A stretch of DNA of 64,000 nucleotides from a virus, in the IMG/VR virus record IMGVR_UViG_3300020198_000009, positions 16,430 to 80,429 of that record; one strand, 5' to 3'. A program made the position numbers and the translations under genes. This document shows, one piece after another, positions 1 through 64,000 of this stretch. The notes under the pieces are model-generated. The model was not told where the DNA came from. It saw only the letters and a program-made list of their open reading frames with translations, and did no database searches. The stretch's first letter is position 1. The number at the start of each line of letters is the position of its first letter.

Positions 1-1
1 G

Positions 2-610
2 CCCTCCGGCCATGCGGGGACCCTGTGGGGCCGCGTGTTCCGGGAAAACCAGATGGAATCCCTAACGGACTACCTATCCTTCATCCTCACCGGCCTCCTG
101 GTCGGCGACGACGAGACGGCGTACGCGACTCGCAAGACGAGGCGCGGAGGCTACACGCTGTGGCCGAACGCCTTTTTCGCGCGCAACTGGGGGTATCTGG
201 TCAACGAAATCCTAGCCAGCCACGCCGGCAACTCGACATCGGTCGGCCACAAGTTGCTGGGCATGTTGTCGAAATGGGGCATCCGGGATACCGATCTAGG
301 TGCCGCACGGGCCTCTCATACCGTCAGGCCCGGCACGCGCATCATCCTGGTCGAGGAACTCCCGGCCACCACTCTGGTAGAAGATCCCGGAGGCCGGGGC
401 CTGGTTGCAGCCGGCGGCACCATGTACCTCGACCAGAACGGCGACCCGGGCCGCGGACCCGACAAGCTTGGCGCCGGTACTGATAGTTACGACCTGCCTT
501 ACGGCCTGGTCGATCTGCCCCAGGAAATGATCGAGACAATCGCAGACACGGATGTCGAGACCTTCGCGGTACTGGCGGCCTTCGCCAAGCCCGGGGAGGG
601 AATCGCCTGA
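2..610 (+). CDS. Virion-region protein, 5' partial
   Basis: The reading frame is open to the left edge, so the gene probably begins outside the window; a GTG at 35 is the first start-like codon inside but has no convincing ribosome binding site. The visible product is about 200 residues, acidic and without a recognisable domain. Its TGATG stop overlaps the next gene. Position at the head of a run of tail/baseplate-like genes suggests a structural role, which is inference only. Confidence 0.6.
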   Translation, partial: PSGHAGTLWGRVFRENQMESLTDYLSFILTGLLVGDDETAYATRKTRRGGYTLWPNAFFARNWGYLVNEILASHAGNSTSVGHKLLGMLSKWGIRDTDLGAARASHTVRPGTRIILVEELPATTLVEDPGGRGLVAAGGTMYLDQNGDPGRGPDKLGAGTDSYDLPYGLVDLPQEMIETIADTDVETFAVLAAFAKPGEGIA

Positions 611-1194
611 TGCCAATCGTCAAGGGCACGGAACTCGTTGCCTGGCTCAGCACTGACCAGACGCGCAGGAAGCTGGCCGACGCCATCGAGAATGCGCTCA
701 AGCCGGAAACCGACCTCACCGGCTCGCAGGACCTGTTCTTGCCGGGCGGCTTCCTGCCGAATCCCGCATACAACAAGAACTACGGCAACCCAATCCTGAC
801 GCGCCCGGATCCGCTGAGGCACATCGACGAACGAACCGGTCGGGCTGTCGAAGCCGGCAAGGCGGATGAACAACGCCCGCATGCCGCCGCCGATCTGACG
901 ACCGCCCTGCTGGACACCCTTAAAACCGCGTTGACGACGTTCGCACAAGAGACCGAGGTGCAGTTCAACGCCCTGGAGAACAGACACAACGAACTAGAGG
1001 CCAGACACAACGCCCTGCGCGCGGAGCACGACGCCCTCAAGGTGGCGTTCGACGAATTGGCCGCGAGACACGGCGGGCATGTCCATACCTCGCTGGTCAT
1101 CGACTGGCCCGGCGGCTTGCCGGTCCCGCACATTATCACGCCACTCGATATCTTGTGCCTGTTCCCGACCTCGCCACCGGTCGCTGCCGACTAA
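610..1194 (+). CDS. Coiled-coil virion-region protein
   Basis: This 194-residue protein starts at an ATG overlapping the upstream TGA, with a GGAGGG ribosome binding site about ten bases before it. Residues 115-155 form a regular heptad pattern (repeated ENRHNELEARHNAL-type units), predicting a trimeric or dimeric coiled coil. The C-terminus is proline-rich and hydrophobic. Short coiled coils of this kind are common in tail fibres and baseplate linkers, but no family is recognised. Confidence 0.7.
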   Translation: MPIVKGTELVAWLSTDQTRRKLADAIENALKPETDLTGSQDLFLPGGFLPNPAYNKNYGNPILTRPDPLRHIDERTGRAVEAGKADEQRPHAAADLTTALLDTLKTALTTFAQETEVQFNALENRHNELEARHNALRAEHDALKVAFDELAARHGGHVHTSLVIDWPGGLPVPHIITPLDILCLFPTSPPVAAD

Positions 1195-1196
1195 CG

Positions 1197-3608
1197 ATGG
1201 CGTTTCGTTTCGCCCTCAAGGGGACGCTCAAGCAAGCGTTCCCTGGCTTCGCGCCCGTGGTCAACATCCTCGAACTGATCGCTGTACCGCTCGCGGCAAT
1301 CGGCAGTGTCGCCGGTGCCGCAATCGCCGTCGTGGACACGGTTCTGGCCGTCGTTGGCTTCATCCTGAAATTGGCTCTTGCCCTGGTCTCGGGAGCCGGT
1401 GACGCCCTGGCCGGCATGCGCACGCCCATCACGGCGCTCGCCGACGAGATCTTCCGGCTCAAGGACATGGCCGCCAACGGTGCGGTCAGCCAGTACAAGT
1501 TCGAGGGTCCCATTACCAGACTGACCGCCGAGCTGCGTCACTTCTTCCAGAAGGGCATTCCCAACTCCCGCGGCACCCCGGCGCAACCCATCAGGGCCAT
1601 GATGGTAATTGCAACGGCCCGCGCATCCTTCCAAGGACTTGGCGGACTGCTCGGCAGCCAGAAGGCCCAAGGCAAGATGATCATCCGCGCACCGCTGGGA
1701 ATGACCATGGTCTTCCCCAAGGGCGCCACCTTCACCCGCGGAACCGGCGGCAACCTCCGGAAATACCGGCTGGTCAACGAGAATGCCGCACCGCTCAAAT
1801 TCGATCCGATCGGCAAGCAGATCAGAATCGACGCGGACGATATGCTGGAACTGATGGACCAGCGCGCCGTCGCAGCCGGATCCGTTCGGCTCACCGTGCA
1901 TCAGAAGAGGGATCTGTACTTCGATCCGGCCTGGTACCTGAAGACCGATCGCCAGGTAGGTCAAGCCCGTGCCGGTGCCCGGGTGGACTTTGCCTTCGAG
2001 CAGGCACCGTTCGCCAGGCCAGCGGGAGAGATGGCGCATCCCGCCTTTGGCGCCTTTCATCGGATTCCCGCTGAAACCTTGCTTGACAACCCCGAGGCCG
2101 CCGGACAGTTCTACGTCGACCTGCCGGTACGCGCCGGACGCCCGGGTGCCAAGTACAACTTCCCGATCGGCACTGGCACCGTCCTGCAAGAAAGCAAGGT
2201 AGGCACCCCACGGCTCGCCAGGCCGTCGACCGTCAAGGCACGCGGCAAGGCGCAAATCATCCTGAACCGCCATACGGATGTCCACCTACACAAATGGCGA
2301 ACGCTCCTGTTCAGCGGGGAGCAGATCTACCGCCTGGAAGCCCCAGAGTACGACGATGGGTTCATTGCGCCCGGATCGGCGCTCACCGAGATCCTCACGG
2401 CTTCGGGGGCGCGTTACGGCCTGGAAGTCGACATCGTCGCCACGCAGCCGGGCGCGAGCGCCAATCGCGCGGCTGGGGCCATGTTCAGCCATATCGACAT
2501 CACACCGGTCCAGGAGGCGCGCGTGCTGGCCATCGTCGCCAGCTCCCCCATCGCGGGCGGCCAGGACGTTCCGGTCCCCGGCTTCGAGGAGGGCAACGCG
2601 ATCTCCTGGGGCCTGCTGGGCCTGGCGGGCGGAATGGATCCCGAATACCCGGAGGCCTTCATCGAGCTGGATATCGTCGCCTTCAGCGACAACCCGGAAA
2701 TCCCCGACACCGACGAGAGTTTCAATTGCCCCAAGGGTGCCGAGTTCCGGTTCGGGTCGTCCTCGGAGCTGATCAAGATGGAAGCCTCTACCGATATCGG
2801 CGGGGGAAGGCCGGCGCTGGCCAACAAGCCAAGCCCGCCCGTCGAGGGGACGGACTACGGCTGGGACCCGGCAAGGAAGCCCCCGCCGAGCAACCCGAGC
2901 TCCGCGGCGCAGCACGCGGCGATCGGCGACCTGCTCGGCCAGCTCGAATGGACCGAGGCGCGACTCCTGCTGCCGGGGCGTACCTGGATTTACCCGGATC
3001 AGCCGATTTCCGGCCTCGATCGCATCGAGGCCGACATCGTCCTGGGTAAGCTCCGGACCTACCTCAGGAAGGCACCGCGCAAGCCGTCGGAGCCGGATCT
3101 CATCCCGGTACCCAGGGCCAGCCAACCCCAGGCCTTCAAGATGGACTTCGAGGGTCGGGTGGCCATGGGGGTAGCCTTCTCGTTCCTGAACGCAGCCGTA
3201 TCCGTACTCGACAACCTCCGTGGCTTCATGGACGAGGCTGTAACGATGCTGGCCGCCTGGGTCAACAAGATGCTGAACTTCAAGATCCAGATAGAGCGAG
3301 TCATCTGGGGCTTCGACCAACTGAGGGCCGAAGTGCTCTTCACGGTCGCCCTGGCCTCCTGGCACCTGGAGCAGGTCAACTTCTTCCTGGGCTTCTCGAC
3401 CGGCCTGTTCGAGCTGGGCGACTACTGGATCTTCAAATACGAGGGTCCGGCCTGCGATTTCGCGGACGACGCGGAATTCCTGCTTGGCAACGGCCTGCCC
3501 GATGATCCCGAGGGCGCCGCGCAAAAGGTCTTCGGCAAGATCATCGTGGCGGAGGACAAGGCCAGCTGGGCCATCATCTCGGCCCTGGTGGTAGGGGGCG
3601 ATGCCTGA
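1197..3608 (+). CDS. Large tail/baseplate-type virion protein
   Basis: An 803-residue protein. I take the ATG three bases after the upstream stop because the longer frame would begin inside the preceding gene. Residues 10-70 are strongly hydrophobic and Gly/Ala-rich, resembling membrane-spanning or amphipathic segments. A long beta-rich central part follows, then a helical C-terminus (about residues 650-800) with another hydrophobic stretch. Its TGATG overlap with the next gene indicates translational coupling. It may be a baseplate or tail-associated protein, but no family was recognised. Confidence 0.7.
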   Translation: MAFRFALKGTLKQAFPGFAPVVNILELIAVPLAAIGSVAGAAIAVVDTVLAVVGFILKLALALVSGAGDALAGMRTPITALADEIFRLKDMAANGAVSQYKFEGPITRLTAELRHFFQKGIPNSRGTPAQPIRAMMVIATARASFQGLGGLLGSQKAQGKMIIRAPLGMTMVFPKGATFTRGTGGNLRKYRLVNENAAPLKFDPIGKQIRIDADDMLELMDQRAVAAGSVRLTVHQKRDLYFDPAWYLKTDRQVGQARAGARVDFAFEQAPFARPAGEMAHPAFGAFHRIPAETLLDNPEAAGQFYVDLPVRAGRPGAKYNFPIGTGTVLQESKVGTPRLARPSTVKARGKAQIILNRHTDVHLHKWRTLLFSGEQIYRLEAPEYDDGFIAPGSALTEILTASGARYGLEVDIVATQPGASANRAAGAMFSHIDITPVQEARVLAIVASSPIAGGQDVPVPGFEEGNAISWGLLGLAGGMDPEYPEAFIELDIVAFSDNPEIPDTDESFNCPKGAEFRFGSSSELIKMEASTDIGGGRPALANKPSPPVEGTDYGWDPARKPPPSNPSSAAQHAAIGDLLGQLEWTEARLLLPGRTWIYPDQPISGLDRIEADIVLGKLRTYLRKAPRKPSEPDLIPVPRASQPQAFKMDFEGRVAMGVAFSFLNAAVSVLDNLRGFMDEAVTMLAAWVNKMLNFKIQIERVIWGFDQLRAEVLFTVALASWHLEQVNFFLGFSTGLFELGDYWIFKYEGPACDFADDAEFLLGNGLPDDPEGAAQKVFGKIIVAEDKASWAIISALVVGGDA

Positions 3609-5077
3609 TGCCCGGTGTCAAGCCGTTCTGGATGAGCAGCGAGCTCGGTCGACTGGAAATCGAGAACGCCCCGATCGGCGGCCTGGCCACCGCGATCGAG
3701 AAGAAGGTGGCCGAAGCCGCCAAGCCGCTCAAGCTCGACCAGGCCAAATTGGCGGACATCCTGGAACGGGCGGGCGCCTGGTATGACGCCCAGGTCGACA
3801 ACACCGCGCAGCCAATCGTCGACCTGCTCGACGCCAGCGCAGGGTACCTCGACGACACCTGGACGACGGGGATTCACCTGTTCCTACCCTACCCGGACTA
3901 CGGCGGCTTCGGCTATCTCCGCTCGGCCCTGCTCGAAGCCATGGATCGCCAGACGGATCCGAACCGACCGCTGTTCAGCGACGACCTGTACGCCGGCGGA
4001 ATCCTCCTGGTCTTTGCCGGCAGCGAGCTTACCGTACTGTCGGCCATGGCCGCCGTCGCATCCCTTTATGGCGGCAGTCCGCAGGTAATCATGGAGGTCA
4101 TCGGCGAACTCCTGCTCACCAGCGCCCCCATGGCCAAGCTCGCGGACGGCTTCATCGAACTGGCCAACACCCCGGCACAGCTCTGGTCCCAGGGCACCAG
4201 GGCGCTCGATGGCTGGTATCGGGGCTCGGTGATCTCGAAGATCGCATCAGGCGGCTTCCCGGCGGATTTGCTAGCCGCGGCGACAGCCCCGCCCGATCCG
4301 GTCACTCCGTCCCAGCTCCAGGAAGGCCGAACGGCCAACGTCACCCTGCGGGGCAAATTTCCGCCCAACCTGGTGCTGTTCTATGGCAATACCGGCTTGC
4401 GACCCTATTCGCAGGACACCGAACGCATCGAGATTTCGGTGCCGGGTCGACTCATCAAGGCCGGCAGGGGGCAGTTCATCGGGCGAACGCTTGACGGGGC
4501 GGGCAACCTTTCCCAGGAACGCGTCCTGCTCGGCGAAGTGAGCGTCTCGCCAAAGAACCCGTACGATGCCCTGCCAGATCCTGGCGATGACAAGGTCTTC
4601 GATTTCTGGCGGGCCATGTCGGTCGGGACGGCCGTCGGAAGCGCCTTCCCGGGATCGATCAGCTTGGTCAGGATGGCCGTCAATGCCATCGATCAAGCCG
4701 GCCAGGCCCTCACTGAAACCGGAAACATGGTCAAGAGCTCCGTACGGTCCATCGGCCAGGCGGCAAACGGCATCACGGGCAAAGTCAATTCCTTGATCGA
4801 CCAGGTCCCGCCCGCAGCGGCCAGCCTGGTCTCGAATCTGGGCACCGCGGCAGCCGCCACCCTGATCATTCCACCCGAGAAGGGCGGTATCCACCAACTG
4901 GGCTTCGCGCTCGGGCAGGGATTGTCCGACCACGCCCTCAACGCCCCGGACATCAGCGAATCCGATGTGGTCGGGGCGGTATTCCTGTGCGCGGGCGCCG
5001 CGACGACCGAAGAGGTCTACCGGGCCATGCGGCAGTTCGGCCAATCGTTCGGCATCACCGCGCTCGCCAACCTTTAG
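3608..5077 (+). CDS. Virion-region protein, unknown
   Basis: A 489-residue protein translationally coupled to the upstream gene through TGATG. The N-terminal 230 residues are mostly helical. Residues 245-310 look like an Ig/beta-sandwich segment (GRTANVTLRGKFPPN followed by alternating polar and hydrophobic strands). The C-terminal part carries amphipathic helices (about 365-430). The context is tail/baseplate assembly and no enzyme motif is visible. Confidence 0.65.
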   Translation: MPGVKPFWMSSELGRLEIENAPIGGLATAIEKKVAEAAKPLKLDQAKLADILERAGAWYDAQVDNTAQPIVDLLDASAGYLDDTWTTGIHLFLPYPDYGGFGYLRSALLEAMDRQTDPNRPLFSDDLYAGGILLVFAGSELTVLSAMAAVASLYGGSPQVIMEVIGELLLTSAPMAKLADGFIELANTPAQLWSQGTRALDGWYRGSVISKIASGGFPADLLAAATAPPDPVTPSQLQEGRTANVTLRGKFPPNLVLFYGNTGLRPYSQDTERIEISVPGRLIKAGRGQFIGRTLDGAGNLSQERVLLGEVSVSPKNPYDALPDPGDDKVFDFWRAMSVGTAVGSAFPGSISLVRMAVNAIDQAGQALTETGNMVKSSVRSIGQAANGITGKVNSLIDQVPPAAASLVSNLGTAAAATLIIPPEKGGIHQLGFALGQGLSDHALNAPDISESDVVGAVFLCAGAATTEEVYRAMRQFGQSFGITALANL

Positions 5078-5090
5078 GAGGGAACGACCC

Positions 5091-5480
5091 ATGGAGACCA
5101 TCACGCAGCGGGACATCGTCGAGAAGCTCACCCGCAAGGACAAGCCCCTGATTGGGCCGACCACCCAGTTCGTCCTGATCCGGCCGGACGCGAACTTCCC
5201 CTCGCCACGCGACGGCTTGCTCACCGTGCAAATCAACCAGAGCGAATCGGCCAAGACCACGCGCTTCGAAACCGACGGCCAATGGACCGACGGCGTGGCC
5301 GTCAGCTGGAGTGACGGCTGGACCAAGCAGCGTACCGTCGCCGACTGGTCCTACGTGGTCATCGAAAACGCCGTCAAACAGCAGGATGGCCGCAAGCTCG
5401 TGCAGACCTGCTACGCCAACGACAAGCCCCTGCTGCTGGCGTTGCGCGAAGCGGTAGGACTCCCACGAAGTCTGCGGTAG
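5091..5480 (+). CDS. Small virion-region protein
   Basis: A 129-residue protein with a clear TAGGAGGG ribosome binding site ten bases before the ATG. It is predicted mainly beta, with many Trp and Thr residues in the second half, and has no recognised domain. Its TAG stop lies inside a CGGTAGGACCC copy of the recurrent TAGGACC element next to the following promoter, so the operon of 1-5480 probably ends here. Confidence 0.65.
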   Translation: METITQRDIVEKLTRKDKPLIGPTTQFVLIRPDANFPSPRDGLLTVQINQSESAKTTRFETDGQWTDGVAVSWSDGWTKQRTVADWSYVVIENAVKQQDGRKLVQTCYANDKPLLLALREAVGLPRSLR

Positions 5481-5509
5481 GACCCACCCGCCCGCCGCGA
5501 GCCTATAAT
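5475..5509 (+). promoter_or_regulatory. Promoter with TAGGACC element upstream of TATAAT
   Basis: A perfect TATAAT lies at 5504-5509, with CGGTAGGACCC at 5475-5485, 18 bases before it. It sits between the tail operon and the gene starting at 5550. Here the TAGGACC element lies near the -35 position, not downstream of the -10 as at most other sites in this genome. Confidence 0.6.
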
Positions 5510-5549
5510 TTCCATGGAGGGCGCCCGGGCGTCCCACTTGGAGAGCTGC

Positions 5550-6680
5550 ATGGCGATCGACTTCTACGACGACACGACCGGCGACATCCTGCGCCTCATC
5601 CTGGAAGAAAAGGGCGCCGCAGTCATTCCTGACTACGTGCGCGGCGACGACGCGCTGTATCCGGCCGAGGAGATCCGGCAATCCAAGGTCGCCTTCGCCT
5701 GGCCAGAGCGTAAGAAGTTCGCCCTCGACACCCGCGGGGACGTCTGGTTCTCGTGCATGTACTTCGAGAAGACCGCCAGCCGCATCCCGTTCCAGCACCG
5801 CGAAGCCATCAGGGAGCGCATCGCCAAGGCTGCCGATCTTTTCGGGGTCGAACTACCGGCCGAGGAAGTCAAGGTCGCCATGATTCCCGACGAGGCATTC
5901 CTGGTGGTCCATCAGGTGGCCGGCGGCCACGAACTGGCCAAACGCGCCCACGACGCCATCGAGCATGACGACCAGACCGTGACGCTGCGCCTGTACCCCG
6001 TCCACGACCGCGAGCATGCCGAGAAGTCCGCCATATGGTTCCCGCGCGACCTCTCGGGCGAGCTGGCAGGCTACCGCAAGAAAGTCGCCAACGGCCTGAT
6101 GCAGGCCTGCGAACGATTCGCCCTCAACGCGCCCCTGGTCCTGGTCGACGAACTGGCGCCCATCAAACTCTCGACCCTGCTCTCGCACATCGAGGGGCGC
6201 ATCAACATCCTGGCCGAGCAGGATCGCCGTGCCCAGAAGGCCGCGCGCTACACCGCGGGCGCCCAGGCGCGCGGCGTGACCTTGCCATACCCGATGCCCG
6301 ATCAGCCGGCCGATCAGCGGCTGGCGGCCGGCTACCGGGAGCTCTTCAAGCAGGCGCAAGCCGACCCGCTACCGGCCGGGTTCTGGGAAGCCTTCTGGCG
6401 CCTGGACAAGCTCGCCGGCTTCGACCTGCGCCCCGACGTGATGCCGGTAAGCGCCCTCGATCGGCCCATCTGCGACGACCAGCGCGTCAAGCTCTGCAAG
6501 GTGGCCGGCACCTTCCTGCCCATCAGCCAGGTCATCGACAAGGTTCCGGGCGAGACCTGGTCGGACATCGCCCCGGGGCTGGCCGGCAACCTCGCGGACC
6601 GGGCCAAGGTCGCCTCGGTCGTCGAGAGCCTCGACGACACGAGCCAGCGCATCATCCTCGCCAAGGTCCGGGGGTTCTAG
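5550..6680 (+). CDS. Unknown protein preceding portal genes
   Basis: A 376-residue protein. The ATG at 5550 is preferred over one at 5514 because TTGGAGAG precedes it at normal spacing and the upstream ATG lies almost on the TATAAT box. It is acidic and helical, without a recognised domain. The promoter at 5504 lies just upstream and the next gene starts five bases after the stop, so it probably heads the operon containing the portal. A head or neck role is possible by context only. Confidence 0.65.
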   Translation: MAIDFYDDTTGDILRLILEEKGAAVIPDYVRGDDALYPAEEIRQSKVAFAWPERKKFALDTRGDVWFSCMYFEKTASRIPFQHREAIRERIAKAADLFGVELPAEEVKVAMIPDEAFLVVHQVAGGHELAKRAHDAIEHDDQTVTLRLYPVHDREHAEKSAIWFPRDLSGELAGYRKKVANGLMQACERFALNAPLVLVDELAPIKLSTLLSHIEGRINILAEQDRRAQKAARYTAGAQARGVTLPYPMPDQPADQRLAAGYRELFKQAQADPLPAGFWEAFWRLDKLAGFDLRPDVMPVSALDRPICDDQRVKLCKVAGTFLPISQVIDKVPGETWSDIAPGLAGNLADRAKVASVVESLDDTSQRIILAKVRGF

Positions 6681-6685
6681 TCGCC

Positions 6686-7444
6686 ATGGCGGATCCCCGC
6701 CAGGATGCCCCGCCGCCGACCGAGCGCGAGCGGCAGATTCGCCTGGTGGTCGGCACGCTCAACAACCTGGCCAACGCGGCAGAAGGCCGCAACCCGCGGC
6801 GGGCGCTCGAACGCGCGGTGTCCAAGTCGCTGGCGATGGCCACCGATCGCCATATCAAGCAGGAAGTCGAGGAAATCACCAAGGACGCCAATCTACCGGA
6901 CGATGCCCTGGCGATTGCCACGCGCATCGAGGGCACCCTGGGGTCGGACTGGGTCGACTTCGAACCAGAGACTCTCGTCGAGGCCGGCTTCTCACTCCAG
7001 GAGGCCGGCCTGGCCCTGTGCGCCAAGCTCGTGCTCTATTCCTGGGCGCCCTTTGCCTACTGGCATGTCTTCGAGAAGATAGCCGTAGCGCTCGCCGGGC
7101 GCCACCCGGACTTCACCCTCCCCCAGGAGCTGACCCTCGAAGAGCTGGCCTGGGCCGTCGACGTCATCCGCCTCATCGATCCGGCCACACCGTTCTCGGA
7201 TGAAATCAATAGCTACGTCGCGTGCGTGGCCATCAACCAGGGCTGGGCGGTCCTGCCGGACGCCCTGGGCTTCGCCGGATCGGCCCTGCGGCGCTTCCAG
7301 AGCGATCATGGCCGCCAGGTCGCCGACCAGGTCCGGCGAGGCGAGGAGACCGACGTGGCCGAAATCCAACGCGAGCGGCTCGGGGTGCTGGACCGATACC
7401 TGATAGAGCGCCATAAGCGCCTGGCAGCGGCGCTGGTGACCTAG
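6686..7444 (+). CDS. Unknown helical protein before portal
   Basis: A 252-residue, almost wholly helical protein. The ATG lies five bases after the upstream stop. No domain is recognised; a hydrophobic segment lies around residues 105-135 (ALCAKLVLYSW region). It sits immediately before the portal gene with one base between them, implying co-translation. Confidence 0.65.
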   Translation: MADPRQDAPPPTERERQIRLVVGTLNNLANAAEGRNPRRALERAVSKSLAMATDRHIKQEVEEITKDANLPDDALAIATRIEGTLGSDWVDFEPETLVEAGFSLQEAGLALCAKLVLYSWAPFAYWHVFEKIAVALAGRHPDFTLPQELTLEELAWAVDVIRLIDPATPFSDEINSYVACVAINQGWAVLPDALGFAGSALRRFQSDHGRQVADQVRRGEETDVAEIQRERLGVLDRYLIERHKRLAAALVT

Positions 7445-7445
7445 C

Positions 7446-9560
7446 ATGTGGCCCGAGAGCACCCGCGGCGACACCTGGGAGAGCACGGCGCTCTTCTCGC
7501 GCTCGGCCTTCCAGCGAACCATGCTGGCCGAGAGCCAGTTCCAGATGTTCGAGCTGCTCAATCTGCCGCGCTCGCTGAAGGACGGCTTCCGCTGGGCTCA
7601 CTACGCGTTCTCGACCAACGACACGGTCAACCCGGCCATCGAGAAGCTGGCCGAGTACCCCATCACCGAGTGGTTGTTCACACCCGAGCTCGACATCGAT
7701 CCCACCGACAAGAACTACCAGCAGAACCTCAAGAGCCGCGAGGCGGCCGTCAAGAGCTGGCGTGAACTGTTCAACATCCAGATCCAGGCTAAAACCTTCG
7801 CCATCAGTCGCGCGATGGATTTCCTGCTCTACGGCAACAGTTTCGTCAGCGTCTACCAGCCATTTGATCGCATCCTGGTCTGCGGCCGCAAGGGCTGCCG
7901 CGAGCAGGTCCTGATCCAGAAGGCCGACTACGAGTGGGACAGGGCTCGACTGGAATTCAAGCTCAAGTGCAAGAAATGCAGTCATCGCGGCTTTGCCAAG
8001 GTCATCGACCGGCCGGTACGCGACTGGCGGCGCATCAATCTCATCCACTTCTATCCGGGCAACATCGACATCGACTTCGATCCCTACTCGGGCGAGCGGC
8101 AATACTACTACCACATCCCCCAGGAAGAGGCCGACAAGCTGCGCGAGGGTAACAAGCTCAAGCTCCAGTTCACGCCCTGGGAAATCATCCAAGCCGTCAA
8201 GATTGGCGGGCGTGGGCGCTCGGCCAGCCCCAAGATCCGGTTGCACAAGCACAACGTCTTCCACCTGGTCCGCCAGGGGCCGTCGCGGCCCGGAACCGAG
8301 AGCCCCTGGGGGGCCTCGACGGTCACGCCGGTGTTGCGCAGCCTCCTGTACCTGAACATGATGCGCCGGGCGCAGACCAGTTTGCTCATGGATCATGTCA
8401 TCCCCTTCCGCTGGATCTTCCCGGCGCACGATACCGGCCCGCAGAGCACCATCGGGGCCGTGGACCTGGGGTCGTGGTCCCGGCGCATGAAGGGCGAGAT
8501 CGAGAAGTGGAAGCGCGATCCGCTCTACATCATGATCGCGCCGGTCGCCGTCGGACAGGGACAGATGGGCGGAGACGGCAAGGCGCTGATGCTCTTCCCG
8601 GAGATGGACCAGGTCAGGCTCGACATCACCAGCGGCCTCAACGTCCCCCAAGAGTTCATTCGTGGCGGTTTGCAGTACACCGGCAGCTCGGTTTCCCTGC
8701 GCATGCTCGAAAACAGCCTCCTGAACATGGTCGAGCAGGTCGAGAAGTGCTTCAACTGGGTGGCCGGCCGCATCAGCCAGATAACCGGCCTGGCCGCCAT
8801 GAACGTCTCGCTCAAGCGCTTCAAGATGGCCGACGACGTCCAGATGCGCCAGCTCGCCGTGACGATGTGGCAATTGCGGGCGATCTCCGGCCAGGCGCTG
8901 GGGCAGATCATGGACTTCGACTACCTGTCCGAGATGCGCCAGCGCAATGCCGAGGACGTCGACGCGGCCGTCGCGACCGCCCGGGCCCAGGCCGAGGCTG
9001 CCGCCAAGCTCATGAGTCTCCAATTCCTGCTCCAGAACATCCTGCCCCCCGAGGCCCAGGCGACGGTCAACCAGGCCGACCCCATGGCCGTCGATCAGGT
9101 CTACCAGGGCATCCGCCAGATGAAGCCCATGGACCAGGCCTTCGCTATCGGCCAGATAGTCCAGCAGAACCCCGAGATGGCCCGCATGCTCCAACAAAAA
9201 GCCATGTCCGACACCGGTAACTGGGCGTCGCAGTTCCAGGCCCTGGCTGCGATGAACCCCCAGCAGCAGCAGGACTACATGGCCCAGCTCAAGGCAAACA
9301 GTCCCATCATGGCCATGCTGATGGCCAACCTGGCCCGGCAGTTCGGCCTCGACAACCTCATCGGCGGCCAGGATCCCACCGGAGCCAAGGCCCAAGCCCA
9401 ACCCGGCCAGCCGGCCATGCTACCCTCGGTGCAGGCCCAGCTGATGCCGCAAGGCCCCGCCTTACCGCCGGGGATGGGCGGACCACCGGCCACGCCAGGA
9501 GTCGAACCGCCCATGCCAGAGCAGAAGCCGCCGCGCCGCCAGGGCGGCAGCCCCATGTAG
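7446..9560 (+). CDS. Portal protein
   Basis: A 704-residue protein with the layout of a phage portal, the dodecameric ring at the capsid vertex through which DNA enters. The region around residues 395-440 (NVPQEFIRGGLQYTGSS, then a long helix NSLLNMVEQVEKCFNW) matches the crown/stem pattern of portal families. The C-terminus is Gln/Pro-rich and low complexity, as often seen in portals. An unusual insertion carries CGRKGC (residues 146-151) and CKKC (about 175-178), a likely zinc knuckle. Length is within the range of large-phage portals. Neighbouring head genes and a terminase elsewhere in the window support the call. Confidence 0.75.
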   Translation: MWPESTRGDTWESTALFSRSAFQRTMLAESQFQMFELLNLPRSLKDGFRWAHYAFSTNDTVNPAIEKLAEYPITEWLFTPELDIDPTDKNYQQNLKSREAAVKSWRELFNIQIQAKTFAISRAMDFLLYGNSFVSVYQPFDRILVCGRKGCREQVLIQKADYEWDRARLEFKLKCKKCSHRGFAKVIDRPVRDWRRINLIHFYPGNIDIDFDPYSGERQYYYHIPQEEADKLREGNKLKLQFTPWEIIQAVKIGGRGRSASPKIRLHKHNVFHLVRQGPSRPGTESPWGASTVTPVLRSLLYLNMMRRAQTSLLMDHVIPFRWIFPAHDTGPQSTIGAVDLGSWSRRMKGEIEKWKRDPLYIMIAPVAVGQGQMGGDGKALMLFPEMDQVRLDITSGLNVPQEFIRGGLQYTGSSVSLRMLENSLLNMVEQVEKCFNWVAGRISQITGLAAMNVSLKRFKMADDVQMRQLAVTMWQLRAISGQALGQIMDFDYLSEMRQRNAEDVDAAVATARAQAEAAAKLMSLQFLLQNILPPEAQATVNQADPMAVDQVYQGIRQMKPMDQAFAIGQIVQQNPEMARMLQQKAMSDTGNWASQFQALAAMNPQQQQDYMAQLKANSPIMAMLMANLARQFGLDNLIGGQDPTGAKAQAQPGQPAMLPSVQAQLMPQGPALPPGMGGPPATPGVEPPMPEQKPPRRQGGSPM

Positions 9561-9563
9561 CGC

Positions 9564-9752
9564 GTGGGCCGCAAGAACCGCTTCAAGGCCGCAACCAGTT
9601 TATCCCGGGAACCTTCCCCCGCCTGCCAACACCTCTGGCAGACACACCAAACCATCAACGGCACCAAGTACCAGTACTGCACGAAGAATTGCGGGGAATG
9701 GCGCTGGGTCCACACGCTCGATCCGCTTGAGGATGAGCCGGACTCCTGCTAG
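9564..9752 (+). CDS. Small Cys/His-rich protein
   Basis: A 62-residue frame starting at GTG three bases after the portal stop. It contains C-x2-H, a further His and C-x3-C (YQYCTKNC), suggesting a small zinc-binding fold. There is no strong ribosome binding site, so translation would rely on coupling to the portal. Its TAG stop overlaps the next promoter. It could be a non-expressed frame. Confidence 0.45.
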   Translation: MGRKNRFKAATSLSREPSPACQHLWQTHQTINGTKYQYCTKNCGEWRWVHTLDPLEDEPDSC

Positions 9753-9765
9753 ACTGGTAGGACCA
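9747..9765 (+). promoter_or_regulatory. Weak -10 with TGGTAGGACCA leader element
   Basis: A degenerate -10 (TGCTAG, 9747-9752) is followed two bases later by a perfect TGGTAGGACCA (9755-9765). The TTG start of the methyltransferase lies one base beyond the element, so the AGGA inside it can act as the ribosome binding site. Confidence 0.5.
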
Positions 9766-9766
9766 A

Positions 9767-10843
9767 TTGAACTACATCGGCAGCAAGGCGGGCCTGGTGG
9801 GACCACTCATCACCCGGGCCATGGCCGAACTCGGTATCGCCCCGCCCGGGATCTTCGTCGACGCCCTGGCGGGTACCCATGCGGTCGGGCGCGCCATGCA
9901 ACACGCCGGCTGGTCGGTCATCGCCAACGACCAGATGCGCTACAGTGAAGTCGTCGGCCGGGCCCTGCTGGGCACCAAGGTGTTGCCCTTCTCGGAGCTC
10001 GCCGGCAAGATCTTCCTGGCGGGCCTGCCGGGCGGAGCCCGCTCGCAGGCCGTCATCGCTCACCTGGCCGAGCAACTGGCAGACCCTGAAGCCCATTACA
10101 TCGCGCGCATCCATGGCTCCTGGTTCCTTGACAAGTACTGCGAGGGCGGCTCCGGGGGGAGGCTGTACTTCTCGCGCGATAACGGCAAGCGCATCCAGAT
10201 AGCCCGCTGGCTCATCGACGAGTGGCCCCTGACGGCTTACGAGCGCGACACGCTCATCTACGCGGTCATGCGCGGGGCCGACAAGGTAGCCAACACGGCC
10301 TCGGTGTTCTACACCTTCCTCAAGCAGCTGAAACCCAGCGCACGCAAGCCCCTGAAACTGGAGGCACCCTCGCTGGCCACCGGCCCGGAAGCCACGGTCC
10401 GCAAGATGGAGCTCATAGACTTCCTGCAAAACCTCGACGGGGCCACGGTGGTCTACATCGATCCGCCCTACAACGCGCGTCAATACGCCCCCAACTACCA
10501 CCTACTCGAAACCATCTGCTGCTGGGATGATCCGGTGGCCTTCGGCCGCGGCGGGTTGCGCGACTACTCGACCCAGAAGAGCAACTGGTGTTACCGCTCG
10601 GCGGTCCACGACGAACTCGACACGGCGTGTTTACTGGCCCCTGCCCACTGGGTACTCCTGAGCTACTCGTCCGAGGGCCTCATGGAACGCCGGGAAATCG
10701 CCGACATCATGGGCCGCCACGGACCGGTGCGTATCTTCGAGCACGAGCACCCGCGCTTCCGGGCCGACAACGACGGGCCACATCGGCAATATGCCCGGAA
10801 CCGGACCGTCGTCGAGTACCTGTTCGCCCTCAGGAAACTCTGA
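9767..10843 (+). CDS. DNA adenine-N6 methyltransferase (D12/Dam type)
   Basis: This protein transfers methyl from S-adenosylmethionine to adenine N6 in DNA. It has the N-terminal NYIGSK motif (residues 2-7), the SAM-binding D-A-L-A-G-T motif (about 32-37) and the catalytic DPPYN motif (about 232-236), in the order of the D12 class. Its 358 residues are slightly above Dam length because of a central insertion. The start is TTG, supported by the spacing from AGGA in TGGTAGGACCA and by conservation of NYIGSK at residue 2. No restriction partner is adjacent, so it is probably an orphan enzyme protecting phage DNA or marking it for replication or packaging. The recognition site cannot be read from sequence. 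Confidence 0.92.
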   Translation: MNYIGSKAGLVGPLITRAMAELGIAPPGIFVDALAGTHAVGRAMQHAGWSVIANDQMRYSEVVGRALLGTKVLPFSELAGKIFLAGLPGGARSQAVIAHLAEQLADPEAHYIARIHGSWFLDKYCEGGSGGRLYFSRDNGKRIQIARWLIDEWPLTAYERDTLIYAVMRGADKVANTASVFYTFLKQLKPSARKPLKLEAPSLATGPEATVRKMELIDFLQNLDGATVVYIDPPYNARQYAPNYHLLETICCWDDPVAFGRGGLRDYSTQKSNWCYRSAVHDELDTACLLAPAHWVLLSYSSEGLMERREIADIMGRHGPVRIFEHEHPRFRADNDGPHRQYARNRTVVEYLFALRKL

Positions 10844-10856
10844 AAGGAGCCAAGCC

Positions 10857-11480
10857 ATGAGCATCGGGAAGACCGTCGCATGCCGACGCTGCCGCGAGCG
10901 CGGCAAGGACTGGGAGGGCGGCGATCCGGTCTGCGGCTTCGACCAGGGTGGGCTGTTCAGCGCAAGCAACTGGATGTGTGCGACGCTCTGCGACTTGCGC
11001 GAGCGCATCGAAGCGAGCGGCCAGGTGAGCTGGTGCAACGACACGTACTTTGGCACCGTCGGCTTCGAGTTCGAAGACGAGGACTTCGGCTTCCTGACCA
11101 TGGCGTGGTACAAGCACCACGGCGAGACCTACTGGGCCGGCGTGGTCTTCGATGGCCGCACGCCCAAGCCGTTGACGCTGGACGTCGCCGAACGCATCCT
11201 GGGCGCCCTGCCGGCGCCAGACGGTCAATCTCCTGGCGCGGTCGGGACGTTGAACACCATCAAGGCCGACGAACCCCCCGTCAGGCTCCCGGTCGGCCAG
11301 ACCCCTCTGCGCGTCGATGCCTGGGCGGTTTTGTCCCGCTGCGTCGAGGAAGGTATCGCCTACGGTTGGCGGCGCGCCCGCAAACACGTCGACAACCCCA
11401 GCGAGGACGCCGTCAAGGTCGAGATCGAAAACGCGGTGATGAACGCCGTCTGCGAGTACTTCCGCTTCTCGGACGACTAG
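10857..11480 (+). CDS. Unknown Cys-rich protein
   Basis: A 207-residue protein with a good AAGGAG ribosome binding site. The first 50 residues contain C-x2-C followed by further cysteines (CRRCRERG, PVCGF, MCATLC), a plausible zinc-binding head. The remainder is mixed alpha/beta and not recognised. It is co-transcribed with the methyltransferase and converges with the opposing tail gene, the two stop codons overlapping. Confidence 0.65.
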   Translation: MSIGKTVACRRCRERGKDWEGGDPVCGFDQGGLFSASNWMCATLCDLRERIEASGQVSWCNDTYFGTVGFEFEDEDFGFLTMAWYKHHGETYWAGVVFDGRTPKPLTLDVAERILGALPAPDGQSPGAVGTLNTIKADEPPVRLPVGQTPLRVDAWAVLSRCVEEGIAYGWRRARKHVDNPSEDAVKVEIENAVMNAVCEYFRFSDD

Positions 11481-12985
11481 CGGTACACGAAGACGAACTT
11501 GTCGTCTGCCTTGACCGGCACACGCGGGTCGAGGTAACGGAAGACGTCGTCGAGGATCAGGAACTGGGCAGTCGGCCGCAACCGCAGGCCGTTCATGAGC
11601 ACCAGGGCCTGCCCGGGATCATGCGGTGGTCGGGACAGACGGTAGCCCAGCGAAGTGCCGACATCGTCCATGCCCGCCACGTAGTAGTCGTATTCGAGCG
11701 CTCCCGCCACGAAGGCGTCCTTCCAAAAGAGCACGACGGCCTTGTCGGTATTCTTGAGATCGAAGGCCCCGTTCCAGGTGATGTGCGAATCGTCGGGGAA
11801 CAGCAGGTAACGCTCGCCGGCAAACCATTGACCGCCGAAGCTGCCGTCGGCCGACAGGAACAGGAGAGACTTGTGGATCTCGGGCACGCGTTCCCTCAGG
11901 TTCCAGGTCGGCTTGCCCGCCGAAACCGACAATTCCTTGATCTTGACCCCGACCCCGACCCGCTCGGACAGAAAGCCGATGAGTTCGAGGGTCTCGCCGG
12001 CCCGCAACGCCAGATCGTCCCAGGTCAGACCCCCGAGTGTCTGCTCGAAGCCATGGCCCTGGGCATAGCCAAGACCGTTCAGGGACACCATTGCCGCATG
12101 GCGGTAGGGCGGACGATCTCCGCCCAGCGCGAAGGCGACCTGGTCGTCCTCGGCGACCGGCACGTCCAGCCGGGTCAGGAAATGCTGGGGCACCCAGAGA
12201 TCGTCGCGGGTCCGGTCCAGGTAGCCCCGAGCCGGCAGCGAGCTGATCGTGAGTACCGATCCGTGATCGAACGGCACCGCCGAGCCCACCGTGAGCCGAA
12301 ACTCTCCCAGAGCCCACTGATCGGTACCCTGGCCTTCGAAGTAACGCAGGCCATCGACATGGACTCGCACGTCACCTGCCCGACTGGGCACGACCGACAG
12401 TGTAAAGGTGCGGTTGCGACCAGGCCTGAGGGCGAAACTCTGCTGGGCGCATAGCCCGGCGCTGTCGCGCGTGCGCGGGTAAACCGCCACGATGCTCGCC
12501 CCGGCGCGCAGCCGGACCGACGGGTGGGTAAACGTCAGTCGATTGCCCGCTACACGCAAGAAGCCAGCCGCCTGCGGATAACACGATCCTTCGTAGTAGA
12601 GCTCAGCCCGGTCGCCCACGGGTATCCCGTCGAGCCGGAAATCGACCTGACCGGTCGCGGTGACGACGTGACGCTCGGCGTGCAGTTGACCGGCAGCGGT
12701 CGACTGACCCAGGACCTCGACGACCACCTGTTTGCCCGGCGGCAAGGGCGGGAGGTGCCAGGATAGCGTCGAGCCCCTGACCGAGACGTCGGGCATAAAA
12801 TAGGTCTTGCGATCGACGATGGCCGTCAGAATACCGGCCGGATTCGGAGTGAATCCGAGCGCAAAGGTCGCCTGGCCTGACGTGGCCACTGTGACCGTCA
12901 CGCGCTGATGCGCGAAGCCTTGGTTCTCAGCCGGGACGGGCAGCGACGCGAACGGGATGTCGGACGCCCCACGGTTGATGGCCAT
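11477..12985 (-). CDS. Beta-rich tail/fibre protein
   Basis: A 502-residue protein made of repeated beta-sandwich-like segments (RVTVTVATSGQATFALG, then related strands at about residues 110, 190 and 290). No signal peptide or enzyme motif is seen. It follows the 1085-residue fibre-like gene by two bases, consistent with one transcript. The likely role is a tail fibre, baseplate or receptor-contacting component, from composition and context only. Confidence 0.65.
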   Translation of the reverse strand: MAINRGASDIPFASLPVPAENQGFAHQRVTVTVATSGQATFALGFTPNPAGILTAIVDRKTYFMPDVSVRGSTLSWHLPPLPPGKQVVVEVLGQSTAAGQLHAERHVVTATGQVDFRLDGIPVGDRAELYYEGSCYPQAAGFLRVAGNRLTFTHPSVRLRAGASIVAVYPRTRDSAGLCAQQSFALRPGRNRTFTLSVVPSRAGDVRVHVDGLRYFEGQGTDQWALGEFRLTVGSAVPFDHGSVLTISSLPARGYLDRTRDDLWVPQHFLTRLDVPVAEDDQVAFALGGDRPPYRHAAMVSLNGLGYAQGHGFEQTLGGLTWDDLALRAGETLELIGFLSERVGVGVKIKELSVSAGKPTWNLRERVPEIHKSLLFLSADGSFGGQWFAGERYLLFPDDSHITWNGAFDLKNTDKAVVLFWKDAFVAGALEYDYYVAGMDDVGTSLGYRLSRPPHDPGQALVLMNGLRLRPTAQFLILDDVFRYLDPRVPVKADDKFVFVYR

Positions 12986-12987
12986 GG

Positions 12988-15900
12988 CTAGACCTGCATG
13001 CGCGCGTGCGGGTAGGTCAGGAAGGCCTTGGCGGGATCGTCGGCCGTGAACGCCCCCTCGTTGCTGACGACCGATAGGCCATAGAGCGCCCCGTCGAGTT
13101 CGACCAGGCTCATCCAGGCCATGAAGCCGCCATTGGGCACCACCACGCCCGCGCCCAGGGTGATGGTGCCATCGAGCGCAAGGTCCATGCCTTCGAGCGG
13201 TATGGGTCCGCTCTGAGGCAGGGTGAGGATGTCCCGGAAGGTCGTCTCGGGGTCCTCGTCGACGCCGACCAGCTCACCGGCCATGGACGGGAACTTCTCG
13301 GTAACCGGATCGACATAGGCCTCCGGAGTGTTGGCGATGCTCGAATTCGAGGCCAGCAGGTAGCCCCTGGCCGCCAGCTTGAAACTGTCGTCGGCCGTCA
13401 CGGGCAGGGATGGCATCCCGGCGTAGTCGTAGGTCAGCAGGAGCGTCTCCTGCGCGCCCAGCGAACTGGCCCGCAGCAAGGGGAGCTTGAGACCGTAGGC
13501 CCCCGCCCGCAACTGGTAGACCTGGCCACCGAGAGTCTCCCACTTGGTCTGTTCGGGCGCCGGCAACGCCAGGTACTCGGCGCTGGAAATCGTCAGATCG
13601 ATCTGGACGCGGTTACGATCGAAGCCGCCGTAGGTGCATGGGTATAGCCGATCGTCGACATAGACGCCACCCACCTTGTTGCCGCCGCTCTGGTGGACGA
13701 ATCCCAGCGCGCCCAGCAGGACCGAGTTGGCTGGCAGTGCCAGGCCGTAGCCGGTCGCGCCGCCCGCGATTTCCAGTTCCTGCCAGCTGGCGATTGCCAG
13801 ATCGTCGAGACTGCGATTGCGCGGCCGGTAGTTGGCCACCTGGCCGCCCAGCGCCAGCACGACCTTGACCTGCCGGCCAGCCACGATCACGTCGGCGAAT
13901 TCCAGGGAATGATTCTGCTCTCCGAGCTTGAAGGTCTGTATACCGACCACGTCCCCGAGGATCTCGGCCGAGATGGGCCCGAGCACCGCCCGGCCAGCCA
14001 AGGACAGCGGGATACTGATGGCATTGGTGCCGTTGGCCACGAAGACCTTCTCGATGGCGACCGCGTCCCCCTTGGTCGTCGCACCGACGGGTGTACGCAG
14101 CTCGGTGCCGTCGGCCACCACGACCCGCGTCTCGGGCACGGCGCCGTCGACCAGTTGAACGTCAGTAGCCCCGCGGATCGCGCCGTAGACCGTGACGGGC
14201 ACATGGGCCAGGAAACTTCCAGCACTCTGCCGGACCCGGTACGAAACGCAGACCGTGCCGGCTGGATCGTAGTCGGGATCCTCGATGTCGAACAGGATGG
14301 ATGCCGAATCCGGGCTCTCGCCCACCGACCAGGGGCCCAGGACCCCGACCGGCCCGCCGCTGCCCAACCAGGTAAGGGCAGTGACGGGCTGATCCGATCC
14401 GGGGCCGCCAAGGTAGAGATGGCCGTCGACGGGCGCGTTGATGATCAAGGTCTTGGACCCGTCCTCGTAGGTCACCAGGGCGTCGGTGTAATCGCCTGAA
14501 ACCGCAAAGTGCGTACCCACCCAGTAAGGATCGGCGCCCGGCGTCCAGCGCCGGCGTATGCCATCGGCCGCTCCCAGCCAGTTGGCGCCATCAACCGCCT
14601 CGGGAGCGATGGCCTCGACCTGGAGCGGCCGCTTCGAATAGTGGCCAGCCACCAGGCTCGACGCGCCCATCTGGTTGGGGTGATTGGCACGCAGGACACT
14701 GTCGACGACCTGGCCGAGCAGCATGGAGTAGTTGAGGCTGCCGAAATGCAACACCGGGGCGACCACCTCGATTTCATCCTGGTGGAAACGATCGTGGCGC
14801 TTGTCGTCCGGGCGCGTGGGATTGCCGTTGTTCAGGCCGCCACCGGCCAGGTTGGAAACCAGGTAGGGATCGCGATTGAAGCGCGAGACCAGAGCGACCG
14901 GAACGGCCCAACTCTCGCCGTCCGACGACGCCCCATACGCGCTCTTGTAGTAACCGCCCTCGGCGAGCGCGTAGGCGCCGCCGCCGATCGCCACGACTGC
15001 CGGATTGGCCATGAGCTTCTCGGCCCGATCGTAGGCAACCCCGGCTGCCACTGTGACGCGCACGCGGGTGGCTACATAGCCCACGCCCGTCAGCGGCACG
15101 TAGAACGATCCGTCGGTGGGCGGCGCGGCCAGGATCACCCGCCAGGCCTCCAGGAACAGGAGATCCGTGCGCACTCCAGCAAGCGGTGCCTCGGGTAATA
15201 CGACATGCTGGGTAGGGACCGGGAACATCACGCCATTGAGTATGGCCAGGTTGGCCGCGATGTCGAGCTGATTGGCCGCCTCGGCGCCCGAGACCGCCAA
15301 CGGCCGCGCAAACCCCGAGCGGCGCGCCTTGCGGTGCAACTCGACCTCGGCGCCGGTCTGGATGTTCGCCTGGGCGATTTCGTTGGCCAGGATCCACAGC
15401 AGATCCTGGCAGCCGGCCATGCCGTCTGTCACGTCGGCATAAGCCGCCAGTACGCCCAGTTCGGTCGAATAGGCCGTGCCCGAGCCTACCGCGCCGGTAT
15501 CCTGATTGACCCAGACGTAGATCCGCTCATCGACCAACTGCGTGACATCGTAGCTGAACGTCGCCTCGGCCAGAGTCTGGAGCACACGGTAATGCTCCCT
15601 GCCTCCCGAGACCAGGCGCAGGAAGACCTTGAAGGGCGCCACCGCAACCTGTTGCCCAAGACCGTTGATGTCGCCCGCATTGATGAGCACGACATTGTAC
15701 TGGGCTCCGCCGCGCAACCGCAGCTCGGCCTGAAGGACTTCCGAGAGGACGGACATCGAGACCAGCGGACCGTTAAAGGCCGCGTCCCCGAAGTCCATGC
15801 CCGCATCGTACAGATCGCCGGGCGCCAGGGGGTCTGGTGTGTCTATGACCCGGCTCTGGGTGCGCTCGTCGGTTGCCAGGGATAGGTCGGCCATGGCGTC

Positions 15901-16245
15901 GGAATTAGCCCCCCAACTGACCTTGGCCAGCACGATGTGGGTATTGGCCGCCTGGGGTACGACAGTGACTTCCCGGGTGTCGTCGGGCTCGAAGACCACA
16001 TAGGCCGACCCGGCGGTCGCCGGCAAGTCGAGCCCGAAGATGGGCGGATCCAGATCGCTGGGGCGGTAGACCGTCGCGGCGAAGCCCGCTTGCCCGAAGC
16101 GCACCGAGATCTCGCGATCGCCGATCGCCAGGTTGTCGCCGCCCTTGTCGCGCATGATGGCCGCACCCACCACGAGCTTGTCGGCACTGGGATGCTTGCT
16201 GACGACCCCGCCTGCATAGACCCCGTAGGTCCCGTTGACCGGCAT
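12988..16245 (-). CDS. Very large tail-fibre/baseplate protein
   Basis: At 1085 residues this is among the largest virion-type proteins in the window. It is Gly/Ala/Val-rich, almost entirely beta, with very few Cys or Lys-rich stretches. It begins MPVNGTYGVYAGG and ends in a compact beta region. Proteins of this length and composition between other tail genes are usually baseplate wedge or long-fibre subunits. No repeat unit or peptidase motif is recognised. Confidence 0.65.
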   Translation of the reverse strand: MPVNGTYGVYAGGVVSKHPSADKLVVGAAIMRDKGGDNLAIGDREISVRFGQAGFAATVYRPSDLDPPIFGLDLPATAGSAYVVFEPDDTREVTVVPQAANTHIVLAKVSWGANSDAMADLSLATDERTQSRVIDTPDPLAPGDLYDAGMDFGDAAFNGPLVSMSVLSEVLQAELRLRGGAQYNVVLINAGDINGLGQQVAVAPFKVFLRLVSGGREHYRVLQTLAEATFSYDVTQLVDERIYVWVNQDTGAVGSGTAYSTELGVLAAYADVTDGMAGCQDLLWILANEIAQANIQTGAEVELHRKARRSGFARPLAVSGAEAANQLDIAANLAILNGVMFPVPTQHVVLPEAPLAGVRTDLLFLEAWRVILAAPPTDGSFYVPLTGVGYVATRVRVTVAAGVAYDRAEKLMANPAVVAIGGGAYALAEGGYYKSAYGASSDGESWAVPVALVSRFNRDPYLVSNLAGGGLNNGNPTRPDDKRHDRFHQDEIEVVAPVLHFGSLNYSMLLGQVVDSVLRANHPNQMGASSLVAGHYSKRPLQVEAIAPEAVDGANWLGAADGIRRRWTPGADPYWVGTHFAVSGDYTDALVTYEDGSKTLIINAPVDGHLYLGGPGSDQPVTALTWLGSGGPVGVLGPWSVGESPDSASILFDIEDPDYDPAGTVCVSYRVRQSAGSFLAHVPVTVYGAIRGATDVQLVDGAVPETRVVVADGTELRTPVGATTKGDAVAIEKVFVANGTNAISIPLSLAGRAVLGPISAEILGDVVGIQTFKLGEQNHSLEFADVIVAGRQVKVVLALGGQVANYRPRNRSLDDLAIASWQELEIAGGATGYGLALPANSVLLGALGFVHQSGGNKVGGVYVDDRLYPCTYGGFDRNRVQIDLTISSAEYLALPAPEQTKWETLGGQVYQLRAGAYGLKLPLLRASSLGAQETLLLTYDYAGMPSLPVTADDSFKLAARGYLLASNSSIANTPEAYVDPVTEKFPSMAGELVGVDEDPETTFRDILTLPQSGPIPLEGMDLALDGTITLGAGVVVPNGGFMAWMSLVELDGALYGLSVVSNEGAFTADDPAKAFLTYPHARMQV

Positions 16246-16249
16246 CAGG

Positions 16250-16765
16250 CTACCTCACGAAGACGATTTGCCAGGAGACCGTCAGGCGCAACCGGGCGAA
16301 CTTGTCGAGGGGCGGGAAGGTGAAGCGCGCGAACAGCTTACCGTTGCCGCTCTTGAGCCCCACCTCGCTGAACTGCTGGCCGGTTCCCACTCCAGGAGCC
16401 ATCGTACTGGTGAAGACCACGCTGTCGACCGTCGGATAGGCCGCCGGGCTGATGACCTCGGTGGCCAGCACTTCGTTTTCGAGGGCCTCGTCGGTGGCGG
16501 CCGGCTCGGTGGCGCCATCCCCCCAGCCGACGCTCGTGACGAACCCGCCCTCGTCGCCGGCCAGGGCCCGGGCCAGGATGCCGCGTGCGTCGTTGACGAT
16601 GGTATTGTACGCGTAGCAGTAGGCGACCTGGCCGTGATCGGGGGAAAAAATGTCGTCGACCACGCCCTTGATCTCGACCCGGCCGAAGACGGGCCGGCGC
16701 AAGCGGCTGATGTGCTTGATGAGGCCGCCAACGGCGCCGATAGCACGTTGTAACCAGTCGCGCAC
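16250..16765 (-). CDS. Tail-fibre-type virion protein
   Basis: A 171-residue protein starting at GTG with TAAGG upstream. After a short amphipathic N-terminus it contains segments such as VGWGDGATEP and FSEVGLKSGNGKLFARFTF, which resemble small fibre or head-fibre proteins of tailed phages. It lies at the start of the fibre operon, right behind a TATAAT/TGGTAGGACCA promoter, so it may be transcribed separately from the sigma gene upstream. Confidence 0.65.
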   Translation of the reverse strand: MRDWLQRAIGAVGGLIKHISRLRRPVFGRVEIKGVVDDIFSPDHGQVAYCYAYNTIVNDARGILARALAGDEGGFVTSVGWGDGATEPAATDEALENEVLATEVISPAAYPTVDSVVFTSTMAPGVGTGQQFSEVGLKSGNGKLFARFTFPPLDKFARLRLTVSWQIVFVR

Positions 16766-16785
16766 GCTGCCTTACTCCATGAATG

Positions 16786-16807
16786 TGGTCCTACCAGTTG
16801 AATTATA
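16786..16807 (-). promoter_or_regulatory. Promoter TATAAT + TGGTAGGACCA
   Basis: Read on the minus strand, TATAAT (16807-16802) is followed five bases later by a perfect TGGTAGGACCA (16796-16786), then the leader and GTG of the fibre operon. Together with 24012-24033 it defines the consensus TATAATTCAA-S-TGGTAGGACCW. No good TTGACA is present at -35. Confidence 0.75.
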
Positions 16808-16820
16808 GAATCGCCGCCGG

Positions 16821-17936
16821 TCAGGCCAGATGACCCAGGTCGGGCCGGTACTTCTCGATGATGGCGCGAAAACGCGTCCTGGTGCGATCTATCAGCTTCT
16901 TGATGGCCGCCGGAGTCTTGCCCACCTCCAGCCCGAAACCCCGAGATCCAGCGGTCGCGTCCAGCCCGTCGGGGGTCGCAACGATTTCCGAGACCTCGCC
17001 GGCGATGTCGCGCTCGTCGAGGGGCACGGTGTGGTGATAGAGTCCGTGGAATGCCCCGAAGACGCTGCCCTCCATCGCTGACAGGTGGCTGACCAGCTGA
17101 TTGAGCGATTCGACCGTCTCGTCGCTGACCAGGTACTCGACCAGATCCGAGCCGATGGGCAGATCGGTGACCTGGGCGTAGCCGGTGTCCTCCTTCTGAC
17201 TGTCGGGGGCATGGCTCACATCGGTCGGGTGAATCGACAATGCCCCGCCCAGCAGTGCCTGAATGTGAATGGCCTTGGTGGTGCCGAGCATGCGCAACTC
17301 GTCATGGAGGGCCGCGGCGCTCTCGGGATCCGGGGCCGAGGTCACCACGACGGCATTTTCTGGGATATCGTCCTCGGGGCCTATCAACAGCAGCTTGATT
17401 TCAGTGGGTTCCGGTTCTTTTTTCAGTTTTTCCGGCTGACCTTCCGGATCTTCCGGGTTTTCCAGGAATTCCGTACGACTGGGCACGAGCTTGCGGGTCC
17501 TGGCCTTCTTGGCGACCGTCACGCGCACGACCTTCCATGGGAGATCCGGGGTGAAGGTCTCGCAGGCGTGCCGGTTGAGGATCTTCTTGAGCTTCATGAT
17601 GTCCTGGAAGGGCACCTTGGCGGCATAGCCCATCTCCGAGAGGTACTTGACGATTTCCTTGCGGACATGCCAACCGGCAAACGTCAGCAACCGGTAGCCC
17701 TGGGACATGTCGAAATGCCGGATTCCATGGAGGAGGCCCAGGATGGCCGACTGCTCCAGGTCCGCATGCTCGACCCAGGTCGGGGCCGTGAAGCGGTTGA
17801 TCATCGTGGCGACAAAGGGCCGATGCGCCTCGATGAGCTCCTGGACGGCCCACTTGGCTGCCCGCGCATCGGGCCCCTGGGCAACGGCCAGCAGTTCGTA
17901 CTCGTGCTTGGCCGTGATGACCTTGTGCGGTTTCAA
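16821..17936 (-). CDS. Sigma-70-family RNA polymerase sigma factor
   Basis: A phage sigma factor expected to guide RNA polymerase to promoters. Residues about 34-105 match sigma region 2: a helical start (HRPFVATMINRF), DLEQSAILGLLHGIRHFD (core binding), then YRLLTFAGWHVRKEIVKYL, corresponding to the aromatic-rich region 2.3/2.4 that melts and reads the -10 box. A long linker (about 150-290) follows, with an acidic/Pro-Glu part. The C-terminal 90 residues look like a divergent region 4 helix-turn-helix (VGKTPAAIKKLIDRTRTRF). The chosen start is TTG, overlapping the upstream TGA as TTGA; the open frame upstream lies inside the preceding gene. It probably works with the phage polymerase at 42917 and 61290, but host polymerase is also possible. 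Confidence 0.85.
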   Translation of the reverse strand: MKPHKVITAKHEYELLAVAQGPDARAAKWAVQELIEAHRPFVATMINRFTAPTWVEHADLEQSAILGLLHGIRHFDMSQGYRLLTFAGWHVRKEIVKYLSEMGYAAKVPFQDIMKLKKILNRHACETFTPDLPWKVVRVTVAKKARTRKLVPSRTEFLENPEDPEGQPEKLKKEPEPTEIKLLLIGPEDDIPENAVVVTSAPDPESAAALHDELRMLGTTKAIHIQALLGGALSIHPTDVSHAPDSQKEDTGYAQVTDLPIGSDLVEYLVSDETVESLNQLVSHLSAMEGSVFGAFHGLYHHTVPLDERDIAGEVSEIVATPDGLDATAGSRGFGLEVGKTPAAIKKLIDRTRTRFRAIIEKYRPDLGHLA

Positions 17937-18361
17937 GCAGCGGGACTCTTTCCGGCCTTGGCGGCCTCGTAGGCACGATCGCAACCCAGCGGCAACCCGA
18001 CGTCATGCCCATGGTGGTAGCCGATCTGGGGATCGCGCCGGTAGCCGACCGCCGCCCGGGCCGGTCGCCAGGCCTCGCCCCCGAACGGCGACTGCTTGGG
18101 ATAGCACAAGGTGTAGAGCACGGCCCAGAACGCTTCGAGCTGGTAGTCCGCCGGCACCTGGGGCAAGAAGCGCACGTGCTCGACCGTCATGCCGCCAGGC
18201 GCGAAGGCGAAGACGAGCTCCTCGATGGCAAAACCGCGATCCGCCAGGTCCTTGAGGGCGCATTCGATACCGATGCAAGCGTCGGCGAACTGGCCACCCC
18301 CTTCGCGCAACGCGGCCGCAATGGCCTCTTGGAGGTAGTCGGCTGCGTCGGATTCGGTCAC
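17933..18361 (-). CDS. Unknown small protein coupled to sigma factor
   Basis: A 142-residue protein starting at GTG with AGGAG close upstream. Its stop overlaps the sigma-factor start (TTGA), so the two are translationally coupled. The N-terminal half is acidic and helical and the C-terminal half is Gly/His/Tyr-rich (GYHHGHDVG). The tight coupling invites the idea of a sigma regulator such as an anti-sigma or co-factor, but nothing in the sequence shows this. Confidence 0.6.
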   Translation of the reverse strand: MTESDAADYLQEAIAAALREGGGQFADACIGIECALKDLADRGFAIEELVFAFAPGGMTVEHVRFLPQVPADYQLEAFWAVLYTLCYPKQSPFGGEAWRPARAAVGYRRDPQIGYHHGHDVGLPLGCDRAYEAAKAGKSPAA

Positions 18362-18373
18362 GAGGCCGGCTCC

Positions 18374-18420
18374 TATAATCCCAATGGATAGGGTGGGACC
18401 GCAGAAAAAACGGTCCTACC
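18374..18420 (+). promoter_or_regulatory. Tail-sheath promoter and 5' leader hairpin
   Basis: A perfect TATAAT (18374-18379) is followed by a leader with an inverted repeat. GGTGGGACCG (18392-18401) and CGGTCCTACC (18411-18420) can pair over ten positions with one G-U pair around a nine-base A-rich loop. The right arm is the reverse complement of the recurrent TGGTAGGACC element. The stem lies about 35 bases before the AAGGAG of the sheath gene, so it would stand near the 5' end of that message. Confidence 0.6.
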
Positions 18421-18456
18421 ACAGAGTTTACCAGTCAACCAAGGAGCTCCGCAACC

Positions 18457-20385
18457 ATGATTGCCAGGTACGTCCGGCCAGGCGTCGAGATCCAGCAGGT
18501 CTTCCTGTCAGCCAACCCCACGCTGGTAGCCCCCGACCTGCCGACGGTCGTCGTGGGTCCGAACTACCAAATCGTCGAGGGCGGCGAGGGCGCGGCCTAT
18601 GCGGGCGCCGAACTGGCCCTGGCCTACCCGGACCTCGAAGCGGGCGCCATCATCCTGGAAGACGAGGTGGGCGTCAAGCTCTCGGCCGTGATCAACAAGG
18701 TCATGGGCCAGGCCGATTTGACCTGCGACGTGGCAGACGATGCGCTGACCATCGAGCCGGGCGAGAATGATCCCACCTTCGAGGCGACGGGCGTGGCGGT
18801 GGGCGATAGGATTGCCATCACCAAGGACAACGCGACCTACAGCGTCAAGGTCAAGGCCGTGGTCGACGCCACCACGCTGACCATCGACAAGGATCTCGAT
18901 CTGGCTGGCGCGGCCTTCCTGATCACCCGGCCGCATGCGGCCTTCTACATCCCGGTCGACTCGCTGACGGTCACGGCCGACGACGTGACCATCGCCGCAG
19001 ACCTGATGGTCGACGACCTGTCGGTCTACAGCGCGACGGCCACGGTCGATTACCGGGCGTTGCGCACCGGTACGGCCAACAAGCTGACGACCGTCAACCG
19101 GGCCAGCGACATCACCGCCAAGCTCGGGAAAATCGACGAGCTCAACCCGTTGGCCCTGGGCGCCTCGTTCGCCAAGGCCAACACGGTCAGCTCGGTGCTG
19201 GCCATGGGCATCGAGGGCACCGACGCGGCCGACTGGCTAACGGCCCTCGGCTTCTTGCAGAACGAGGACGTCTACACGGTGGTCCTGCTCACCCAGGACA
19301 GTGCCGTCCAGTCCCAGGTCAAGGCCCATGTCGACGGCATGTCGGTTCCCGAGAAGAGCCGTTTCCGCATCGGCTTCATCAATCTGGCCCACCCGCGCGA
19401 GTCGGTTGCGGCCGAACCGCTCACCCAGGCCTCCCTGGTCCGGGCCGGCGGGGTGGTCAGCGTCTCGCATGCCCAGGCCAATTTCTCGGGCAACGTCCTG
19501 GCCGGCGACTACGTCATCGTCACCAAGCGCACCGCCGCCCCGGCGACCGCCGATCCGACCCTGGAGGGGGCCTACATGGTCTCCTCGGTCAAGAATGACA
19601 GCACGTTGGTCGTCGAGTCCAAGCAGTACACCGGCTCGAATGGCACGTACAGCTTCGTCAAGAATCTCACGCAGGATTTCGCGGCCAACTCGGTTGACAT
19701 CAAGGTGGTCCGGGTCCTCGACAAGGACGGCCAGGCGATGGCCATCGCCCGGACCGCCGATTCGTACGGCGACCGCCGGATCTTCTACATCACCAACCAC
19801 GAGTGCGCGGCCACCGTTGGCGGCCAGGACCTGGTGCTGCCGGGCTACTACCTGTGCGCGGGCTTTGGCGGCATGAACGCCGGCAACCCGCCCCACCAGG
19901 GCTTCACCAACCTGGGCCTGCTGGGCTTCAAGAAGGTCCACTACGGGTCGAAGTACTTCAACGAGGATCAGTGCCAGCTCATCGCGGGATCGGGCGGTTG
20001 GCTGGTTATGCAGGAAACCGACGAGGGCCTGCCCTTCGCCTACCTCCAGACCTCGACCGACAACAGCACCATCCAGCGCCGGGAGCTGTCCATCACCAAG
20101 ACCCTCGACTACTACAGCAAGGGCCTCAAGGCAGTGGTGGGTCGCTTCATCGGCCCGTACAACATCGTCGACGAGACCCTTACGGCGCTGCACAACGGCA
20201 TCGAAGGCTTCCATCAGGGTCTCAAGAGCACGCGGTACGACAAGATTGGCGCGGTGCTCCTATCGGCCGAAATCGTCGAGATCAAGCAGGACGATCTCGA
20301 ATCGGATACCACCCGCATCACCACCCAGGTCGACATCCCGACGCCCTTCAACCGTGCCAAGGTGCGGGTCGAAGTCCAGTCGTAG
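18457..20385 (+). CDS. Tail sheath protein
   Basis: A 642-residue protein with the features of contractile tail sheaths: an N-terminal PGVEIQQV segment followed by a hydrophobic VVVGP turn, a long variable centre, and a conserved C-terminal domain. The latter runs from the LPGYYLCAGFGGMNAG glycine-rich turn through RRELSITKTLDYYSKGLK to a VRVEVQS-like final strand. The sheath contracts to drive the tube through the cell envelope. A strong AAGGAG precedes the ATG, and two tube-like paralogues follow 14 and 10 bases downstream. Presence of this gene is the main reason for calling the virus a myovirus. Confidence 0.75.
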   Translation: MIARYVRPGVEIQQVFLSANPTLVAPDLPTVVVGPNYQIVEGGEGAAYAGAELALAYPDLEAGAIILEDEVGVKLSAVINKVMGQADLTCDVADDALTIEPGENDPTFEATGVAVGDRIAITKDNATYSVKVKAVVDATTLTIDKDLDLAGAAFLITRPHAAFYIPVDSLTVTADDVTIAADLMVDDLSVYSATATVDYRALRTGTANKLTTVNRASDITAKLGKIDELNPLALGASFAKANTVSSVLAMGIEGTDAADWLTALGFLQNEDVYTVVLLTQDSAVQSQVKAHVDGMSVPEKSRFRIGFINLAHPRESVAAEPLTQASLVRAGGVVSVSHAQANFSGNVLAGDYVIVTKRTAAPATADPTLEGAYMVSSVKNDSTLVVESKQYTGSNGTYSFVKNLTQDFAANSVDIKVVRVLDKDGQAMAIARTADSYGDRRIFYITNHECAATVGGQDLVLPGYYLCAGFGGMNAGNPPHQGFTNLGLLGFKKVHYGSKYFNEDQCQLIAGSGGWLVMQETDEGLPFAYLQTSTDNSTIQRRELSITKTLDYYSKGLKAVVGRFIGPYNIVDETLTALHNGIEGFHQGLKSTRYDKIGAVLLSAEIVEIKQDDLESDTTRITTQVDIPTPFNRAKVRVEVQS

Positions 20386-20398
20386 GAGGAGCAGGTAG

Positions 20399-21169
20399 AT
20401 GGGTTCGCTTTCAGAGTTCCTGGCCCAGGAGAACTTCTTCAAGGACACCGCCCTGGTGGGTGGCAGCACTCCGAACCTCGACTTCGCCAACAAGTTCGTC
20501 CAGTTCAACGACGACCCGCTGCGGGTAGCCTCGGGCGAGGCATCCATCCTGTTTGCCGGGCCGCCCATCCTGGGCAAGCCGGCTGGCGACTTCGCCAGCC
20601 TGCTCATGCCCATCGGCGGCGTCCAGGGCATCCAGGACGGGGGCACGGCCAACGTGGTGCCCTATCGCGAGGTGGGCTCGAAGCTCAAGCGCGCCGCTCG
20701 CGCCAGCGCCGACTACCGCATCAGCATCGGCAAGGTCGTGACCTGGCACTCGAACCTGCTCCACGCGTTCTACTCCTGGATCCCCAAGCTGACGAGCAAG
20801 ACCACCACGTCGAAAGAACTGGAGATGCTCCTGGCACCGGGCAGCCCCAACGCGGGCGGCGGCAGCGATTCGACCGAAAAGAAGGAGGTCGGCCTGGGGC
20901 ACTGGATCAACCTGGATTCGGACATCTTCGCCGTGCCATTCGGCTGCCTGTTCCTGACCGTCACGGGCGGCGGCGAGATCCTGTCGCAGGAGTACTGGGA
21001 GCGCTGCCTGATCGCCGATCTCGGCAAGACGACCGGCGCGGGCCAACCCATGATCCAGGAGCAGGTCAGCCTGATCGTGGGCCGGAAGGTCCCGGCCGGC
21101 AACATCGCGGTCGGCATGACGGGGGCCAAGTTCAAGATCACGACCGGCAACGTCCCAGCCTCCAGATAG
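20399..21169 (+). CDS. Putative tail tube protein, copy 1
   Basis: A 256-residue protein placed directly after the sheath, the usual position of the tail tube gene. It is paralogous to the next gene: both share G-x-VQGIQ in the first half, an SD-x-x-AxP strand near residue 180, the block EYWERC, and a C-terminal MIQEQVSL/MLENMQLV helix followed by VxRRxxP. It starts at ATG with a GGAGG site. The family was not matched directly, so tube identity rests on position and size. Confidence 0.55.
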   Translation: MGSLSEFLAQENFFKDTALVGGSTPNLDFANKFVQFNDDPLRVASGEASILFAGPPILGKPAGDFASLLMPIGGVQGIQDGGTANVVPYREVGSKLKRAARASADYRISIGKVVTWHSNLLHAFYSWIPKLTSKTTTSKELEMLLAPGSPNAGGGSDSTEKKEVGLGHWINLDSDIFAVPFGCLFLTVTGGGEILSQEYWERCLIADLGKTTGAGQPMIQEQVSLIVGRKVPAGNIAVGMTGAKFKITTGNVPASR

Positions 21170-21178
21170 GCGGCAGAA

Positions 21179-21988
21179 ATGGCCGGCCTGCGAGATCTCG
21201 ACGGGCGCCGCTACGACGCCTTCACGAGGCTGGGCGACAGCGAAGCCCCGCCTAATCCGACCTCCAAGGTCGTCTGGCGAGACGAGCTGGCGGGAGACCT
21301 GCCCAACCCGGCCTTCACCTTCCTGCTCTCGGGTCCGCCCGAGGCGGCCATGGCCCATGTCGGGTCCATGACCCCCATCGGCATGGTGCAGGGCATCCAG
21401 TACGCCACCGCCCGGCAATCGGCCGACATCCCCGAACTGGGCGCCAAGCACTACCACACCTTCGGGTCGCGGTTCAAGCACAACATCACCATCGGGCGCA
21501 TCTGGGCGCGATCGGCCAATCTGCTCGGAGCCCTGTACCGCTGGCACATCCGGCAACTCACGACCGATAACGTCCAGGGCGGAAGCCCGGGAGCCAGGCT
21601 GATGTACGACCCGGCTTACCGGCAGCCCGTCGAGGCCAAGGCGCCCACGGTACCCGCAAGGGATCAGGGGCGAAGCTACCAGATCATGAGCGTCGATTCC
21701 GACCTGCTGGCCATCCCGCTGGGCCTGTACGTGCTCTACCTGACCGACGACGGCCAGGCGATCGCCGGCGAGTTCTGGGAGCGCTGCATGGTCATGCAGC
21801 TCGCCCGGGCGATCGACGTCAACAACCCGCTCATGCTGGAGAACATGCAGCTGGTCGCCCGGCGCGTGGTCCCTATGCTCTTCGGGGCGCCCTCGGGCGG
21901 CTTTGCTCGCCAGAAGGTGATCATCCCGGATCGCTCCGAGGGGCCCGACTTCCGCCCACCCCCGCGCCCCGCCATGGAATCGGCCTAG
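21179..21988 (+). CDS. Putative tail tube protein, copy 2
   Basis: A 269-residue paralogue of the preceding gene, sharing GMVQGIQ, the SDLLAIPLGLYVLYLTDDG strand pair and the FWERCMV block, with a longer Pro/Arg-rich C-terminus. The divergence suggests distinct roles, for example main tube versus tube terminator or initiator. The ribosome binding site is weak. Its stop overlaps that of the opposing gene, so the two operons converge without a spacer. Confidence 0.55.
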   Translation: MAGLRDLDGRRYDAFTRLGDSEAPPNPTSKVVWRDELAGDLPNPAFTFLLSGPPEAAMAHVGSMTPIGMVQGIQYATARQSADIPELGAKHYHTFGSRFKHNITIGRIWARSANLLGALYRWHIRQLTTDNVQGGSPGARLMYDPAYRQPVEAKAPTVPARDQGRSYQIMSVDSDLLAIPLGLYVLYLTDDGQAIAGEFWERCMVMQLARAIDVNNPLMLENMQLVARRVVPMLFGAPSGGFARQKVIIPDRSEGPDFRPPPRPAMESA

Positions 21989-23014
21989 GCTTCGAGGCGC
22001 GGCAACGGACCGACGTCCGGTGCCAGCCGGGGCAGACCCATGTCGGGCAGGACGGACTCGGACGACGTGTCAGGACCAGACGCCGGTTTCGGGGTTGCGC
22101 GTGCCAGGTCCTGCTCCAGTCGCCGAAGGTCGATACCCGGGCCCATCCTCCGCACCGCCGAGCGAATCCTTTGCCATGGCTGCATCGAGCACCTCCGCGA
22201 AGACCGTCTCGAAATCCCGGCCCTCGACCGGATCGAGATACCACATCCGGGATCTGTCTGGAAAGGCGAAGTCGGGGATGGGCAGGCGCGCCAGCGGCCC
22301 ACCGATGTCGGCTTCCTTGATCGTGAGGATCTGGCGCACGCCATAGCGCCGGCGCTCGGTGCGCTGGACGCCCGTGACGTGCCAGACGTGGTTGGGCGGC
22401 ACCATCTCGACCAGCACATCCTCGGGGGCGATGAGCGTCCAGTTGCTGGTCCAGCAGTTCCCGTTGGAATTCTCGCTGATGATTTCCTCGCGCACCTCGA
22501 CCCCCTGGCTCTTGAGGGCCTGGATGCCGATGTAAAAGGGGACCGGTGGGTAGTAGCCGCCCTCCAGGCCAACCCCGAAGCACACGGTGCAGTTGCTTCC
22601 GGCCGGCCCGCGCACCGGATCGCGCGCGCAGCGCGTACAGCGCTTGCCGCTGCGCCGACGCGCGTAGAGCAGGGCCGGCACGCCATCGAAACGGGCCAGC
22701 TGGAAGCGCTCGCGCCGCCCGAAGCGCAGGGCCGCATCGTCGGGGGCCACCGACAGCGCCGCGACGTTCGAGACCACCCGCTCGCCCTCGACGATGGCCT
22801 CAACCCGGTAGAAAAGTGGATCGAACTTGCCGTGACGCACGATGCGATCGACGTAGGCCAGGGCCTTGACGGCCCCCACCGGCTCGAAACCCGTGACGGC
22901 GCTGCCCGAGCGCTGGACCTCGAAGCGCACGTCGTCCTCGATGTCCTCGGAGGGCTCCCAGCGCAGCGCAATGCGATCGTGCGACACGAAGAGCGTCTGG
23001 AGCCGGATCTCCAT
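21985..23014 (-). CDS. Virion protein with Cys cluster
   Basis: A 314-residue protein. The first 90 residues look like a fibronectin-III-type beta sandwich (RIALRWEPSEDIEDDVRFEV, then FYRVEAIVEGERVVSN). Residues about 120-145 contain four cysteines as C-x2-C and C-x2-C (RCTRCARDP, NCTVCFGVG), a zinc-ribbon-like insert, followed by GLEGGYYPP. The C-terminal 90 residues are disordered-looking. It sits at the distal end of the head operon, where neck or head-completion proteins are usual. Confidence 0.65.
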
Positions 23015-23017
23015 GGC

Positions 23018-23539
23018 CTAGAGCCAGCCCCAGCCGCCGGGCGACCCGACCCCCGACCAGCCGTTGGCGACGTTGAGGCGTGCCTTGAGCTTGTTCATGC
23101 GATCGTCGTTGCGCGCCTCCTCGTGGCGGGCGATTTGCAGCAATGGCTGCCATTGCTCGTGGATGGGCACCTGCAAGCCGGCATCCTGGGCCGACCATTG
23201 CTGGCGGGCATGCCAGGTGTAGAGCTTCTGGAGGGCGCCCGCGACGGCCATGTCTTCGAGCAGTTTCCGATCGGGGAAGTCCTTGGGCCCATACTGGGTG
23301 AACATGGGCGGTGCGGCATTGAACTCGGCGATGGCGTCGACCACGCAGTTGCAGTACTCGTCGTCGGTGAGCTCGTAGCGCACCAGCTCGTTGAGGTGCG
23401 GGTAGTCGCGCAACTCGCCCCGCACGTCCTCGATGGTGATGGCCACCTGGTCCATCACGTCGGCCGGAATCGGCACCTTGGCCTGGTTCTCATCGAGGGT
23501 GTAACCCTTGATGAGATCCTTGGCGCCGTAGGTGGGCAT
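23018..23539 (-). CDS. Putative neck/head-completion protein
   Basis: A 173-residue, mostly helical protein with a Gly/Trp C-terminal tail. It lies three bases before the Cys-cluster virion protein and downstream of the capsid genes. A small helical protein in this position often joins portal to tail. No family match is certain. Confidence 0.6.
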   Translation of the reverse strand: MPTYGAKDLIKGYTLDENQAKVPIPADVMDQVAITIEDVRGELRDYPHLNELVRYELTDDEYCNCVVDAIAEFNAAPPMFTQYGPKDFPDRKLLEDMAVAGALQKLYTWHARQQWSAQDAGLQVPIHEQWQPLLQIARHEEARNDDRMNKLKARLNVANGWSGVGSPGGWGWL

Positions 23540-23621
23540 GGTAGGGTCCTTTCACCAGCAGGCGCCCGCGGCCGAACCGCGAGCGCCGGGCTGTTGTCGG
23601 GTGTCTAGGGGGGGGCGTCGG

Positions 23622-23993
23622 TTATCTCTTGCCGCGCCGCCGCGGCTTGGCGCTGACCCGCTCGGGCCCCATGGCCTCGGGCTCGGGAGACTGATCGTCG
23701 GCGTCGGTGGCCAGCGGGTCGTCGACCAGGATGGCTGGACCTTCCGGGGCCGGCTCGGGCGCCGGTGGCGAGGCGGCTGCCATGGCCGGCTTAGGCCTGG
23801 GCTTGGCCTCGACCTTGACGGGCGCCGGGCCGATGGCAATCCGGGGCGGATTGGCTTCCAGCCAGCGCCGGCCGTGATGGCGCAGCCAGTGGTCGAACTG
23901 GCGCTGCTCGATGTCCCGGCCCTGGCCCGGGCCGATGGACTTGCCGGCCACGACGATCGTGGCGCGATCGAGCAGATTGGTCACATAGGGCAT
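23622..23993 (-). CDS. Small Pro/Ala-rich virion-region protein
   Basis: A 123-residue protein. I chose the ATG giving MPYVTNLL because the longer frame begins inside the promoter leader element and GAGGAAG precedes this ATG. The first 65 residues look folded (ATIVVAGKSIGPGQ, HWLRHHGRRWLE); the rest is Pro/Ala/Glu-rich and ends in a basic KPRRRGKR tail. About 80 bases of non-coding sequence separate it from the next gene. Confidence 0.55.
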   Translation of the reverse strand: MPYVTNLLDRATIVVAGKSIGPGQGRDIEQRQFDHWLRHHGRRWLEANPPRIAIGPAPVKVEAKPRPKPAMAAASPPAPEPAPEGPAILVDDPLATDADDQSPEPEAMGPERVSAKPRRRGKR

Positions 23994-24011
23994 GCCGCTT
24001 CCTCGCTCTGT

Positions 24012-24033
24012 AGGTCCTACCACTTGAATTATA
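24012..24033 (-). promoter_or_regulatory. Promoter TATAAT + TGGTAGGACCT
   Basis: On the minus strand TATAAT (24033-24028) is followed five bases later by TGGTAGGACCT (24022-24012). The arrangement is nearly base-for-base that of 16807-16786, including the TATAATTCAA context. It lies immediately after a GC-rich hairpin. Confidence 0.75.
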
Positions 24034-24034
24034 G

Positions 24035-24060
24035 GCCGCCGCCCTGCGAGGGGCGACGGC
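24035..24060 (-). terminator. GC-rich hairpin after major capsid gene
   Basis: The arms GCCGTCGCCC and GGGCGGCGGC can pair over ten positions with one mismatch around a six-base loop. The hairpin lies 25 bases after the capsid stop codon and abuts the next TATAAT. There is no T-run, so it is not a classical intrinsic terminator; it may end or protect the capsid transcript. Confidence 0.45.
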
Positions 24061-24084
24061 CAGACCAGGCTCGCGGGCGCCGAC

Positions 24085-25014
24085 CTAGGTCAACGTCTGC
24101 TTGAGCACGCCGCGCCGGTTCATGATTGACCGACCGATGATTTCGCGCGTATTGGTCGAGAGGATGCCGTCCTCGAACTTGAGCCACTGCTCGGCGTCGG
24201 CGAGCATCTTGGCGACGCCCAGGTACTTCTGGGGGGCCAGGTAGTATAGTATGCCTTCTGGGATGACGTCCGAATTATTCGTCGTCGCCCAGACAAGGCC
24301 GAACCAGGACTTGTAGCTCGTAGCGTCGCCCTTGGCGCCGTGTTCGACGATCGGCTGCATCACCAGCGAGCCCACTTCGCTGCTATTCCAACGAAGGATG
24401 TCTGCGTACGTCGCTTCGTGCAGCGCTACGCTCTGGACCATCAGTCGATTCCGGCTGACGGCCTTGAGCGCCTCGGACAGGGCGTCCTTGCTGAACGGGG
24501 CTGCGCTGGAGATGTCGTTGTCGTCACCGACCGAAGCGACACAGCGCTCGAAAGCGTTCACCAGGAAGATGTCCTCGACCGCGAGGATGTCATTCTTGGC
24601 GACGCTTTCGACAAAAGTTCGTATCGGGTAGTTGTTGGCGAGCAGCTGGGTCTCGGTCAGGCGGATCGTCTTGGTCTTGATGGGTTTGAAGTACACCGGC
24701 GCGACGCTCGACCGGAACCAGAGATCCTTGGACGGCTGCATGAAGTCGACGGCCGTCGCCAAGTACTCGTTGAACTGAACGGCCACCGGCACGAAAATGA
24801 CCGGCACGTCGGGATAGTCCTTGTCGGTCGACAGCTGCATGGGCGTCACCGGCTCGAAGGGGAGCAGGCGACGGCCGATGCCGTCTTCCCGGAGCAGGGT
24901 CAGGACGATGTCCTCGTTGATGGTGTTGGCCACCTTCTCGCGGCCCGCTTCGCCGTTGCGCAATTCGAGCAAAAGGCCCTGATTGAGCGTCCGGGCGTCT
25001 GCCATGTCACTCAT
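24085..25014 (-). CDS. Major capsid protein
   Basis: A 309-residue protein fitting an HK97-fold capsid subunit without a long scaffolding arm. It has an N-terminal helical arm (LNQGLLLELRNGEAG), a central part with FKPIKTKTIRLTE and RLMVQSVALHEATY (spine-helix-like), and a C-terminal axial region ending IIGRSIMNRRGVL. It is preceded by a decoration-like gene, a protease and portal-operon genes, as expected for a head cluster. The local base composition is visibly less GC-rich than the neighbours, as often seen in a highly expressed gene. The start has CGAGGAG upstream. A following hairpin may end the transcript. Confidence 0.75.
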   Translation of the reverse strand: MSDMADARTLNQGLLLELRNGEAGREKVANTINEDIVLTLLREDGIGRRLLPFEPVTPMQLSTDKDYPDVPVIFVPVAVQFNEYLATAVDFMQPSKDLWFRSSVAPVYFKPIKTKTIRLTETQLLANNYPIRTFVESVAKNDILAVEDIFLVNAFERCVASVGDDNDISSAAPFSKDALSEALKAVSRNRLMVQSVALHEATYADILRWNSSEVGSLVMQPIVEHGAKGDATSYKSWFGLVWATTNNSDVIPEGILYYLAPQKYLGVAKMLADAEQWLKFEDGILSTNTREIIGRSIMNRRGVLKQTLT

Positions 25015-25039
25015 TGTTCGTTTCTCCTCGTTGCTGCGC

Positions 25040-25552
25040 TTACAGCGTGATGCGCGCGGCGATTGAGCTCGCGCCGACCACTGTCGCCGGAGCCAGGACC
25101 TGCCCGATGACCGTGTCGTTGTCGCCGGCCACGTCGAGCTTGCCGTTGGTGATGGTGAGGTTGGCGCCGGCCGTGTAGTCAGCCAGCTGGGTGCCGCCGT
25201 CGGCGATGGTGAGCACCGCGCTCGGCCAGACGCCCTCGATGGTGCCGGCCAGGCCGGTGGGAGTGTCGGTGCGATCCTCGCCCGGGAATGCGCTGTTCTC
25301 GTCGACGATCGCGATGATGCGCTCGGAAAACGCCGTGAAGATGAGCACGCGCTTGCCGGCCGCGGTGTCGGCCGAGACCCACTTGCCCTGGCCGTCCGGC
25401 TTGAGGAACATTCCGTCCTTGATCGCGGCCGCCACGTCGACGGTACTCGCGAGCGGGCAGGGCTGCTTGTAGTAGTTGCCGGCGATCAGATCGAACTTGC
25501 CATCGTCGATGGTCTTGCGCAGATCGCCCGGCTTACCGAAACTGATAGGCAT
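25040..25552 (-). CDS. Putative capsid decoration protein
   Basis: A 170-residue beta-rich protein rich in Gly, Thr and Ala with a good CGAGGAG ribosome binding site. It lies directly before the major capsid gene, where capsid-stabilising or decoration proteins are typically encoded. Strands such as GKRVLIFTAFSERIIAIVDE and the terminal GASSIAARITL fit a small beta-barrel. Identity is inferred from position, size and composition. Confidence 0.55.
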   Translation of the reverse strand: MPISFGKPGDLRKTIDDGKFDLIAGNYYKQPCPLASTVDVAAAIKDGMFLKPDGQGKWVSADTAAGKRVLIFTAFSERIIAIVDENSAFPGEDRTDTPTGLAGTIEGVWPSAVLTIADGGTQLADYTAGANLTITNGKLDVAGDNDTVIGQVLAPATVVGASSIAARITL

Positions 25553-25570
25553 GGTCTTTGCGTCTCCTCG

Positions 25571-26458
25571 TTAGAGCCCGGAATGGCCGCGATAGGCGTC
25601 CAGGCACATCTGCTCGAACCCGTTGGTCTGGGGCTTGCCGGGCGTCTCGGCCCCGACGGCCTCGCCCAGTCCGGCGGTCTTGAGATTCTCCTGACCGCGC
25701 AGGAAGGCCGAGAACAGCGTCTGGGCATCCTCGGGGCTGCGTAGGTAGGTGTCCTCGAAGATCCGCGCGTGCTTGTCGAGCTCGGCATCCGCGATGACCC
25801 CGGCGTCGACCAAGTCGCGGGCGTACTTGGCACCATTGGCCATCGCCGGGATGCGTTCGAGCAGGTCGGCGGCGGCTTGCAGGTGCGCACTGGCACTCAT
25901 GGACTCGTGACTCCTCTTTTCTTCCAGGTGCCGGGCGATTTCGGTTCCGCCGTAGGCCGCCGCCGCGTCGGTGGCGATGTTGCGAACGGTCTTACCGGCT
26001 TCGCCCGTGAGGCTGGGGACTCGCACCCCGTGGAAAGTCGTGGCGAAATCCCTGTTCTTGCGGGCTTTTGCCACCAGGCTCCGGATGTCCTCGCTGGGAT
26101 TATAGTGATTCTCAATGAGATCCCGGAGGTGATCGCGCAGTACTTTTTCACGCCCTGGGTCCGTTTTTCGGACGTTTTCGAGTTTTTTCGCGATTCGCTC
26201 CCAATCCTCGGCGCGCACCGTGAGATCCTCGCGCCGCACGAAGGCCCGGTGACGTGGCGCCAAGGCGAAATCCACCTTCTCGCCCAGGCGCGCCAGGGCC
26301 GCCCCCCATTCGCGGGGATCGGCCGCGGCGGGCAGCGATCGGCCCGTGAACTCGCGACTGACGGCCGAGATGGGCCGGTACAGCACATGATGGCCGATGT
26401 CGGCCAACAGGCTGCCGTTCTCGGGCCGGACCAGCAGGTCGTGGATGTCGGCCCGCAT
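25571..26458 (-). CDS. Head-cluster protein, unknown
   Basis: A 295-residue, strongly helical, charged protein. Residues 95-130 form a possible coiled coil (WERIAKKLENVRKTDPGREKVLRDHL broken into heptads). It lies between small tagged proteins and the decoration/capsid genes, the normal place for a scaffold or internal core protein. No domain is recognised. Confidence 0.6.
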   Translation of the reverse strand: MRADIHDLLVRPENGSLLADIGHHVLYRPISAVSREFTGRSLPAAADPREWGAALARLGEKVDFALAPRHRAFVRREDLTVRAEDWERIAKKLENVRKTDPGREKVLRDHLRDLIENHYNPSEDIRSLVAKARKNRDFATTFHGVRVPSLTGEAGKTVRNIATDAAAAYGGTEIARHLEEKRSHESMSASAHLQAAADLLERIPAMANGAKYARDLVDAGVIADAELDKHARIFEDTYLRSPEDAQTLFSAFLRGQENLKTAGLGEAVGAETPGKPQTNGFEQMCLDAYRGHSGL

Positions 26459-26475
26459 CGCGGGACCCCCGGGGC

Positions 26476-26679
26476 CTAGGCCAATGGAGGCTGGTTGCAG
26501 AGCTCCATGAAGATCAGGTCCTCATAGATGCCGGCCAGCTTCTCGGTGTAGATCGGGTCGAACCCGGCGGCCGCAGCGCCCGGCACCGTGCCGGCGGCCT
26601 TCTCGGCGCCCAGCTGCATGGCCGCGGCGCGGAGTTCGGCGGCGACCTTGCCCAGCGCTTCTTCGATCTTGGGATCCAT
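26476..26679 (-). CDS. Small head-cluster protein
   Basis: A 67-residue, Ala-rich helical protein with GGAGAT upstream of the ATG. It ends IYTEKLAGIYEDLIFME, which faintly resembles the Y-x-x-G-x-x-F C-terminal segments of other virion-type proteins here. It is co-transcribed with the tandem duplicates upstream. Confidence 0.55.
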   Translation of the reverse strand: MDPKIEEALGKVAAELRAAAMQLGAEKAAGTVPGAAAAGFDPIYTEKLAGIYEDLIFMELCNQPPLA

Positions 26680-26691
26680 GGGGATGATCTC

Positions 26692-26973
26692 CTAAGAGGC
26701 GGCGTAGCCGGCGTTGAAGGCGGCCTGCTTGTCGAGTTCGAACAGGATGGCGTCGAACTCGGGATCGGCGGCGGCGAGTTTGTCGAGCTGGTCGTAGAAG
26801 GCCGTGTTGAAGAGATCGGAAGCCGCGTCGTCCTGGGCATAGGCGCTCTTGACGGCCAGTTCTTCCCAGTAGGCGTTGTTCCAGGCGATCTCGGCGGCCG
26901 ATTTGGTCTGCTGGAGCTCGGGGACCGCGCCCTGATTGGCCAGCAGGTTCTGGTAGGCGGTGTAGGGATCCAT
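26692..26973 (-). CDS. Small tagged head protein (MDPYTAY), duplicate B
   Basis: A 93-residue acidic helical protein beginning MDPYTAYQNLLA, one of the MDPYTAY variants of the N-terminal tag. Its C-terminal half (FNTAFYDQLDKLAAADPEFD and on to AAFNAGYAA) is nearly identical to the end of the next upstream gene, marking a local duplication. A strong AGGAGG precedes the start. A scaffold, internal core or packaged-protein role is plausible from the tag and position. Confidence 0.65.
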   Translation of the reverse strand: MDPYTAYQNLLANQGAVPELQQTKSAAEIAWNNAYWEELAVKSAYAQDDAASDLFNTAFYDQLDKLAAADPEFDAILFELDKQAAFNAGYAAS

Positions 26974-26982
26974 GTCTTCCTC

Positions 26983-27432
26983 CTACTGGACGGAACCAGC
27001 GGCGTAGCCGGCGTTGAAGGCGGCCTGCTTCTGCTGCTCGAACAAGAGGGCGTCGAACTCGGGGTCGGCCGCAGCGAGCTTGTCTATCTGATCGAAGAAG
27101 GCCTCGTTGAAGAGGGCCTGCTTGGTCTGGGGATCGAAATCGTACTCGGCGGCCTCTTTGGCGACCAGGTCGCCCAGCAGCAGGTTGCGCTCGGCCAGGG
27201 CCGCGTTGTAGCGGGTGATGGCCGCGGTCGCGTACGCCGCCTTGATGTGATCGGGCAGATTCGCGATGTCCTGCGCGATCTTCTCGGCCGGGACTTCCGG
27301 ATTGCCCTGGCCGGCCGCCTTGATCTCCGGGGCGGCCGGGTCGATCGCCGGAGTCTCGGCGGGTGCCGCCGCAGCGGCCTTGGTGACCTGTTCCTGCTCC
27401 ATTGCGGTCAGGAGATCGTCGAGGTAGCTCAT
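26983..27432 (-). CDS. Small acidic head protein, duplicate A
   Basis: A 149-residue acidic protein beginning MSYLDDLLTAMEQEQ, followed by an Ala/Pro linker and a helical C-terminus. The final 45 residues repeat those of the downstream 93-residue gene. Acidic, Ala/Glu-rich helical composition fits a scaffold or core protein. It lies behind its own TATAAT promoter at 27464. Confidence 0.65.
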   Translation of the reverse strand: MSYLDDLLTAMEQEQVTKAAAAAPAETPAIDPAAPEIKAAGQGNPEVPAEKIAQDIANLPDHIKAAYATAAITRYNAALAERNLLLGDLVAKEAAEYDFDPQTKQALFNEAFFDQIDKLAAADPEFDALLFEQQKQAAFNAGYAAGSVQ

Positions 27433-27458
27433 GGTTTTTCGCAGGGCCTCCTGTTCGA

Positions 27459-27481
27459 ATTATAGAGTGGTGGTATTACCA
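27459..27481 (-). promoter_or_regulatory. TATAAT promoter with TGGTAATACCA upstream
   Basis: On the minus strand, TGGTAATACCA (27481-27471) precedes TATAAT (27464-27459) by six bases. The element therefore lies inside the presumed -35/-10 spacer, unlike the downstream placement at 16786 and 24012. The -10 overlaps the stop codon of the preceding gene. Confidence 0.6.
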
Positions 27482-27699
27482 ACGCCGGTGGCGGACTCGA
27501 TGCCGCCCGCCAGCGCCCGCACGGCCGGCGGGAAGAGTGCGTAGTCGACGACCGCTCCGGCCCCCTGACCGATCAGACCGGCCGGCCCGCGGCCCGGGTA
27601 GGTGAAGAAACCCACCAGCGCAGGGATGGCCGACGGATGCCGCTCATCGCCTTCGGCCGCGGCCTTGGCGCGGGCCATGTACAGCTCGTAGGGCGTCAT
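27460..27699 (-). CDS. Small tagged protein (MTPYELYM)
   Basis: A 79-residue protein starting MTPYELYMARAKAAA. The longer frame would extend into the protease gene, so the tag ATG is used; it overlaps the protease stop by four bases. The middle is hydrophobic and Gly-rich (IPALVGFFTYPGRGPAGLIG), a possible membrane-active segment. Sequence beyond the tag is not recognised. Confidence 0.7.
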   Translation of the reverse strand: MTPYELYMARAKAAAEGDERHPSAIPALVGFFTYPGRGPAGLIGQGAGAVVDYALFPPAVRALAGGIESATGVGNTTTL

Positions 27700-29048
27700 G
27701 GCAGGGCGATCCCCAGGCTGCCGTACCCGCACGATCCGGTCGCCGCCTTGTAGAGCCCGTGGTAGATCCCGAGCCATCGGGCCTGCTCGGCCGAGACCGC
27801 CGCGGGTTCTGGATGACGCGCGCCGCTCTTGAGCAATCGGGCCGACAGATGCGGCTCGCGGTAGCTACGGGCCCAGGCATAGGGTTCTAGCCAGCCGTGG
27901 GCCAGGGCAATCTTGGTCCGGTCGGTATCGAGCAGGGGGGTCTGGGCCAGCTTGGCAATGCCCGGCACGTCGCAATCCGGCCGGGGCGGCGTCGAGACGA
28001 CCAGTTCGTCGAGATCCAGTGCTGCCACCTTGGCCGCGGGCCCGAAGACCACCCCGAGCAGCTCCGAGGGCCGCAGGGCCATCCCGAGCTGCTCGCAAGC
28101 CGCCAGCGCGTTGCCCAGGCCCAAGCCGGCCAACTTGTCCAGCACGAAGCCCGGCAGGGCCGGCTCGCGATCGTAGAGCCCCACCAGGTGGTCCAGGGCG
28201 ATGTCGGCCGGCAGGTCGAGATCCTTCTTGACGATGGTGGCGTCCTTGGAGTTGCGACCTGTATTCTCAGAAGCGACCTTCATGAGCAGCATGGCCTCGG
28301 GCGCGGCCGGACTCTCGACGAGGCTCTCGTCGAAAAAGTCCGGGAAATCATTTATCATCACGACAGCAACGCCGTCGGGACGTATCTGACGCAGGGCATA
28401 GTCGGGAGAGCCTGGGCGCAGATGACCGCAGTATTGCCGGCGTGTCGGGGCCAGGTTGCCGCAGAGCGGGCAGCGATCGTAAGGCACACGCGCCGCCATT
28501 GATGTTGCGACGTTAAGTCCTCGGTCTGCCCGCTCGGCCCACTTGCGCCCCCGGGTGCGATCGAAGCTGATGAGGTTCTCGACCCGGTGCATGCGCGGGT
28601 TCCAGAAGGTGTCAAGCACGTTACCCAGGGCCGTCCTGGGGTCCTTGTTGCGGTGCTCCTCGAAGACGTGGGCCTTGCGGAAGGTCGTATAGCCCCAGGT
28701 CTTGGGCAGGCGATGGGCGTAGCGATCGAAGAAGCTCATGGGCACGTCGGCTGGTGGCCGGCCCAGGAGGGCATTCTCGGGCCACGCGTCGCCGTTGTTG
28801 TTGGGCCCCCAGTGCTCGGTCGACCCCAGGCCGATGACCAGCAGGTAGCACTTGCCCTTCTCGGGCACCACCTCGCTGGCGGCCTTGACGGCTTCTTCGG
28901 CCGCGGCGGTCTTGACCTTGCCATGGCCCAGGCGATCGTCGACCTCCAGGCGGCCACGGCACTCGACCAGGGGCACGCTGTGCTGCTCGCCCTCGCCCAG
29001 GTAGTCGTGCTCGCCGGGCGTGACGAACTTGACGAGATCGTCGCTCAT
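27696..29048 (-). CDS. Prohead maturation protease
   Basis: A 450-residue protein resembling large-phage prohead serine proteases, which cleave scaffold and internal proteins before DNA packaging. Key regions are NNNGDAWPENAL (about residues 83-94), FEEHRNKDP with candidate catalytic H132, and VATSMAARVPYDRC with candidate catalytic S183. The serine is followed by a zinc-type cluster (C193, C196, C207, H209). This SMAARVPYDxCxxCG arrangement is typical of a subset of these proteases. The C-terminal 250 residues are not recognised and may act in scaffold binding. It lies between tagged small proteins and the 678-residue protein, as expected for a head operon. Confidence 0.7.
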   Translation of the reverse strand: MSDDLVKFVTPGEHDYLGEGEQHSVPLVECRGRLEVDDRLGHGKVKTAAAEEAVKAASEVVPEKGKCYLLVIGLGSTEHWGPNNNGDAWPENALLGRPPADVPMSFFDRYAHRLPKTWGYTTFRKAHVFEEHRNKDPRTALGNVLDTFWNPRMHRVENLISFDRTRGRKWAERADRGLNVATSMAARVPYDRCPLCGNLAPTRRQYCGHLRPGSPDYALRQIRPDGVAVVMINDFPDFFDESLVESPAAPEAMLLMKVASENTGRNSKDATIVKKDLDLPADIALDHLVGLYDREPALPGFVLDKLAGLGLGNALAACEQLGMALRPSELLGVVFGPAAKVAALDLDELVVSTPPRPDCDVPGIAKLAQTPLLDTDRTKIALAHGWLEPYAWARSYREPHLSARLLKSGARHPEPAAVSAEQARWLGIYHGLYKAATGSCGYGSLGIALP

Positions 29049-31081
29049 CGTTGGGAGCCAACCGGCCCGAGGGCAATCGGCTTTGGCGTGGGGCGACCCA
29101 ATGGTCCCCCCATCCCCCAGTCGGCCCGCGTCGGCCGGGCATAGTGCTGCGGCAACAGCGCCGCTAAATCGCCGCGGGCGCGAAGTGACGCCCTGCCATC
29201 TGCCATGATGGCCATTCCTTCATCCCATCCCAAGGGCGCCCCGGGAAGGGAGGGGTGTGGCATGCGGCCGCTATTGAAGAGCCTGGTAATTCGCTCGGCC
29301 TTGGGGTTGATCTGGGCCTTGGCGGCCATTACCTGGCTGACAGCCCGCTGGCGAGCCGCGGGGTAGACGCGATCCAATGCCCGAAATTCGTCGGCCTTCC
29401 TGGCGTAACCGACAGCATGTCCTACCCCCCGAAGGGCACTGTCCAGGAAGCCGGCCTCCTTGACCTGCTCGCGCGCAAACGCAAACCCCTCCCAGTAGAG
29501 CCTTCCGAGTTCAGCCTGCTTGACGACCCGGGCCGGAGAATCGGCGGGCACGGGGCGACCTTTCAACTTGGCCAGGGCGGCCGCCACGGCTTCGAGGCCG
29601 CGGCCCAAGTGGTCCTTGCCGATGATTTCCTGGGCGATTGGCCAGAGCGGATCGTCGGGACCGACCGGTCGCAAGGTACCGGGCGGCAGGAAGCCGGCGG
29701 CACGCTTGACGCGGCGGCCCGACCAGGCCAGGCGGTTCATCACCTGGGGTGATTGTGCAGCGCTGGCCTGCGCGGAAGCCATAGCCGCGGCGAACGTATC
29801 ACGGTTCGTGCGATCCAGGGCGATCGGCAACCTGGCCGACCAGCGACCTCCGGCGTCGCCATGCAAGGCGTCGATGTGCGCGAAGGCATCGCTCAAAATG
29901 GGTCGACGAAACGTTCCATCGCCCGCCTCGGCAGCTGGCACGACTTGGGGTGTCTTTTGCCAGGCGCGCGTCAGCAAATCACGACTCTGTTGCGTGCGCA
30001 CGGCGGCTTGTTGGGCCTTCTCGGCCCGCCGTGCCGCCTGGGTGGTGGGCATGTACTTGGCGATATCTCGCGCCGCCTCGGCCCCGAAAAGATGCTCATT
30101 AGCCCGGGCGCCCATCTGATGCACCAGCGTGTCCTGGCCCATCTGCATGAGTTTTGACCCCTGGGGGCCACTCGCGAACTCGAATACTTTCTCGAAAATC
30201 TGCGCCTGGCGTTGCGGATCGTTGCGCGCCGTGAGGCCATGGACCACCCCGAAGCCGTTCGCGGTGGTAAGGGCATGCATTTCGGTCGCCTTGCGCGCCG
30301 CGAGTAGATCAAGGACGGGCTCATGAGGAACGGGTTGCCCGGTCCGTAACTCGTCGCCCCGGATTTGCAGCCGATTAGCGACAGCATGGGGATCGACTCG
30401 CCGCAACGACCGAGACAAGCCCTCGACACCCTCGGCCCGATAAGGCGCGATGGCCTGCCCGATGCGATGCGCCCGCAGCAGCTGGGCCGGAGTGTCGGCC
30501 GTACGCAGGATTTGCGCCAAGCGCGTCGCGGCCACCTTCTCGGGCACCCCGGCGCCGAACTTGGGTGGCAGATGCTCCAGCAGATTGCCGGCCGGACGAA
30601 AAAGGCCAGCGGCTGGTCCATGGCTCGCCGGCAACGGCTCGAACAACGGCATGCCAGCCGAAAGGCGCCCCTTCTGCCGCATGTCTCTCGGATCGGCGGC
30701 GCCGAGCCCTAACTTCCTGGGGGGCGCCAAGCGCAGCGCGCCGTCCGGCAATCTCTCCACCAGCGGCGTGTTGAATTGCCGCATTTCATTCCGCTGACGC
30801 GCGTAAGACGCCTCCAGGGCCTCCTCGATGTCATCGGCCGCGCTCTTGTACCCCAGCTGCATGAGCAAGGCGTCCCGGTGCATGTTGGCCCGGTTGAACC
30901 CCGAGGCCGCCCCTACCAATCCGCCGATTGCCGATCCCGCCCCCATGGCCTCCAGGTTCCGCCTGAAGACCAACCCCGCCAGAGCCCCCAAACCCAGGCC
31001 CTTGACCGAGTCCTTGGCCACCTCACCGCCGGTGTAGGCAATGGGGTTGGTCAGGGGTTCGTTGGGGTCGCCGTAGCTCAT
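29045..31081 (-). CDS. Large glycine/alanine-rich virion-type protein
   Basis: A 678-residue protein overlapping the protease start by four bases. Residues 25-65 are hydrophobic and Gly-rich (LGLGALAGLVF, GAGSAIGGLVGAASG), predicting one or two membrane-insertable helices. The remainder is helical, with many Arg/Gln. Around residue 545 it has RLYWEGFAFAREQVKEAGF, the recurring Y-x-x-G-x-x-F-A motif seen in other virion-type proteins. Large, packaged proteins with membrane segments often act as ejection or internal proteins, but no direct homology is claimed. Confidence 0.65.
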   Translation of the reverse strand: MSYGDPNEPLTNPIAYTGGEVAKDSVKGLGLGALAGLVFRRNLEAMGAGSAIGGLVGAASGFNRANMHRDALLMQLGYKSAADDIEEALEASYARQRNEMRQFNTPLVERLPDGALRLAPPRKLGLGAADPRDMRQKGRLSAGMPLFEPLPASHGPAAGLFRPAGNLLEHLPPKFGAGVPEKVAATRLAQILRTADTPAQLLRAHRIGQAIAPYRAEGVEGLSRSLRRVDPHAVANRLQIRGDELRTGQPVPHEPVLDLLAARKATEMHALTTANGFGVVHGLTARNDPQRQAQIFEKVFEFASGPQGSKLMQMGQDTLVHQMGARANEHLFGAEAARDIAKYMPTTQAARRAEKAQQAAVRTQQSRDLLTRAWQKTPQVVPAAEAGDGTFRRPILSDAFAHIDALHGDAGGRWSARLPIALDRTNRDTFAAAMASAQASAAQSPQVMNRLAWSGRRVKRAAGFLPPGTLRPVGPDDPLWPIAQEIIGKDHLGRGLEAVAAALAKLKGRPVPADSPARVVKQAELGRLYWEGFAFAREQVKEAGFLDSALRGVGHAVGYARKADEFRALDRVYPAARQRAVSQVMAAKAQINPKAERITRLFNSGRMPHPSLPGAPLGWDEGMAIMADGRASLRARGDLAALLPQHYARPTRADWGMGGPLGRPTPKPIALGPVGSQR

Positions 31082-31093
31082 GGGGTCCTTTAC

Positions 31094-31136
31094 GGCCGAT
31101 CGGCGGTCGGCCTTGGGAGACCGCCGCCGATCGGGC
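31094..31136. repeat. Long inverted repeat between two head genes
   Basis: Arms GCCGATCGGCGGTC and its near complement GACCGCCGCCGATCGG pair with a three-base bulge around a short loop. Each arm contains the palindrome CCGATCGG. It occupies the 82-base gap between convergently ordered minus-strand genes and could be an attenuator, processing site or terminator lacking a T-run. Confidence 0.5.
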
Positions 31137-31163
31137 TTGCCTTGCTTGCGTAAGGGGAGGTTG

Positions 31164-31832
31164 TCAGGAAACCTGGAACCCGGCCGCCTTGAAGGCCGTG
31201 CCTTCCTGGTAGAGGGCCTCCAGGATGGCCTGGCGTTCGGCGGCTACGTCGTGGGCAGCCTTCCCGAAGAGCGCCCCGGCGCCCACCTGGGCGGCATCCA
31301 TCGGGTACTGGGCGGCCAGCTGCTGCGCCCGGATGAGGGCAAGCTGCTTGGCGTTCGCGGCGCCCTGGGCGGCCAGCGGCAGGGCCGGCACCGGCGCCCC
31401 GGCGGCCATCGCGGCCGCGGTGGGCTGCCCGGCGTTCATGGCTTCCTTGGCTACCTGGCCGGGAAAGGGGGCATCCACGGCGCCTGCCGCCCCCTTGACC
31501 TCCAGGTACCAGGCGTTGGCGAACTCGCGCGCCTCGTTCTCGATCGCCGCGGCCTTGACATCCGCGAACATCTGGAGGCTGGGCGAGGTGCCGGGCGCCG
31601 GGTTCGACCAGCCGGCCCCGCCGTCGGCGCTGGGGTTCTGCATGATCGGTGCGGCTCCCTGCGCGGCGCGCTGGAGTGCGATCTGCGTGTTGGTGGCCAT
31701 GGCCGGATTCGAGTCCATCGAACCGGTGGTCCCCGGGTTGGGGCCCGCACCGACCTGGCCGGGCACCAGAGCATCGACCGCCTGCTTCTGGCTCTGGGCC
31801 AGCAGCTGCTGATAGGCCGTGTACGGATCCAT
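31164..31832 (-). CDS. Tagged Ala/Gln-rich head-region protein (MDPYTAY)
   Basis: A 222-residue protein beginning MDPYTAYQQLLAQSQ, matching the tag of the 93-residue gene at 26692. It is Ala/Gln/Gly-rich with hydrophobic stretches in the middle and ends ALYQEGTAFKAAGFQVS, another copy of the Y-x-x-G-x-x-F C-terminal motif. AGGAGG precedes the ATG, and a TATAAT lies about 45 bases upstream. It is a candidate packaged internal protein. Confidence 0.7.
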   Translation of the reverse strand: MDPYTAYQQLLAQSQKQAVDALVPGQVGAGPNPGTTGSMDSNPAMATNTQIALQRAAQGAAPIMQNPSADGGAGWSNPAPGTSPSLQMFADVKAAAIENEAREFANAWYLEVKGAAGAVDAPFPGQVAKEAMNAGQPTAAAMAAGAPVPALPLAAQGAANAKQLALIRAQQLAAQYPMDAAQVGAGALFGKAAHDVAAERQAILEALYQEGTAFKAAGFQVS

Positions 31833-31874
31833 TAGTCGTCGTCCTCCTGGAAAAGTGATCTGACCTTCGAAGGA

Positions 31875-31903
31875 ATTATAGAGATTACCCTCTTGGTCCT
31901 ACG
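31875..31903 (-). promoter_or_regulatory. TATAAT promoter with TAGGACCA upstream
   Basis: On the minus strand CGTAGGACCAA (31903-31893) precedes TATAAT (31880-31875) by 12 bases. The TAG inside the element is the stop codon of the preceding gene. It drives the MDPYTAY gene. Confidence 0.6.
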
Positions 31904-32429
31904 GCCTCCCATAGGCGTGAGCCAATGAGAGCCCGTGGTGGATGAAATTGATGGCATTGGACTCGGCCCCACGCGCCGCGGCGTCGATGGTGCCCTGGGC
32001 ACTGATGAGATCCTTGAAGGCCCCGTGATCGACCCCGTCGTAGGCGATGAAGCGCTTGATCAGGTTGCCGACCACCAGCGGGTTCTCGGCGGTGCTCGGC
32101 GAGCCCTGGGCGATCGAGTCGAAGTAGAGCCGGACCTTCTCGGGCTTCTCGCGCTGGAGCTCGGGATAGACTTGAAGCATCTTGGAGTAGGACTGCTGGA
32201 GCTTGATCGAATCCGACAGCATCCCCACGCCCTTGAGGGCCAGCGCCCCGCCGGCCAGCATGCCGGCATGCTGGGCCAGCGCCCCGAAGCCCAGGGGCTT
32301 GGGCCGGGTGGCATACTCCAGACCCTTGAACGCCAGGCCCCCCAGAGTGCCGATGGCACCAACCGCGGCATTGGTTCGCCCCATCCAGTCGGGCCTGAAG
32401 ATGCGCTGAGCATCGGTATACCAGGGCAT
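31899..32429 (-). CDS. Virion-region protein, unknown
   Basis: A 176-residue protein. The start is the ATG of MPWYTDAQ, preceded by AGGAGGGG at good spacing; the longer frame lies inside the upstream gene. Residues 20-70 are hydrophobic and Gly-rich. The second half (QSYSKMLQVYPELQREKPEK, then LVVGNLIKRF) resembles a small conserved protein I associate with large-phage terminase neighbourhoods, but I cannot name it. Confidence 0.6.
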   Translation of the reverse strand: MPWYTDAQRIFRPDWMGRTNAAVGAIGTLGGLAFKGLEYATRPKPLGFGALAQHAGMLAGGALALKGVGMLSDSIKLQQSYSKMLQVYPELQREKPEKVRLYFDSIAQGSPSTAENPLVVGNLIKRFIAYDGVDHGAFKDLISAQGTIDAAARGAESNAINFIHHGLSLAHAYGRP

Positions 32430-32430
32430 A

Positions 32431-33189
32431 TTACCCCTCCTGGAGCTGGACCAGATGGTCCCGGACATTGCGGCGCCGCGCCCGCAGATCGATCACCGCG
32501 GCCATCCGGGCGGCTGCGGTCTTGGCGAGTTCGACCAGGTCGGTGGCGTGCCGCTGGGTCTCGGGCACCAGGATGCGCAGTTGCCCGCGAGTAAACGCGT
32601 GCTTCTCGATCGCCGTAGCCTCGAAGACCCGATCGACCAGCTGGCGCTCGAAAGGAGAGAGTGTCTCGAACTGCTGCTGGTAGACCCCCAGCTTCTCGAT
32701 GCCGAGCTCCTTGGCGCGAGCCACCCGGGACTCCATGGTGGCGAGCAGGTCGCGAATTTCGGCCATGGCCACCTTGATCTGCGAATCGAGCTGGCTACGA
32801 CGGGCGGCGAGTTTTTGCAGGAGTGCCGGCGTGTCGTCGAAGGCGATGCCGCCCGGGCGGGCGCTGGAGTACCCAGACCCCGAGCCGAGCGTCGTACGCA
32901 CGGCCAGGCCGGGACTTGCCGACGCGGCCTTGACGGCCTGTTTTTCGCCATGCATGGCCAGTAGCACCCTTTCGGCGTAAGCGGGCGGGAACTCGTCGCA
33001 CTTGTCGAGCTCCATGGCCTTCTTGAAGGCATGGCGGTTCACCAGCTGCGTCAGGCTCCGGACGGTATGGTCGTTGTAGCCGAGCGCCGAGGCGTGCTTG
33101 GCGATGGCCTCATGGATATCGGCGCCCTGGCGGACCGACTCGACGATTTGCTGGGCCTCGGCATCCAGCTTGGGCTTGATGTTTCCCAC
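32431..33189 (-). CDS. Coiled-coil protein in terminase neighbourhood
   Basis: A 252-residue helical protein starting at GTG only six bases after a TATAAT box, so its message is probably leaderless. The N-terminal 75 residues contain a possible helix-turn-helix-like run (IAKHASALGYNDHTVRSLTQ), and residues 125-250 are long charged helices. Position upstream of the head genes and next to terminase suggests a packaging or small-terminase-like function, but this is a guess. Confidence 0.6.
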   Translation of the reverse strand: MGNIKPKLDAEAQQIVESVRQGADIHEAIAKHASALGYNDHTVRSLTQLVNRHAFKKAMELDKCDEFPPAYAERVLLAMHGEKQAVKAASASPGLAVRTTLGSGSGYSSARPGGIAFDDTPALLQKLAARRSQLDSQIKVAMAEIRDLLATMESRVARAKELGIEKLGVYQQQFETLSPFERQLVDRVFEATAIEKHAFTRGQLRILVPETQRHATDLVELAKTAAARMAAVIDLRARRRNVRDHLVQLQEG

Positions 33190-33195
33190 GCTGGG

Positions 33196-33201
33196 ATTAT
33201 A
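33196..33201 (-). promoter_or_regulatory. TATAAT box for a leaderless message
   Basis: A perfect minus-strand TATAAT ends six bases before a GTG start codon, the distance at which transcription normally begins. No ribosome binding site fits in between, so the mRNA likely starts at or next to its initiation codon. Confidence 0.6.
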
Positions 33202-33214
33202 GATGTCGCCCGCC

Positions 33215-33290
33215 GAGCACCGCGGAGGACGGTTCCGGCCCAGCGCAAGAGGCGCCCGAGGACCCCCGGCCGCAGCCGGAGGCCGAGGAG
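33215..33290 (+). repeat. Dispersed intergenic repeat, copy 1
   Basis: A 76-base element matching 48892-48967 over most of its length (shared blocks GCACCGC-GAGGACGGT, CCGAGGA and GCCGAGGAG). It contains a hairpin CCGGC-CGCA-GCCGG at 33266-33279. It lies in the only sizeable gap between two minus-strand genes here. Confidence 0.6.
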
Positions 33291-33303
33291 CCAGCCCGGG
33301 AGC

Positions 33304-33675
33304 CTAGCCCCCGATGGCCATGGCCGAGGCGTTGGGATCGGTGATGCGGCTGTTGTCGAACTTGGGCATGTTGAGGACCCGCTGGCGCATGTCGTCATCG
33401 GCGGCGAACTTGGCCTTGCCATCCTGCCGGTAGTAGTTCTCGATGAACCGCTCCATGTCGGGCAGCTGATGAGCGCAGCCTGGCTCGATGCGGAAGATCA
33501 GGGGCTTGCGGTCGTCCTTGAAATGCCACTCGCTCTCGTCGTCCGAATTCACGACGATGTCGAAGTCGTCGTATGGATAGATGGTGCCCTTGTAGGTCAG
33601 GCCGTCACGAATGAGCTCGGGAACGGGAACTTGGGTGTTGACGGTGGCGCCGCGCAACGGCAGTCGAAAACCCAT
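33304..33675 (-). CDS. Small protein next to terminase
   Basis: A 123-residue protein. The ATG of MGFRLPLRG is chosen because AAGGAG precedes it with normal spacing and the longer frame runs into the promoter. It is predicted mainly beta, with acidic patches (DDFDIVVNSDDE). No domain is recognised. It is transcribed divergently from the terminase. Confidence 0.6.
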   Translation of the reverse strand: MGFRLPLRGATVNTQVPVPELIRDGLTYKGTIYPYDDFDIVVNSDDESEWHFKDDRKPLIFRIEPGCAHQLPDMERFIENYYRQDGKAKFAADDDMRQRVLNMPKFDNSRITDPNASAMAIGG

Positions 33676-33708
33676 CTTTTCACGATCTCCTTGTATCTGA
33701 GTGTCTGG

Positions 33709-33724
33709 TGGTATTACCATACTA
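33709..33724. promoter_or_regulatory. Divergent promoter region with TGGTATTACCA
   Basis: The 11-bp imperfect palindrome TGGTATTACCA (33709-33719) lies between the divergent terminase and 123-residue gene. On the minus strand it is overlapped by TAGTAT (33724-33719), a -10-like box. The terminase ATG is only 13 bases from the palindrome. The layout suits a shared operator. Confidence 0.45.
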
Positions 33725-33731
33725 GCACAGG

Positions 33732-36629
33732 ATGTCGAGCGAGACCTTCATCGAGGACGGCGAAACCGGACGCCGCGTCATCGTCACGGACCGAAAGAAG
33801 ATTGCCGAGGCGGTACTGCATCTCAAGGGCAGGCCCCTCAAGCTCGACAACTACCGGCCCTTCCATGCCATCTACCGCACTTCGGCACAAAACCTTGTGA
33901 TACAGGCGGGACGGCAAGTGTCAAAATGTGGCACCGGCGAGAACATGATCCCCATGTTCAACGGCATGCCGGCCAGGCTCGGCGCCCTCCGGCCAGGCGA
34001 TAAGGTTTTGTCTCTGGCATCTGGCTACCGCCTGGTGACTGGACAGGTGAGCGACACCATCCAAGCCGGCAGGAAGCCATGCGTGCGCCTGACGACCCGC
34101 TTGGGGCACGAGCTGGAGGTCGCCCGGAGTCATCCGATTCGCGGTCTGTTCGACTACTATCCGGCGGGCGAACTCAAGATTGGCGACCGAGTGGCGGCTG
34201 TGCGTCGCGGCGGCTCCTTCACAGACCTGAACCCCATAACGCCGACCGAGGCCATGGTGCTCGCCTACATGATTGGCGACGGCAGCGCTCAGGGTAAGCA
34301 GAACTTCGGCTTCACGAACTCCAAACCGGAGATCTTGGCCGAGTTCCGGTCATGCTGCGCCATGCTGGGCCAGGTCGCGCCACGAGAGTACGAACGCAAG
34401 GGCTCCTTGACGCTTCGGCTCTCGCTGGCATCGGATGCCCCGGTTCGTCGTCTCCTGGAACATCAGGGTATCTATGGCAAGACCTCGGAAACGAAGTTCA
34501 TCCCAGCCGAGGTATTCGACCTCGATCGCGAGCGCACGGCGCTCTTCCTGAATCGACTCTGGGCGTGCGATGGCCATGCCAAGCAACTCAATCCTGGGAA
34601 ATATGAAATCCACTACGCCACAATCTCGAAAAAACTGGCCCATGGCGTTCAAGCGCTCCTGTGGAAGTTCGGAATCCCGGCCTCGGTATCCCGGAGTCAA
34701 CCGAAAGTCTATATAGGCACCAACAAATTCGCCTACAAGGTGCGAATTGAAACCCAAGAAGGTATCCGCCGCTTCTTGACCGAGATCGGCGCTTTCATGA
34801 AGAGCGAGAGCATCCCACTTCCGGCAGCCGAGAGTAACAATAACCGCGATACCATCCCGCAGGACGTGCAAAAGCTCATCACGGCACTCTACGAGCGCGC
34901 CCTGGCCCGGGATGCCCTGTGCGGACCCGGGCGTGCGGGGCGGCCTAGGGCTAGCATCACGGATCACGGCCTGCGCGCCACCCTAAAATACCCCCCCTCG
35001 CCACGAAAGATCGCCCAATACGTCGAGTTCTTTCAGCAGATCGGGCTCGGAGACGAACCGGAAACCATTACCCTCGAATCACTGATCAACAACGACGTGA
35101 TCTGGGATAAGATTATTGCGATCGAAGACATCGGCATGCAGGATTGTTACGACATCGAAGTCGATGTTCTGCACAACTACATCCTGGGCGGCGTTGTCAC
35201 CCATAACTCGACCACCCTGGGAAACTGGTCCATCACCGACGCCATCGGCGTGCCCCATTCCGAGCAGTTGATCGTCCTGCCCTCGATCATGCAGATGCGC
35301 CGCTTCTCATCGGACAAAGTGGGAAAAATCGTCGCCACCAGCCCGCTTGTCAAGAAATGGTTCGTCGACCACACCTGCGAGCGCGCCATCTACAAACGCA
35401 GCTTCCTCAACGGCTCGACCATGGAATTCGCCGCCATGACCCAGATGGAATCCATACGCGGCGGCGCCAAGAACCGGGTGTCGGAAGACGAAGTGCAGGA
35501 CATGGACCTGGACGCGCTTGCCATAGTGGAGGAGGTGCTAAGCGGACAAGCAAGTGACAAGATAGCAATTGCCCGCACCGGCACGGCCAAGACCGTCGGC
35601 AACACGCTGGATGTGACGTTCAAGAAATCGAGCCAGTGCGAATGGATAGTGCCATGCCCAAGCGGTCACCACAACGTCCCGAGCCCGGACAACATCGGCG
35701 ATCGGGGCTTCATTTGCAAGAAATGCCGCAGCCTCTGCGACGTGCGCGGTGGCTACTGGCGCTCCATGGCGGGCCTCGACGCCGAGTGGATGGGCTTCCA
35801 CATCCCCCAGATCATCCTGCCGCTCCATACCGAGGACCAAGGAAACTGGCGCAAGCTCCTGCGAAAGCGCAACGGCGGCGTCAGCCCGGTCGTCTTTCTC
35901 AACGAGGTCATGGGCATTCCTGCCGGCTCGGGCATCACCGCCCTGACCGAAGAGGACCTGATCAAGTGCTGCGAACCGGTCTACGAGATAGACCCCCACT
36001 ACTTCCGCGGCAAGGACCACGACATCGCCGTGGTATTCGGTACCTGCGACTGGGGCCTGATGGCCATCAAGAGCTTCACGATTGCCAGCATCTGGGGGAT
36101 CACCAAGGCCGGGCGCATCAAGCTGCTGTTTGCCTATCGCTTCCTGGACCCCGATCCCTACAAGCAGGTCGAGCAGATCATCCGGCTCTTCACGAACGCG
36201 GGGGTCGAGCTGGTCGGCTGCGACTGGGGCATGGGCATGATCCAGAGCCGCATCATCGAGGAGCAGATGCCCCAGGTCCCGGTCCATCGCTTTATGTACG
36301 TCGGCGAGCAGCGGGCCCTGATGAGCTGGTACAAGGAGGGCAAGCTCTGGCGGGTGAACCGTACCCAGGCCATGACCGAAGCTTTCGTCTGGATGAAGCG
36401 CCAGCGTTTCTGGTTCCCGAACTGGTCATGGTTCAAGGAATACATCGCGCCGGATATATTATGTATTTACGAAGAGGCAGTAAATCAAGTCACATTCAAG
36501 AACGATGTCATACGGTACGCACACCCCGATTCCCAGGCCGATGACGCCACTCACACCTGCGTCTACGCCCTGCTGCTCCTTTGGATCCTTTATGACCGCG
36601 GCCGTACGGAGTTCCATCTGGCAGGCTAG
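33732..36629 (+). CDS. Terminase large subunit, intein-containing precursor
   Basis: A 965-residue precursor. After removal of the 427-residue intein the terminase is about 538 residues, normal for the packaging motor. The ATPase P-loop is rebuilt by splicing: GRQVSK before the intein joins ST after it. Further motifs are the Walker-B-like RVSEDEVQDM, a zinc cluster (CPSGHH, then CKKCRSLC), and a C-terminal nuclease domain with acidic residues in TCDWG, GCDWGMG and QADDATH. The enzyme translocates DNA into the prohead and cuts it. AGG lies close to the ATG but the ribosome binding site is weak. The gene stands alone between two minus-strand operons. Confidence 0.9.
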   Translation: MSSETFIEDGETGRRVIVTDRKKIAEAVLHLKGRPLKLDNYRPFHAIYRTSAQNLVIQAGRQVSKCGTGENMIPMFNGMPARLGALRPGDKVLSLASGYRLVTGQVSDTIQAGRKPCVRLTTRLGHELEVARSHPIRGLFDYYPAGELKIGDRVAAVRRGGSFTDLNPITPTEAMVLAYMIGDGSAQGKQNFGFTNSKPEILAEFRSCCAMLGQVAPREYERKGSLTLRLSLASDAPVRRLLEHQGIYGKTSETKFIPAEVFDLDRERTALFLNRLWACDGHAKQLNPGKYEIHYATISKKLAHGVQALLWKFGIPASVSRSQPKVYIGTNKFAYKVRIETQEGIRRFLTEIGAFMKSESIPLPAAESNNNRDTIPQDVQKLITALYERALARDALCGPGRAGRPRASITDHGLRATLKYPPSPRKIAQYVEFFQQIGLGDEPETITLESLINNDVIWDKIIAIEDIGMQDCYDIEVDVLHNYILGGVVTHNSTTLGNWSITDAIGVPHSEQLIVLPSIMQMRRFSSDKVGKIVATSPLVKKWFVDHTCERAIYKRSFLNGSTMEFAAMTQMESIRGGAKNRVSEDEVQDMDLDALAIVEEVLSGQASDKIAIARTGTAKTVGNTLDVTFKKSSQCEWIVPCPSGHHNVPSPDNIGDRGFICKKCRSLCDVRGGYWRSMAGLDAEWMGFHIPQIILPLHTEDQGNWRKLLRKRNGGVSPVVFLNEVMGIPAGSGITALTEEDLIKCCEPVYEIDPHYFRGKDHDIAVVFGTCDWGLMAIKSFTIASIWGITKAGRIKLLFAYRFLDPDPYKQVEQIIRLFTNAGVELVGCDWGMGMIQSRIIEEQMPQVPVHRFMYVGEQRALMSWYKEGKLWRVNRTQAMTEAFVWMKRQRFWFPNWSWFKEYIAPDILCIYEEAVNQVTFKNDVIRYAHPDSQADDATHTCVYALLLLWILYDRGRTEFHLAG
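33927..35207 (+). mobile_element. LAGLIDADG intein in terminase P-loop
   Basis: An in-frame intein of 427 residues starting at Cys (CGTGENMI) and ending VVTHN, with Ser as the first residue of the C-extein. The splicing blocks are present: block A, a block B-like RSHPIRG, and F/G (YDIEV, then HNYILGGVVTHN). A homing endonuclease lies between them, with two LAGLIDADG helices (VLAYMIGDGS at about precursor residue 176, LFLNRLWACDGH at about 271). The usual block-B Thr is Ala (ARSH). Insertion is exactly between the Lys and Ser of the P-loop, a classic intein site. Confidence 0.93.
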
Positions 36630-36775
36630 GCCCGATGCGTCGCCCCGCAGTCCCGGCAAATCACGACCTGCTCGCTCTGGGCCAACGCACCGTCCGAGCC
36701 GCGCTTTTCGAGTTCCTGGGTATCGACGTTGCCCGACTCGCAGACCTGGCAGTGGAGGCGTCCGTCCTTGATCAT
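36626..36775 (-). CDS. Small zinc-ribbon protein
   Basis: A 49-residue protein with two CxxC pairs (CQVC near residue 9, CRDC near residue 43), the layout of a minimal zinc ribbon. It starts two bases after the lysin stop codon, so it is presumably translationally coupled. Its stop overlaps that of the terminase on the other strand. The longer open frame would overlap the lysin wholly and is rejected. Confidence 0.65.
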   Translation of the reverse strand: MIKDGRLHCQVCESGNVDTQELEKRGSDGALAQSEQVVICRDCGATHRA

Positions 36776-36777
36776 GG

Positions 36778-37269
36778 CTAGGCCGCCAGATTGAGGTAAC
36801 GCAGCGCGTAGCGCTTGTCGAGGGATATCAGATGGCGTGAATACGCTGGGTCGGTGGCGTACCCGCACTCGCGCAGCCCGTTGGCCCAGCCCTCGAAATC
36901 CCCCTTGGCCAGCTTGAAGAGCGGTCGATACCGCTTGCCCAGTAGGAACTTGGCGTGATCCACGAAGGACTCGACCATGCTAGGGTAGGCCCGGAAGTAG
37001 TGGTACTCGGTCACGTAGCGGCCATGGCGCCACTCCTTGGTGCGTCGCAGGACCTTGGGGCCGGCCCAACGCTCGTCGGCCTTGACCCCGAAGTAGTTCT
37101 TGGCGCCGCCGGCATCGCTCTTGCCGCCGTTGGATTCGAGTAGCCACTGGGCGAACGTGATGCCGGCCGGCACCCCGAAGAGCCGCTCGGTGGCCTGGGA
37201 GGCCTTGGCGGCCTCGTCCCAGAGGGCCCGGGCGGACGTGCCGGGCTTGGGCCAGTTGCTATTGGGCAT
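36778..37269 (-). CDS. GH73-type peptidoglycan hydrolase (endolysin candidate)
   Basis: A 163-residue single-domain enzyme of the FlgJ/glucosaminidase type, expected to cut the glycan strands of peptidoglycan. It contains GITFAQWLLESNGGKS with candidate catalytic E45, NYFGVKAD, a conserved YFRAYPSMVESFVDHAKFL segment, and ECGYATDPAYSRHLI near the end, in family order. There is no signal peptide or binding domain, so release would need a holin, or the enzyme could be a virion component. The gene overlaps the upstream one by 11 bases. Confidence 0.9.
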   Translation of the reverse strand: MPNSNWPKPGTSARALWDEAAKASQATERLFGVPAGITFAQWLLESNGGKSDAGGAKNYFGVKADERWAGPKVLRRTKEWRHGRYVTEYHYFRAYPSMVESFVDHAKFLLGKRYRPLFKLAKGDFEGWANGLRECGYATDPAYSRHLISLDKRYALRYLNLAA

Positions 37270-37708
37270 CCGATGTTCCCTCTATCGCGGCGACGTAAGC
37301 CTGACGGGAGACCTTCTCGAAGGTCTTGTTGAGCGAAATCGTCCAACAGTCGGCCTTCATCACCAGGACCAGGGTGGCACCTGGCAAGACGCCAACCCAT
37401 TGCGACGATTGCTCGTGGAGAATGGACATTCGAACACCGCGCAAAGCGGCCTCAAGCTTGAGGGTTTGCTTCCGATCGCTGGTGTCGTCAATCAGCACGA
37501 AGCTGAACGCGTCATCCTGGTTGACCCCGCTCCAGCGGGCCAGTTTCCCCTGCACATCGACGTACTCGAACTCGCAGCCCACCTGGGGGATCTGGGGCTC
37601 GTAGTAGAGCTGGAAGGCGATCAGGTTGCCGGGATCGATGGCCTGGCCATCGAGATCGATCCGGGTGGTCGCGAGCGTGCCTTCCGAGGTGGCCTTGACG
37701 ACGCTCAT
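37259..37708 (-). CDS. Unknown beta-rich protein before lysin
   Basis: A 149-residue protein starting MSVVKATSEGTLATTRI with GGAGG upstream. Strand-rich sequence (LIAFQLYYEP, FSFVLIDDT) suggests a compact beta domain. It overlaps both neighbours slightly. No family is recognised. Confidence 0.65.
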   Translation of the reverse strand: MSVVKATSEGTLATTRIDLDGQAIDPGNLIAFQLYYEPQIPQVGCEFEYVDVQGKLARWSGVNQDDAFSFVLIDDTSDRKQTLKLEAALRGVRMSILHEQSSQWVGVLPGATLVLVMKADCWTISLNKTFEKVSRQAYVAAIEGTSDAQ

Positions 37709-37998
37709 GGGGTAGCCTCCCCGGACGGCTCCTGCGCCTCCATGAAGTCCGGAAGCAAGCGCCGACTGATGCCGCTCTCCGAGAGAATGTTCCAGACGAC
37801 ACCGCCATTGACGAGCCGAGCAGCCTGGTCTTCGAGGACGTCGACACCGACCCATGCCTCCTCGTCGGTCTCGAACTGCGAACGGATGGACCGGAAGACC
37901 TCCTGGCGCTCGGCGGCGGGCTTGCGCATGGCGAGCGGATTTGCGCGCAGCGCCGCCAGAAAGCCCTGGTCGAGTTGGCGCGCCTCGTCTATTCCCAT
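37705..37998 (-). CDS. Small unknown protein
   Basis: A 97-residue protein beginning MGIDEARQLDQG. It overlaps the next gene by four bases (ATGA) and the previous one by ten. It is acidic, with helical and short beta parts. A much longer frame exists but runs antisense through the opposing gene, so the short form is chosen. Confidence 0.55.
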   Translation of the reverse strand: MGIDEARQLDQGFLAALRANPLAMRKPAAERQEVFRSIRSQFETDEEAWVGVDVLEDQAARLVNGGVVWNILSESGISRRLLPDFMEAQEPSGEATP

Positions 37999-38099
37999 GG
38001 ATCGATCTCGCTCTCGAACTCCTTGTCGGCCAGCGCCTGGCGCAACCAGGGATCGATCGGGGCCACCTCGCCCGGGATGGTCTGACTGGTCTCGTCCAT
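37989..38099 (-). CDS. Very small acidic protein
   Basis: A 36-residue reading frame (MDETSQTIPGEVAP and on to ESEIDPWE) starting right after an AT-rich stretch that contains TATTAT on the minus strand. It overlaps the following gene by ten bases, as is usual in this operon. Its existence rests on coupling and on the otherwise empty stretch. Confidence 0.4.
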   Translation of the reverse strand: MDETSQTIPGEVAPIDPWLRQALADKEFESEIDPWE

Positions 38100-38103
38100 G
38101 AAT

Positions 38104-38126
38104 AATAAGGATAGCAGGTAGGACCA
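38104..38126 (+). promoter_or_regulatory. Intergenic promoter with AGGTAGGACCA
   Basis: The AT-rich run AATAATAAGGATAG precedes AGGTAGGACCA (38116-38126), which leads into AGGAG and the TTG start of the next gene. The -10 is not certain (TAATAA or GATAGC). It serves the long plus-strand operon that includes the RNA polymerase fusion. Confidence 0.5.
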
Positions 38127-38139
38127 GCAGGAGCAACCA

Positions 38140-38694
38140 TTGGATCGAGCCTGGGAAATCGCCGCCGCCCTCGACTTCGTGGCCGAGTGCCGGGGCAAGG
38201 CGGCCGCCATCCACATCGGCCCCAACTCGGAGCGCCTGGCCGAGAAACTCCTGGTCATGCGCCGCATTCCTACCGAACGCGCCCCGCTCGACGCAATCGG
38301 CAAGCAGCGATTTGCGCGGGCATTCGAGAATCTTTCCGAAGAAGGGAAAGACCGCCTGTCGGTGCGCGTCCAGCCCTTCAAGCAGGCCAGCGAGTTCGCC
38401 TACATCTCCGAAGTGCCCATCGCCGGCGAGCACTTCTCGAACCAGCGCCTGGAAAACGACTACATGTTCAAGCATCCGGTCATCAGCACGCTCCATCCAG
38501 CCCCCTGGGTCGGGGCGGCGCTGGGGGCCGTCGTGGGCCGACGGTTACACAAGAACCTCCTGGGCTCGGCCATGATCGGCGGCTCCGCCGGCCTGCTCGC
38601 CGAGGGCGCCCATCGCCTGAATTTCCTGCTCGGGGCCCGCAAACAGCTCCAGGCAGGCAAGAACCCGCTCGATCGCAGGTTCGCCAAGCTGTGA
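38140..38694 (+). CDS. Membrane-associated unknown protein
   Basis: A 184-residue protein starting at TTG with AGGAG six bases upstream. Residues 125-155 (GAALGAVVGRRLHKNLLGSAMIGGSAGLLAE) form glycine-zipper-like hydrophobic helices, a composition shared with several tagged virion-type proteins. Its stop overlaps the next GTG (GTGA). No domain is recognised. Confidence 0.65.
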   Translation: MDRAWEIAAALDFVAECRGKAAAIHIGPNSERLAEKLLVMRRIPTERAPLDAIGKQRFARAFENLSEEGKDRLSVRVQPFKQASEFAYISEVPIAGEHFSNQRLENDYMFKHPVISTLHPAPWVGAALGAVVGRRLHKNLLGSAMIGGSAGLLAEGAHRLNFLLGARKQLQAGKNPLDRRFAKL

Positions 38695-38885
38695 CCAGCG
38701 AGTTCCTGGTGAACTGGCACCACGTCGCCCTGGCGGGATTGTTCGCCGTCAGCCCCCTCCTGCTCGCCGGCCTCATCATCCTGGCCAGCATCCTCCAGGG
38801 CCGCTGTACGGCCTGCGCCGGGAAGCTCGCCGGCAGGCACTTCCCCTGGTGGCTGTGCGCGGCATGCAAGGCGGGCAGACCATGA
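38691..38885 (+). CDS. Small membrane protein with zinc-ribbon cysteines
   Basis: A 64-residue protein beginning at GTG within GTGA. Residues 12-35 form one clear transmembrane helix (LAGLFAVSPLLLAGLIIL). It is followed by a CTAC motif and a CAAC motif near the C-terminus, which could form a cytoplasmic zinc ribbon. The next gene overlaps through ATGA. A small membrane protein near the lysis gene could be a holin-type factor, but the cysteines are unusual for that. Confidence 0.6.
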   Translation: MTSEFLVNWHHVALAGLFAVSPLLLAGLIILASILQGRCTACAGKLAGRHFPWWLCAACKAGRP

Positions 38886-39997
38886 TCCGCACCACCAAGT
38901 CGCTCTACCTGCGCACGGTCGAACTGGCCAAGGACACGGTACCCGAGCCCTTCCTGAATTACGGCCACGCCGACGATCTGGGCCTGGGCTGGTTTCCATC
39001 GCGCGAGGCGTTCTCGGACAATGCCGATCCGGTCTTTTGGCGTGGGTTGCCACGCTTCTGCGGGGCGGTCTTCCCCTACCGCCACAACTTCCAGACCCTC
39101 TCACACCTGACCATCATCCCCTATACCGAATTCAATCAGCTCGATCGCCAGAAACGCTTCTGTCTGCCCAACCGGCGACGCACCGGCAAGACGCCCGCCG
39201 GAGTCTTCGGCATCGAGCGCCTGCGCCGCAAACACAAGGTCCTGGTGGTCACCGACGACGAGGCCGCGGTCTGCAAGGATCCCGACACGATCGCCGTGAG
39301 CAACCTCGACGCCACCCTGATTCGCTTCATCTGCCGCGCGGCCCACAACATCGAGGTACAGGGCTCGACCGCGGGCTGGACGGCCAGGATGTTCGATCTC
39401 GCGCGCCATGGCACCCCGGTGAGCGTCAACGGCGTGGACATGGTCGAGCACGTCGCGGGCAAGATCCTGGAGATGTTCCACCAGCGCGCATCGCTGCCCA
39501 TCCTGACCCACCGCGCCGTCGAGTACCTCAACTGCCTGCTGCCCATCCAGCGCATGGCCGTCATCGGCATCCTCAAGCAGGAGCACAACCTCGATCTGTC
39601 CCGCACGTTGCCCGACGACTTCCATGTCTTCCGCCGCGAGGGGGATTTCTATGATGCCGTGGGGCAGGCGCTCCGTGCCAAGCTGGCCGACGCGCGCTTC
39701 GAACCGCCTTTCGGGATCCAGGTGACCAGCCGGGACGGCAGGCGCCTGCTGGTGCCCTACGAACGGGGAGTCCTGGGGGCGGTACTGGCCGAGCTGGTGG
39801 GCGCCAGGCTCGACCTGCTCGACTGGGCCTATGATCAATTGCAGGAGCTCCCTCACTTCTATCTCTTCAAGGAGCACGAGCAGCTGGCCACCCGGGCCGA
39901 GGTCTCGCGCAAGGTCGAAGAGGTGGCCCTGGCCGTCTTGAGCCGCATGGCCGCCGAGGCCGACGCCCGCAAACCGATCGGGAGGATAGCGCAATGA
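38882..39997 (+). CDS. Unknown 371-residue protein
   Basis: Starts at an ATG overlapping the upstream TGA. Residues about 105-145 (GVFGIERL, then KVLVVTDDEAAVCKD and TIAVSN) look faintly like a Toprim-type alpha/beta unit, but the acidic residues are not convincingly placed. The rest is mixed helical. Its stop overlaps the first MTPY-tagged gene. Function unknown. Confidence 0.6.
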   Translation: MIRTTKSLYLRTVELAKDTVPEPFLNYGHADDLGLGWFPSREAFSDNADPVFWRGLPRFCGAVFPYRHNFQTLSHLTIIPYTEFNQLDRQKRFCLPNRRRTGKTPAGVFGIERLRRKHKVLVVTDDEAAVCKDPDTIAVSNLDATLIRFICRAAHNIEVQGSTAGWTARMFDLARHGTPVSVNGVDMVEHVAGKILEMFHQRASLPILTHRAVEYLNCLLPIQRMAVIGILKQEHNLDLSRTLPDDFHVFRREGDFYDAVGQALRAKLADARFEPPFGIQVTSRDGRRLLVPYERGVLGAVLAELVGARLDLLDWAYDQLQELPHFYLFKEHEQLATRAEVSRKVEEVALAVLSRMAAEADARKPIGRIAQ

Positions 39998-41454
39998 CCC
40001 CCTACGAGCACTACCTGCTGGCCAAGGAAGCGAACTGGCTGGGGAATATCGGCCAGGGGTTTGCGCAAGCCGGCCGCAACGTCGGCCAGGCCGCCAAGCA
40101 GACCTGGACATTCGCGCGCAACCAAGGCCAGGAGCAGTCGGCCAATTGGTTTGGCCGCCAGCTGGGTGAAAACGCCATACGGGGCTATCGCAACGAGCCC
40201 CTCTCAGCCTGGGGGCAACTCAAGGCCTTCGGGGTCGGCGTCTTGAGTCCGACTGCCGGCCAGGCCATGCTCGCCAGCCACTCGGGCGGGCGGGCAGTCG
40301 GGGGCGCTCAGGCGATCGCCGACTGGGCGCGGCCCCACCTGGCTCGCTTCGGTCGGCCCAAGCCCCAACCGGTCCATCCGGGGCTGCTGATCGCCGGCGG
40401 CCTGGGTGCCGGGGCGGCGGGCTACGGGGCCGCCCGGCTCATCGACGCCAAACAGCAGGAGGCCCAGGCGCAACGCCAGAACGCCCTGCTATCGCGCCAA
40501 TTGACGCCCTACGAGGAGGCTCCGTACCAGAAGGTCGCCCAGATCCGGGCCCTGCTGGACACCGAGCGCGACCTGCGCGCGGGCCTGATGGCCTCAGCCA
40601 AGGCCGCCGCGGCCCGGCGTGCCGAAGCCTGGCGCCACGGATCCCGCGAGGCCGAAGCCGAATCGGAAGGCGAGCCGGGCGGCGTCAAGCGGGCCGAGCT
40701 CGATCGCACCGCCACCAGGCTCCTGCGCGCCATCGAGCCGAAGTATGGCGGCTGCTGCCAGGATCTCGTCGAAGGCAAGGCGCTCGACAACGCCCATGCC
40801 CGTGGTGACCACCTACTAACCGAAAACGATGTCCAGAAAGCCTGGCGGGAGCATGGCCGGCCCTACCTCATCCGTGAGAAGCTCGAAAAATCCGAGAGCT
40901 TGCCACACAAACTCGCCAGCCGCATCTTCCTGGGCGGGGCGGTCTCGGGCCCGCAGGCCAACTGGCGTGAGGGGATCAAGCGCAAGCTCTGGGAGAAGGG
41001 CCACAGCGTCATCGATCCCCGCAAGCCCTTCGTCAAGTGGAATCCGCTCTCGGACATCTACAAGGAGCTCGCGGGCATGATGAGGGCCGACAAGGTGTTC
41101 TTCTTCCGGCCCGGGGGCTTTTCTGAGCGCGAGAAGGCCGTGCTGGAGGCCGCGAAGAAACCCTACCAGGTGGTGCGCAAGCCCGAGGAGATCGTCCAGG
41201 CCGTCGAACAGAAGCGGGCCTACGATGCTATGCTGCCGGTCGATCTGCGCGGGGCCGGGACCCAGACGCCCTCGGCCTTCCCGGTCGACCAGCACGGCCA
41301 GCCCATGACCACCTTGCGCGGCATGCTCGAAGGCGACCTCGCTATGATCACCCTGGCAAGGTACCTGCGCGACAAGAAGCTCAGCGAATTCGATCCCATC
41401 CTCTTGTCGCTGCTCGAACAGGCGGGCAAGCGCGCACTGACCAGGAGGCCCTGA
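39994..41454 (+). CDS. Tagged protein with deoxyribosyltransferase-like domain
   Basis: A 486-residue protein with the N-terminal tag MTPYEHYLLAKEAN. Residues 125-150 are a Gly/Ala-rich hydrophobic segment. The C-terminal part has IFLGGAVSGPQANWREGI (about residues 311-328) followed by LWEKGHSVIDP, ADKVFFF and a predicted alpha/beta layout. This resembles nucleoside 2-deoxyribosyltransferase-like (Nuc_deoxyrib_tr_2) folds, which bind and cleave nucleosides or nucleotide sugars. If the tag targets the capsid, the domain could be carried into the cell. GGAGG precedes the start. Confidence 0.65.
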   Translation: MTPYEHYLLAKEANWLGNIGQGFAQAGRNVGQAAKQTWTFARNQGQEQSANWFGRQLGENAIRGYRNEPLSAWGQLKAFGVGVLSPTAGQAMLASHSGGRAVGGAQAIADWARPHLARFGRPKPQPVHPGLLIAGGLGAGAAGYGAARLIDAKQQEAQAQRQNALLSRQLTPYEEAPYQKVAQIRALLDTERDLRAGLMASAKAAAARRAEAWRHGSREAEAESEGEPGGVKRAELDRTATRLLRAIEPKYGGCCQDLVEGKALDNAHARGDHLLTENDVQKAWREHGRPYLIREKLEKSESLPHKLASRIFLGGAVSGPQANWREGIKRKLWEKGHSVIDPRKPFVKWNPLSDIYKELAGMMRADKVFFFRPGGFSEREKAVLEAAKKPYQVVRKPEEIVQAVEQKRAYDAMLPVDLRGAGTQTPSAFPVDQHGQPMTTLRGMLEGDLAMITLARYLRDKKLSEFDPILLSLLEQAGKRALTRRP

Positions 41455-41455
41455 C

Positions 41456-42064
41456 ATGACCCCGTACGAGTGCTACATGGAGCTGATGAAGACGGCCCAT
41501 TCGGCCGAGATGGATCGCCTATCGGACCTGGAAAAGGAAGCTTTCTTCGGGGCGCTGGCAGCGGGACTTGGTCGCGGTTTCGCGGGGGCGGGCGCGGCGA
41601 TGCGCGCGGGTGGCGGATTGGGGCAAACCCTCGGCGCTTTTACCAGCCGGTTCAGCCGGGGATGGAGATCCGCCACGCAGCCGCGAGTAGCGAGCCGGGG
41701 CCTCGGCACCAACCAAACCTTCAGACGGCCCCCAAGACCGGCAGCGCCCACTTCAACCGCCACGGCGAGTGGCCAGACGTCTTCGGGAGTCGCCAGCGGC
41801 AACGCCCCGGGCTTCATGGGCACGCCCATCGGAACGACCATGAAGAACTGGAAACAGATGACCCCGGCTGAGATGATGCAAGGGGCAGGATCGGTCCTGG
41901 CGGGCGCCGGCGGCCTGCTCACCGGCCTGGGGCTCATGCGGCCGGCCGCCAAGGCGCGCAGCCTCATGGGTCCGGCCGCGACGGTCGCCACCGGCCTGGC
42001 CATCGGCGGTGGCCTCTCGGGAGCGGGCAAGGCCCTGGCGGGTCCGGGATACACCAACTACTAG
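41456..42064 (+). CDS. Tagged glycine-rich protein (MTPYECYM)
   Basis: A 202-residue protein beginning MTPYECYMELMKTAH with GGAGG upstream. It is Gly/Ala/Arg-rich, with low-complexity Pro/Thr/Ser in the middle and a long hydrophobic Gly-rich C-terminal half (LAGAGGLLTGLGLM, VATGLAIGGGLSGAGKAL). This composition suggests membrane-active helices like those of ejected internal proteins. No enzyme motif. Confidence 0.7.
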   Translation: MTPYECYMELMKTAHSAEMDRLSDLEKEAFFGALAAGLGRGFAGAGAAMRAGGGLGQTLGAFTSRFSRGWRSATQPRVASRGLGTNQTFRRPPRPAAPTSTATASGQTSSGVASGNAPGFMGTPIGTTMKNWKQMTPAEMMQGAGSVLAGAGGLLTGLGLMRPAAKARSLMGPAATVATGLAIGGGLSGAGKALAGPGYTNY

Positions 42065-42077
42065 GAGGGCAGGCACC

Positions 42078-42500
42078 ATGACCCCATACGAGCTGTACAT
42101 GGCCAGGCAGAAGGAAGCGGCCTGGTCCGACTTCACCGATGCGTTCGTGAACGCCAAGAACTACTTCGGCGGTCGCAATCCCCAGGGGCTCAGGCAGGCC
42201 GCCACCGCCGCCAAGTTCGGCTTGGGCGATCTCGGCCGAGGGGCCGCCAATGTCTTGGGGCACATCCCCCAGGCCTATCCCCACCTGGCCGGCGCCGCCA
42301 CCGCCGCCAGCCTCGGCAGCATGGCCCTGGGGGGTCTGCGGGCCCTGCGCGAAGACCGCATGGCCGCCCAGGCCGGCCAGGAAGTCACCAGGGCCTTCAA
42401 GCCGCAGGCCACCAGACTGACCGACAGCGGCAAACTCGCCCTGGTAGGGGCTGCCGGCGTCGGCGGCGGCTACCTGCTCGGCCGGGCCGGCAACCAGTAG
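42078..42500 (+). CDS. Tagged glycine-rich protein (MTPYELYM)
   Basis: A 140-residue protein starting MTPYELYMARQKEAA, with TAGGAGGG upstream. A Gly/Ala-rich helix pair follows the tag (LAGAATAASLGSMALGGL, then ALVGAAGVGGGYLLG). It is a sibling in composition of the preceding gene and lies just before the polymerase fusion. Confidence 0.7.
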   Translation: MTPYELYMARQKEAAWSDFTDAFVNAKNYFGGRNPQGLRQAATAAKFGLGDLGRGAANVLGHIPQAYPHLAGAATAASLGSMALGGLRALREDRMAAQAGQEVTRAFKPQATRLTDSGKLALVGAAGVGGGYLLGRAGNQ

Positions 42501-42507
42501 GCACGCC

Positions 42508-42912
42508 ATGTCTCCCTACGGCCTGTACATGGCGCAAAAACGCGGCAGTATCCACGGCGTGTTTCCCGAACTCGCCGCCGGGCCCGGGGTGCTCGACGCC
42601 ATGGCCACGGCCTGGCGAGACATGCGCCATACCCGCATCCGCTCGCAGCGCGACGCACTCCTGGCCCAGGCCGATACGGCCGCCAGCCCCGCCCAGGCCA
42701 GCCGCCTGCGCGTCCAGGCCAACCAGCTGAGAGCCAAGCTGCCACTTCCGCCGCGACACGGACCGGCAGCCCCCGCGCGGGCCGATAGCCGGCATCACCC
42801 CGCCTTCGATCCGCCGCCGATTCCCGAATCGCCCGGCTCCTACGAGGAGCTGGCGGCCATGCGCGATCGGGCACGCCAGCTCGCCCAGGGCCAGACACCA
42901 GCCAAGCGATAA
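42508..42912 (+). CDS. Tagged small protein (MSPYGLYM)
   Basis: A 134-residue protein starting MSPYGLYMAQKRG. The body is Arg/Ala/Gln-rich and helical, with a Pro-rich centre and no hydrophobic segment, unlike its neighbours. Five bases separate it from the polymerase gene, so it is probably co-expressed. Confidence 0.65.
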   Translation: MSPYGLYMAQKRGSIHGVFPELAAGPGVLDAMATAWRDMRHTRIRSQRDALLAQADTAASPAQASRLRVQANQLRAKLPLPPRHGPAAPARADSRHHPAFDPPPIPESPGSYEELAAMRDRARQLAQGQTPAKR

Positions 42913-42916
42913 GGCC

Positions 42917-45900
42917 ATGCGCGCGCCAGCCGAGACCCACCAGGCGATGACCCGGGCGCTGGAAGCCGGCCTCAAGCAGGTATTCCCGGTTGCGGCCGGC
43001 AACCGCATGCTCGATCTGGTCGCGGTCCATGCCCCCGACCTGCCGGATCCCCATGACTGGAACGGCCAGAAGGACGCGGTCATGGATGGTAGGACCTGGG
43101 GCAGCCCACTGCGCGCCACCCTGGCGCTCAAGGATGCACAGGGCAAGGTGCTCGACCAGAAGGCCGTGAGGCTGGCCACCATACCGGCTCCGACCAATCG
43201 CCACACGTTCATCGTCGATGGCCGGGAGTACCAGGTCAACTACCAGCGCCGGCTGAAACCCGGGATCTACACCAAGGTCGATCGCACCGGCGCACCGGTG
43301 GCCGACTTCAACCTCGGACATGGCCGCAACTTCGCCGTCACGCTCGACCCGGAACGGAACCAGTTCCATCTGCGCCTGGGCAACGCCCACATCCCCCTGG
43401 GCCATGTCCTGGCTGGCCTGCGCGAATCGGGAGATCCCTCCCTGGGGCTGGGCAAGGCCTTCGAGCACCCGGCGGGCCCGGAGGAGACCGAGCGCGCCTT
43501 GCGGGAATTCTATGTCCAGACCCACCGCAACAAACCCATCCCTGCCGACCTGGCAGGCCTCAAGGCCGCCGTCCGCACCTGGTTCGACCACGCTACGCTC
43601 TCGCCCGAGACCACCCGGCTCACGGTCGGCGAATCCTACGGCCATGTCACCGACCAGGCGTTGCGGACTGCCGCGAGGCATGTCCTGGAAATCCACCGCG
43701 GCGATCGTCATCCGACCCACAAGGATCAGCTGGCTTACCAGGAGATCCACGGGGTCGAGGACTTCCTCAAGGAACGCCTGGTCAAGAACAAGCTGGGGCT
43801 GCACGGCCGGTTGCGCCAGACCCTCGATCGGGCCGACAAGCTCGCGGACCTCAACCTACCGGCGACCTTCGGGCCGTCAGTGCACCACTTCTTCACCCAG
43901 AGCTCGCTCTCGAACCATCCCATGCAGGTCAACCCGCTGGAAATGGCCGAGAACGCCCACAAGATCACCTCGATGGGCGAAGGCGGCATCGGAGACGCCA
44001 ACGCCATCCCGATCGAGGTCAGGAACATCCATCCATCCACGTTGGGCTTCATCGACCCGGTCCGCACGCCCGACAACGCCCATGCCGGCGTGGATGTCCG
44101 CACCACCGTGCGCTCCCGCAAGGTCGGGAACCAGCTGGCGATTCCCGTCCGCGATGCCAGGACCGGCCGGGAGGTCTTCAAGACCCCTGGCGAGCTGTTC
44201 GACACGCACGTCGCCCACGACAGGGAGCCCGCCGAGAACGGCGTGGTACGCGCCATCCACCAGGGCCATGTCGTCTGGGCAAAGCCAGAGCAGATAGACT
44301 ACCACCTCCCGACCGAGCACCAGTTCACGGTCAGTACGGCCCTGGTGCCCTTCATCCCCAACAGCCACGCCCACCGGGTGGCCATGGGCGCCAAGATGCT
44401 GGGCCAAGCCGTCAGTCTCGACGACCGCGAGGCGCCGATCGTGCGGACCGCCCATGCAAATACCGCGATCTCGGGCCTGTTGCCGCGCAGCCCGGTCGAC
44501 GGGACCGTGGCCACGATCGTGAACGGAGCCATCAAGATCCAGGACAAGGACGGCAAGAGTCACCTCGCGCACTATCCGCACGAGTTTCCGCTCAACGGCG
44601 GCTCGTTCCTGCATGCAGACCTGCATGTCAAGCCCGGCGACCGGGTCTCGCAAGGGCAGGTCCTCGGCGACTTGAACTTCACCCGCGACGGCAACCTTGC
44701 ACTTGGAAAAAATTTAACCGTTGCTTATCTGCCGTATCGTGGCCATAACTTCGAAGACGGCCTGGTGGTTACCGAACAGGGTGCCCGCAAGCTTACCAGC
44801 AGCCACCTGCATACCGAAGTCGCCCTCAAGGACGGCCGCAACGTCTACGATCTCAAGCAGTTCAAGGGCCACTTCCCCTCGACCTACACCCACGAGCAGC
44901 TCGGCAAACTCGATCCCCATGGCGTGGTACGCGTGGGCCAGGAGGTCGTCGAGGGCGACCCGCTGGTCGCGGGCCTGCGCAAGCGCGTGGTCGATCCCGA
45001 GCAGCTCATCCTGGGTAAGGCCCACAAGGGCCTCATGGAGCCCTACCGGGACGCCAGCCTGACCTGGGACAAGCCCTACGCCGGCAAGATCACGGCCGTA
45101 TCCAAGACCGGCGACCAAATAAAGGTGACCATCCAGGCCAAGGCGCCGCTCCAGTTGGCCGACAAAATCTCTAATTTGTACGGCGCGAAGGGCGTCGTGA
45201 CAACGATCATCCCCGACCACGAGGCGCCCCGGACAGCCAGCGGTGAGATCCCCGACGTCATCCAGAACTCGGCGGGCCTGATCAGCCGCATGAACAACGG
45301 CCAGCTCTACCACCTGACCGCCGCCAAGGCCGTCAAGGCCCTGGGGCTCGATCACATGGTCTTCCCGCAGTTCCTGGGCCAGGACGCCCACGAAGTGGTC
45401 TCGCGCCTGGCCGAAAAGGCCGGCATCGCCCCGGAAGAAGAGCTGTTCGACCCCAAGACCAATCGCAGTCTGGGTAAGGTGATGATCGGCCCGCAGTACA
45501 TGCTCAAGCTCTTCAAACAAGCCGAGACCGGCTTCTCGGCGCGGGCCGGCGGGCGTTATGACGTCGATCTGCGACCGGCCAAGGGCGGCGAGGAGGGGGC
45601 CAAGTCCATCGGCTACCTCGACGTCTTCGGGTTGCTCAGTCACGGCAGCCGTGGCCTGTTGCGCCAGGCGGCGACCACCAATGCCGAATTCAACCCCGAG
45701 GTCTTGCAAGCCATATGGCGGGGCCAGCCCCTGCCGCCCCCCAGGCCCACGTTTGCCTGGCGGAAGTTCGAGGCCATGTTGCGCGGGGCGGGCGTCAACG
45801 TCACCCAGGACGGCCACAAGCTGGTCATGCTGCCGATGACCGACCAGGACACCCTGCGAGTCTCGCAGGGCCAGATCCGCAAACCCCTGCTGGTCAACGC

Positions 45901-47206
45901 CAAGGAGGACCCTCGCACCGGCCTGCCCTTCCGGCCCGAAACGGGCGGTCTGTTCGATCACGAGTCCACCGGCGGCCTGGTCGGCAACAAGTGGTCGCAT
46001 ATCACGTTGCCCGAGCCCGTGGTGAGCCCGCTGTTCGCCCGGCCGGCCCGCATCCTGCTCGGAATGAGCCAGCAGGCTTTCGGTGAGACGATGGCCACCG
46101 AGGGCGGGGCGGGTATCGCCAAGCGCCTGGCCGGGATCGATCCGAAGACGCGCATCGCCGAACTCGGCGAGCGGCTCAAGACGACCAGCGCGGCGGCCAA
46201 GCGCGACCAGATCCACAAGCAGCTCAAGTACCTCAAGCCGCTGGCCGCCCACGGCATCAGCCCGGCCGACGCGTACGTCGTGCGCCATGTGCCGGTCATC
46301 CCTCCCGCGATGCGGCCCATCTACCCGGACGCCGACACCGGCAAGCTGGTCAACTCGGATGCCAACCTGCTCTACCAGCACCTGCTGCTCATCGGGGATC
46401 AGCTGGCCCACCACCAGCACGAGGGCGATCCCGACACCGTGCGCGAATTGCGCCTGGGGCTGCATGACGCCCTGGCCAAGGTGCAGGGCCTCGACCCGAC
46501 CACTGAATCCATGGGCAAGGGCTACGAGCCGCAGGGCTTCCTCAAGCTCATCACGGGCTCGCGCGCCAAGGAAGGCTTCTTCCAGAGTAAATTGCTCTCG
46601 CGGCGCCAGGACATCGCCGGCCGCGGGGTCATCACGCCCAATCCGGCGCTGGGTATCGACGAGCTGGGCTTGCCTGAGCCGATGGCCTGGAAGCTCTACC
46701 GCAACCATGTGGTGGGTGAGTTGACCCGGGCCGGCCTGCCGCTCGAAAGTATCGCCAAGCATGTCGAAGAGCAGACACCCCTGGCGCGCAAGGCCCTGCA
46801 AGCAACCATGGCCGACAATCCGGTGATCATGACCCGGGCGCCCAGCCTGCACCGCTTCAACCTCATGGCCTTCAAGCCGCAACTGACCAGCGGCAAGCAC
46901 ATCGAGGTTCCAAACCTGGTCGTCAAGGGCTTTAACGCTGACTTCGACGGTGACGCGGTCAACGTCCACATCCCCATCACCCCGGAGGCCAAGGCCGACG
47001 CCTGGCGCGTGCTGCCATCGAAGAACCTATTCTCGACGCTCAACAAGAGCCCGATGCACACGCCCAGCCAGGAGGTCACCATGGGGCTCTGGAAGCTCGG
47101 CCAGCCCAATGGTAAGGCCACCCGGACCTTCAAGAGCCGCGCCGAAGCCATCGCCGCCTACAAGAAGGGCGACATCGGCATCGCCGACCCGATCGAAATA
47201 GGTTGA
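42917..47206 (+). CDS. RNA polymerase beta / beta'-N fusion
   Basis: A 1429-residue fusion of a complete-looking beta subunit with the N-terminal half of beta' of a multisubunit RNA polymerase. Beta landmarks are a NPLEMAENAHKITSMGEGG Rif-pocket region (about residues 338-356), the IEVRNIHPSTLGFIDPVRTP block, YLPYRGHNFEDGLVV (about 603-617) and LADKISNLYGAKGVV (about 746-760) with both active-site lysines. Beta' landmarks are WSHITL (about 1025), AGRGVITPNP and the catalytic NADFDGD (1340-1346) that holds Mg2+. The beta' zinc ribbon near the start has no cysteines. The protein ends soon after PSQEVTMGLW, about where cyanobacterial RpoC1 ends. The remaining half is at 61290. The enzyme should transcribe phage genes. 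Confidence 0.95.
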   Translation: MRAPAETHQAMTRALEAGLKQVFPVAAGNRMLDLVAVHAPDLPDPHDWNGQKDAVMDGRTWGSPLRATLALKDAQGKVLDQKAVRLATIPAPTNRHTFIVDGREYQVNYQRRLKPGIYTKVDRTGAPVADFNLGHGRNFAVTLDPERNQFHLRLGNAHIPLGHVLAGLRESGDPSLGLGKAFEHPAGPEETERALREFYVQTHRNKPIPADLAGLKAAVRTWFDHATLSPETTRLTVGESYGHVTDQALRTAARHVLEIHRGDRHPTHKDQLAYQEIHGVEDFLKERLVKNKLGLHGRLRQTLDRADKLADLNLPATFGPSVHHFFTQSSLSNHPMQVNPLEMAENAHKITSMGEGGIGDANAIPIEVRNIHPSTLGFIDPVRTPDNAHAGVDVRTTVRSRKVGNQLAIPVRDARTGREVFKTPGELFDTHVAHDREPAENGVVRAIHQGHVVWAKPEQIDYHLPTEHQFTVSTALVPFIPNSHAHRVAMGAKMLGQAVSLDDREAPIVRTAHANTAISGLLPRSPVDGTVATIVNGAIKIQDKDGKSHLAHYPHEFPLNGGSFLHADLHVKPGDRVSQGQVLGDLNFTRDGNLALGKNLTVAYLPYRGHNFEDGLVVTEQGARKLTSSHLHTEVALKDGRNVYDLKQFKGHFPSTYTHEQLGKLDPHGVVRVGQEVVEGDPLVAGLRKRVVDPEQLILGKAHKGLMEPYRDASLTWDKPYAGKITAVSKTGDQIKVTIQAKAPLQLADKISNLYGAKGVVTTIIPDHEAPRTASGEIPDVIQNSAGLISRMNNGQLYHLTAAKAVKALGLDHMVFPQFLGQDAHEVVSRLAEKAGIAPEEELFDPKTNRSLGKVMIGPQYMLKLFKQAETGFSARAGGRYDVDLRPAKGGEEGAKSIGYLDVFGLLSHGSRGLLRQAATTNAEFNPEVLQAIWRGQPLPPPRPTFAWRKFEAMLRGAGVNVTQDGHKLVMLPMTDQDTLRVSQGQIRKPLLVNAKEDPRTGLPFRPETGGLFDHESTGGLVGNKWSHITLPEPVVSPLFARPARILLGMSQQAFGETMATEGGAGIAKRLAGIDPKTRIAELGERLKTTSAAAKRDQIHKQLKYLKPLAAHGISPADAYVVRHVPVIPPAMRPIYPDADTGKLVNSDANLLYQHLLLIGDQLAHHQHEGDPDTVRELRLGLHDALAKVQGLDPTTESMGKGYEPQGFLKLITGSRAKEGFFQSKLLSRRQDIAGRGVITPNPALGIDELGLPEPMAWKLYRNHVVGELTRAGLPLESIAKHVEEQTPLARKALQATMADNPVIMTRAPSLHRFNLMAFKPQLTSGKHIEVPNLVVKGFNADFDGDAVNVHIPITPEAKADAWRVLPSKNLFSTLNKSPMHTPSQEVTMGLWKLGQPNGKATRTFKSRAEAIAAYKKGDIGIADPIEIG

Positions 47207-47260
47207 ATTAGAACACCCTTTCGATTGCAACCAACCAAGGAAGCGTCGTATCGTGGTTGC

Positions 47261-47938
47261 ATGTCCGAGAAGCGCTACAAGCCCTACGTCTGGGTCACCT
47301 GGATCACCAAGCTGCTGGCTGGCGAATCGCATTGTCGCTGGTCGGCCTGGTTCCGGGCCAACTACAAGTACAGCAAGCTGCCGAGCGATTTCTCGTTCGC
47401 CAAATGGAAGGCCGAGCACTCGGAACTGGTCAGCAGGCGCGCCAAGGAGCTGCGCGACGCGGGCTACACGGTCAAGCTGGAAGACCAGAACGCCTTCAAG
47501 CTCGACGGCCGAAACGGCGTGACACTCGCGGGCAAGCCCGATCTGATCGCCTTCCGGACGGCCGTCGAGAACGACAAGACGACCACCTGGGTGCTGATCT
47601 CGGACGCCAAGACCGGCCAGGTCCGCGACTCGGACTGCGCCCAGGTCAACGTCTACCGCACCATCGCACCGGTCTGCTGGCCGGCCTGGGGGGCGCCGGG
47701 CGTCGTCATCGAGGGCGAGGTGGTCTACAAGGACCAGGTCCTGGCGGTGCCGTTCGATCCCGGCTTCAAGGAGCGGCTGCGCGGTGTGATGGACATGCTG
47801 GCCGGTGCGCCGCCCGAGCGCGTCGCCGCGGGTCCCGAGTGCCGCTTTTGCGACATCGGCCAGGAGGACTGCCCGGATCGCGTCACCGTCCTGGAAGAGG
47901 AGCTGGCCACCGCGGCGGGCGGCCACGACCTGTTCTAG
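47261..47938 (+). CDS. Cas4-like PD-(D/E)XK nuclease
   Basis: A 225-residue nuclease of the RecB/Cas4 type. Catalytic motifs are GKPDLIAF (about residues 90-97) and DAKTG (about 115-119), followed by the Gln/Tyr motif AQVNVY. One N-terminal cysteine (C25) and a C-terminal trio (C194, C197, C204 in CRFCDIGQEDC) match an iron-sulfur cluster of the Cas4/AddB kind. The chosen ATG is within an open frame extending to a TTG at 47225; neither has a clear ribosome binding site. No CRISPR array or cas1 is present, so a role in phage DNA metabolism or host DNA breakdown is more likely than adaptation. It is 54 bases behind the polymerase fusion. Confidence 0.85.
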   Translation: MSEKRYKPYVWVTWITKLLAGESHCRWSAWFRANYKYSKLPSDFSFAKWKAEHSELVSRRAKELRDAGYTVKLEDQNAFKLDGRNGVTLAGKPDLIAFRTAVENDKTTTWVLISDAKTGQVRDSDCAQVNVYRTIAPVCWPAWGAPGVVIEGEVVYKDQVLAVPFDPGFKERLRGVMDMLAGAPPERVAAGPECRFCDIGQEDCPDRVTVLEEELATAAGGHDLF

Positions 47939-47950
47939 GGCGAAGGGGCC

Positions 47951-47966
47951 CCGGGCACCGCAGAGG
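47951..47966 (+). repeat. Dispersed intergenic repeat, fragment
   Basis: CCGGGCACCGCAGAGG is identical to the start of the 48892 element. It sits in the 110-base gap between the convergent nuclease and ADP-ribosyltransferase-like genes; nothing else recognisable was found in that gap. Confidence 0.45.
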
Positions 47967-48048
47967 TGACGGCAAAGGCTTAGACCACGCTCCCGCCTGG
48001 GTCCGGAACTGGCAAGGCGCCGACGCCGTCTAGAACTAAGATATCGCC

Positions 48049-48861
48049 CTAGCGCCCTACGTGGGTGACCCAGTCATCGCTGGTTGCAGGCCGGTCATGC
48101 CGCTTGAACGTCAGGCGATCGGACGGAACATGCTTGAGGGCGACCTCGGGCTCAAAGGTGCCGCCGGAGTATGCGATCCCCCCGAAATCACGCAGCTCGC
48201 GACCCGTTAGACGTGTCGAAACAACCAGGCCCGTGGAATCCTGGTCATGGGCGGTACGTCGGGCGTACCGCTCGGCTCGCTCGCGCGACGGTGTCATGAA
48301 GACCCGATCACTGGCCTCGCGATCCCATGTGGCCTGGTTTATAGGGGTCGAGGTATTAGCCCGCTCCCGAACGCCCGGTGCCGTGAGCCCGTCACGGGCG
48401 ATGCTCTCGCGATTCTTCAATGCCGTGCCGTGGTACAAGGTTATGGGTTTATCTAGGACCCGCGGGGCGATCAAGAGGGGTCCATGATTCCGCTCGCGTG
48501 GCGTGCCCGGGAAAGCACCAGCCGTCCCCCAGATGCCATCCGAGACCTTGTGGTACTGCTTCGCCCGCGCTACCGTCGGCAGGTACCTCGGGGTATTCCA
48601 ATCACGCAGGTCGCTGCGGATGCCCTTGACGAAAGCGGGTTGCTGTTCGACGCGAGAGCGAATCTGTGAGGCTCGCTGTGCGATACTGAATGGCTTCACC
48701 TCGCGCCCGGAGAATCTGGCGAAGTAGTCGATCTTGTCGACGACCTTATTGGGTCCAGTCATGGCGTCATACATGGCTACCAGGGATTCATCTCCGAGAT
48801 GGGGGACCATCTTCTCCCACGCTCCAGCAACCTTGCTCATGTAGAAATCGTAAGGCGTCAT
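48049..48861 (-). CDS. Tagged PARP-like ADP-ribosyltransferase candidate
   Basis: A 270-residue protein starting MTPYDFYMSKVAGAW. The C-terminal 140 residues have the pattern of H-Y-E ADP-ribosyltransferases: ITLYHGTALKNRESI with H144, RVFMTPSRERAERYA with Y199, then a GLVVSTRL strand and GGTFEPEVALKHV with E237/E239. Such enzymes transfer ADP-ribose from NAD+ to proteins or nucleic acids. T4 packages comparable transferases (Alt) that modify host RNA polymerase. The gene is alone on the minus strand, with its own -10 just before the ATG, between the two halves of the polymerase locus. The target cannot be read from sequence. Confidence 0.75.
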   Translation of the reverse strand: MTPYDFYMSKVAGAWEKMVPHLGDESLVAMYDAMTGPNKVVDKIDYFARFSGREVKPFSIAQRASQIRSRVEQQPAFVKGIRSDLRDWNTPRYLPTVARAKQYHKVSDGIWGTAGAFPGTPRERNHGPLLIAPRVLDKPITLYHGTALKNRESIARDGLTAPGVRERANTSTPINQATWDREASDRVFMTPSRERAERYARRTAHDQDSTGLVVSTRLTGRELRDFGGIAYSGGTFEPEVALKHVPSDRLTFKRHDRPATSDDWVTHVGR

Positions 48862-48875
48862 ACCTCTATATTATG
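48862..48875 (-). promoter_or_regulatory. Minus-strand -10 directly before a start codon
   Basis: CATAATATAGAGGT runs straight into the ATG. Either CATAAT or TAATAT can serve as the -10, leaving six to eight bases before the start codon. The message is leaderless or has an extremely short leader containing GAGG. Confidence 0.5.
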
Positions 48876-48891
48876 TGCGAAGCATCGTCCC

Positions 48892-48967
48892 GGGCACCGC
48901 AGAGGACGGTAATCGCCGAGGGCGAAGGGCGTCCGAGGATCGCCGCCCGCAGGCGGCAGCCGAGGAG
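48892..48967 (+). repeat. Dispersed intergenic repeat, copy 2
   Basis: Homologous to 33215-33290. It contains the hairpin GCCGCC-CGCA-GGCGGC (48942-48957), whose stem bases differ from copy 1 in a compensatory way around the same CGCA loop. An upstream nested stem (GGACG/CGTCC around TCGCC/GGCGA) is seen only in this copy. It lies between divergent genes. Confidence 0.6.
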
Positions 48968-48975
48968 TCGTCCTT

Positions 48976-48994
48976 TACAATCATGGTAGGACCA
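48976..48994 (+). promoter_or_regulatory. Promoter TACAAT + TGGTAGGACCA
   Basis: TACAAT (48976-48981) is followed two bases later by a perfect TGGTAGGACCA (48984-48994), then AGGAG and the ATG of the zinc protein. It heads the long plus-strand operon with the tandem kinase. Confidence 0.7.
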
Positions 48995-49008
48995 TCAGGA
49001 GCGCGCGC

Positions 49009-49260
49009 ATGCCCAAACCCCACGCCGATCAGTACAACCTCTTCGGAGGCGTCGGTGCCGTAACCGAGACCCAGGTGGCCGTAGCCGCGGGCACGACCCT
49101 GGTCGACTGTTACCTCAAGTGCGACTGCGGCCGTTGCTCGGAACAGCTGCGCCTCCCCGAGACAATCATGGGCAATCGCCCACAGGCCCTGCTCCATGCC
49201 CAGCGCCAGACCGGCTGGACCGACGTCTGCCCCGGCTGCCAGAAGAAGAAGGCGACATGA
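49009..49260 (+). CDS. Small zinc-ribbon protein before tandem kinase
   Basis: An 83-residue protein with CDCGRC in the centre and CPGC near the end, a likely zinc ribbon. CAGGAG precedes the ATG. Its stop overlaps the kinase start (ATGA). No nuclease or polymerase motif is seen. Confidence 0.65.
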   Translation: MPKPHADQYNLFGGVGAVTETQVAVAAGTTLVDCYLKCDCGRCSEQLRLPETIMGNRPQALLHAQRQTGWTDVCPGCQKKKAT

Positions 49261-51302
49261 CCGACAAGCGCGCCGGCCTGGAGCAGCTGCTGCCCGCATT
49301 GCGCGGCCGCAGCAAGACCGTCGGGCGCCTGGCCAGGCAGCTGGAGAACCGGCCAGACGTGGTTTCCGCCGTCGATCGCTTCATCCGCAAGCAACTGAGG
49401 GGTGAGATCGATTCACAGCGCATCCTGGGGGCCGGATCGGGCGGCGTGGCGGTCCCTATCGATCTGCCATGGGGCCGCAAGGGCGTCGCCAAGCTCTCGC
49501 CGCTTGTCGATCCCGCCTCGGTGCCCGGCGGTAAATTGCCGGCCTTCATGGCCCAACCCATCGAGCCCTCGAAATACCGGGGCATCGACAAGTACGTCCT
49601 CAAGCCACTCAAGCCCGCACAGCGCTACGACCTGGGCGATGGCCGCATGTTGCACGTCCACGCCATGCCCATGGTGGACACCAAGAAGATCGAGCAGATG
49701 TCGGATGCCGAGTTGGCCAGACACGGGCGACGCATCGCGCTCGGCCTGCGGCGTCACGGGATCTTCGCGGCCGACATCAAGCGCGAGAATTTCGGTTACG
49801 ACCCCCGCTGGTTCGTCCCGCCCTGGCAGCGCGTCAAGCTCATCGATCTCGGTCAGACCTTCGAGACGCCCCGGGGGCTCAAGCGACTCGACGACGACGA
49901 CTTCGTGGCCATGGGTATGCGCGATCCACTGCGGCACCAGCTTCCCGCCGCACCGCATCTGTGGCCCAACCCCTGGTACCACCAGGCGCGCTGGCGACCG
50001 GTCGGCTCCAAGCAGGCCTCGCTGGGGACCGAACTGTCGCTTCGCGGGCGCCACCTACTCGGCCTGGGGCGCAATCATCCCGTCGTCTCCCGCCTGGATC
50101 GCGAGCTGGCCAGGGTGCTCGGAGTCGAAGCGGGCCACCAGATCGGCGCGGGCAGTCAGGGTGTGGTGCATCAGCTGAAAGGCCGACGGCCTCCCTGGGG
50201 GTTCGATCCCCGCAAGCACGTCCTCAAGGTCCAGAACATCCAGCCCGATCAGCCGGCCCTGCTGCTGGGGCTCAAGCCGAAGGATCACTGGTGGGGCAAG
50301 GTCCCTCATCAGCCTAACTTACTCGATGACCGGGCGGTGGCCGTTCCGATCAAACGCATCGCCCTGGAGACTCCGTCGATGTACGGCTTCTTCGGTCGCG
50401 AGGGCACGCTCGTCGCCGACGTCATGCCCAAGGCCGATCCGACCCGGTTCGCCCGGTTGTCCCCCGAGAAGAAGATTCGCGTCGGCGAGCGCCTGGCGCG
50501 GCGACTGGTCGATCGCGGTCTGTACCACGAGGACCTCAAGCCGGATAACATCCTGGCCTTCGGGAAGCACTACCGCATCTCGGATCTGGGCGGACTGCGA
50601 CCCATGACGGCCCAGGAGCGCGCGCTGCCCAAGGACGAGATGGTCAGACGCCTGCTCGATCGCCAGGACTTCATCGGTCGGGCCACGATTGGCCGCGACA
50701 CCGATCCGCTGGATCTGGCCTTGCGCGACAAGCGCATCCAGCTCGGGGTCATGTCGGCCGCCGGCCTGGGAGCCGCGGGCCTGACCGGGGCGGCCATTCT
50801 CTCGGGCAGCGAGGGCGCTCGTCATCATGTCGGTAGAGCCATCTCGGAGTTCCCCGCAGCCGATCGGGCCCTGGGAGTGCAACTCGAAAGATTGAAAGGA
50901 GAAGAGCCCATGAAAGCCGCATCCGCCGAGCAGGTCGTCGCCCTGGCCAAGGCCGCCATGACCGAGGCCGAGGCCGCCAAGATCCTCGCCCATCCCTACA
51001 TGGTCCACCCTATCGCACAGGGGCTGTCGGAATTCCTACCGTTCGTAGGTCCGCCGACCCGATGGATCGCCAGGGCATCTGCGGCAAGTCAGCATGCCGA
51101 AGCCAAGAGGATAATAGAAGCAGCCACCAAGCGAAATCTGGCTTTGGCTGCCGTTGGTGGAACAGCCCTGGGGGCTGGCGGGATGGCGGCAGCCGATGCG
51201 TACGGAGCCGGCAAGCAAGCTGCGCTGGCCGAGCAGTACCAGCTGGGCTTCCAGTTCGCCCAGCAGATCAAGGCCGCCGGACTCGCGCCGCTGATCGACT
51301 AG
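49257..51302 (+). CDS. Tandem protein-kinase-like protein
   Basis: A 681-residue protein with two kinase-like domains. Domain 1 has a glycine loop GAGSGGVA (58-65), a VAK lysine, the catalytic loop ADIKREN with D173, K175 and N178, and LIDLG near 195. Domain 2 has GAGSQGVV (about 297-304), VLK, YHEDLKPDN with D426, K428 and N431, and SDLG at 442-445. Both loops look complete, so both domains may be active. The C-terminal 130 residues are helical and Gly-rich and end QYQLGFQFAQQIKAAG, the virion-linked motif. An in-frame AAAGGAG-ATG at 50910 could start a separate C-terminal product. Phage kinases such as T7 gp0.7 modify host RNA polymerase and other proteins; targets here are unknown. Confidence 0.8.
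   Translation: MTDKRAGLEQLLPALRGRSKTVGRLARQLENRPDVVSAVDRFIRKQLRGEIDSQRILGAGSGGVAVPIDLPWGRKGVAKLSPLVDPASVPGGKLPAFMAQPIEPSKYRGIDKYVLKPLKPAQRYDLGDGRMLHVHAMPMVDTKKIEQMSDAELARHGRRIALGLRRHGIFAADIKRENFGYDPRWFVPPWQRVKLIDLGQTFETPRGLKRLDDDDFVAMGMRDPLRHQLPAAPHLWPNPWYHQARWRPVGSKQASLGTELSLRGRHLLGLGRNHPVVSRLDRELARVLGVEAGHQIGAGSQGVVHQLKGRRPPWGFDPRKHVLKVQNIQPDQPALLLGLKPKDHWWGKVPHQPNLLDDRAVAVPIKRIALETPSMYGFFGREGTLVADVMPKADPTRFARLSPEKKIRVGERLARRLVDRGLYHEDLKPDNILAFGKHYRISDLGGLRPMTAQERALPKDEMVRRLLDRQDFIGRATIGRDTDPLDLALRDKRIQLGVMSAAGLGAAGLTGAAILSGSEGARHHVGRAISEFPAADRALGVQLERLKGEEPMKAASAEQVVALAKAAMTEAEAAKILAHPYMVHPIAQGLSEFLPFVGPPTRWIARASAASQHAEAKRIIEAATKRNLALAAVGGTALGAGGMAAADAYGAGKQAALAEQYQLGFQFAQQIKAAGLAPLID
50910..51302 (+). 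CDS. Possible internal product of the kinase gene
   Basis: In frame with the kinase, AAAGGAG lies at good spacing before the ATG of MKAASAEQVVALAKAAM (precursor residue 552). This would give a 130-residue, Gly/Ala-rich protein ending in the Y-x-x-G-x-x-F-A motif. It looks like a once separate gene fused to the kinase, or a true internal initiation. Confidence 0.45.
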   Translation: MKAASAEQVVALAKAAMTEAEAAKILAHPYMVHPIAQGLSEFLPFVGPPTRWIARASAASQHAEAKRIIEAATKRNLALAAVGGTALGAGGMAAADAYGAGKQAALAEQYQLGFQFAQQIKAAGLAPLID

Positions 51303-51303
51303 C

Positions 51304-52374
51304 ATGTACCACAAGACCGCCTCCTGGTTCGACGACGCCCTGCGCACGGTCGGCCACGGTCTCGGCCGCATCCAGGGCCATGGCCAGCAGGCGGCCCAGG
51401 CGGCGTCGAATGCGGCCCATTCAGCCGGGGAAGCCGTGGCCAGCGCTGCCCAGGCCTCCCGCGAAATCCCCGGACATGCCACCGAGGCCATGCGGGCGGC
51501 CGGCCAGGGCCTACGCATCGGTCTGCCGATCGCCGGGGCGGGTCTCGGGGCCCTCGCCATGGCCAAGGCGTACCGGACCTTGCGGCCCTCCGCCCTGCGA
51601 TTGGCGCCCGTCGAGCTCAAGCCGCTGCACCATACGGTCGATCTCAACACCCTCGGAGCGGTTGGCCTGGCCGGTGCCGGTCTGGGCGCAGCCAGCTCGA
51701 CCCGCAAGCAAGCGCATCAAGGAGCCTCCATGACCCCCTACGACCTGTACCTGTCCATGACCAAGGACGCCGGCCATATCAAGGAGGCCGTCTTCTTCGT
51801 CGGGAGCGCCAGGCGCCTCTTGAAGCGCTACGGCTTCGAGGGATCGCTCTCGGACGCCGAGCTCGCCCATGCCAAGGCGACCCTGGCACCCGGGCACTTC
51901 AATACCGTCCGGGAAGCCCATGATGTCGTGGCGCGCCACGAGGCCTGGGAACTCGCCCGGAAGCAGCCCCTGGGCGAACAGCTGGGGGCCGGCTGGCACA
52001 GCCTGTTCAACCCCATGCCCGCTCCCAGCGAGCTGGCCCTGCAACGTCACGCCCTGGCCGGGGAGAGCCTCAAGGCACGCACCGCCGAGCAGATGACCAA
52101 GCTCCGGGATCTCAACGTGGCCCTCAAGGAGAAGGCCCTGGCCGTGCCACACCTCGGAGAGACGATTGCCCGCCATCCGGGCCTGGTCGGCGGGGCCGCC
52201 GCAGGGGCACTGGGGCTCGCCGCCCTGGGCGGAGCCGCGCTGGCCCGGCACAAGGAGGCCACCCTGGCCGAGATGTACGAGCTGGGCCGGGCGTTCGCCA
52301 AGGACGCCTCACTGGGCGGAATGCTGCCGGGCCTGGCGCGCGGTGTCAGCCGGATAGGGGGGGGCGTTAGGTAG
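51304..52374 (+). CDS. Membrane-type protein fused to a tagged protein
   Basis: A 356-residue frame. The first 140 residues are Ala/Gly/His-rich with hydrophobic helices (GLPIAGAGLGALAMA, LGAVGLAGAGLGAASS). Then MTPYDLYLSMTKDAG, a perfect N-terminal tag, occurs internally at residue 143, preceded by AAGGAG. The second part is helical and ends with a hydrophobic segment and EMYELGRAFAKDA. It is either a fusion of two neighbouring genes or a gene with two start sites. Confidence 0.6.
   Translation: MYHKTASWFDDALRTVGHGLGRIQGHGQQAAQAASNAAHSAGEAVASAAQASREIPGHATEAMRAAGQGLRIGLPIAGAGLGALAMAKAYRTLRPSALRLAPVELKPLHHTVDLNTLGAVGLAGAGLGAASSTRKQAHQGASMTPYDLYLSMTKDAGHIKEAVFFVGSARRLLKRYGFEGSLSDAELAHAKATLAPGHFNTVREAHDVVARHEAWELARKQPLGEQLGAGWHSLFNPMPAPSELALQRHALAGESLKARTAEQMTKLRDLNVALKEKALAVPHLGETIARHPGLVGGAAAGALGLAALGGAALARHKEATLAEMYELGRAFAKDASLGGMLPGLARGVSRIGGGVR
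51730..52374 (+). CDS. Tagged protein from internal start (MTPYDLYL)
   Basis: The in-frame ATG has AAGGAG at ideal spacing and opens a 214-residue product with the canonical tag at its true N-terminus, like nine other genes here. This makes internal initiation likely, whether or not the longer form is also made. Confidence 0.6.
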   Translation: MTPYDLYLSMTKDAGHIKEAVFFVGSARRLLKRYGFEGSLSDAELAHAKATLAPGHFNTVREAHDVVARHEAWELARKQPLGEQLGAGWHSLFNPMPAPSELALQRHALAGESLKARTAEQMTKLRDLNVALKEKALAVPHLGETIARHPGLVGGAAAGALGLAALGGAALARHKEATLAEMYELGRAFAKDASLGGMLPGLARGVSRIGGGVR

Positions 52375-52378
52375 CGCC

Positions 52379-52756
52379 ATGGGCCCCAACCCGAACCTCG
52401 CGCGCCTCGCGACCAATGCCCCGAGATTGGGCGTCAACCCGCAGAGCGCCATCGCGACCGCCGCTCAAGGCATGGTGCCCCAGCTCAAGCACCCCGCCTA
52501 CCGGCTGGGCCAGTACATCGCCAAGAACCATCCAGCCGACGCGGCCTGGATGCGGGGCCTGCCTGGGATCAAGCAGGGCGCGTTCAAACCGCCGGTCCCG
52601 TTGCCCATGCCGACCCCAACTCCCGGGCCGTTCGCACGAGTCGTGCAATCATTCAACGTTCCCCGTGCGACCATGCCGACCCCAACTCCCGCGCCCTCGC
52701 CGGGCCTATCCGGTCCCGCAGAAAGCGTGAGTATTCCCCGGATACCTTCGCCGTAG
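52379..52756 (+). CDS. Small Pro-rich protein with MPTPTP repeats
   Basis: A 125-residue protein starting five bases after the upstream stop. The second half contains two copies of MPTPTPxP, encoded by the 19-base direct repeat ATGCCGACCCCAACTCCCG at 52607 and 52673. It is likely disordered. No domain recognised. Confidence 0.55.
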   Translation: MGPNPNLARLATNAPRLGVNPQSAIATAAQGMVPQLKHPAYRLGQYIAKNHPADAAWMRGLPGIKQGAFKPPVPLPMPTPTPGPFARVVQSFNVPRATMPTPTPAPSPGLSGPAESVSIPRIPSP

Positions 52757-52758
52757 CC

Positions 52759-52980
52759 ATGTTCGACTCCGACATGGAGCGCCACCTCTCTGGCTGGCCG
52801 GCCTGGGAGGAAGAAGCCGAGCGCGACGAGTCGTTGCTCGATGCGGCCATCCATCTCGGGGGCGATCGGCTGGTGCGCTTCAACGGTGAGGGGTACTACC
52901 CGGTGGAGTTCGTTGGGGGCGACAAGAACTATGCGGTGTTGCGGGTACCGCGACGGGCGATTATGGGGCTGCATGTGTGA
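52759..52980 (+). CDS. Small unknown protein
   Basis: A 73-residue acidic protein beginning MFDSDMERHLSGWPAW, with short beta strands at its end (YAVLRVPRRAIMGLHV). It starts three bases after the previous stop and overlaps the next tagged gene through TGATG. Confidence 0.55.
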   Translation: MFDSDMERHLSGWPAWEEEAERDESLLDAAIHLGGDRLVRFNGEGYYPVEFVGGDKNYAVLRVPRRAIMGLHV

Positions 52981-53453
52981 TGACGCCCTACCGGATGTAT
53001 ATGCAAAAGGTGGCCATCGACCAGCGCTTGGCCACTCGGATTGCTGGGGCGTTGAACCGCGAGATCGGCCATTTAGCGGCAAGGGACGTCAAGCCACACC
53101 AATTGAGCGGGTGGAGAAGGATCCTGTTCACGCTGGACGGACAGGCATGGCGCAATCCCAAAAAGCTGCCGCGCTCGTCCGTCTGGACACCACACCTGGC
53201 CATGACCAAGAAACCGGAAAAACTGCTCGCCCTGGCACGACATGGCCGACGCGCCGGACACAGCGAGGTCGGCAACAGCCCGATTTACGAGCGGGTCGTG
53301 CGACAGCGTGATCTCGAACGCGCTCACCTCGGAGTGCTCAAATTGCTCCCGAGCGGACGCGGCTTTTTGCCCTTGCGCCCGGAATCGGATTTTCGCGCCG
53401 CCCGAGCACTACAGGATTTCGGCATCCGCGTTACGGCCAACACTTATACGTAA
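52980..53453 (+). CDS. Tagged basic protein (MTPYRMYM)
   Basis: A 157-residue, strongly basic protein starting MTPYRMYMQKVAIDQ at an ATG overlapping the upstream TGA. A GTG three bases earlier is possible but would put one residue before the tag. High Arg/Lys content suggests nucleic-acid contact. No domain recognised. Confidence 0.65.
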   Translation: MTPYRMYMQKVAIDQRLATRIAGALNREIGHLAARDVKPHQLSGWRRILFTLDGQAWRNPKKLPRSSVWTPHLAMTKKPEKLLALARHGRRAGHSEVGNSPIYERVVRQRDLERAHLGVLKLLPSGRGFLPLRPESDFRAARALQDFGIRVTANTYT

Positions 53454-53469
53454 GGACAGGCATCGAAAC

Positions 53470-54627
53470 ATGAACCCCTATGCACTCTATATGTCCCTGG
53501 TTAAGGAGGCCGCGGCCTTCACGCGCCTGGATGCCGCAGCCTTCGCCAAGCAATTCGGCCATCTGGACGCCGAGAGCCTTGCGCACGAACTGAGCAAGCT
53601 GGGCGATCGGCACGGCGCCAGGAGCGTCCAGTTCGGCTTCCATCCGGATATGCTCAATCAACAGCCCATCCCCCCGCACCATCGCGCCAAGCTGGACCAA
53701 GCCTACAAGACCTGGCAGGGCCAGCAGCCGGGCGCCCCGAACCAGGGAGCGGCAGCTGGCGGGGCGGGTGGCGGAGCCAAGAAGCCACCCGGAGGATCGT
53801 CGTCGGCCGGCAGCGGGGGCTTCCACTACGGCGGGGGAGGCTTTCACTACGGCGGTAGCAAGATCTGGGAAGAATACGACGACATCTGGCGCCAGCACCA
53901 GGCACGGCGGGCGGCGTCCGAGGCGGAAATCCAGCGCGTGCGGCTCATGCTCAACCTCGGCGCCCTGGGGACAGGACTCGCCGCCAGTCTGACTCTCGGC
54001 GCCCTGGAGGCTCGCGACGCCGCCAAGGCGCTGGCGGCACGCCGCAAAGCACTTCGCAATATCGGCCTGGGTGTTGGCGCTACGGCCGCGGCCGGCCTTG
54101 GAGCGCTCGGCATCGCCCATGCCCTGCATCGCCCGACCGAGAAAGCCGCCGCGGGATCGCTCTCGGGCTGGTTGCAGAACCTGGGAACCGCTCGCGCCCT
54201 AGGACGTCTGGCCAGACGCCAGCGTCAGACCGCCAAGAGCATGGGGCAGATCCTCGGGCAGCGCAGGAACCTGCAAGACATCCAGGAGATCAACAAGGGC
54301 CTGGACGAACTCGGCGCCAACCTGGGGACTCTGGCCAAACGGCCCATCGACCTCCCTCGAATCCCCGAGGAGTTCGCGCGCGCCCTTCCCCCGATGCGCA
54401 TCCAGCCCAAGGCCGTCCCGCCCAGGGAAAGCCTGGTTGATCCGAGACTCCTGGGCGGTGGCCCCCGTGGCGATACGGCCGCCCAGGCCCTGGCACACGG
54501 GCAGCGGTGGGGAGTCCCGGGAGCCAGGCCGCGAACCATCGGCAATCAGACCTTCCATACCCCGCTCCCGATAGCCCCTCCTGCCAGCATCGCCGGACTC
54601 CCGCCCAAGTTCGGCCGCCTGGCGTAA
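53470..54627 (+). CDS. Tagged protein with Gly-rich linker and membrane helices
   Basis: A 385-residue protein starting MNPYALYMSLVKEAA. A helical region follows, then a Gly/Ser/His/Tyr-rich linker (FHYGGGGFHYGG, about residues 118-135). Two hydrophobic helices come next (ALGTGLAASLTLGALEA, then IGLGVGATAAAGLGALGIAH), and a Pro/Arg-rich C-terminus. It resembles an ejection-type internal protein in composition only. Confidence 0.65.
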   Translation: MNPYALYMSLVKEAAAFTRLDAAAFAKQFGHLDAESLAHELSKLGDRHGARSVQFGFHPDMLNQQPIPPHHRAKLDQAYKTWQGQQPGAPNQGAAAGGAGGGAKKPPGGSSSAGSGGFHYGGGGFHYGGSKIWEEYDDIWRQHQARRAASEAEIQRVRLMLNLGALGTGLAASLTLGALEARDAAKALAARRKALRNIGLGVGATAAAGLGALGIAHALHRPTEKAAAGSLSGWLQNLGTARALGRLARRQRQTAKSMGQILGQRRNLQDIQEINKGLDELGANLGTLAKRPIDLPRIPEEFARALPPMRIQPKAVPPRESLVDPRLLGGGPRGDTAAQALAHGQRWGVPGARPRTIGNQTFHTPLPIAPPASIAGLPPKFGRLA

Positions 54628-54630
54628 CCC

Positions 54631-57546
54631 ATGGACAAGACCGCCCGGCCTCAATGGCCCAACCTCCCAGACCGGCCCCTCATGCCGCCGGGCCTGAAAA
54701 CCCGGGCCAGCCACTGGTTCAATCGCGAGATCGATCAGGCCTGGCGACCCGAGCCCGAGGGATTCTCCCTGGGCCTCCTGCGGCGTTTCGATCCGGAGTT
54801 CCACCATGCCGTCAATCAGGCGGCCCGCGCCCAGGGTCTCACCCCGGAGCAGGTCCTCGAACGCGCCCGCCAGCGGGTCAGGGCCAAGCAGGCGGCGAGG
54901 CTCCCGGAAGCAATCCTGGCCCTGCGACGACTTGCCGCAAACAGGCGCCTGTCACTCGCAACCGCACTCCCCGAAGGCCGTTCCTTTCGCGAGCGACTCC
55001 TTGGGCTGGGCGACGTCCCGCACCGGCCGGAATCAGCCGGAGCCGGGGTCTTCCAGCAAGACCTTCCCGATCACGTGATCCTGCACCACAACGCGGGCGG
55101 CTCGACGGTCCGGGGCGGGGTCAACATCAACGGGTCGGATTTGACGCGGGCGCTCGACGACAAGTGGCACTTCGCACAGATCATGGAGCATGGGACCGGC
55201 GGCGGGCCCGGCCTGCCAGACAGCATTCCGAAGACCGAGTTGTTCGAGACCGCCCTGGCGCGACATGGCGGGGATCTCGAAAAGCTCAAGGCGGAGTTCG
55301 GCGACTTCGTCGTCAAGCCACGCTCGGGAGCGCGCACCAGGCGCGATGCACTCATCAATAGCGACAACCTCAAGGATCCCCGCCTGTCGCGGGCCGCCCA
55401 GGAGCCACGCGGACATGTCATCCAGCCCAAGCTCGACATCGTTGACGAATACCGCGTCCACCTCCTGAACAACCACCCGTTCACGGCCGCCAGGCGCTAC
55501 CTCACAAACACGGGGCCATTGGCCAGATCCACTCACGAGGTGGCACGCGCCCTGAACGAGGGCGCCATCGTGCCGCTGGTCGGACCCGCACGCAAGGAAG
55601 TCCAGGAATTTGCCCGCCAAGCCACCGCGCACATCGGGCGCAGCCCGGAAGGCGGCCAGTATCTGGGCACGCGAGACGAAAACGTCCACCACGCCCTCGA
55701 CATCGCCAGGTTGCGCGACGGCTCCCTGCGAGTCATCGAATCGAACCCCACCCCGGGCACCCTGATGAACCCGATCGTGAGCCGCAAGTTGCACCACCTG
55801 GCGACAGGCCGACTGGATCATGGCACCTTGGCCATGGCGGGCCTGGCAGGAGTGGCCGGGGCGGGCCTGGCCCTGCGCTGGCTCGCCAGGAAACGGCGCG
55901 CCGCTCGCGCCCTGGGGCAGGCCAGAGCCGCCCTCGCCGGGACGGTTCAACTCGCATCGGCCAAGCACGCCGCCCTCAAGCCCAGCGCCAAGCTCAAGGA
56001 CTACCAGCAGGAAGCCGTCGATCGCGTCGCCGACAACGACGGCTCCTTGCTCATCGCGCATCCGATGGGCTCGGGAAAAACCATGACGTCGGTGGCCGCC
56101 GTCGAGAGGCTGCGCGAACTGGGCAAGGCCAAACGCACCCTGGCCATCGTGCCGGCCGCCCTGCGCGACAACATGATCGACCGGGGGGTCCACCGTTTCT
56201 CCGATCAAAAAGCCATCCGCCTGGGATCCAAGGGAGAAGCCGGGTCCTACCACGTCGGCCAGCCATTGCCCGATGCCAACTACTACATCACCAGCATCGA
56301 GCAGTTCCGCCAGGACCCCAATGCCTACCTCAAGACCACCCGGGCCGACACCATCGTGGTAGACGAACTGCACAAGGCCCGCGACGACAGCACGCGCAAT
56401 TACGATGCCCTGCTGGCCGCCCGGCCGCATGTCCGCAACTTCATCGGCCTGACCGGCACCCCGGTCATGAACCACCCGCGCGACATCGTGCCGGTCCTGG
56501 ATCTGGTAACCAACCGCAAGCACCGCCTGGGCAACGTGCGGCAATTCGATCAGGTCTTCACCCGGGAGGAAGTCAAGCACCACGGACCCTTCGGCTGGCT
56601 GGGCCACGGCCCGACCTCCAAGGAAAAACACCTGATCAACACCGACTACCTCCAAGAAGAGCTGCGCAAGCACATCCACTACGTCGAGCAGGAAGACGTC
56701 GGGCAACTACCCAAGAAGACGATCGTCGACGTCGAGGTCCCGATGAGCCACTACCAGGAAAAGCTCCACCGTGCCGCGATGGACCGCTCGGGCTTGAGCC
56801 CCATCGACCGCTGGCGCATCGAGCACAACCTGCCGGTCAACCAGCGCCTGGCCTCATTCTACCTGGCCCGCCTCCAGCAAGCCCGCCAGGCCAGCAACGC
56901 CATCCACCCCTTCGACAAGGACTACACGCCCTTGCGATCGGCCGAGGAGACCCCCAAGGTCAAGAAGCTGCTCGACGACGTCGAAGCCCACATCCGCGAG
57001 AATCCCAAGCACCAGGCCACCATCAGCACGATGTTCGTGCGCGGCGGGGCTGACCAGCTCTCGGCGGGGTTGTCCCGGCGCGGCATCGCCCACGGCTGGT
57101 TCCTGGGATCGGGTTACCAGAAGCGCGCCGATCGCGACCTGCACGTCAAGGACTACCTGGCGGGCAAGCGGCGGGTGATGATCGTCAACCAGGCCGGCGC
57201 CGAGGGATTGAACCTCAACAACACCACCTTCCATGCGACCTTGGACCCCCACTACAATCCAGCGACAATAGCCCAGATGGAGGGGAGGGGGCTGCGCGCG
57301 GACAACCCGGCTCCCGAGATCCCGGTCCACCGCTACAAGTCGGTGCTGCCTCGGGCTCGAATCGCCGGCATCCCCATCAGCCCCAAGCTGCACGGCACCG
57401 ACGAGTGGATCTACGGCATGATGGACCGCAAGGAGAAGCTCAACGACGAGCTGCTCGGGCTCCTGCGCGACCGGCCCAAACAGAAGGCGGCCATGGACAA
57501 GGAGGCGCTCAACGCGCTGATGAAGCGGCTGGCCTACACGGTATAA
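54631..57546 (+). CDS. ATP-grasp-like / SNF2-type helicase fusion
   Basis: A 971-residue protein. Residues about 220-375 look like an ATP-grasp fold (FGDFVVKPRSGARTRRDA, a central DEYRVHLL, then LRVIESNPTPGT). A hydrophobic Gly-rich segment (about 392-412) could be membrane-inserting. The C-terminal half is an SF2/SNF2 ATPase: Walker A MGSGKT (479-484), VVDELHKARD (motif II), GLTGTPVMNHP (motif III), NQAGAEGLNL (motif V) and QMEGRGLRADN (motif VI). SNF2 enzymes move along or remodel DNA-protein complexes and can displace RNA polymerase. No MTPY tag is present. The combination with ATP-grasp is unusual. Confidence 0.8.
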   Translation: MDKTARPQWPNLPDRPLMPPGLKTRASHWFNREIDQAWRPEPEGFSLGLLRRFDPEFHHAVNQAARAQGLTPEQVLERARQRVRAKQAARLPEAILALRRLAANRRLSLATALPEGRSFRERLLGLGDVPHRPESAGAGVFQQDLPDHVILHHNAGGSTVRGGVNINGSDLTRALDDKWHFAQIMEHGTGGGPGLPDSIPKTELFETALARHGGDLEKLKAEFGDFVVKPRSGARTRRDALINSDNLKDPRLSRAAQEPRGHVIQPKLDIVDEYRVHLLNNHPFTAARRYLTNTGPLARSTHEVARALNEGAIVPLVGPARKEVQEFARQATAHIGRSPEGGQYLGTRDENVHHALDIARLRDGSLRVIESNPTPGTLMNPIVSRKLHHLATGRLDHGTLAMAGLAGVAGAGLALRWLARKRRAARALGQARAALAGTVQLASAKHAALKPSAKLKDYQQEAVDRVADNDGSLLIAHPMGSGKTMTSVAAVERLRELGKAKRTLAIVPAALRDNMIDRGVHRFSDQKAIRLGSKGEAGSYHVGQPLPDANYYITSIEQFRQDPNAYLKTTRADTIVVDELHKARDDSTRNYDALLAARPHVRNFIGLTGTPVMNHPRDIVPVLDLVTNRKHRLGNVRQFDQVFTREEVKHHGPFGWLGHGPTSKEKHLINTDYLQEELRKHIHYVEQEDVGQLPKKTIVDVEVPMSHYQEKLHRAAMDRSGLSPIDRWRIEHNLPVNQRLASFYLARLQQARQASNAIHPFDKDYTPLRSAEETPKVKKLLDDVEAHIRENPKHQATISTMFVRGGADQLSAGLSRRGIAHGWFLGSGYQKRADRDLHVKDYLAGKRRVMIVNQAGAEGLNLNNTTFHATLDPHYNPATIAQMEGRGLRADNPAPEIPVHRYKSVLPRARIAGIPISPKLHGTDEWIYGMMDRKEKLNDELLGLLRDRPKQKAAMDKEALNALMKRLAYTV

Positions 57547-57570
57547 CGCGGGCTGCCACCCTATCCGGGC

Positions 57571-57582
57571 ACTACCGGTAGT
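57571..57582. repeat. 12-bp perfect palindrome
   Basis: ACTACCGGTAGT lies about 25 bases after the SNF2 stop, followed by TTTCC. It may be an operator for the diguanylate cyclase gene or a weak terminator; 180 bases of non-coding sequence follow. Confidence 0.35.
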
Positions 57583-57729
57583 TTCCACCACGACTTGACC
57601 CGGTTGGCATCAGAGTCGAACAGGACATGGTGAAATATCCCGAAACAACGCTCGATATCCTGGTCCATGTCCTGAGCTTAGCACGATTAGCGGCCCAACA
57701 AGAGACCAGCACCCAACCGGAACTGTCGC

Positions 57730-57747
57730 TATCATGCCACCAGGAGG
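57730..57747 (+). promoter_or_regulatory. Promoter -10 and RBS of diguanylate cyclase gene
   Basis: TATCAT (57730-57735) matches the TATCATGC seen before the beta'-C gene at 61269. It is followed seven bases later by a perfect AGGAGG (57742-57747), eight bases before the ATG. No TGGTAGGACCA is present here. Confidence 0.45.
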
Positions 57748-57755
57748 ACGTCTTC

Positions 57756-58643
57756 ATGCTGCGAGACGGCCTGGTACTCCTGGTCGGAAACGACCACGAT
57801 CTCGGCACCACCCTGGCCAACGAAGGCTACCAGCTCTTGCGCGCGGATTCGGGCGCCGAAGCGATGGGTCTGATCGGCCGCATCGTCCCCGACCTGGTGC
57901 TCTTGGACTTCGATCTGCCGGGCATGGGCCCCATCGAGACCCTCGAAGCCCTGCGCCAGGGCCCGCACACCCAGCGCGTGGGAGTGGTCTGCCTGGGGGA
58001 CGTGCCGGGCGATCTGGCCAGGGCCTTCGCCGCGGGCGCCGACGAGTTCCTCATCTCGGTCCCCGAGCCAGGAGAGTTGCTGGCGCGGGTCGACCACCTG
58101 ATCGCCAAGAAGCGAGAGCTCGACACCCTCTACTTCCTGGCCACCCATGACGGCCTGACCGGCGCGCTCAACCGCAAGGCCTTCCTGGAGGCGGTCGACG
58201 GCGCCCTGACGCACCGCGCCGGCCGGGCCCTGTCGGTCGTCATGTTCGATCTCGACCATTTCAAAATCATCAACGACACCCAAGGCCATGGGGCGGGCGA
58301 CGCGGCGCTGCGGCATGTCGCCGACCTGTTCGATCACCACACGCGCGGCTCTGACATTCTGGGACGACTGGGAGGAGAGGAGTTCGCCTTCCTGCTGCCG
58401 GAAACCGACCTGATGGGGGCCCTGACGGCCGCCAGGCGCCTGCGATCCCTGCTGGAAGTCAACCCGGTGCCCTTCTCCGACCTCTTCCTGTCGGCCAGTT
58501 TCGGGGCGAGCAGTGCGATCAAGGACGATCTTCCGGGAAGCCTGCTTGCACGGTCCGACCAGGCACTGTATCATGCCAAGGAGGCGGGCCGAAACCTGGT
58601 CGCCTTCGAGCGGGATGGCGTCCTGGGACTCTGCGAGAGATAG
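57756..58643 (+). CDS. Diguanylate cyclase with receiver-like domain
   Basis: A 295-residue protein predicted to make cyclic di-GMP from two GTP. Residues 1-125 form a receiver-like domain with LLDFDLPGM (D51 candidate), but the usual N-terminal acid pair is N-D and the conserved lysine is lost (FLISVPEP), so phosphorylation is doubtful. Residues 130-290 are a full GGDEF domain: THDGLTGALNRKAF, DLDHFKIINDTQGHGAGD, the active site GGEEF (206-210) and the inhibitory-site RxxD (R197-D200). The ATG is chosen for its AGGAGG; an earlier start lacks one. A cyclic-di-GMP enzyme in a phage may steer host motility, biofilm or stress state. Confidence 0.92.
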   Translation: MLRDGLVLLVGNDHDLGTTLANEGYQLLRADSGAEAMGLIGRIVPDLVLLDFDLPGMGPIETLEALRQGPHTQRVGVVCLGDVPGDLARAFAAGADEFLISVPEPGELLARVDHLIAKKRELDTLYFLATHDGLTGALNRKAFLEAVDGALTHRAGRALSVVMFDLDHFKIINDTQGHGAGDAALRHVADLFDHHTRGSDILGRLGGEEFAFLLPETDLMGALTAARRLRSLLEVNPVPFSDLFLSASFGASSAIKDDLPGSLLARSDQALYHAKEAGRNLVAFERDGVLGLCER

Positions 58644-58648
58644 GACCA
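58641..58648 (+). promoter_or_regulatory. TAGGACCA element before HNH gene
   Basis: TAGGACCA overlaps the stop codon of the cyclase gene and precedes the TTG of the HNH gene by one base, as at 9755. No good -10 box is visible, so it may only provide the AGGA ribosome binding site. Confidence 0.4.
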
Positions 58649-58649
58649 A

Positions 58650-59054
58650 TTGGAGCGCAAAAAGCCCTTGCGCAGCGATCCGGCCAAGCTTCGGGCCTGG
58701 CGGGAGCGCTCGCAGCCGTTGCGATCCGGAATGGTCCTACCAGGCCAGATCCGGCTCAAAACCAAGAAAAGGAAGGGTTTCAGGGAGCGAGCCCCCGGGG
58801 TCTGGGCGGCGCTAGTGACACGCTCGGGCGGTCACTGCGAACTGCGGGCCTCGTCGGCTTGCACGGGCATCGGCCAGGACGCGCACCACCTGGTCGGTCG
58901 GGGCGTGGGCGGACCCGACACCCTGGAAAATACGGCCATGTCTTGCCGGCCCTGTAACGAGTACGTGGAAACCATCGGCCAGCTGGCCTACGACCGGGGC
59001 TGGAAGATCCGCAGCACCTCCGAGCGTGGCCGCGCTCTCTTGCGAAAGGAGTGA
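58650..59054 (+). CDS. HNH endonuclease
   Basis: A 134-residue protein with an HNH core: GGHCELRAS, the histidine pair in GQDAHHLVGRG, TLENTAMSCRPCN with Asn and a zinc-type CxxC. These enzymes nick or cut DNA; in phages they include homing and packaging nucleases. The start is TTG, using AGGA in TAGGACCA. The N-terminus is strongly basic. A reversed TGGTCCTACCA lies inside the gene at 58732. Confidence 0.8.
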   Translation: MERKKPLRSDPAKLRAWRERSQPLRSGMVLPGQIRLKTKKRKGFRERAPGVWAALVTRSGGHCELRASSACTGIGQDAHHLVGRGVGGPDTLENTAMSCRPCNEYVETIGQLAYDRGWKIRSTSERGRALLRKE

Positions 59055-59308
59055 CCCTTGTGGCATCGCCCGTCCGCGCCAGTACGTGCCTCAACCGTCG
59101 CAGCCAGCCCAAGGAGAGGTATCCGAGCCGTTGTGAAGCGGTGATCGCCAAGCGCGAAAAAGGCCTGGACGACGATCCACGCCTCCAGCCGTATCTGTGC
59201 CCGGATTGCGCGGACTGGCACCTGGGTCATGGCCCGGTCTCGAAGAAGCCGCCCCGGTACTTCAAGGAACGGGTCACCAGCGTCCTGTGCCTGTGCGGGA
59301 CCTGCTAG
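59051..59308 (+). CDS. Small Cys-rich protein
   Basis: An 85-residue protein starting at a GTG that overlaps the HNH stop (GTGA). It contains LCPDCADWHLGH and a C-terminal LCLCGTC, giving a possible zinc ribbon. An internal start nine bases on is also possible. Confidence 0.55.
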   Translation: MTLVASPVRASTCLNRRSQPKERYPSRCEAVIAKREKGLDDDPRLQPYLCPDCADWHLGHGPVSKKPPRYFKERVTSVLCLCGTC

Positions 59309-59568
59309 TGCTAGAAAAAATCACGATGGAGCGCCATAGCGGCCCGGGCCACGCCGTCGGTCACGCCTGGCTCGGCCCCTACGCGGTCCTCTGGACCATC
59401 GAGCCGGGTCGGCAGGGACGGTACCACATCGAGTTCCACAATCCCGACAAACAGCGTCAGCCCCATCTCGCACGACTCGCCCAGGCGAACGCCGAGGCCG
59501 TCCTCGCCGAGCTGATGAGCACCTTGCAGTCCCGCTACCCGTACCTGTTCCCGGTGCCGACCCCATGA
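59308..59568 (+). CDS. Small unknown protein
   Basis: An 86-residue protein starting at GTG within TAGTG; an ATG at 59326 is an alternative. Aromatic, His-rich strands (HAWLGPYAVLWTIEPG) precede a helix. It overlaps the next gene by ATGA. Unrecognised. Confidence 0.5.
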   Translation: MLEKITMERHSGPGHAVGHAWLGPYAVLWTIEPGRQGRYHIEFHNPDKQRQPHLARLAQANAEAVLAELMSTLQSRYPYLFPVPTP

Positions 59569-59831
59569 ACGAAGTCTGGGATCTGCGGGTACTCGTGCCG
59601 GCCGAGCGGATGGTCGTGGCTCGCGCCCTGGGTGATTGCCCGGGCTGGGGCACCCGGGAGGCCTTCGCCCGGACCCCCGAGGAGCTGGCGGCCCTCCAGC
59701 GATTGGCGACCCGGACCCGGCGGCGAGCACCCATCTTCATCACCGGCGACCAGGTATTCTTCCGCATCGATCCCGACGCCCTCAAGACGTACCTGGCCAG
59801 CAAGCAACCAAAGCGGCGCCGGGCATCATGA
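59565..59831 (+). CDS. Small basic unknown protein
   Basis: An 88-residue basic protein (ends KQPKRRRAS) joined to both neighbours by ATGA overlaps. No domain is recognised. Confidence 0.55.
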   Translation: MNEVWDLRVLVPAERMVVARALGDCPGWGTREAFARTPEELAALQRLATRTRRRAPIFITGDQVFFRIDPDALKTYLASKQPKRRRAS

Positions 59832-60358
59832 GCGACGACTTCGATCGGGAAATCGGCCTGTGGCTGCGCGACATCACCAGCCCCGACGAGCTGGTCGCGG
59901 CCCTCAAGCGCATCTTCGGGGACTACCGGGCCGAAGTCAAGGAGGTCCAGGAGCGCATCGCCAAGCCGCTCTCGACCGACAACCCGAACCTCCTCTCGGA
60001 AGAGCTCGACTGGTTCGCCGCCCACCTGCACCGCATGGGTAGTCTTTGCGCGGATGCCGATGCGTTGCTGGACAAATCACAAAAGTACTTCCTGGTGCCT
60101 ACCGGGCAGATGCGACCCTGCACCTACGAGAACGGCGACCCCTACGAGGAGCGGGGACGCAAGGCCTATGCCAAGGTTTCCGAAGCGGACCGAAAAGTGG
60201 AGCTCGATGCCCATGTGGCAGCCTTCCGGCGTCTGCGCAACGAGTACCAGCTCATCTGCGAGGTCCTGCGCAGCCGGCTGATCCTGGGCCAGAAGATCCT
60301 CGATCGGCTCGGCAAGGAAGCCCAGGCCGCCGGCTATCAGGCCGGGCGGGGGCGCTAG
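59828..60358 (+). CDS. Helical unknown protein
   Basis: A 176-residue, highly charged helical protein with coiled-coil potential at residues 25-45 and 140-165. It starts at ATGA overlap. The operon is otherwise nuclease/zinc proteins, which gives no clear function. Confidence 0.55.
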   Translation: MSDDFDREIGLWLRDITSPDELVAALKRIFGDYRAEVKEVQERIAKPLSTDNPNLLSEELDWFAAHLHRMGSLCADADALLDKSQKYFLVPTGQMRPCTYENGDPYEERGRKAYAKVSEADRKVELDAHVAAFRRLRNEYQLICEVLRSRLILGQKILDRLGKEAQAAGYQAGRGR

Positions 60359-60393
60359 GCGTTACGGACTTCGCCGTAACGACATGATTCAAA

Positions 60394-60822
60394 ATGACCG
60401 ACACCGAGCTCTGCGACTACCTCAAGCAGGCCTTGCGCTACCTCCGGTCCTGGTTTCGGGCCCTCGGCTACCCGCTGCCCGCCATCAAGCTCGTGGTCAG
60501 ACCGATTCGCCCGCGCCCCAAACCCGACGGCCGGCGCACCGTCGGCTACTGGTACCGGCCGGAGAGGGGTATCCACAAGATCGTCGTGGCCTCGGGCCTC
60601 AACTGGCTCACGGCCCTGGAAGTGCTGGTCCATGAATGCTGCCATGCCGCGACCAACTCGGCCGGTCATGTCCGCGCCTTCGGGGCAGTCGCCCGGTCCA
60701 TCGGCCTGGACCCCGACCACGAGGCCGGCTTCGCAATCGTCAGGGCCTCGCCGGCCCTCTCGACTCGCCTGGTCCTGCTGCATGATCGGAAGCTGAAAGG
60801 CAAGCTGCGACGCACGGCCTGA
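60394..60822 (+). CDS. SprT/zincin-like metallopeptidase
   Basis: A 142-residue protein with the zinc signature HECCH (residues 80-84) and a third histidine at 92 (AGHVRAFG), matching a short zincin/SprT-like core. It begins with a helical segment and ends basic (KLKGKLRRTA). SprT-type proteases can cut DNA-protein crosslinks; a role in clearing host proteins or in virion maturation is also possible. The ATG has a weak site (GATTCAAA). Confidence 0.8.
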   Translation: MTDTELCDYLKQALRYLRSWFRALGYPLPAIKLVVRPIRPRPKPDGRRTVGYWYRPERGIHKIVVASGLNWLTALEVLVHECCHAATNSAGHVRAFGAVARSIGLDPDHEAGFAIVRASPALSTRLVLLHDRKLKGKLRRTA

Positions 60823-60866
60823 ACGCTTGGGCGGGATCGCTATGATCCCGGTGAGGCCTGCTGCCC

Positions 60867-61109
60867 ATGAAAGAGCCAAGCGCCCGGACTTATTGCTTCC
60901 TCCTGCGCCTGACGGGCGCGGAGGCCTACGCCCTGCGGGACGTGGTACGCACCGGCCGACTGGCCGCCAAGGTGGCCGACTGGGGCGCCAAGCACAACGC
61001 CGAGCGCAAGGTCGAGATCGTCATGGAATCCGAGCAGGCCCTGCGCAACCTGGTCGACACCCTCGGGGTGCGCCTGGGCAAGAAGATCTCCTACAGCGAA
61101 TACGCCTGA
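60867..61109 (+). CDS. Small unknown protein
   Basis: An 80-residue alpha/beta protein (TYCFLLRLTGAEAYALRD, then VEIVMESEQALRNLVDTLG), ferredoxin-like in pattern. It lies about 45 bases after the peptidase and precedes the 180-base region upstream of the beta'-C gene. Confidence 0.55.
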   Translation: MKEPSARTYCFLLRLTGAEAYALRDVVRTGRLAAKVADWGAKHNAERKVEIVMESEQALRNLVDTLGVRLGKKISYSEYA

Positions 61110-61167
61110 TGTCCCAGAAAACGGGCGATTTCATGTGGCAGGAAACAACCCTGTTTCGGCTTCTCGC

Positions 61168-61254
61168 TCCCGATCGGGCCCGGCTTCACGTGTATACGCG
61201 GACATGCTCACGTATCTTCACGTAGAGATCGGACGCTCAATCCCGATCGGGCCC
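61168..61254. repeat. Paired CCCGATCGGG palindromes upstream of beta'-C
   Basis: TCCCGATCGGGCCC occurs twice (61168-61181 and 61241-61254), each with a ten-base perfect palindrome, 73 bases apart. Between them CACGT appears three times. The layout is operator-like and stands before the promoter of the split polymerase gene. Confidence 0.5.
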
Positions 61255-61268
61255 AACCAGCCAGGGCT

Positions 61269-61287
61269 TATCATGCTGGTAGGACCA
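61269..61287 (+). promoter_or_regulatory. Promoter TATCAT + TGGTAGGACCA for beta'-C gene
   Basis: TATCAT (61269-61274) is followed two bases later by a perfect TGGTAGGACCA (61277-61287). The ATG of the polymerase half is two bases beyond, so AGGA in the element is the only ribosome binding site. Confidence 0.65.
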
Positions 61288-61289
61288 CC

Positions 61290-63140
61290 ATGCGCACGAC
61301 GGTCGGGCACCTGCTCCTGTCGGCCGGCCTTCCCGAAGGTATCACGGCCCCCTCGCTGCTCGACAAGAAGGGCCTGGGGCAGATGCTGTCCGAGATCGCC
61401 CAGAAGCACCCCGATCGCTACGGCGAGGTGGCCAACCACGTCAAGGACGTCGGTAACCGCGTGGCCTACGAGACCGGGACGAGCTTCACGCTAGCCGATC
61501 TCAAGCCCGACACGAAGCTGCGGGACGCGGCCTTCGCGGCCCACCACCAGGAGCTCAGGCGCCTGATCGATCAGGCCATCAAGACCCCGGCCATCCAGCG
61601 TAGCCCGGCCTTCGCACGCCAGAAGGCCGAGCTCTACGCCAAGATAGAACAGCACGTCCAGCAAGGCGTCGCCGACCGGATCAAGACCCAGCCCAACAAC
61701 CTCACGGCCTGGATCGCCTCTGGCGCCCGGGGCGACACCCACATGGCCCGCCAGATGCTGGCCATGAGCGGCCTGAACGTCGACGTCGCCGGCAAGCTCG
61801 CCCCCGACATCGCCAAGCGCAGCTTTTCGGAAGGTCTCTCGCCCATGGATTTCCACATCCATGCCACCGGAGCCCGCCGCGGGGTCGTCAACACCTACAC
61901 CTCGGTCCGCGAGCCCGGAGCCTTTGCCAAGGAATTGAACACCATCGCCGCGGACATGGTGGTCACCCAGCTCGATTGCGGCACGACGCGCGGCCGCGAG
62001 TTGCCTCCGGCCGACCCGGATGTCCTGGACCGGCTGCTGGCCCGCGAGATGCCAGGGGTTGGCCACCGCAACGACCTGGTCGACGATCGGTTGCGGCAAC
62101 TGGCCATCAAAACACACCTCGCCACCCTGCCGGTGCGATCGCCGCTGACCTGCGCAGCGCGCGAGGGGGTCTGTAGCCGCTGTTACGGACAGAACGAAGA
62201 AGGGCGGATTCCGTCAATCGGCGAGCACGTGGGGCTGCGGGCCTCGACCAGTATTACCGAACCGCTTACGCAGCTCGCCTTGCAGAGCAAACACTCCGGC
62301 GGCGTGGTGGGTGCCGGCAAGAGCCCCTTCCACCAGATCCTGGACGTGATGCACGCCCCCAGGGAACTGGCCGGCGCCGCGGTGCTGGCGCGCCACGCGG
62401 GCCAGGTTACCCGCATCGACAAGGCGCCATCCGGCGGCTGGCAAGTCCATGTCGACGGCACACCCCACTACCTGGCCCCTGGCCTCGATCCCATCGTCTC
62501 GGTCGGCCAGCGGCTCACCCGGGGGGTAGCGCTCTCTGGTGGCCAGCCCCACCCGGCCCAGGTCGTCAGCCACCTGGGCATGGAGCGCGGCCGCGAGCAC
62601 TTCGCCGACACCTTGCGGGGCCTGTACGGCGACGCGGGCATCCGCGGGCACGGCAAAATCTTCGAGACCGTCTCGCGCGCGGTGCTCAACCTGGGCCAGG
62701 TGGTCCAGCCCGGCAAGCACGACTGGATCCCGGGCGAGATAGTCCACTGGAACGCCGTGGCCCCGCACCTGGCCGAGCAACGGGCTACCTGGGTGCCTCT
62801 CGACCAGGCCGAGGGGAGAATTCTCCACGGCGAGGCCGGCCACCTGGGGCCGTACGAGACCTTGACCAACAAACACATCGCGGCTTTACGGGCCCGCAAG
62901 ATCGGCCAGGTGCCGGTCTTTAGCAAGGACGATCTGGTGGTGCGGCCGATCATGCTGGGCACCGAGCGCGCGGCGCTGCACAAGGGGGACTGGCTGGCCA
63001 ACCTGGGCTTCCGGTTCCTGGGGCAGACCTTCAGGGAGAATGCCGCCACCGGGGCGACTGCTTCACTGCATGGCTGGAATCCAATCCCCTCGTTGGCCCA
63101 TGGGGCTGAGTTCGGCAAGGGCGAGGGCGGAAGGTATTGA
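61290..63140 (+). CDS. RNA polymerase beta' C-terminal half
   Basis: A 616-residue protein carrying the second half of beta'. It starts MRTTVGHLLLSAGLPEG, matching the TTVGR block just beyond the natural RpoC1/RpoC2 junction. It holds the bridge helix (GARRG, 194-198), the zinc site C230, C288, C295, C298 (CGTTRG, then CAAREGVCSRC) and the trigger loop EPLTQLALQSKHSGG (324-338). In the trigger loop the usual Arg next to Met is Q332, while the catalytic-helper His is kept as H335. Together with 42917 it could form a complete catalytic core. It has its own promoter. After it the tagged tandem genes begin. Confidence 0.95.
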   Translation: MRTTVGHLLLSAGLPEGITAPSLLDKKGLGQMLSEIAQKHPDRYGEVANHVKDVGNRVAYETGTSFTLADLKPDTKLRDAAFAAHHQELRRLIDQAIKTPAIQRSPAFARQKAELYAKIEQHVQQGVADRIKTQPNNLTAWIASGARGDTHMARQMLAMSGLNVDVAGKLAPDIAKRSFSEGLSPMDFHIHATGARRGVVNTYTSVREPGAFAKELNTIAADMVVTQLDCGTTRGRELPPADPDVLDRLLAREMPGVGHRNDLVDDRLRQLAIKTHLATLPVRSPLTCAAREGVCSRCYGQNEEGRIPSIGEHVGLRASTSITEPLTQLALQSKHSGGVVGAGKSPFHQILDVMHAPRELAGAAVLARHAGQVTRIDKAPSGGWQVHVDGTPHYLAPGLDPIVSVGQRLTRGVALSGGQPHPAQVVSHLGMERGREHFADTLRGLYGDAGIRGHGKIFETVSRAVLNLGQVVQPGKHDWIPGEIVHWNAVAPHLAEQRATWVPLDQAEGRILHGEAGHLGPYETLTNKHIAALRARKIGQVPVFSKDDLVVRPIMLGTERAALHKGDWLANLGFRFLGQTFRENAATGATASLHGWNPIPSLAHGAEFGKGEGGRY

Positions 63141-63222
63141 TGGAGCGAAACGCTACGAAATCGGTTGCGCTTTGAAAGGAAGGCTCAAGCCATGACTCCC
63201 TACGAGCTGTACATGAAAAAGG
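63132..63222 (+). repeat. 91-bp direct repeat, copy 1
   Basis: Identical to 63910-64000 except for one base. It spans the end of the beta'-C gene, the 51-base gap and the first ten codons of the tagged gene. Confidence 0.85.
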
Positions 63223-63953
63223 TAGCGGCCCGGGTATCCGTGCCGGCAACGCTCAACTACCGCGCCATGGAGCGGGCGGCCAACGAGGTGGCCAAGATCC
63301 ACTTCGGCCAACCCTTCCGGCGCGCCGACCAGAAACTGCACTGCACCACCGGCGCCCAGTACGTCCTGTCGCGGGGTGGGGTGCGGATCGAGCAGGGAGA
63401 ATCGCTCTCGCCGTTGCATCCGCGATTCATGCATCCGCGATTCAAGGAGAAGTTCCGCGGCCGCCTGCGCGCCCACCAGCTCGGCCCTGACGACCCCAAC
63501 CTCAAGGGCATCCGCTTCACGCCGATCTCGTCGGTTGAACATGCGCCGGTCCAGGGCCGGGATCTCTACGTCTACACGAAGATGCGTCAGCTCGATGGCG
63601 GCATCGGCGAGCACATCGCGGCGATGCTCTGGCACCGGGGCGAACCACATGTGTTCGAGCCATTCCCTATCCGGCCCAAGGGTCCCGAGCGACCGCTTGG
63701 CACCAACTTGATCCCCTATGCCGACTATATCGCCGAGCATCTACGGCCGGAGGCCGGCTCAGAGCCGCGCGTGCTGAGCCTGCAACTAGGGGGGCTGGCG
63801 ACGGATGCGATCAAGAAAGCGGGACTGCTGCGAGCGCGTTACCTCGCCGGTCAAATGCCGAAGGATTTCGGCGAAGTCCTTTATCGTTTCCTTCGCGCCA
63901 AGGGGCGGCAGGTATTGATGGAGCGAAACGCTACGAAATCGGTTGCGCTTTGA
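63192..63953 (+). CDS. Tagged protein (MTPYELYM), first of a tandem array
   Basis: A 253-residue basic protein starting MTPYELYMKKVAARV, with GAAAGGAAGG about ten bases upstream. The body is alpha/beta and unrecognised (GAQYVLSRGGVRIEQGE, EHIAAMLWHRGEPHVFEPF, then RYLAGQMPKDFGEVLYRF). Its last codons (MERNATKSVAL) lie within the second copy of the direct repeat, and the same bases follow the beta'-C gene. This implies a tandem duplication of a tagged gene. Confidence 0.7.
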   Translation: MTPYELYMKKVAARVSVPATLNYRAMERAANEVAKIHFGQPFRRADQKLHCTTGAQYVLSRGGVRIEQGESLSPLHPRFMHPRFKEKFRGRLRAHQLGPDDPNLKGIRFTPISSVEHAPVQGRDLYVYTKMRQLDGGIGEHIAAMLWHRGEPHVFEPFPIRPKGPERPLGTNLIPYADYIAEHLRPEAGSEPRVLSLQLGGLATDAIKKAGLLRARYLAGQMPKDFGEVLYRFLRAKGRQVLMERNATKSVAL

Positions 63954-64000
63954 AAGGGAGGCTCAAGCCATGACTCCCTACGAGCTGTACATGAAAAAGG
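63910..64000 (+). repeat. 91-bp direct repeat, copy 2
   Basis: Second copy, offset 778 bases from the first, running to the window edge. It contains the 3' end of one tagged gene, the gap and the start of the next. Confidence 0.85.
63970..64000 (+). CDS. Tagged protein (MTPYELYM), 3' partial
   Basis: The frame opens with MTPYELYMKK, the same ten residues as the previous gene, and is cut by the window edge. AAAGGGAGG precedes the ATG. Confidence 0.75.
   Translation, partial: MTPYELYMKK

What the first reader, a model, noticed from the sequence alone, without database searches (positions are those of the whole stretch)
57756..58643. Phage-borne diguanylate cyclase with a degenerate receiver domain
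The GGDEF domain keeps GGEEF, the RxxD inhibitory site and metal/GTP motifs. The receiver lost its lysine and one N-terminal acid, so activity may not depend on host phosphorylation. Cyclic di-GMP synthesis by a lytic-type phage would be an unusual way to control host behaviour or defence.
Basis: partly seen in the sequence, partly recalled or inferred. Interest (0 to 1): 0.8.

Follow-up and report, generated by a model that had tools for sequence, protein, structure and literature searches.

The report
Phage diguanylate cyclase with degenerate receiver
A large tailed phage that makes its own RNA polymerase also carries a complete-looking enzyme for the bacterial signal molecule cyclic di-GMP, whose usual phosphorylation switch has decayed; phage copies of such enzymes are already known, so this is an unusual variant rather than a new kind of gene.

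Summary
ORF 57756-58643 (+, 295 aa, strong ribosome site) encodes a receiver (Rec)-GGDEF protein: Pfam GGDEF 1.8e-36, Response_reg 2.4e-10, AlphaFold2 pLDDT 94.6, best solved matches WspR, PleD and DgcR. All inspected GGDEF catalytic residues and the RxxD inhibitory site are kept. The Rec is more decayed than stated: both N-terminal acids, the Thr/Ser, the Lys and its Pro are replaced and helix 1 is about five residues short; only phosphoacceptor Asp51 remains.

It is a phage gene, not contamination. It lies between a phage helicase and RNA-polymerase genes of an Arash-like myovirus, with typical phage codon usage.

Most likely it is a phosphorylation-independent, product-inhibited diguanylate cyclase made in the infected cell; what the c-di-GMP is for is unknown.

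It is not unprecedented. Bacillus phages SP-15 and G and Bordetella phages carry GGDEF proteins, and one IMG/VR scan found at least 343 GGDEF matches. Within this phage lineage it is sporadic: one of 84 kin records has a GGDEF, an unrelated membrane type. 'Lytic-type' is unproven, because the record is an 80-kb fragment.

The parts
57756..58643 (+). Diguanylate cyclase ORF, 295 aa, Rec-GGDEF
   Evidence: ORF and ribosome site; PF00990 1.8e-36 and PF00072 2.4e-10; AlphaFold2 pLDDT 94.6; best solved matches WspR, PleD, DgcR
57756..58109 (+). Degenerate receiver domain (residues 1 to about 118): acid pair replaced by G11-N12, Thr/Ser by G81, Lys by S101, Pro by V102; only phosphoacceptor D51 kept; alpha1 about 5 residues short
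   Evidence: alignment with intact-Rec homologues; full Rec fold in the model
58068..58148 (+). Stalk helix (residues 105-131) joining Rec to GGDEF; 30 residues from the KP position to DxLT, 7 fewer than PleD
   Evidence: model helix 105-130; linker count
58140..58595 (+). GGDEF catalytic domain (residues 129-280) with DGLT, FDLDHFK, GHGAGD, RxxD (R197/D200), GGEEF (206-210) and AKEAGRN
   Evidence: PF00990 match; motif positions; PleD alignment
57547..57755 (+). 209-base non-coding gap, G+C 0.57, with ribosome site and GCTATCAT (57729-57736), which may be a weak form of the phage's CTATAAT promoter element
   Evidence: gap table; motif scan; no sigma-70 consensus promoter found. The promoter reading is inference
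54631..57546 (+). Phage SNF2/DEAD-type helicase (971 aa) just upstream; homologue sits next to RNA polymerase in phage Arash
   Evidence: PHROG 62 2.3e-56; Arash match 27%
58650..59054 (+). HNH endonuclease-like ORF just downstream
   Evidence: PHROG 740 3.3e-11; Pfam HNH 6.8e-4, below Pfam's cut-off
42917..47206 (+). Fused beta/beta' N-part of the phage multisubunit RNA polymerase; defines kinship with Arash and Vibrio phages D69/D148/D181
   Evidence: 33% over full length to Arash; alignment
61290..63140 (+). beta' C-part of the phage RNA polymerase, 2.6 kb downstream of the DGC
   Evidence: 28-29% over full length to Arash and Vibrio phages

Best explanation
The ORF encodes an active, phosphorylation-independent diguanylate cyclase of the small Rec-GGDEF type, carried as a cargo gene by an Arash-like RNA-polymerase-encoding myovirus. 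Shown by sequence and model: a complete GGDEF active site with its RxxD product-inhibition site, a stalk helix, a folded Rec lacking every switch residue except the acceptor Asp, and placement among phage genes of the same strand. Inferred: the Rec serves only as a dimerisation and adaptor module, much as the second Rec of PleD does, so two GTP-loaded GGDEF domains meet without a histidine kinase; product binding at RxxD caps the output. Inferred with less confidence: it is transcribed during infection from its own promoter and raises c-di-GMP in the infected cell, moving the host towards a non-motile, surface-altered state that favours phage production or progeny.
For: GGDEF and Rec matches; catalytic residues invariant across 27 aligned sequences; motif positions; model pLDDT 94.6 with complete Rec and GGDEF; Foldseek best matches WspR, PleD, DgcR. 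PleD matches best through its second Rec plus GGDEF (query 45-283), where the acceptor Asp reads N and the Lys reads R. Linker 30 residues, 7 fewer than PleD and the same as L127 and L135, fitting the 7-residue rule of Rec-GGDEF linkers (PMC8041772). Strong ribosome site and 209-base gap. Flanks are phage genes; codon usage rank 30 of 70.
Against: No activity data. Asp51 is retained, so weak phosphorylation cannot be excluded. No c-di-GMP effector or phosphodiesterase family appeared among the scanned phage proteins and Rfam found nothing in the window, so any target must be in the host or unrecognised. The gene is absent from nearly all kin, so it is not essential to this phage type. Expression timing is unknown.
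Confidence: 0.6

Rival explanations
1. The degenerate Rec is a regulated adaptor: a phage or host protein or a small ligand, not phosphate, binds it and switches the cyclase on at a chosen time or place.
For: The Rec is fully folded (block-mean pLDDT 86 or more) and has not been lost, though a free GGDEF would be simpler; linker length follows the 7-residue rule expected for signal relay (PMC8041772).
Against: No partner gene is recognisable; neighbours are an HNH protein and small unknown proteins. A dimerisation role explains the retained fold equally well.
Confidence: 0.2
2. A host histidine kinase still phosphorylates Asp51 and switches the cyclase on.
For: Asp51 in LLDFDLPGM is kept.
Against: The acid pair, Thr/Ser, Lys and Pro are all replaced, whereas the Rec-GGDEF proteins of three IMG/VR contigs keep the acid pair, Asp, Thr/Ser and Lys.
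Confidence: 0.1
3. It is not an enzyme in practice but a c-di-GMP binding protein or sink, locked by its RxxD site.
For: RxxD at the right spacing; some GGDEF proteins act as receptors (general knowledge).
Against: GGEEF and every inspected substrate and metal residue are kept, unlike typical receptor-type GGDEFs.
Confidence: 0.06
4. Host contamination, assembly join or a passenger gene with no role for the phage.
For: Absent from nearly all kin; an HNH gene lies next door; no other copy in IMG/VR by exact 26-base match.
Against: Phage RNA-polymerase parts lie on both sides, same strand, 10.5 kb upstream and 2.6 kb downstream; helicase is adjacent; codon usage and G+C typical of the contig. 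A 295-aa frame with all catalytic residues kept while diverged to about 36-40% full-length identity from anything found argues for maintained function.
Confidence: 0.04

Closest known systems
DgcR of Leptospira biflexa (Rec-GGDEF prototype, PMC8041772; PDB 6zxb)
   Same: Same two-domain plan and size (298 vs 295 aa), stalk helix, GGDEF, RxxD; Foldseek TM 0.67 over 291 columns, 29% identity.
   Different: DgcR has a working Rec activated by (pseudo)phosphorylation; here the switch residues are gone, and the carrier is a phage.
PleD of Caulobacter (PDB 1w25, 2wb4)
   Same: Best sequence match among solved structures (2e-37), mostly through PleD's second, degenerate Rec plus GGDEF.
   Different: PleD has a preceding functional Rec that is phosphorylated; this protein has only the degenerate one. 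Linker 7 residues shorter.
WspR (PDB 3bre, 3i5a)
   Same: Best Foldseek match (1.4e-27); single Rec plus GGDEF.
   Different: WspR's Rec is phosphorylated by a kinase (general knowledge) and its stalk is longer (group 4 in PMC8041772).
Diguanylate cyclase genes of Bacillus phages SP-15 and G (gp350), and Bordetella phages CN1/FP1
   Same: GGDEF proteins on phage genomes.
   Different: In these only the GGDEF part matches (aligned columns 154-186); no degenerate Rec was seen in them; unrelated phage types.
GGDEF protein of IMG/VR kin contig G024 (L088/L230)
   Same: A GGDEF gene in a phage with the same split RNA polymerase.
   Different: 292 aa with a hydrophobic N-terminal part and no Rec, different neighbours: separate acquisition.

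Membership tests
Diguanylate cyclases (GGDEF family, PF00990) | GGDEF domain over curated cut-off | tested here: met
   125.8 bits against cut-off 23.8
Diguanylate cyclases (GGDEF family, PF00990) | GG(D/E)EF signature plus metal and GTP residues | tested here: met
   GGEEF 206-210; D165, N173, D182, E209, K275, R279 kept
Diguanylate cyclases (GGDEF family, PF00990) | RxxD inhibitory site 5 residues before GGDEF (common, not universal) | tested here: met
   R197-G-S-D200, then ILGRL, then GGEEF
Diguanylate cyclases (GGDEF family, PF00990) | Makes c-di-GMP from GTP | not testable with these tools
   needs an enzyme assay
Rec-GGDEF response regulators (WspR/DgcR class) | N-terminal receiver fold joined by a stalk helix to GGDEF | tested here: met
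   model elements; PF00072; Foldseek
Rec-GGDEF response regulators (WspR/DgcR class) | Working phosphorylation switch: acid pair, Asp, Thr/Ser, Lys | tested here: not met
   only Asp51 kept
Rec-GGDEF response regulators (WspR/DgcR class) | Linker lengths in steps of 7 | tested here: met
   30 residues, PleD 37, homologues 30, 37, 44; a few homologues give 26 or 38
Arash-like phages (split RNA polymerase) | beta/beta'N fusion and separate beta'C homologous over full length | tested here: met
   33% and 28% to Arash; beta/beta'N found in 84 and beta'C in 78 of the kin loci compared
Virulent (lytic) phage | No integrase or repressor in a complete genome | tested here: inconclusive
   No integrase family among scanned proteins, but only an 80-kb fragment is held and one 812-aa protein across the window start was not scanned

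The most novel reading that the evidence does not exclude
The phage uses its own cyclase, freed from host kinases and gated by a phage- or infection-specific partner of the degenerate Rec, to force a c-di-GMP state (loss of motility, altered surface) that blocks superinfection or protects the infected cell until lysis.
Probability: 0.12. Interest if true: 0.65.

Novelty: new variant of a known kind. Interest (0 to 1): 0.38.

Why it matters
If active, it would give a phage a way to set host c-di-GMP that the host's kinases cannot switch off. That makes a simple question testable: does raising c-di-GMP during infection help a large phage that has its own transcription machinery? It also offers a naturally single, degenerate-Rec cyclase for studying how such adaptor domains hold a cyclase in its active dimer.

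Tried and rejected
Host contamination or assembly join: rejected by flanking kin RNA-polymerase genes and codon usage. A c-di-GMP riboswitch or other known RNA: none in the window. Phage-borne c-di-GMP effectors, phosphodiesterases or a histidine kinase: none among the scanned proteins at E 1e-3. Defence-system genes next door: none. Close relatives by single RNA-polymerase or helicase sequences in IMG/VR: none; an alignment query then found 310. A second copy of this very gene in IMG/VR: no exact 26-base match. Origin of the gene by a GGDEF tree: unresolved, most forks poorly supported. A sigma-70 promoter upstream: none found. The idea that the stalk residues favour the active register (E at -11, L at -10) was dropped as weak, because homologue L089, whose Rec keeps its acid pair, Asp, Thr and Lys, also has Leu at -10.

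Full report
Observation. ORF 57756-58643 on the + strand encodes 295 aa. The frame is open from 57627, but ATG 57756 has a strong ribosome site and the Rec similarity begins there. Pfam finds GGDEF (1.8e-36, residues 129-280) and Response_reg (2.4e-10, residues 16-112); NCBIfam's best matches are the PleD model and TIGR00254. AlphaFold2 with a 27-sequence alignment gives mean pLDDT 94.6 and a complete Rec, a stalk helix at 105-130 and a complete GGDEF domain. Best solved folds are WspR, PleD and DgcR.

Catalytic part. FDLDHFK (164-170), GHGAGD (177-182), RGSD (197-200), GGEEF (206-210) and AKEAGRN (274-280) are present; the key residues are invariant or nearly so among the 27 sequences. RxxD sits five residues before GGEEF, as in PleD. 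Everything that can be read from sequence says active, product-inhibited cyclase.

Receiver part. Against homologues with an intact Rec, the acid pair reads Gly11-Asn12, the Thr/Ser is Gly81, the Lys is Ser101, the next Pro is Val102, helix alpha1 is about five residues short and the beta4-alpha4 loop two short. Only Asp51 remains. The Rec-GGDEF proteins of three IMG/VR contigs, by contrast, keep the switch residues. PleD's second Rec is a known parallel: in the alignment its acceptor position reads Asn and its Lys position Arg, and that Rec plus the GGDEF domain is the stretch that matches best. The linker from the KP position to DxLT is 30 residues, 7 fewer than PleD's 37 and equal to homologues L127 and L135. 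This fits the 7-residue steps described for Rec-GGDEF linkers (PMC8041772), though a few homologues (26, 38) do not obey it.

Setting. The window is part of an 80,429-base IMG/VR virus record without end repeats. It carries a tail sheath, baseplate protein, large terminase and head protease, a sigma-70-like protein, methyltransferases and a glucosaminidase, and a split multisubunit RNA polymerase: a beta/beta'N fusion (42917-47206) and a beta'C part (61290-63140). Full-length relatives of both are in Salmonella phage Arash (181 kb) and Vibrio phages D69, D148 and D181 (187 kb). An alignment query found 310 IMG/VR relatives, the best 80 of which were kept. In most kin the two RNA-polymerase genes lie within a few kb; here 14 kb separate them, and the cyclase, the helicase and several small genes lie in that stretch. 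Codon usage of the cyclase ranks 30th of 70 genes. Contamination is therefore very unlikely.

Distribution. A GGDEF search of 84 kin records found one more, in a 199-kb contig, a 292-aa protein with a hydrophobic N-terminus and no Rec: a separate gain. About 20 of those kin records are 150 kb or longer; the rest are fragments, where absence means little. In annotated phages GGDEF occurs in Bacillus phage G, SP-15 (PMC5977210), Bordetella phages and others, but no phage record matches 80% of this protein, and no viral model in BFVD aligns over both domains convincingly. One IMG/VR scan found 343 GGDEF-encoding stretches, a lower bound because only two peptide patterns were scanned; some are probably prophage or host-edge fragments. 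Of 58 of their proteins 3 carry a Response_reg domain. The nearest cellular proteins share about 36% over the full length, 40% over residues 33-282 at best, or up to 49% over GGDEF alone, and a GGDEF tree does not place the gene.

Mechanism. Best reading (0.6): a phosphorylation-independent cyclase whose Rec only helps dimerise, expressed during infection, capped by product inhibition. The upstream gap of 209 bases at G+C 0.57 holds GCTATCAT about 20 bases before the ATG, resembling a CTATAAT element found in other gaps of this phage; this is a weak hint of its own start site. What the c-di-GMP does is inference: in E. coli a cyclase controls the surface glycan that phage N4 uses (PMC8669472), which shows that c-di-GMP can decide phage infection; earlier authors proposed biofilm or gene-transfer effects for viral cyclases (PMC7785012). 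No phage-borne effector or riboswitch was found, so any target is probably host-borne.

Verdict. Real, correctly located, phage-borne, probably active, with a degenerate Rec that is notable among the phage cyclases seen here. Not a new class: a new variant of phage-borne diguanylate cyclase.

Noticed in passing
26692-26973(-), 27460-27699(-), 31164-31832(-), 39994, 41456, 42078, 42508, 52980, 53470, 63192, 63970 (+), internal copy 51730, plus 48861(-): Thirteen frames carry the same leader, consensus M(T/D/N/S)PYxxY(M/L/Q), most at a predicted start codon. It looks like a shared targeting or packaging tag for virion proteins; it was not seen in nine kin loci checked. The cyclase lacks it.
   Followed up: partly
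24034-24013(-), 16808-16787(-), 5503, 18373, 31880(-), 33201(-), 61269-61286: Promoter-like element CTATAATTc(N2-5)TGGTAGGACC in gaps before genes: CTATAAT in 6 upstream gaps against 0.17 expected; TGGTAGGACC with up to 1 mismatch 14 times against 2.4 expected. Possibly the start signal of the phage's own RNA polymerase.
   Followed up: partly
58733-58742 (-): A TGGTAGGACC copy on the minus strand just downstream of the cyclase, and TAGGACCA right after its stop; purpose unclear.
   Followed up: no
47207-61289: The beta/beta'N and beta'C genes of the RNA polymerase, near each other in most kin, are separated here by 14 kb of tag-bearing, helicase, cyclase and small genes.
   Followed up: partly
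49257-51302: 681-aa protein that seems to have two kinase-like halves (weak Pkinase match, 3.8e-4, below cut-off).
   Followed up: no
60394-60822: 142-aa protein with a VHECCHAATN stretch that might be a metallopeptidase-like site; only a PHROG of unknown function matches.
   Followed up: no
54631-57546, first 450 aa: The helicase has a long N-terminal extension without any Pfam match and outside the part matched by the Arash homologue.
   Followed up: no
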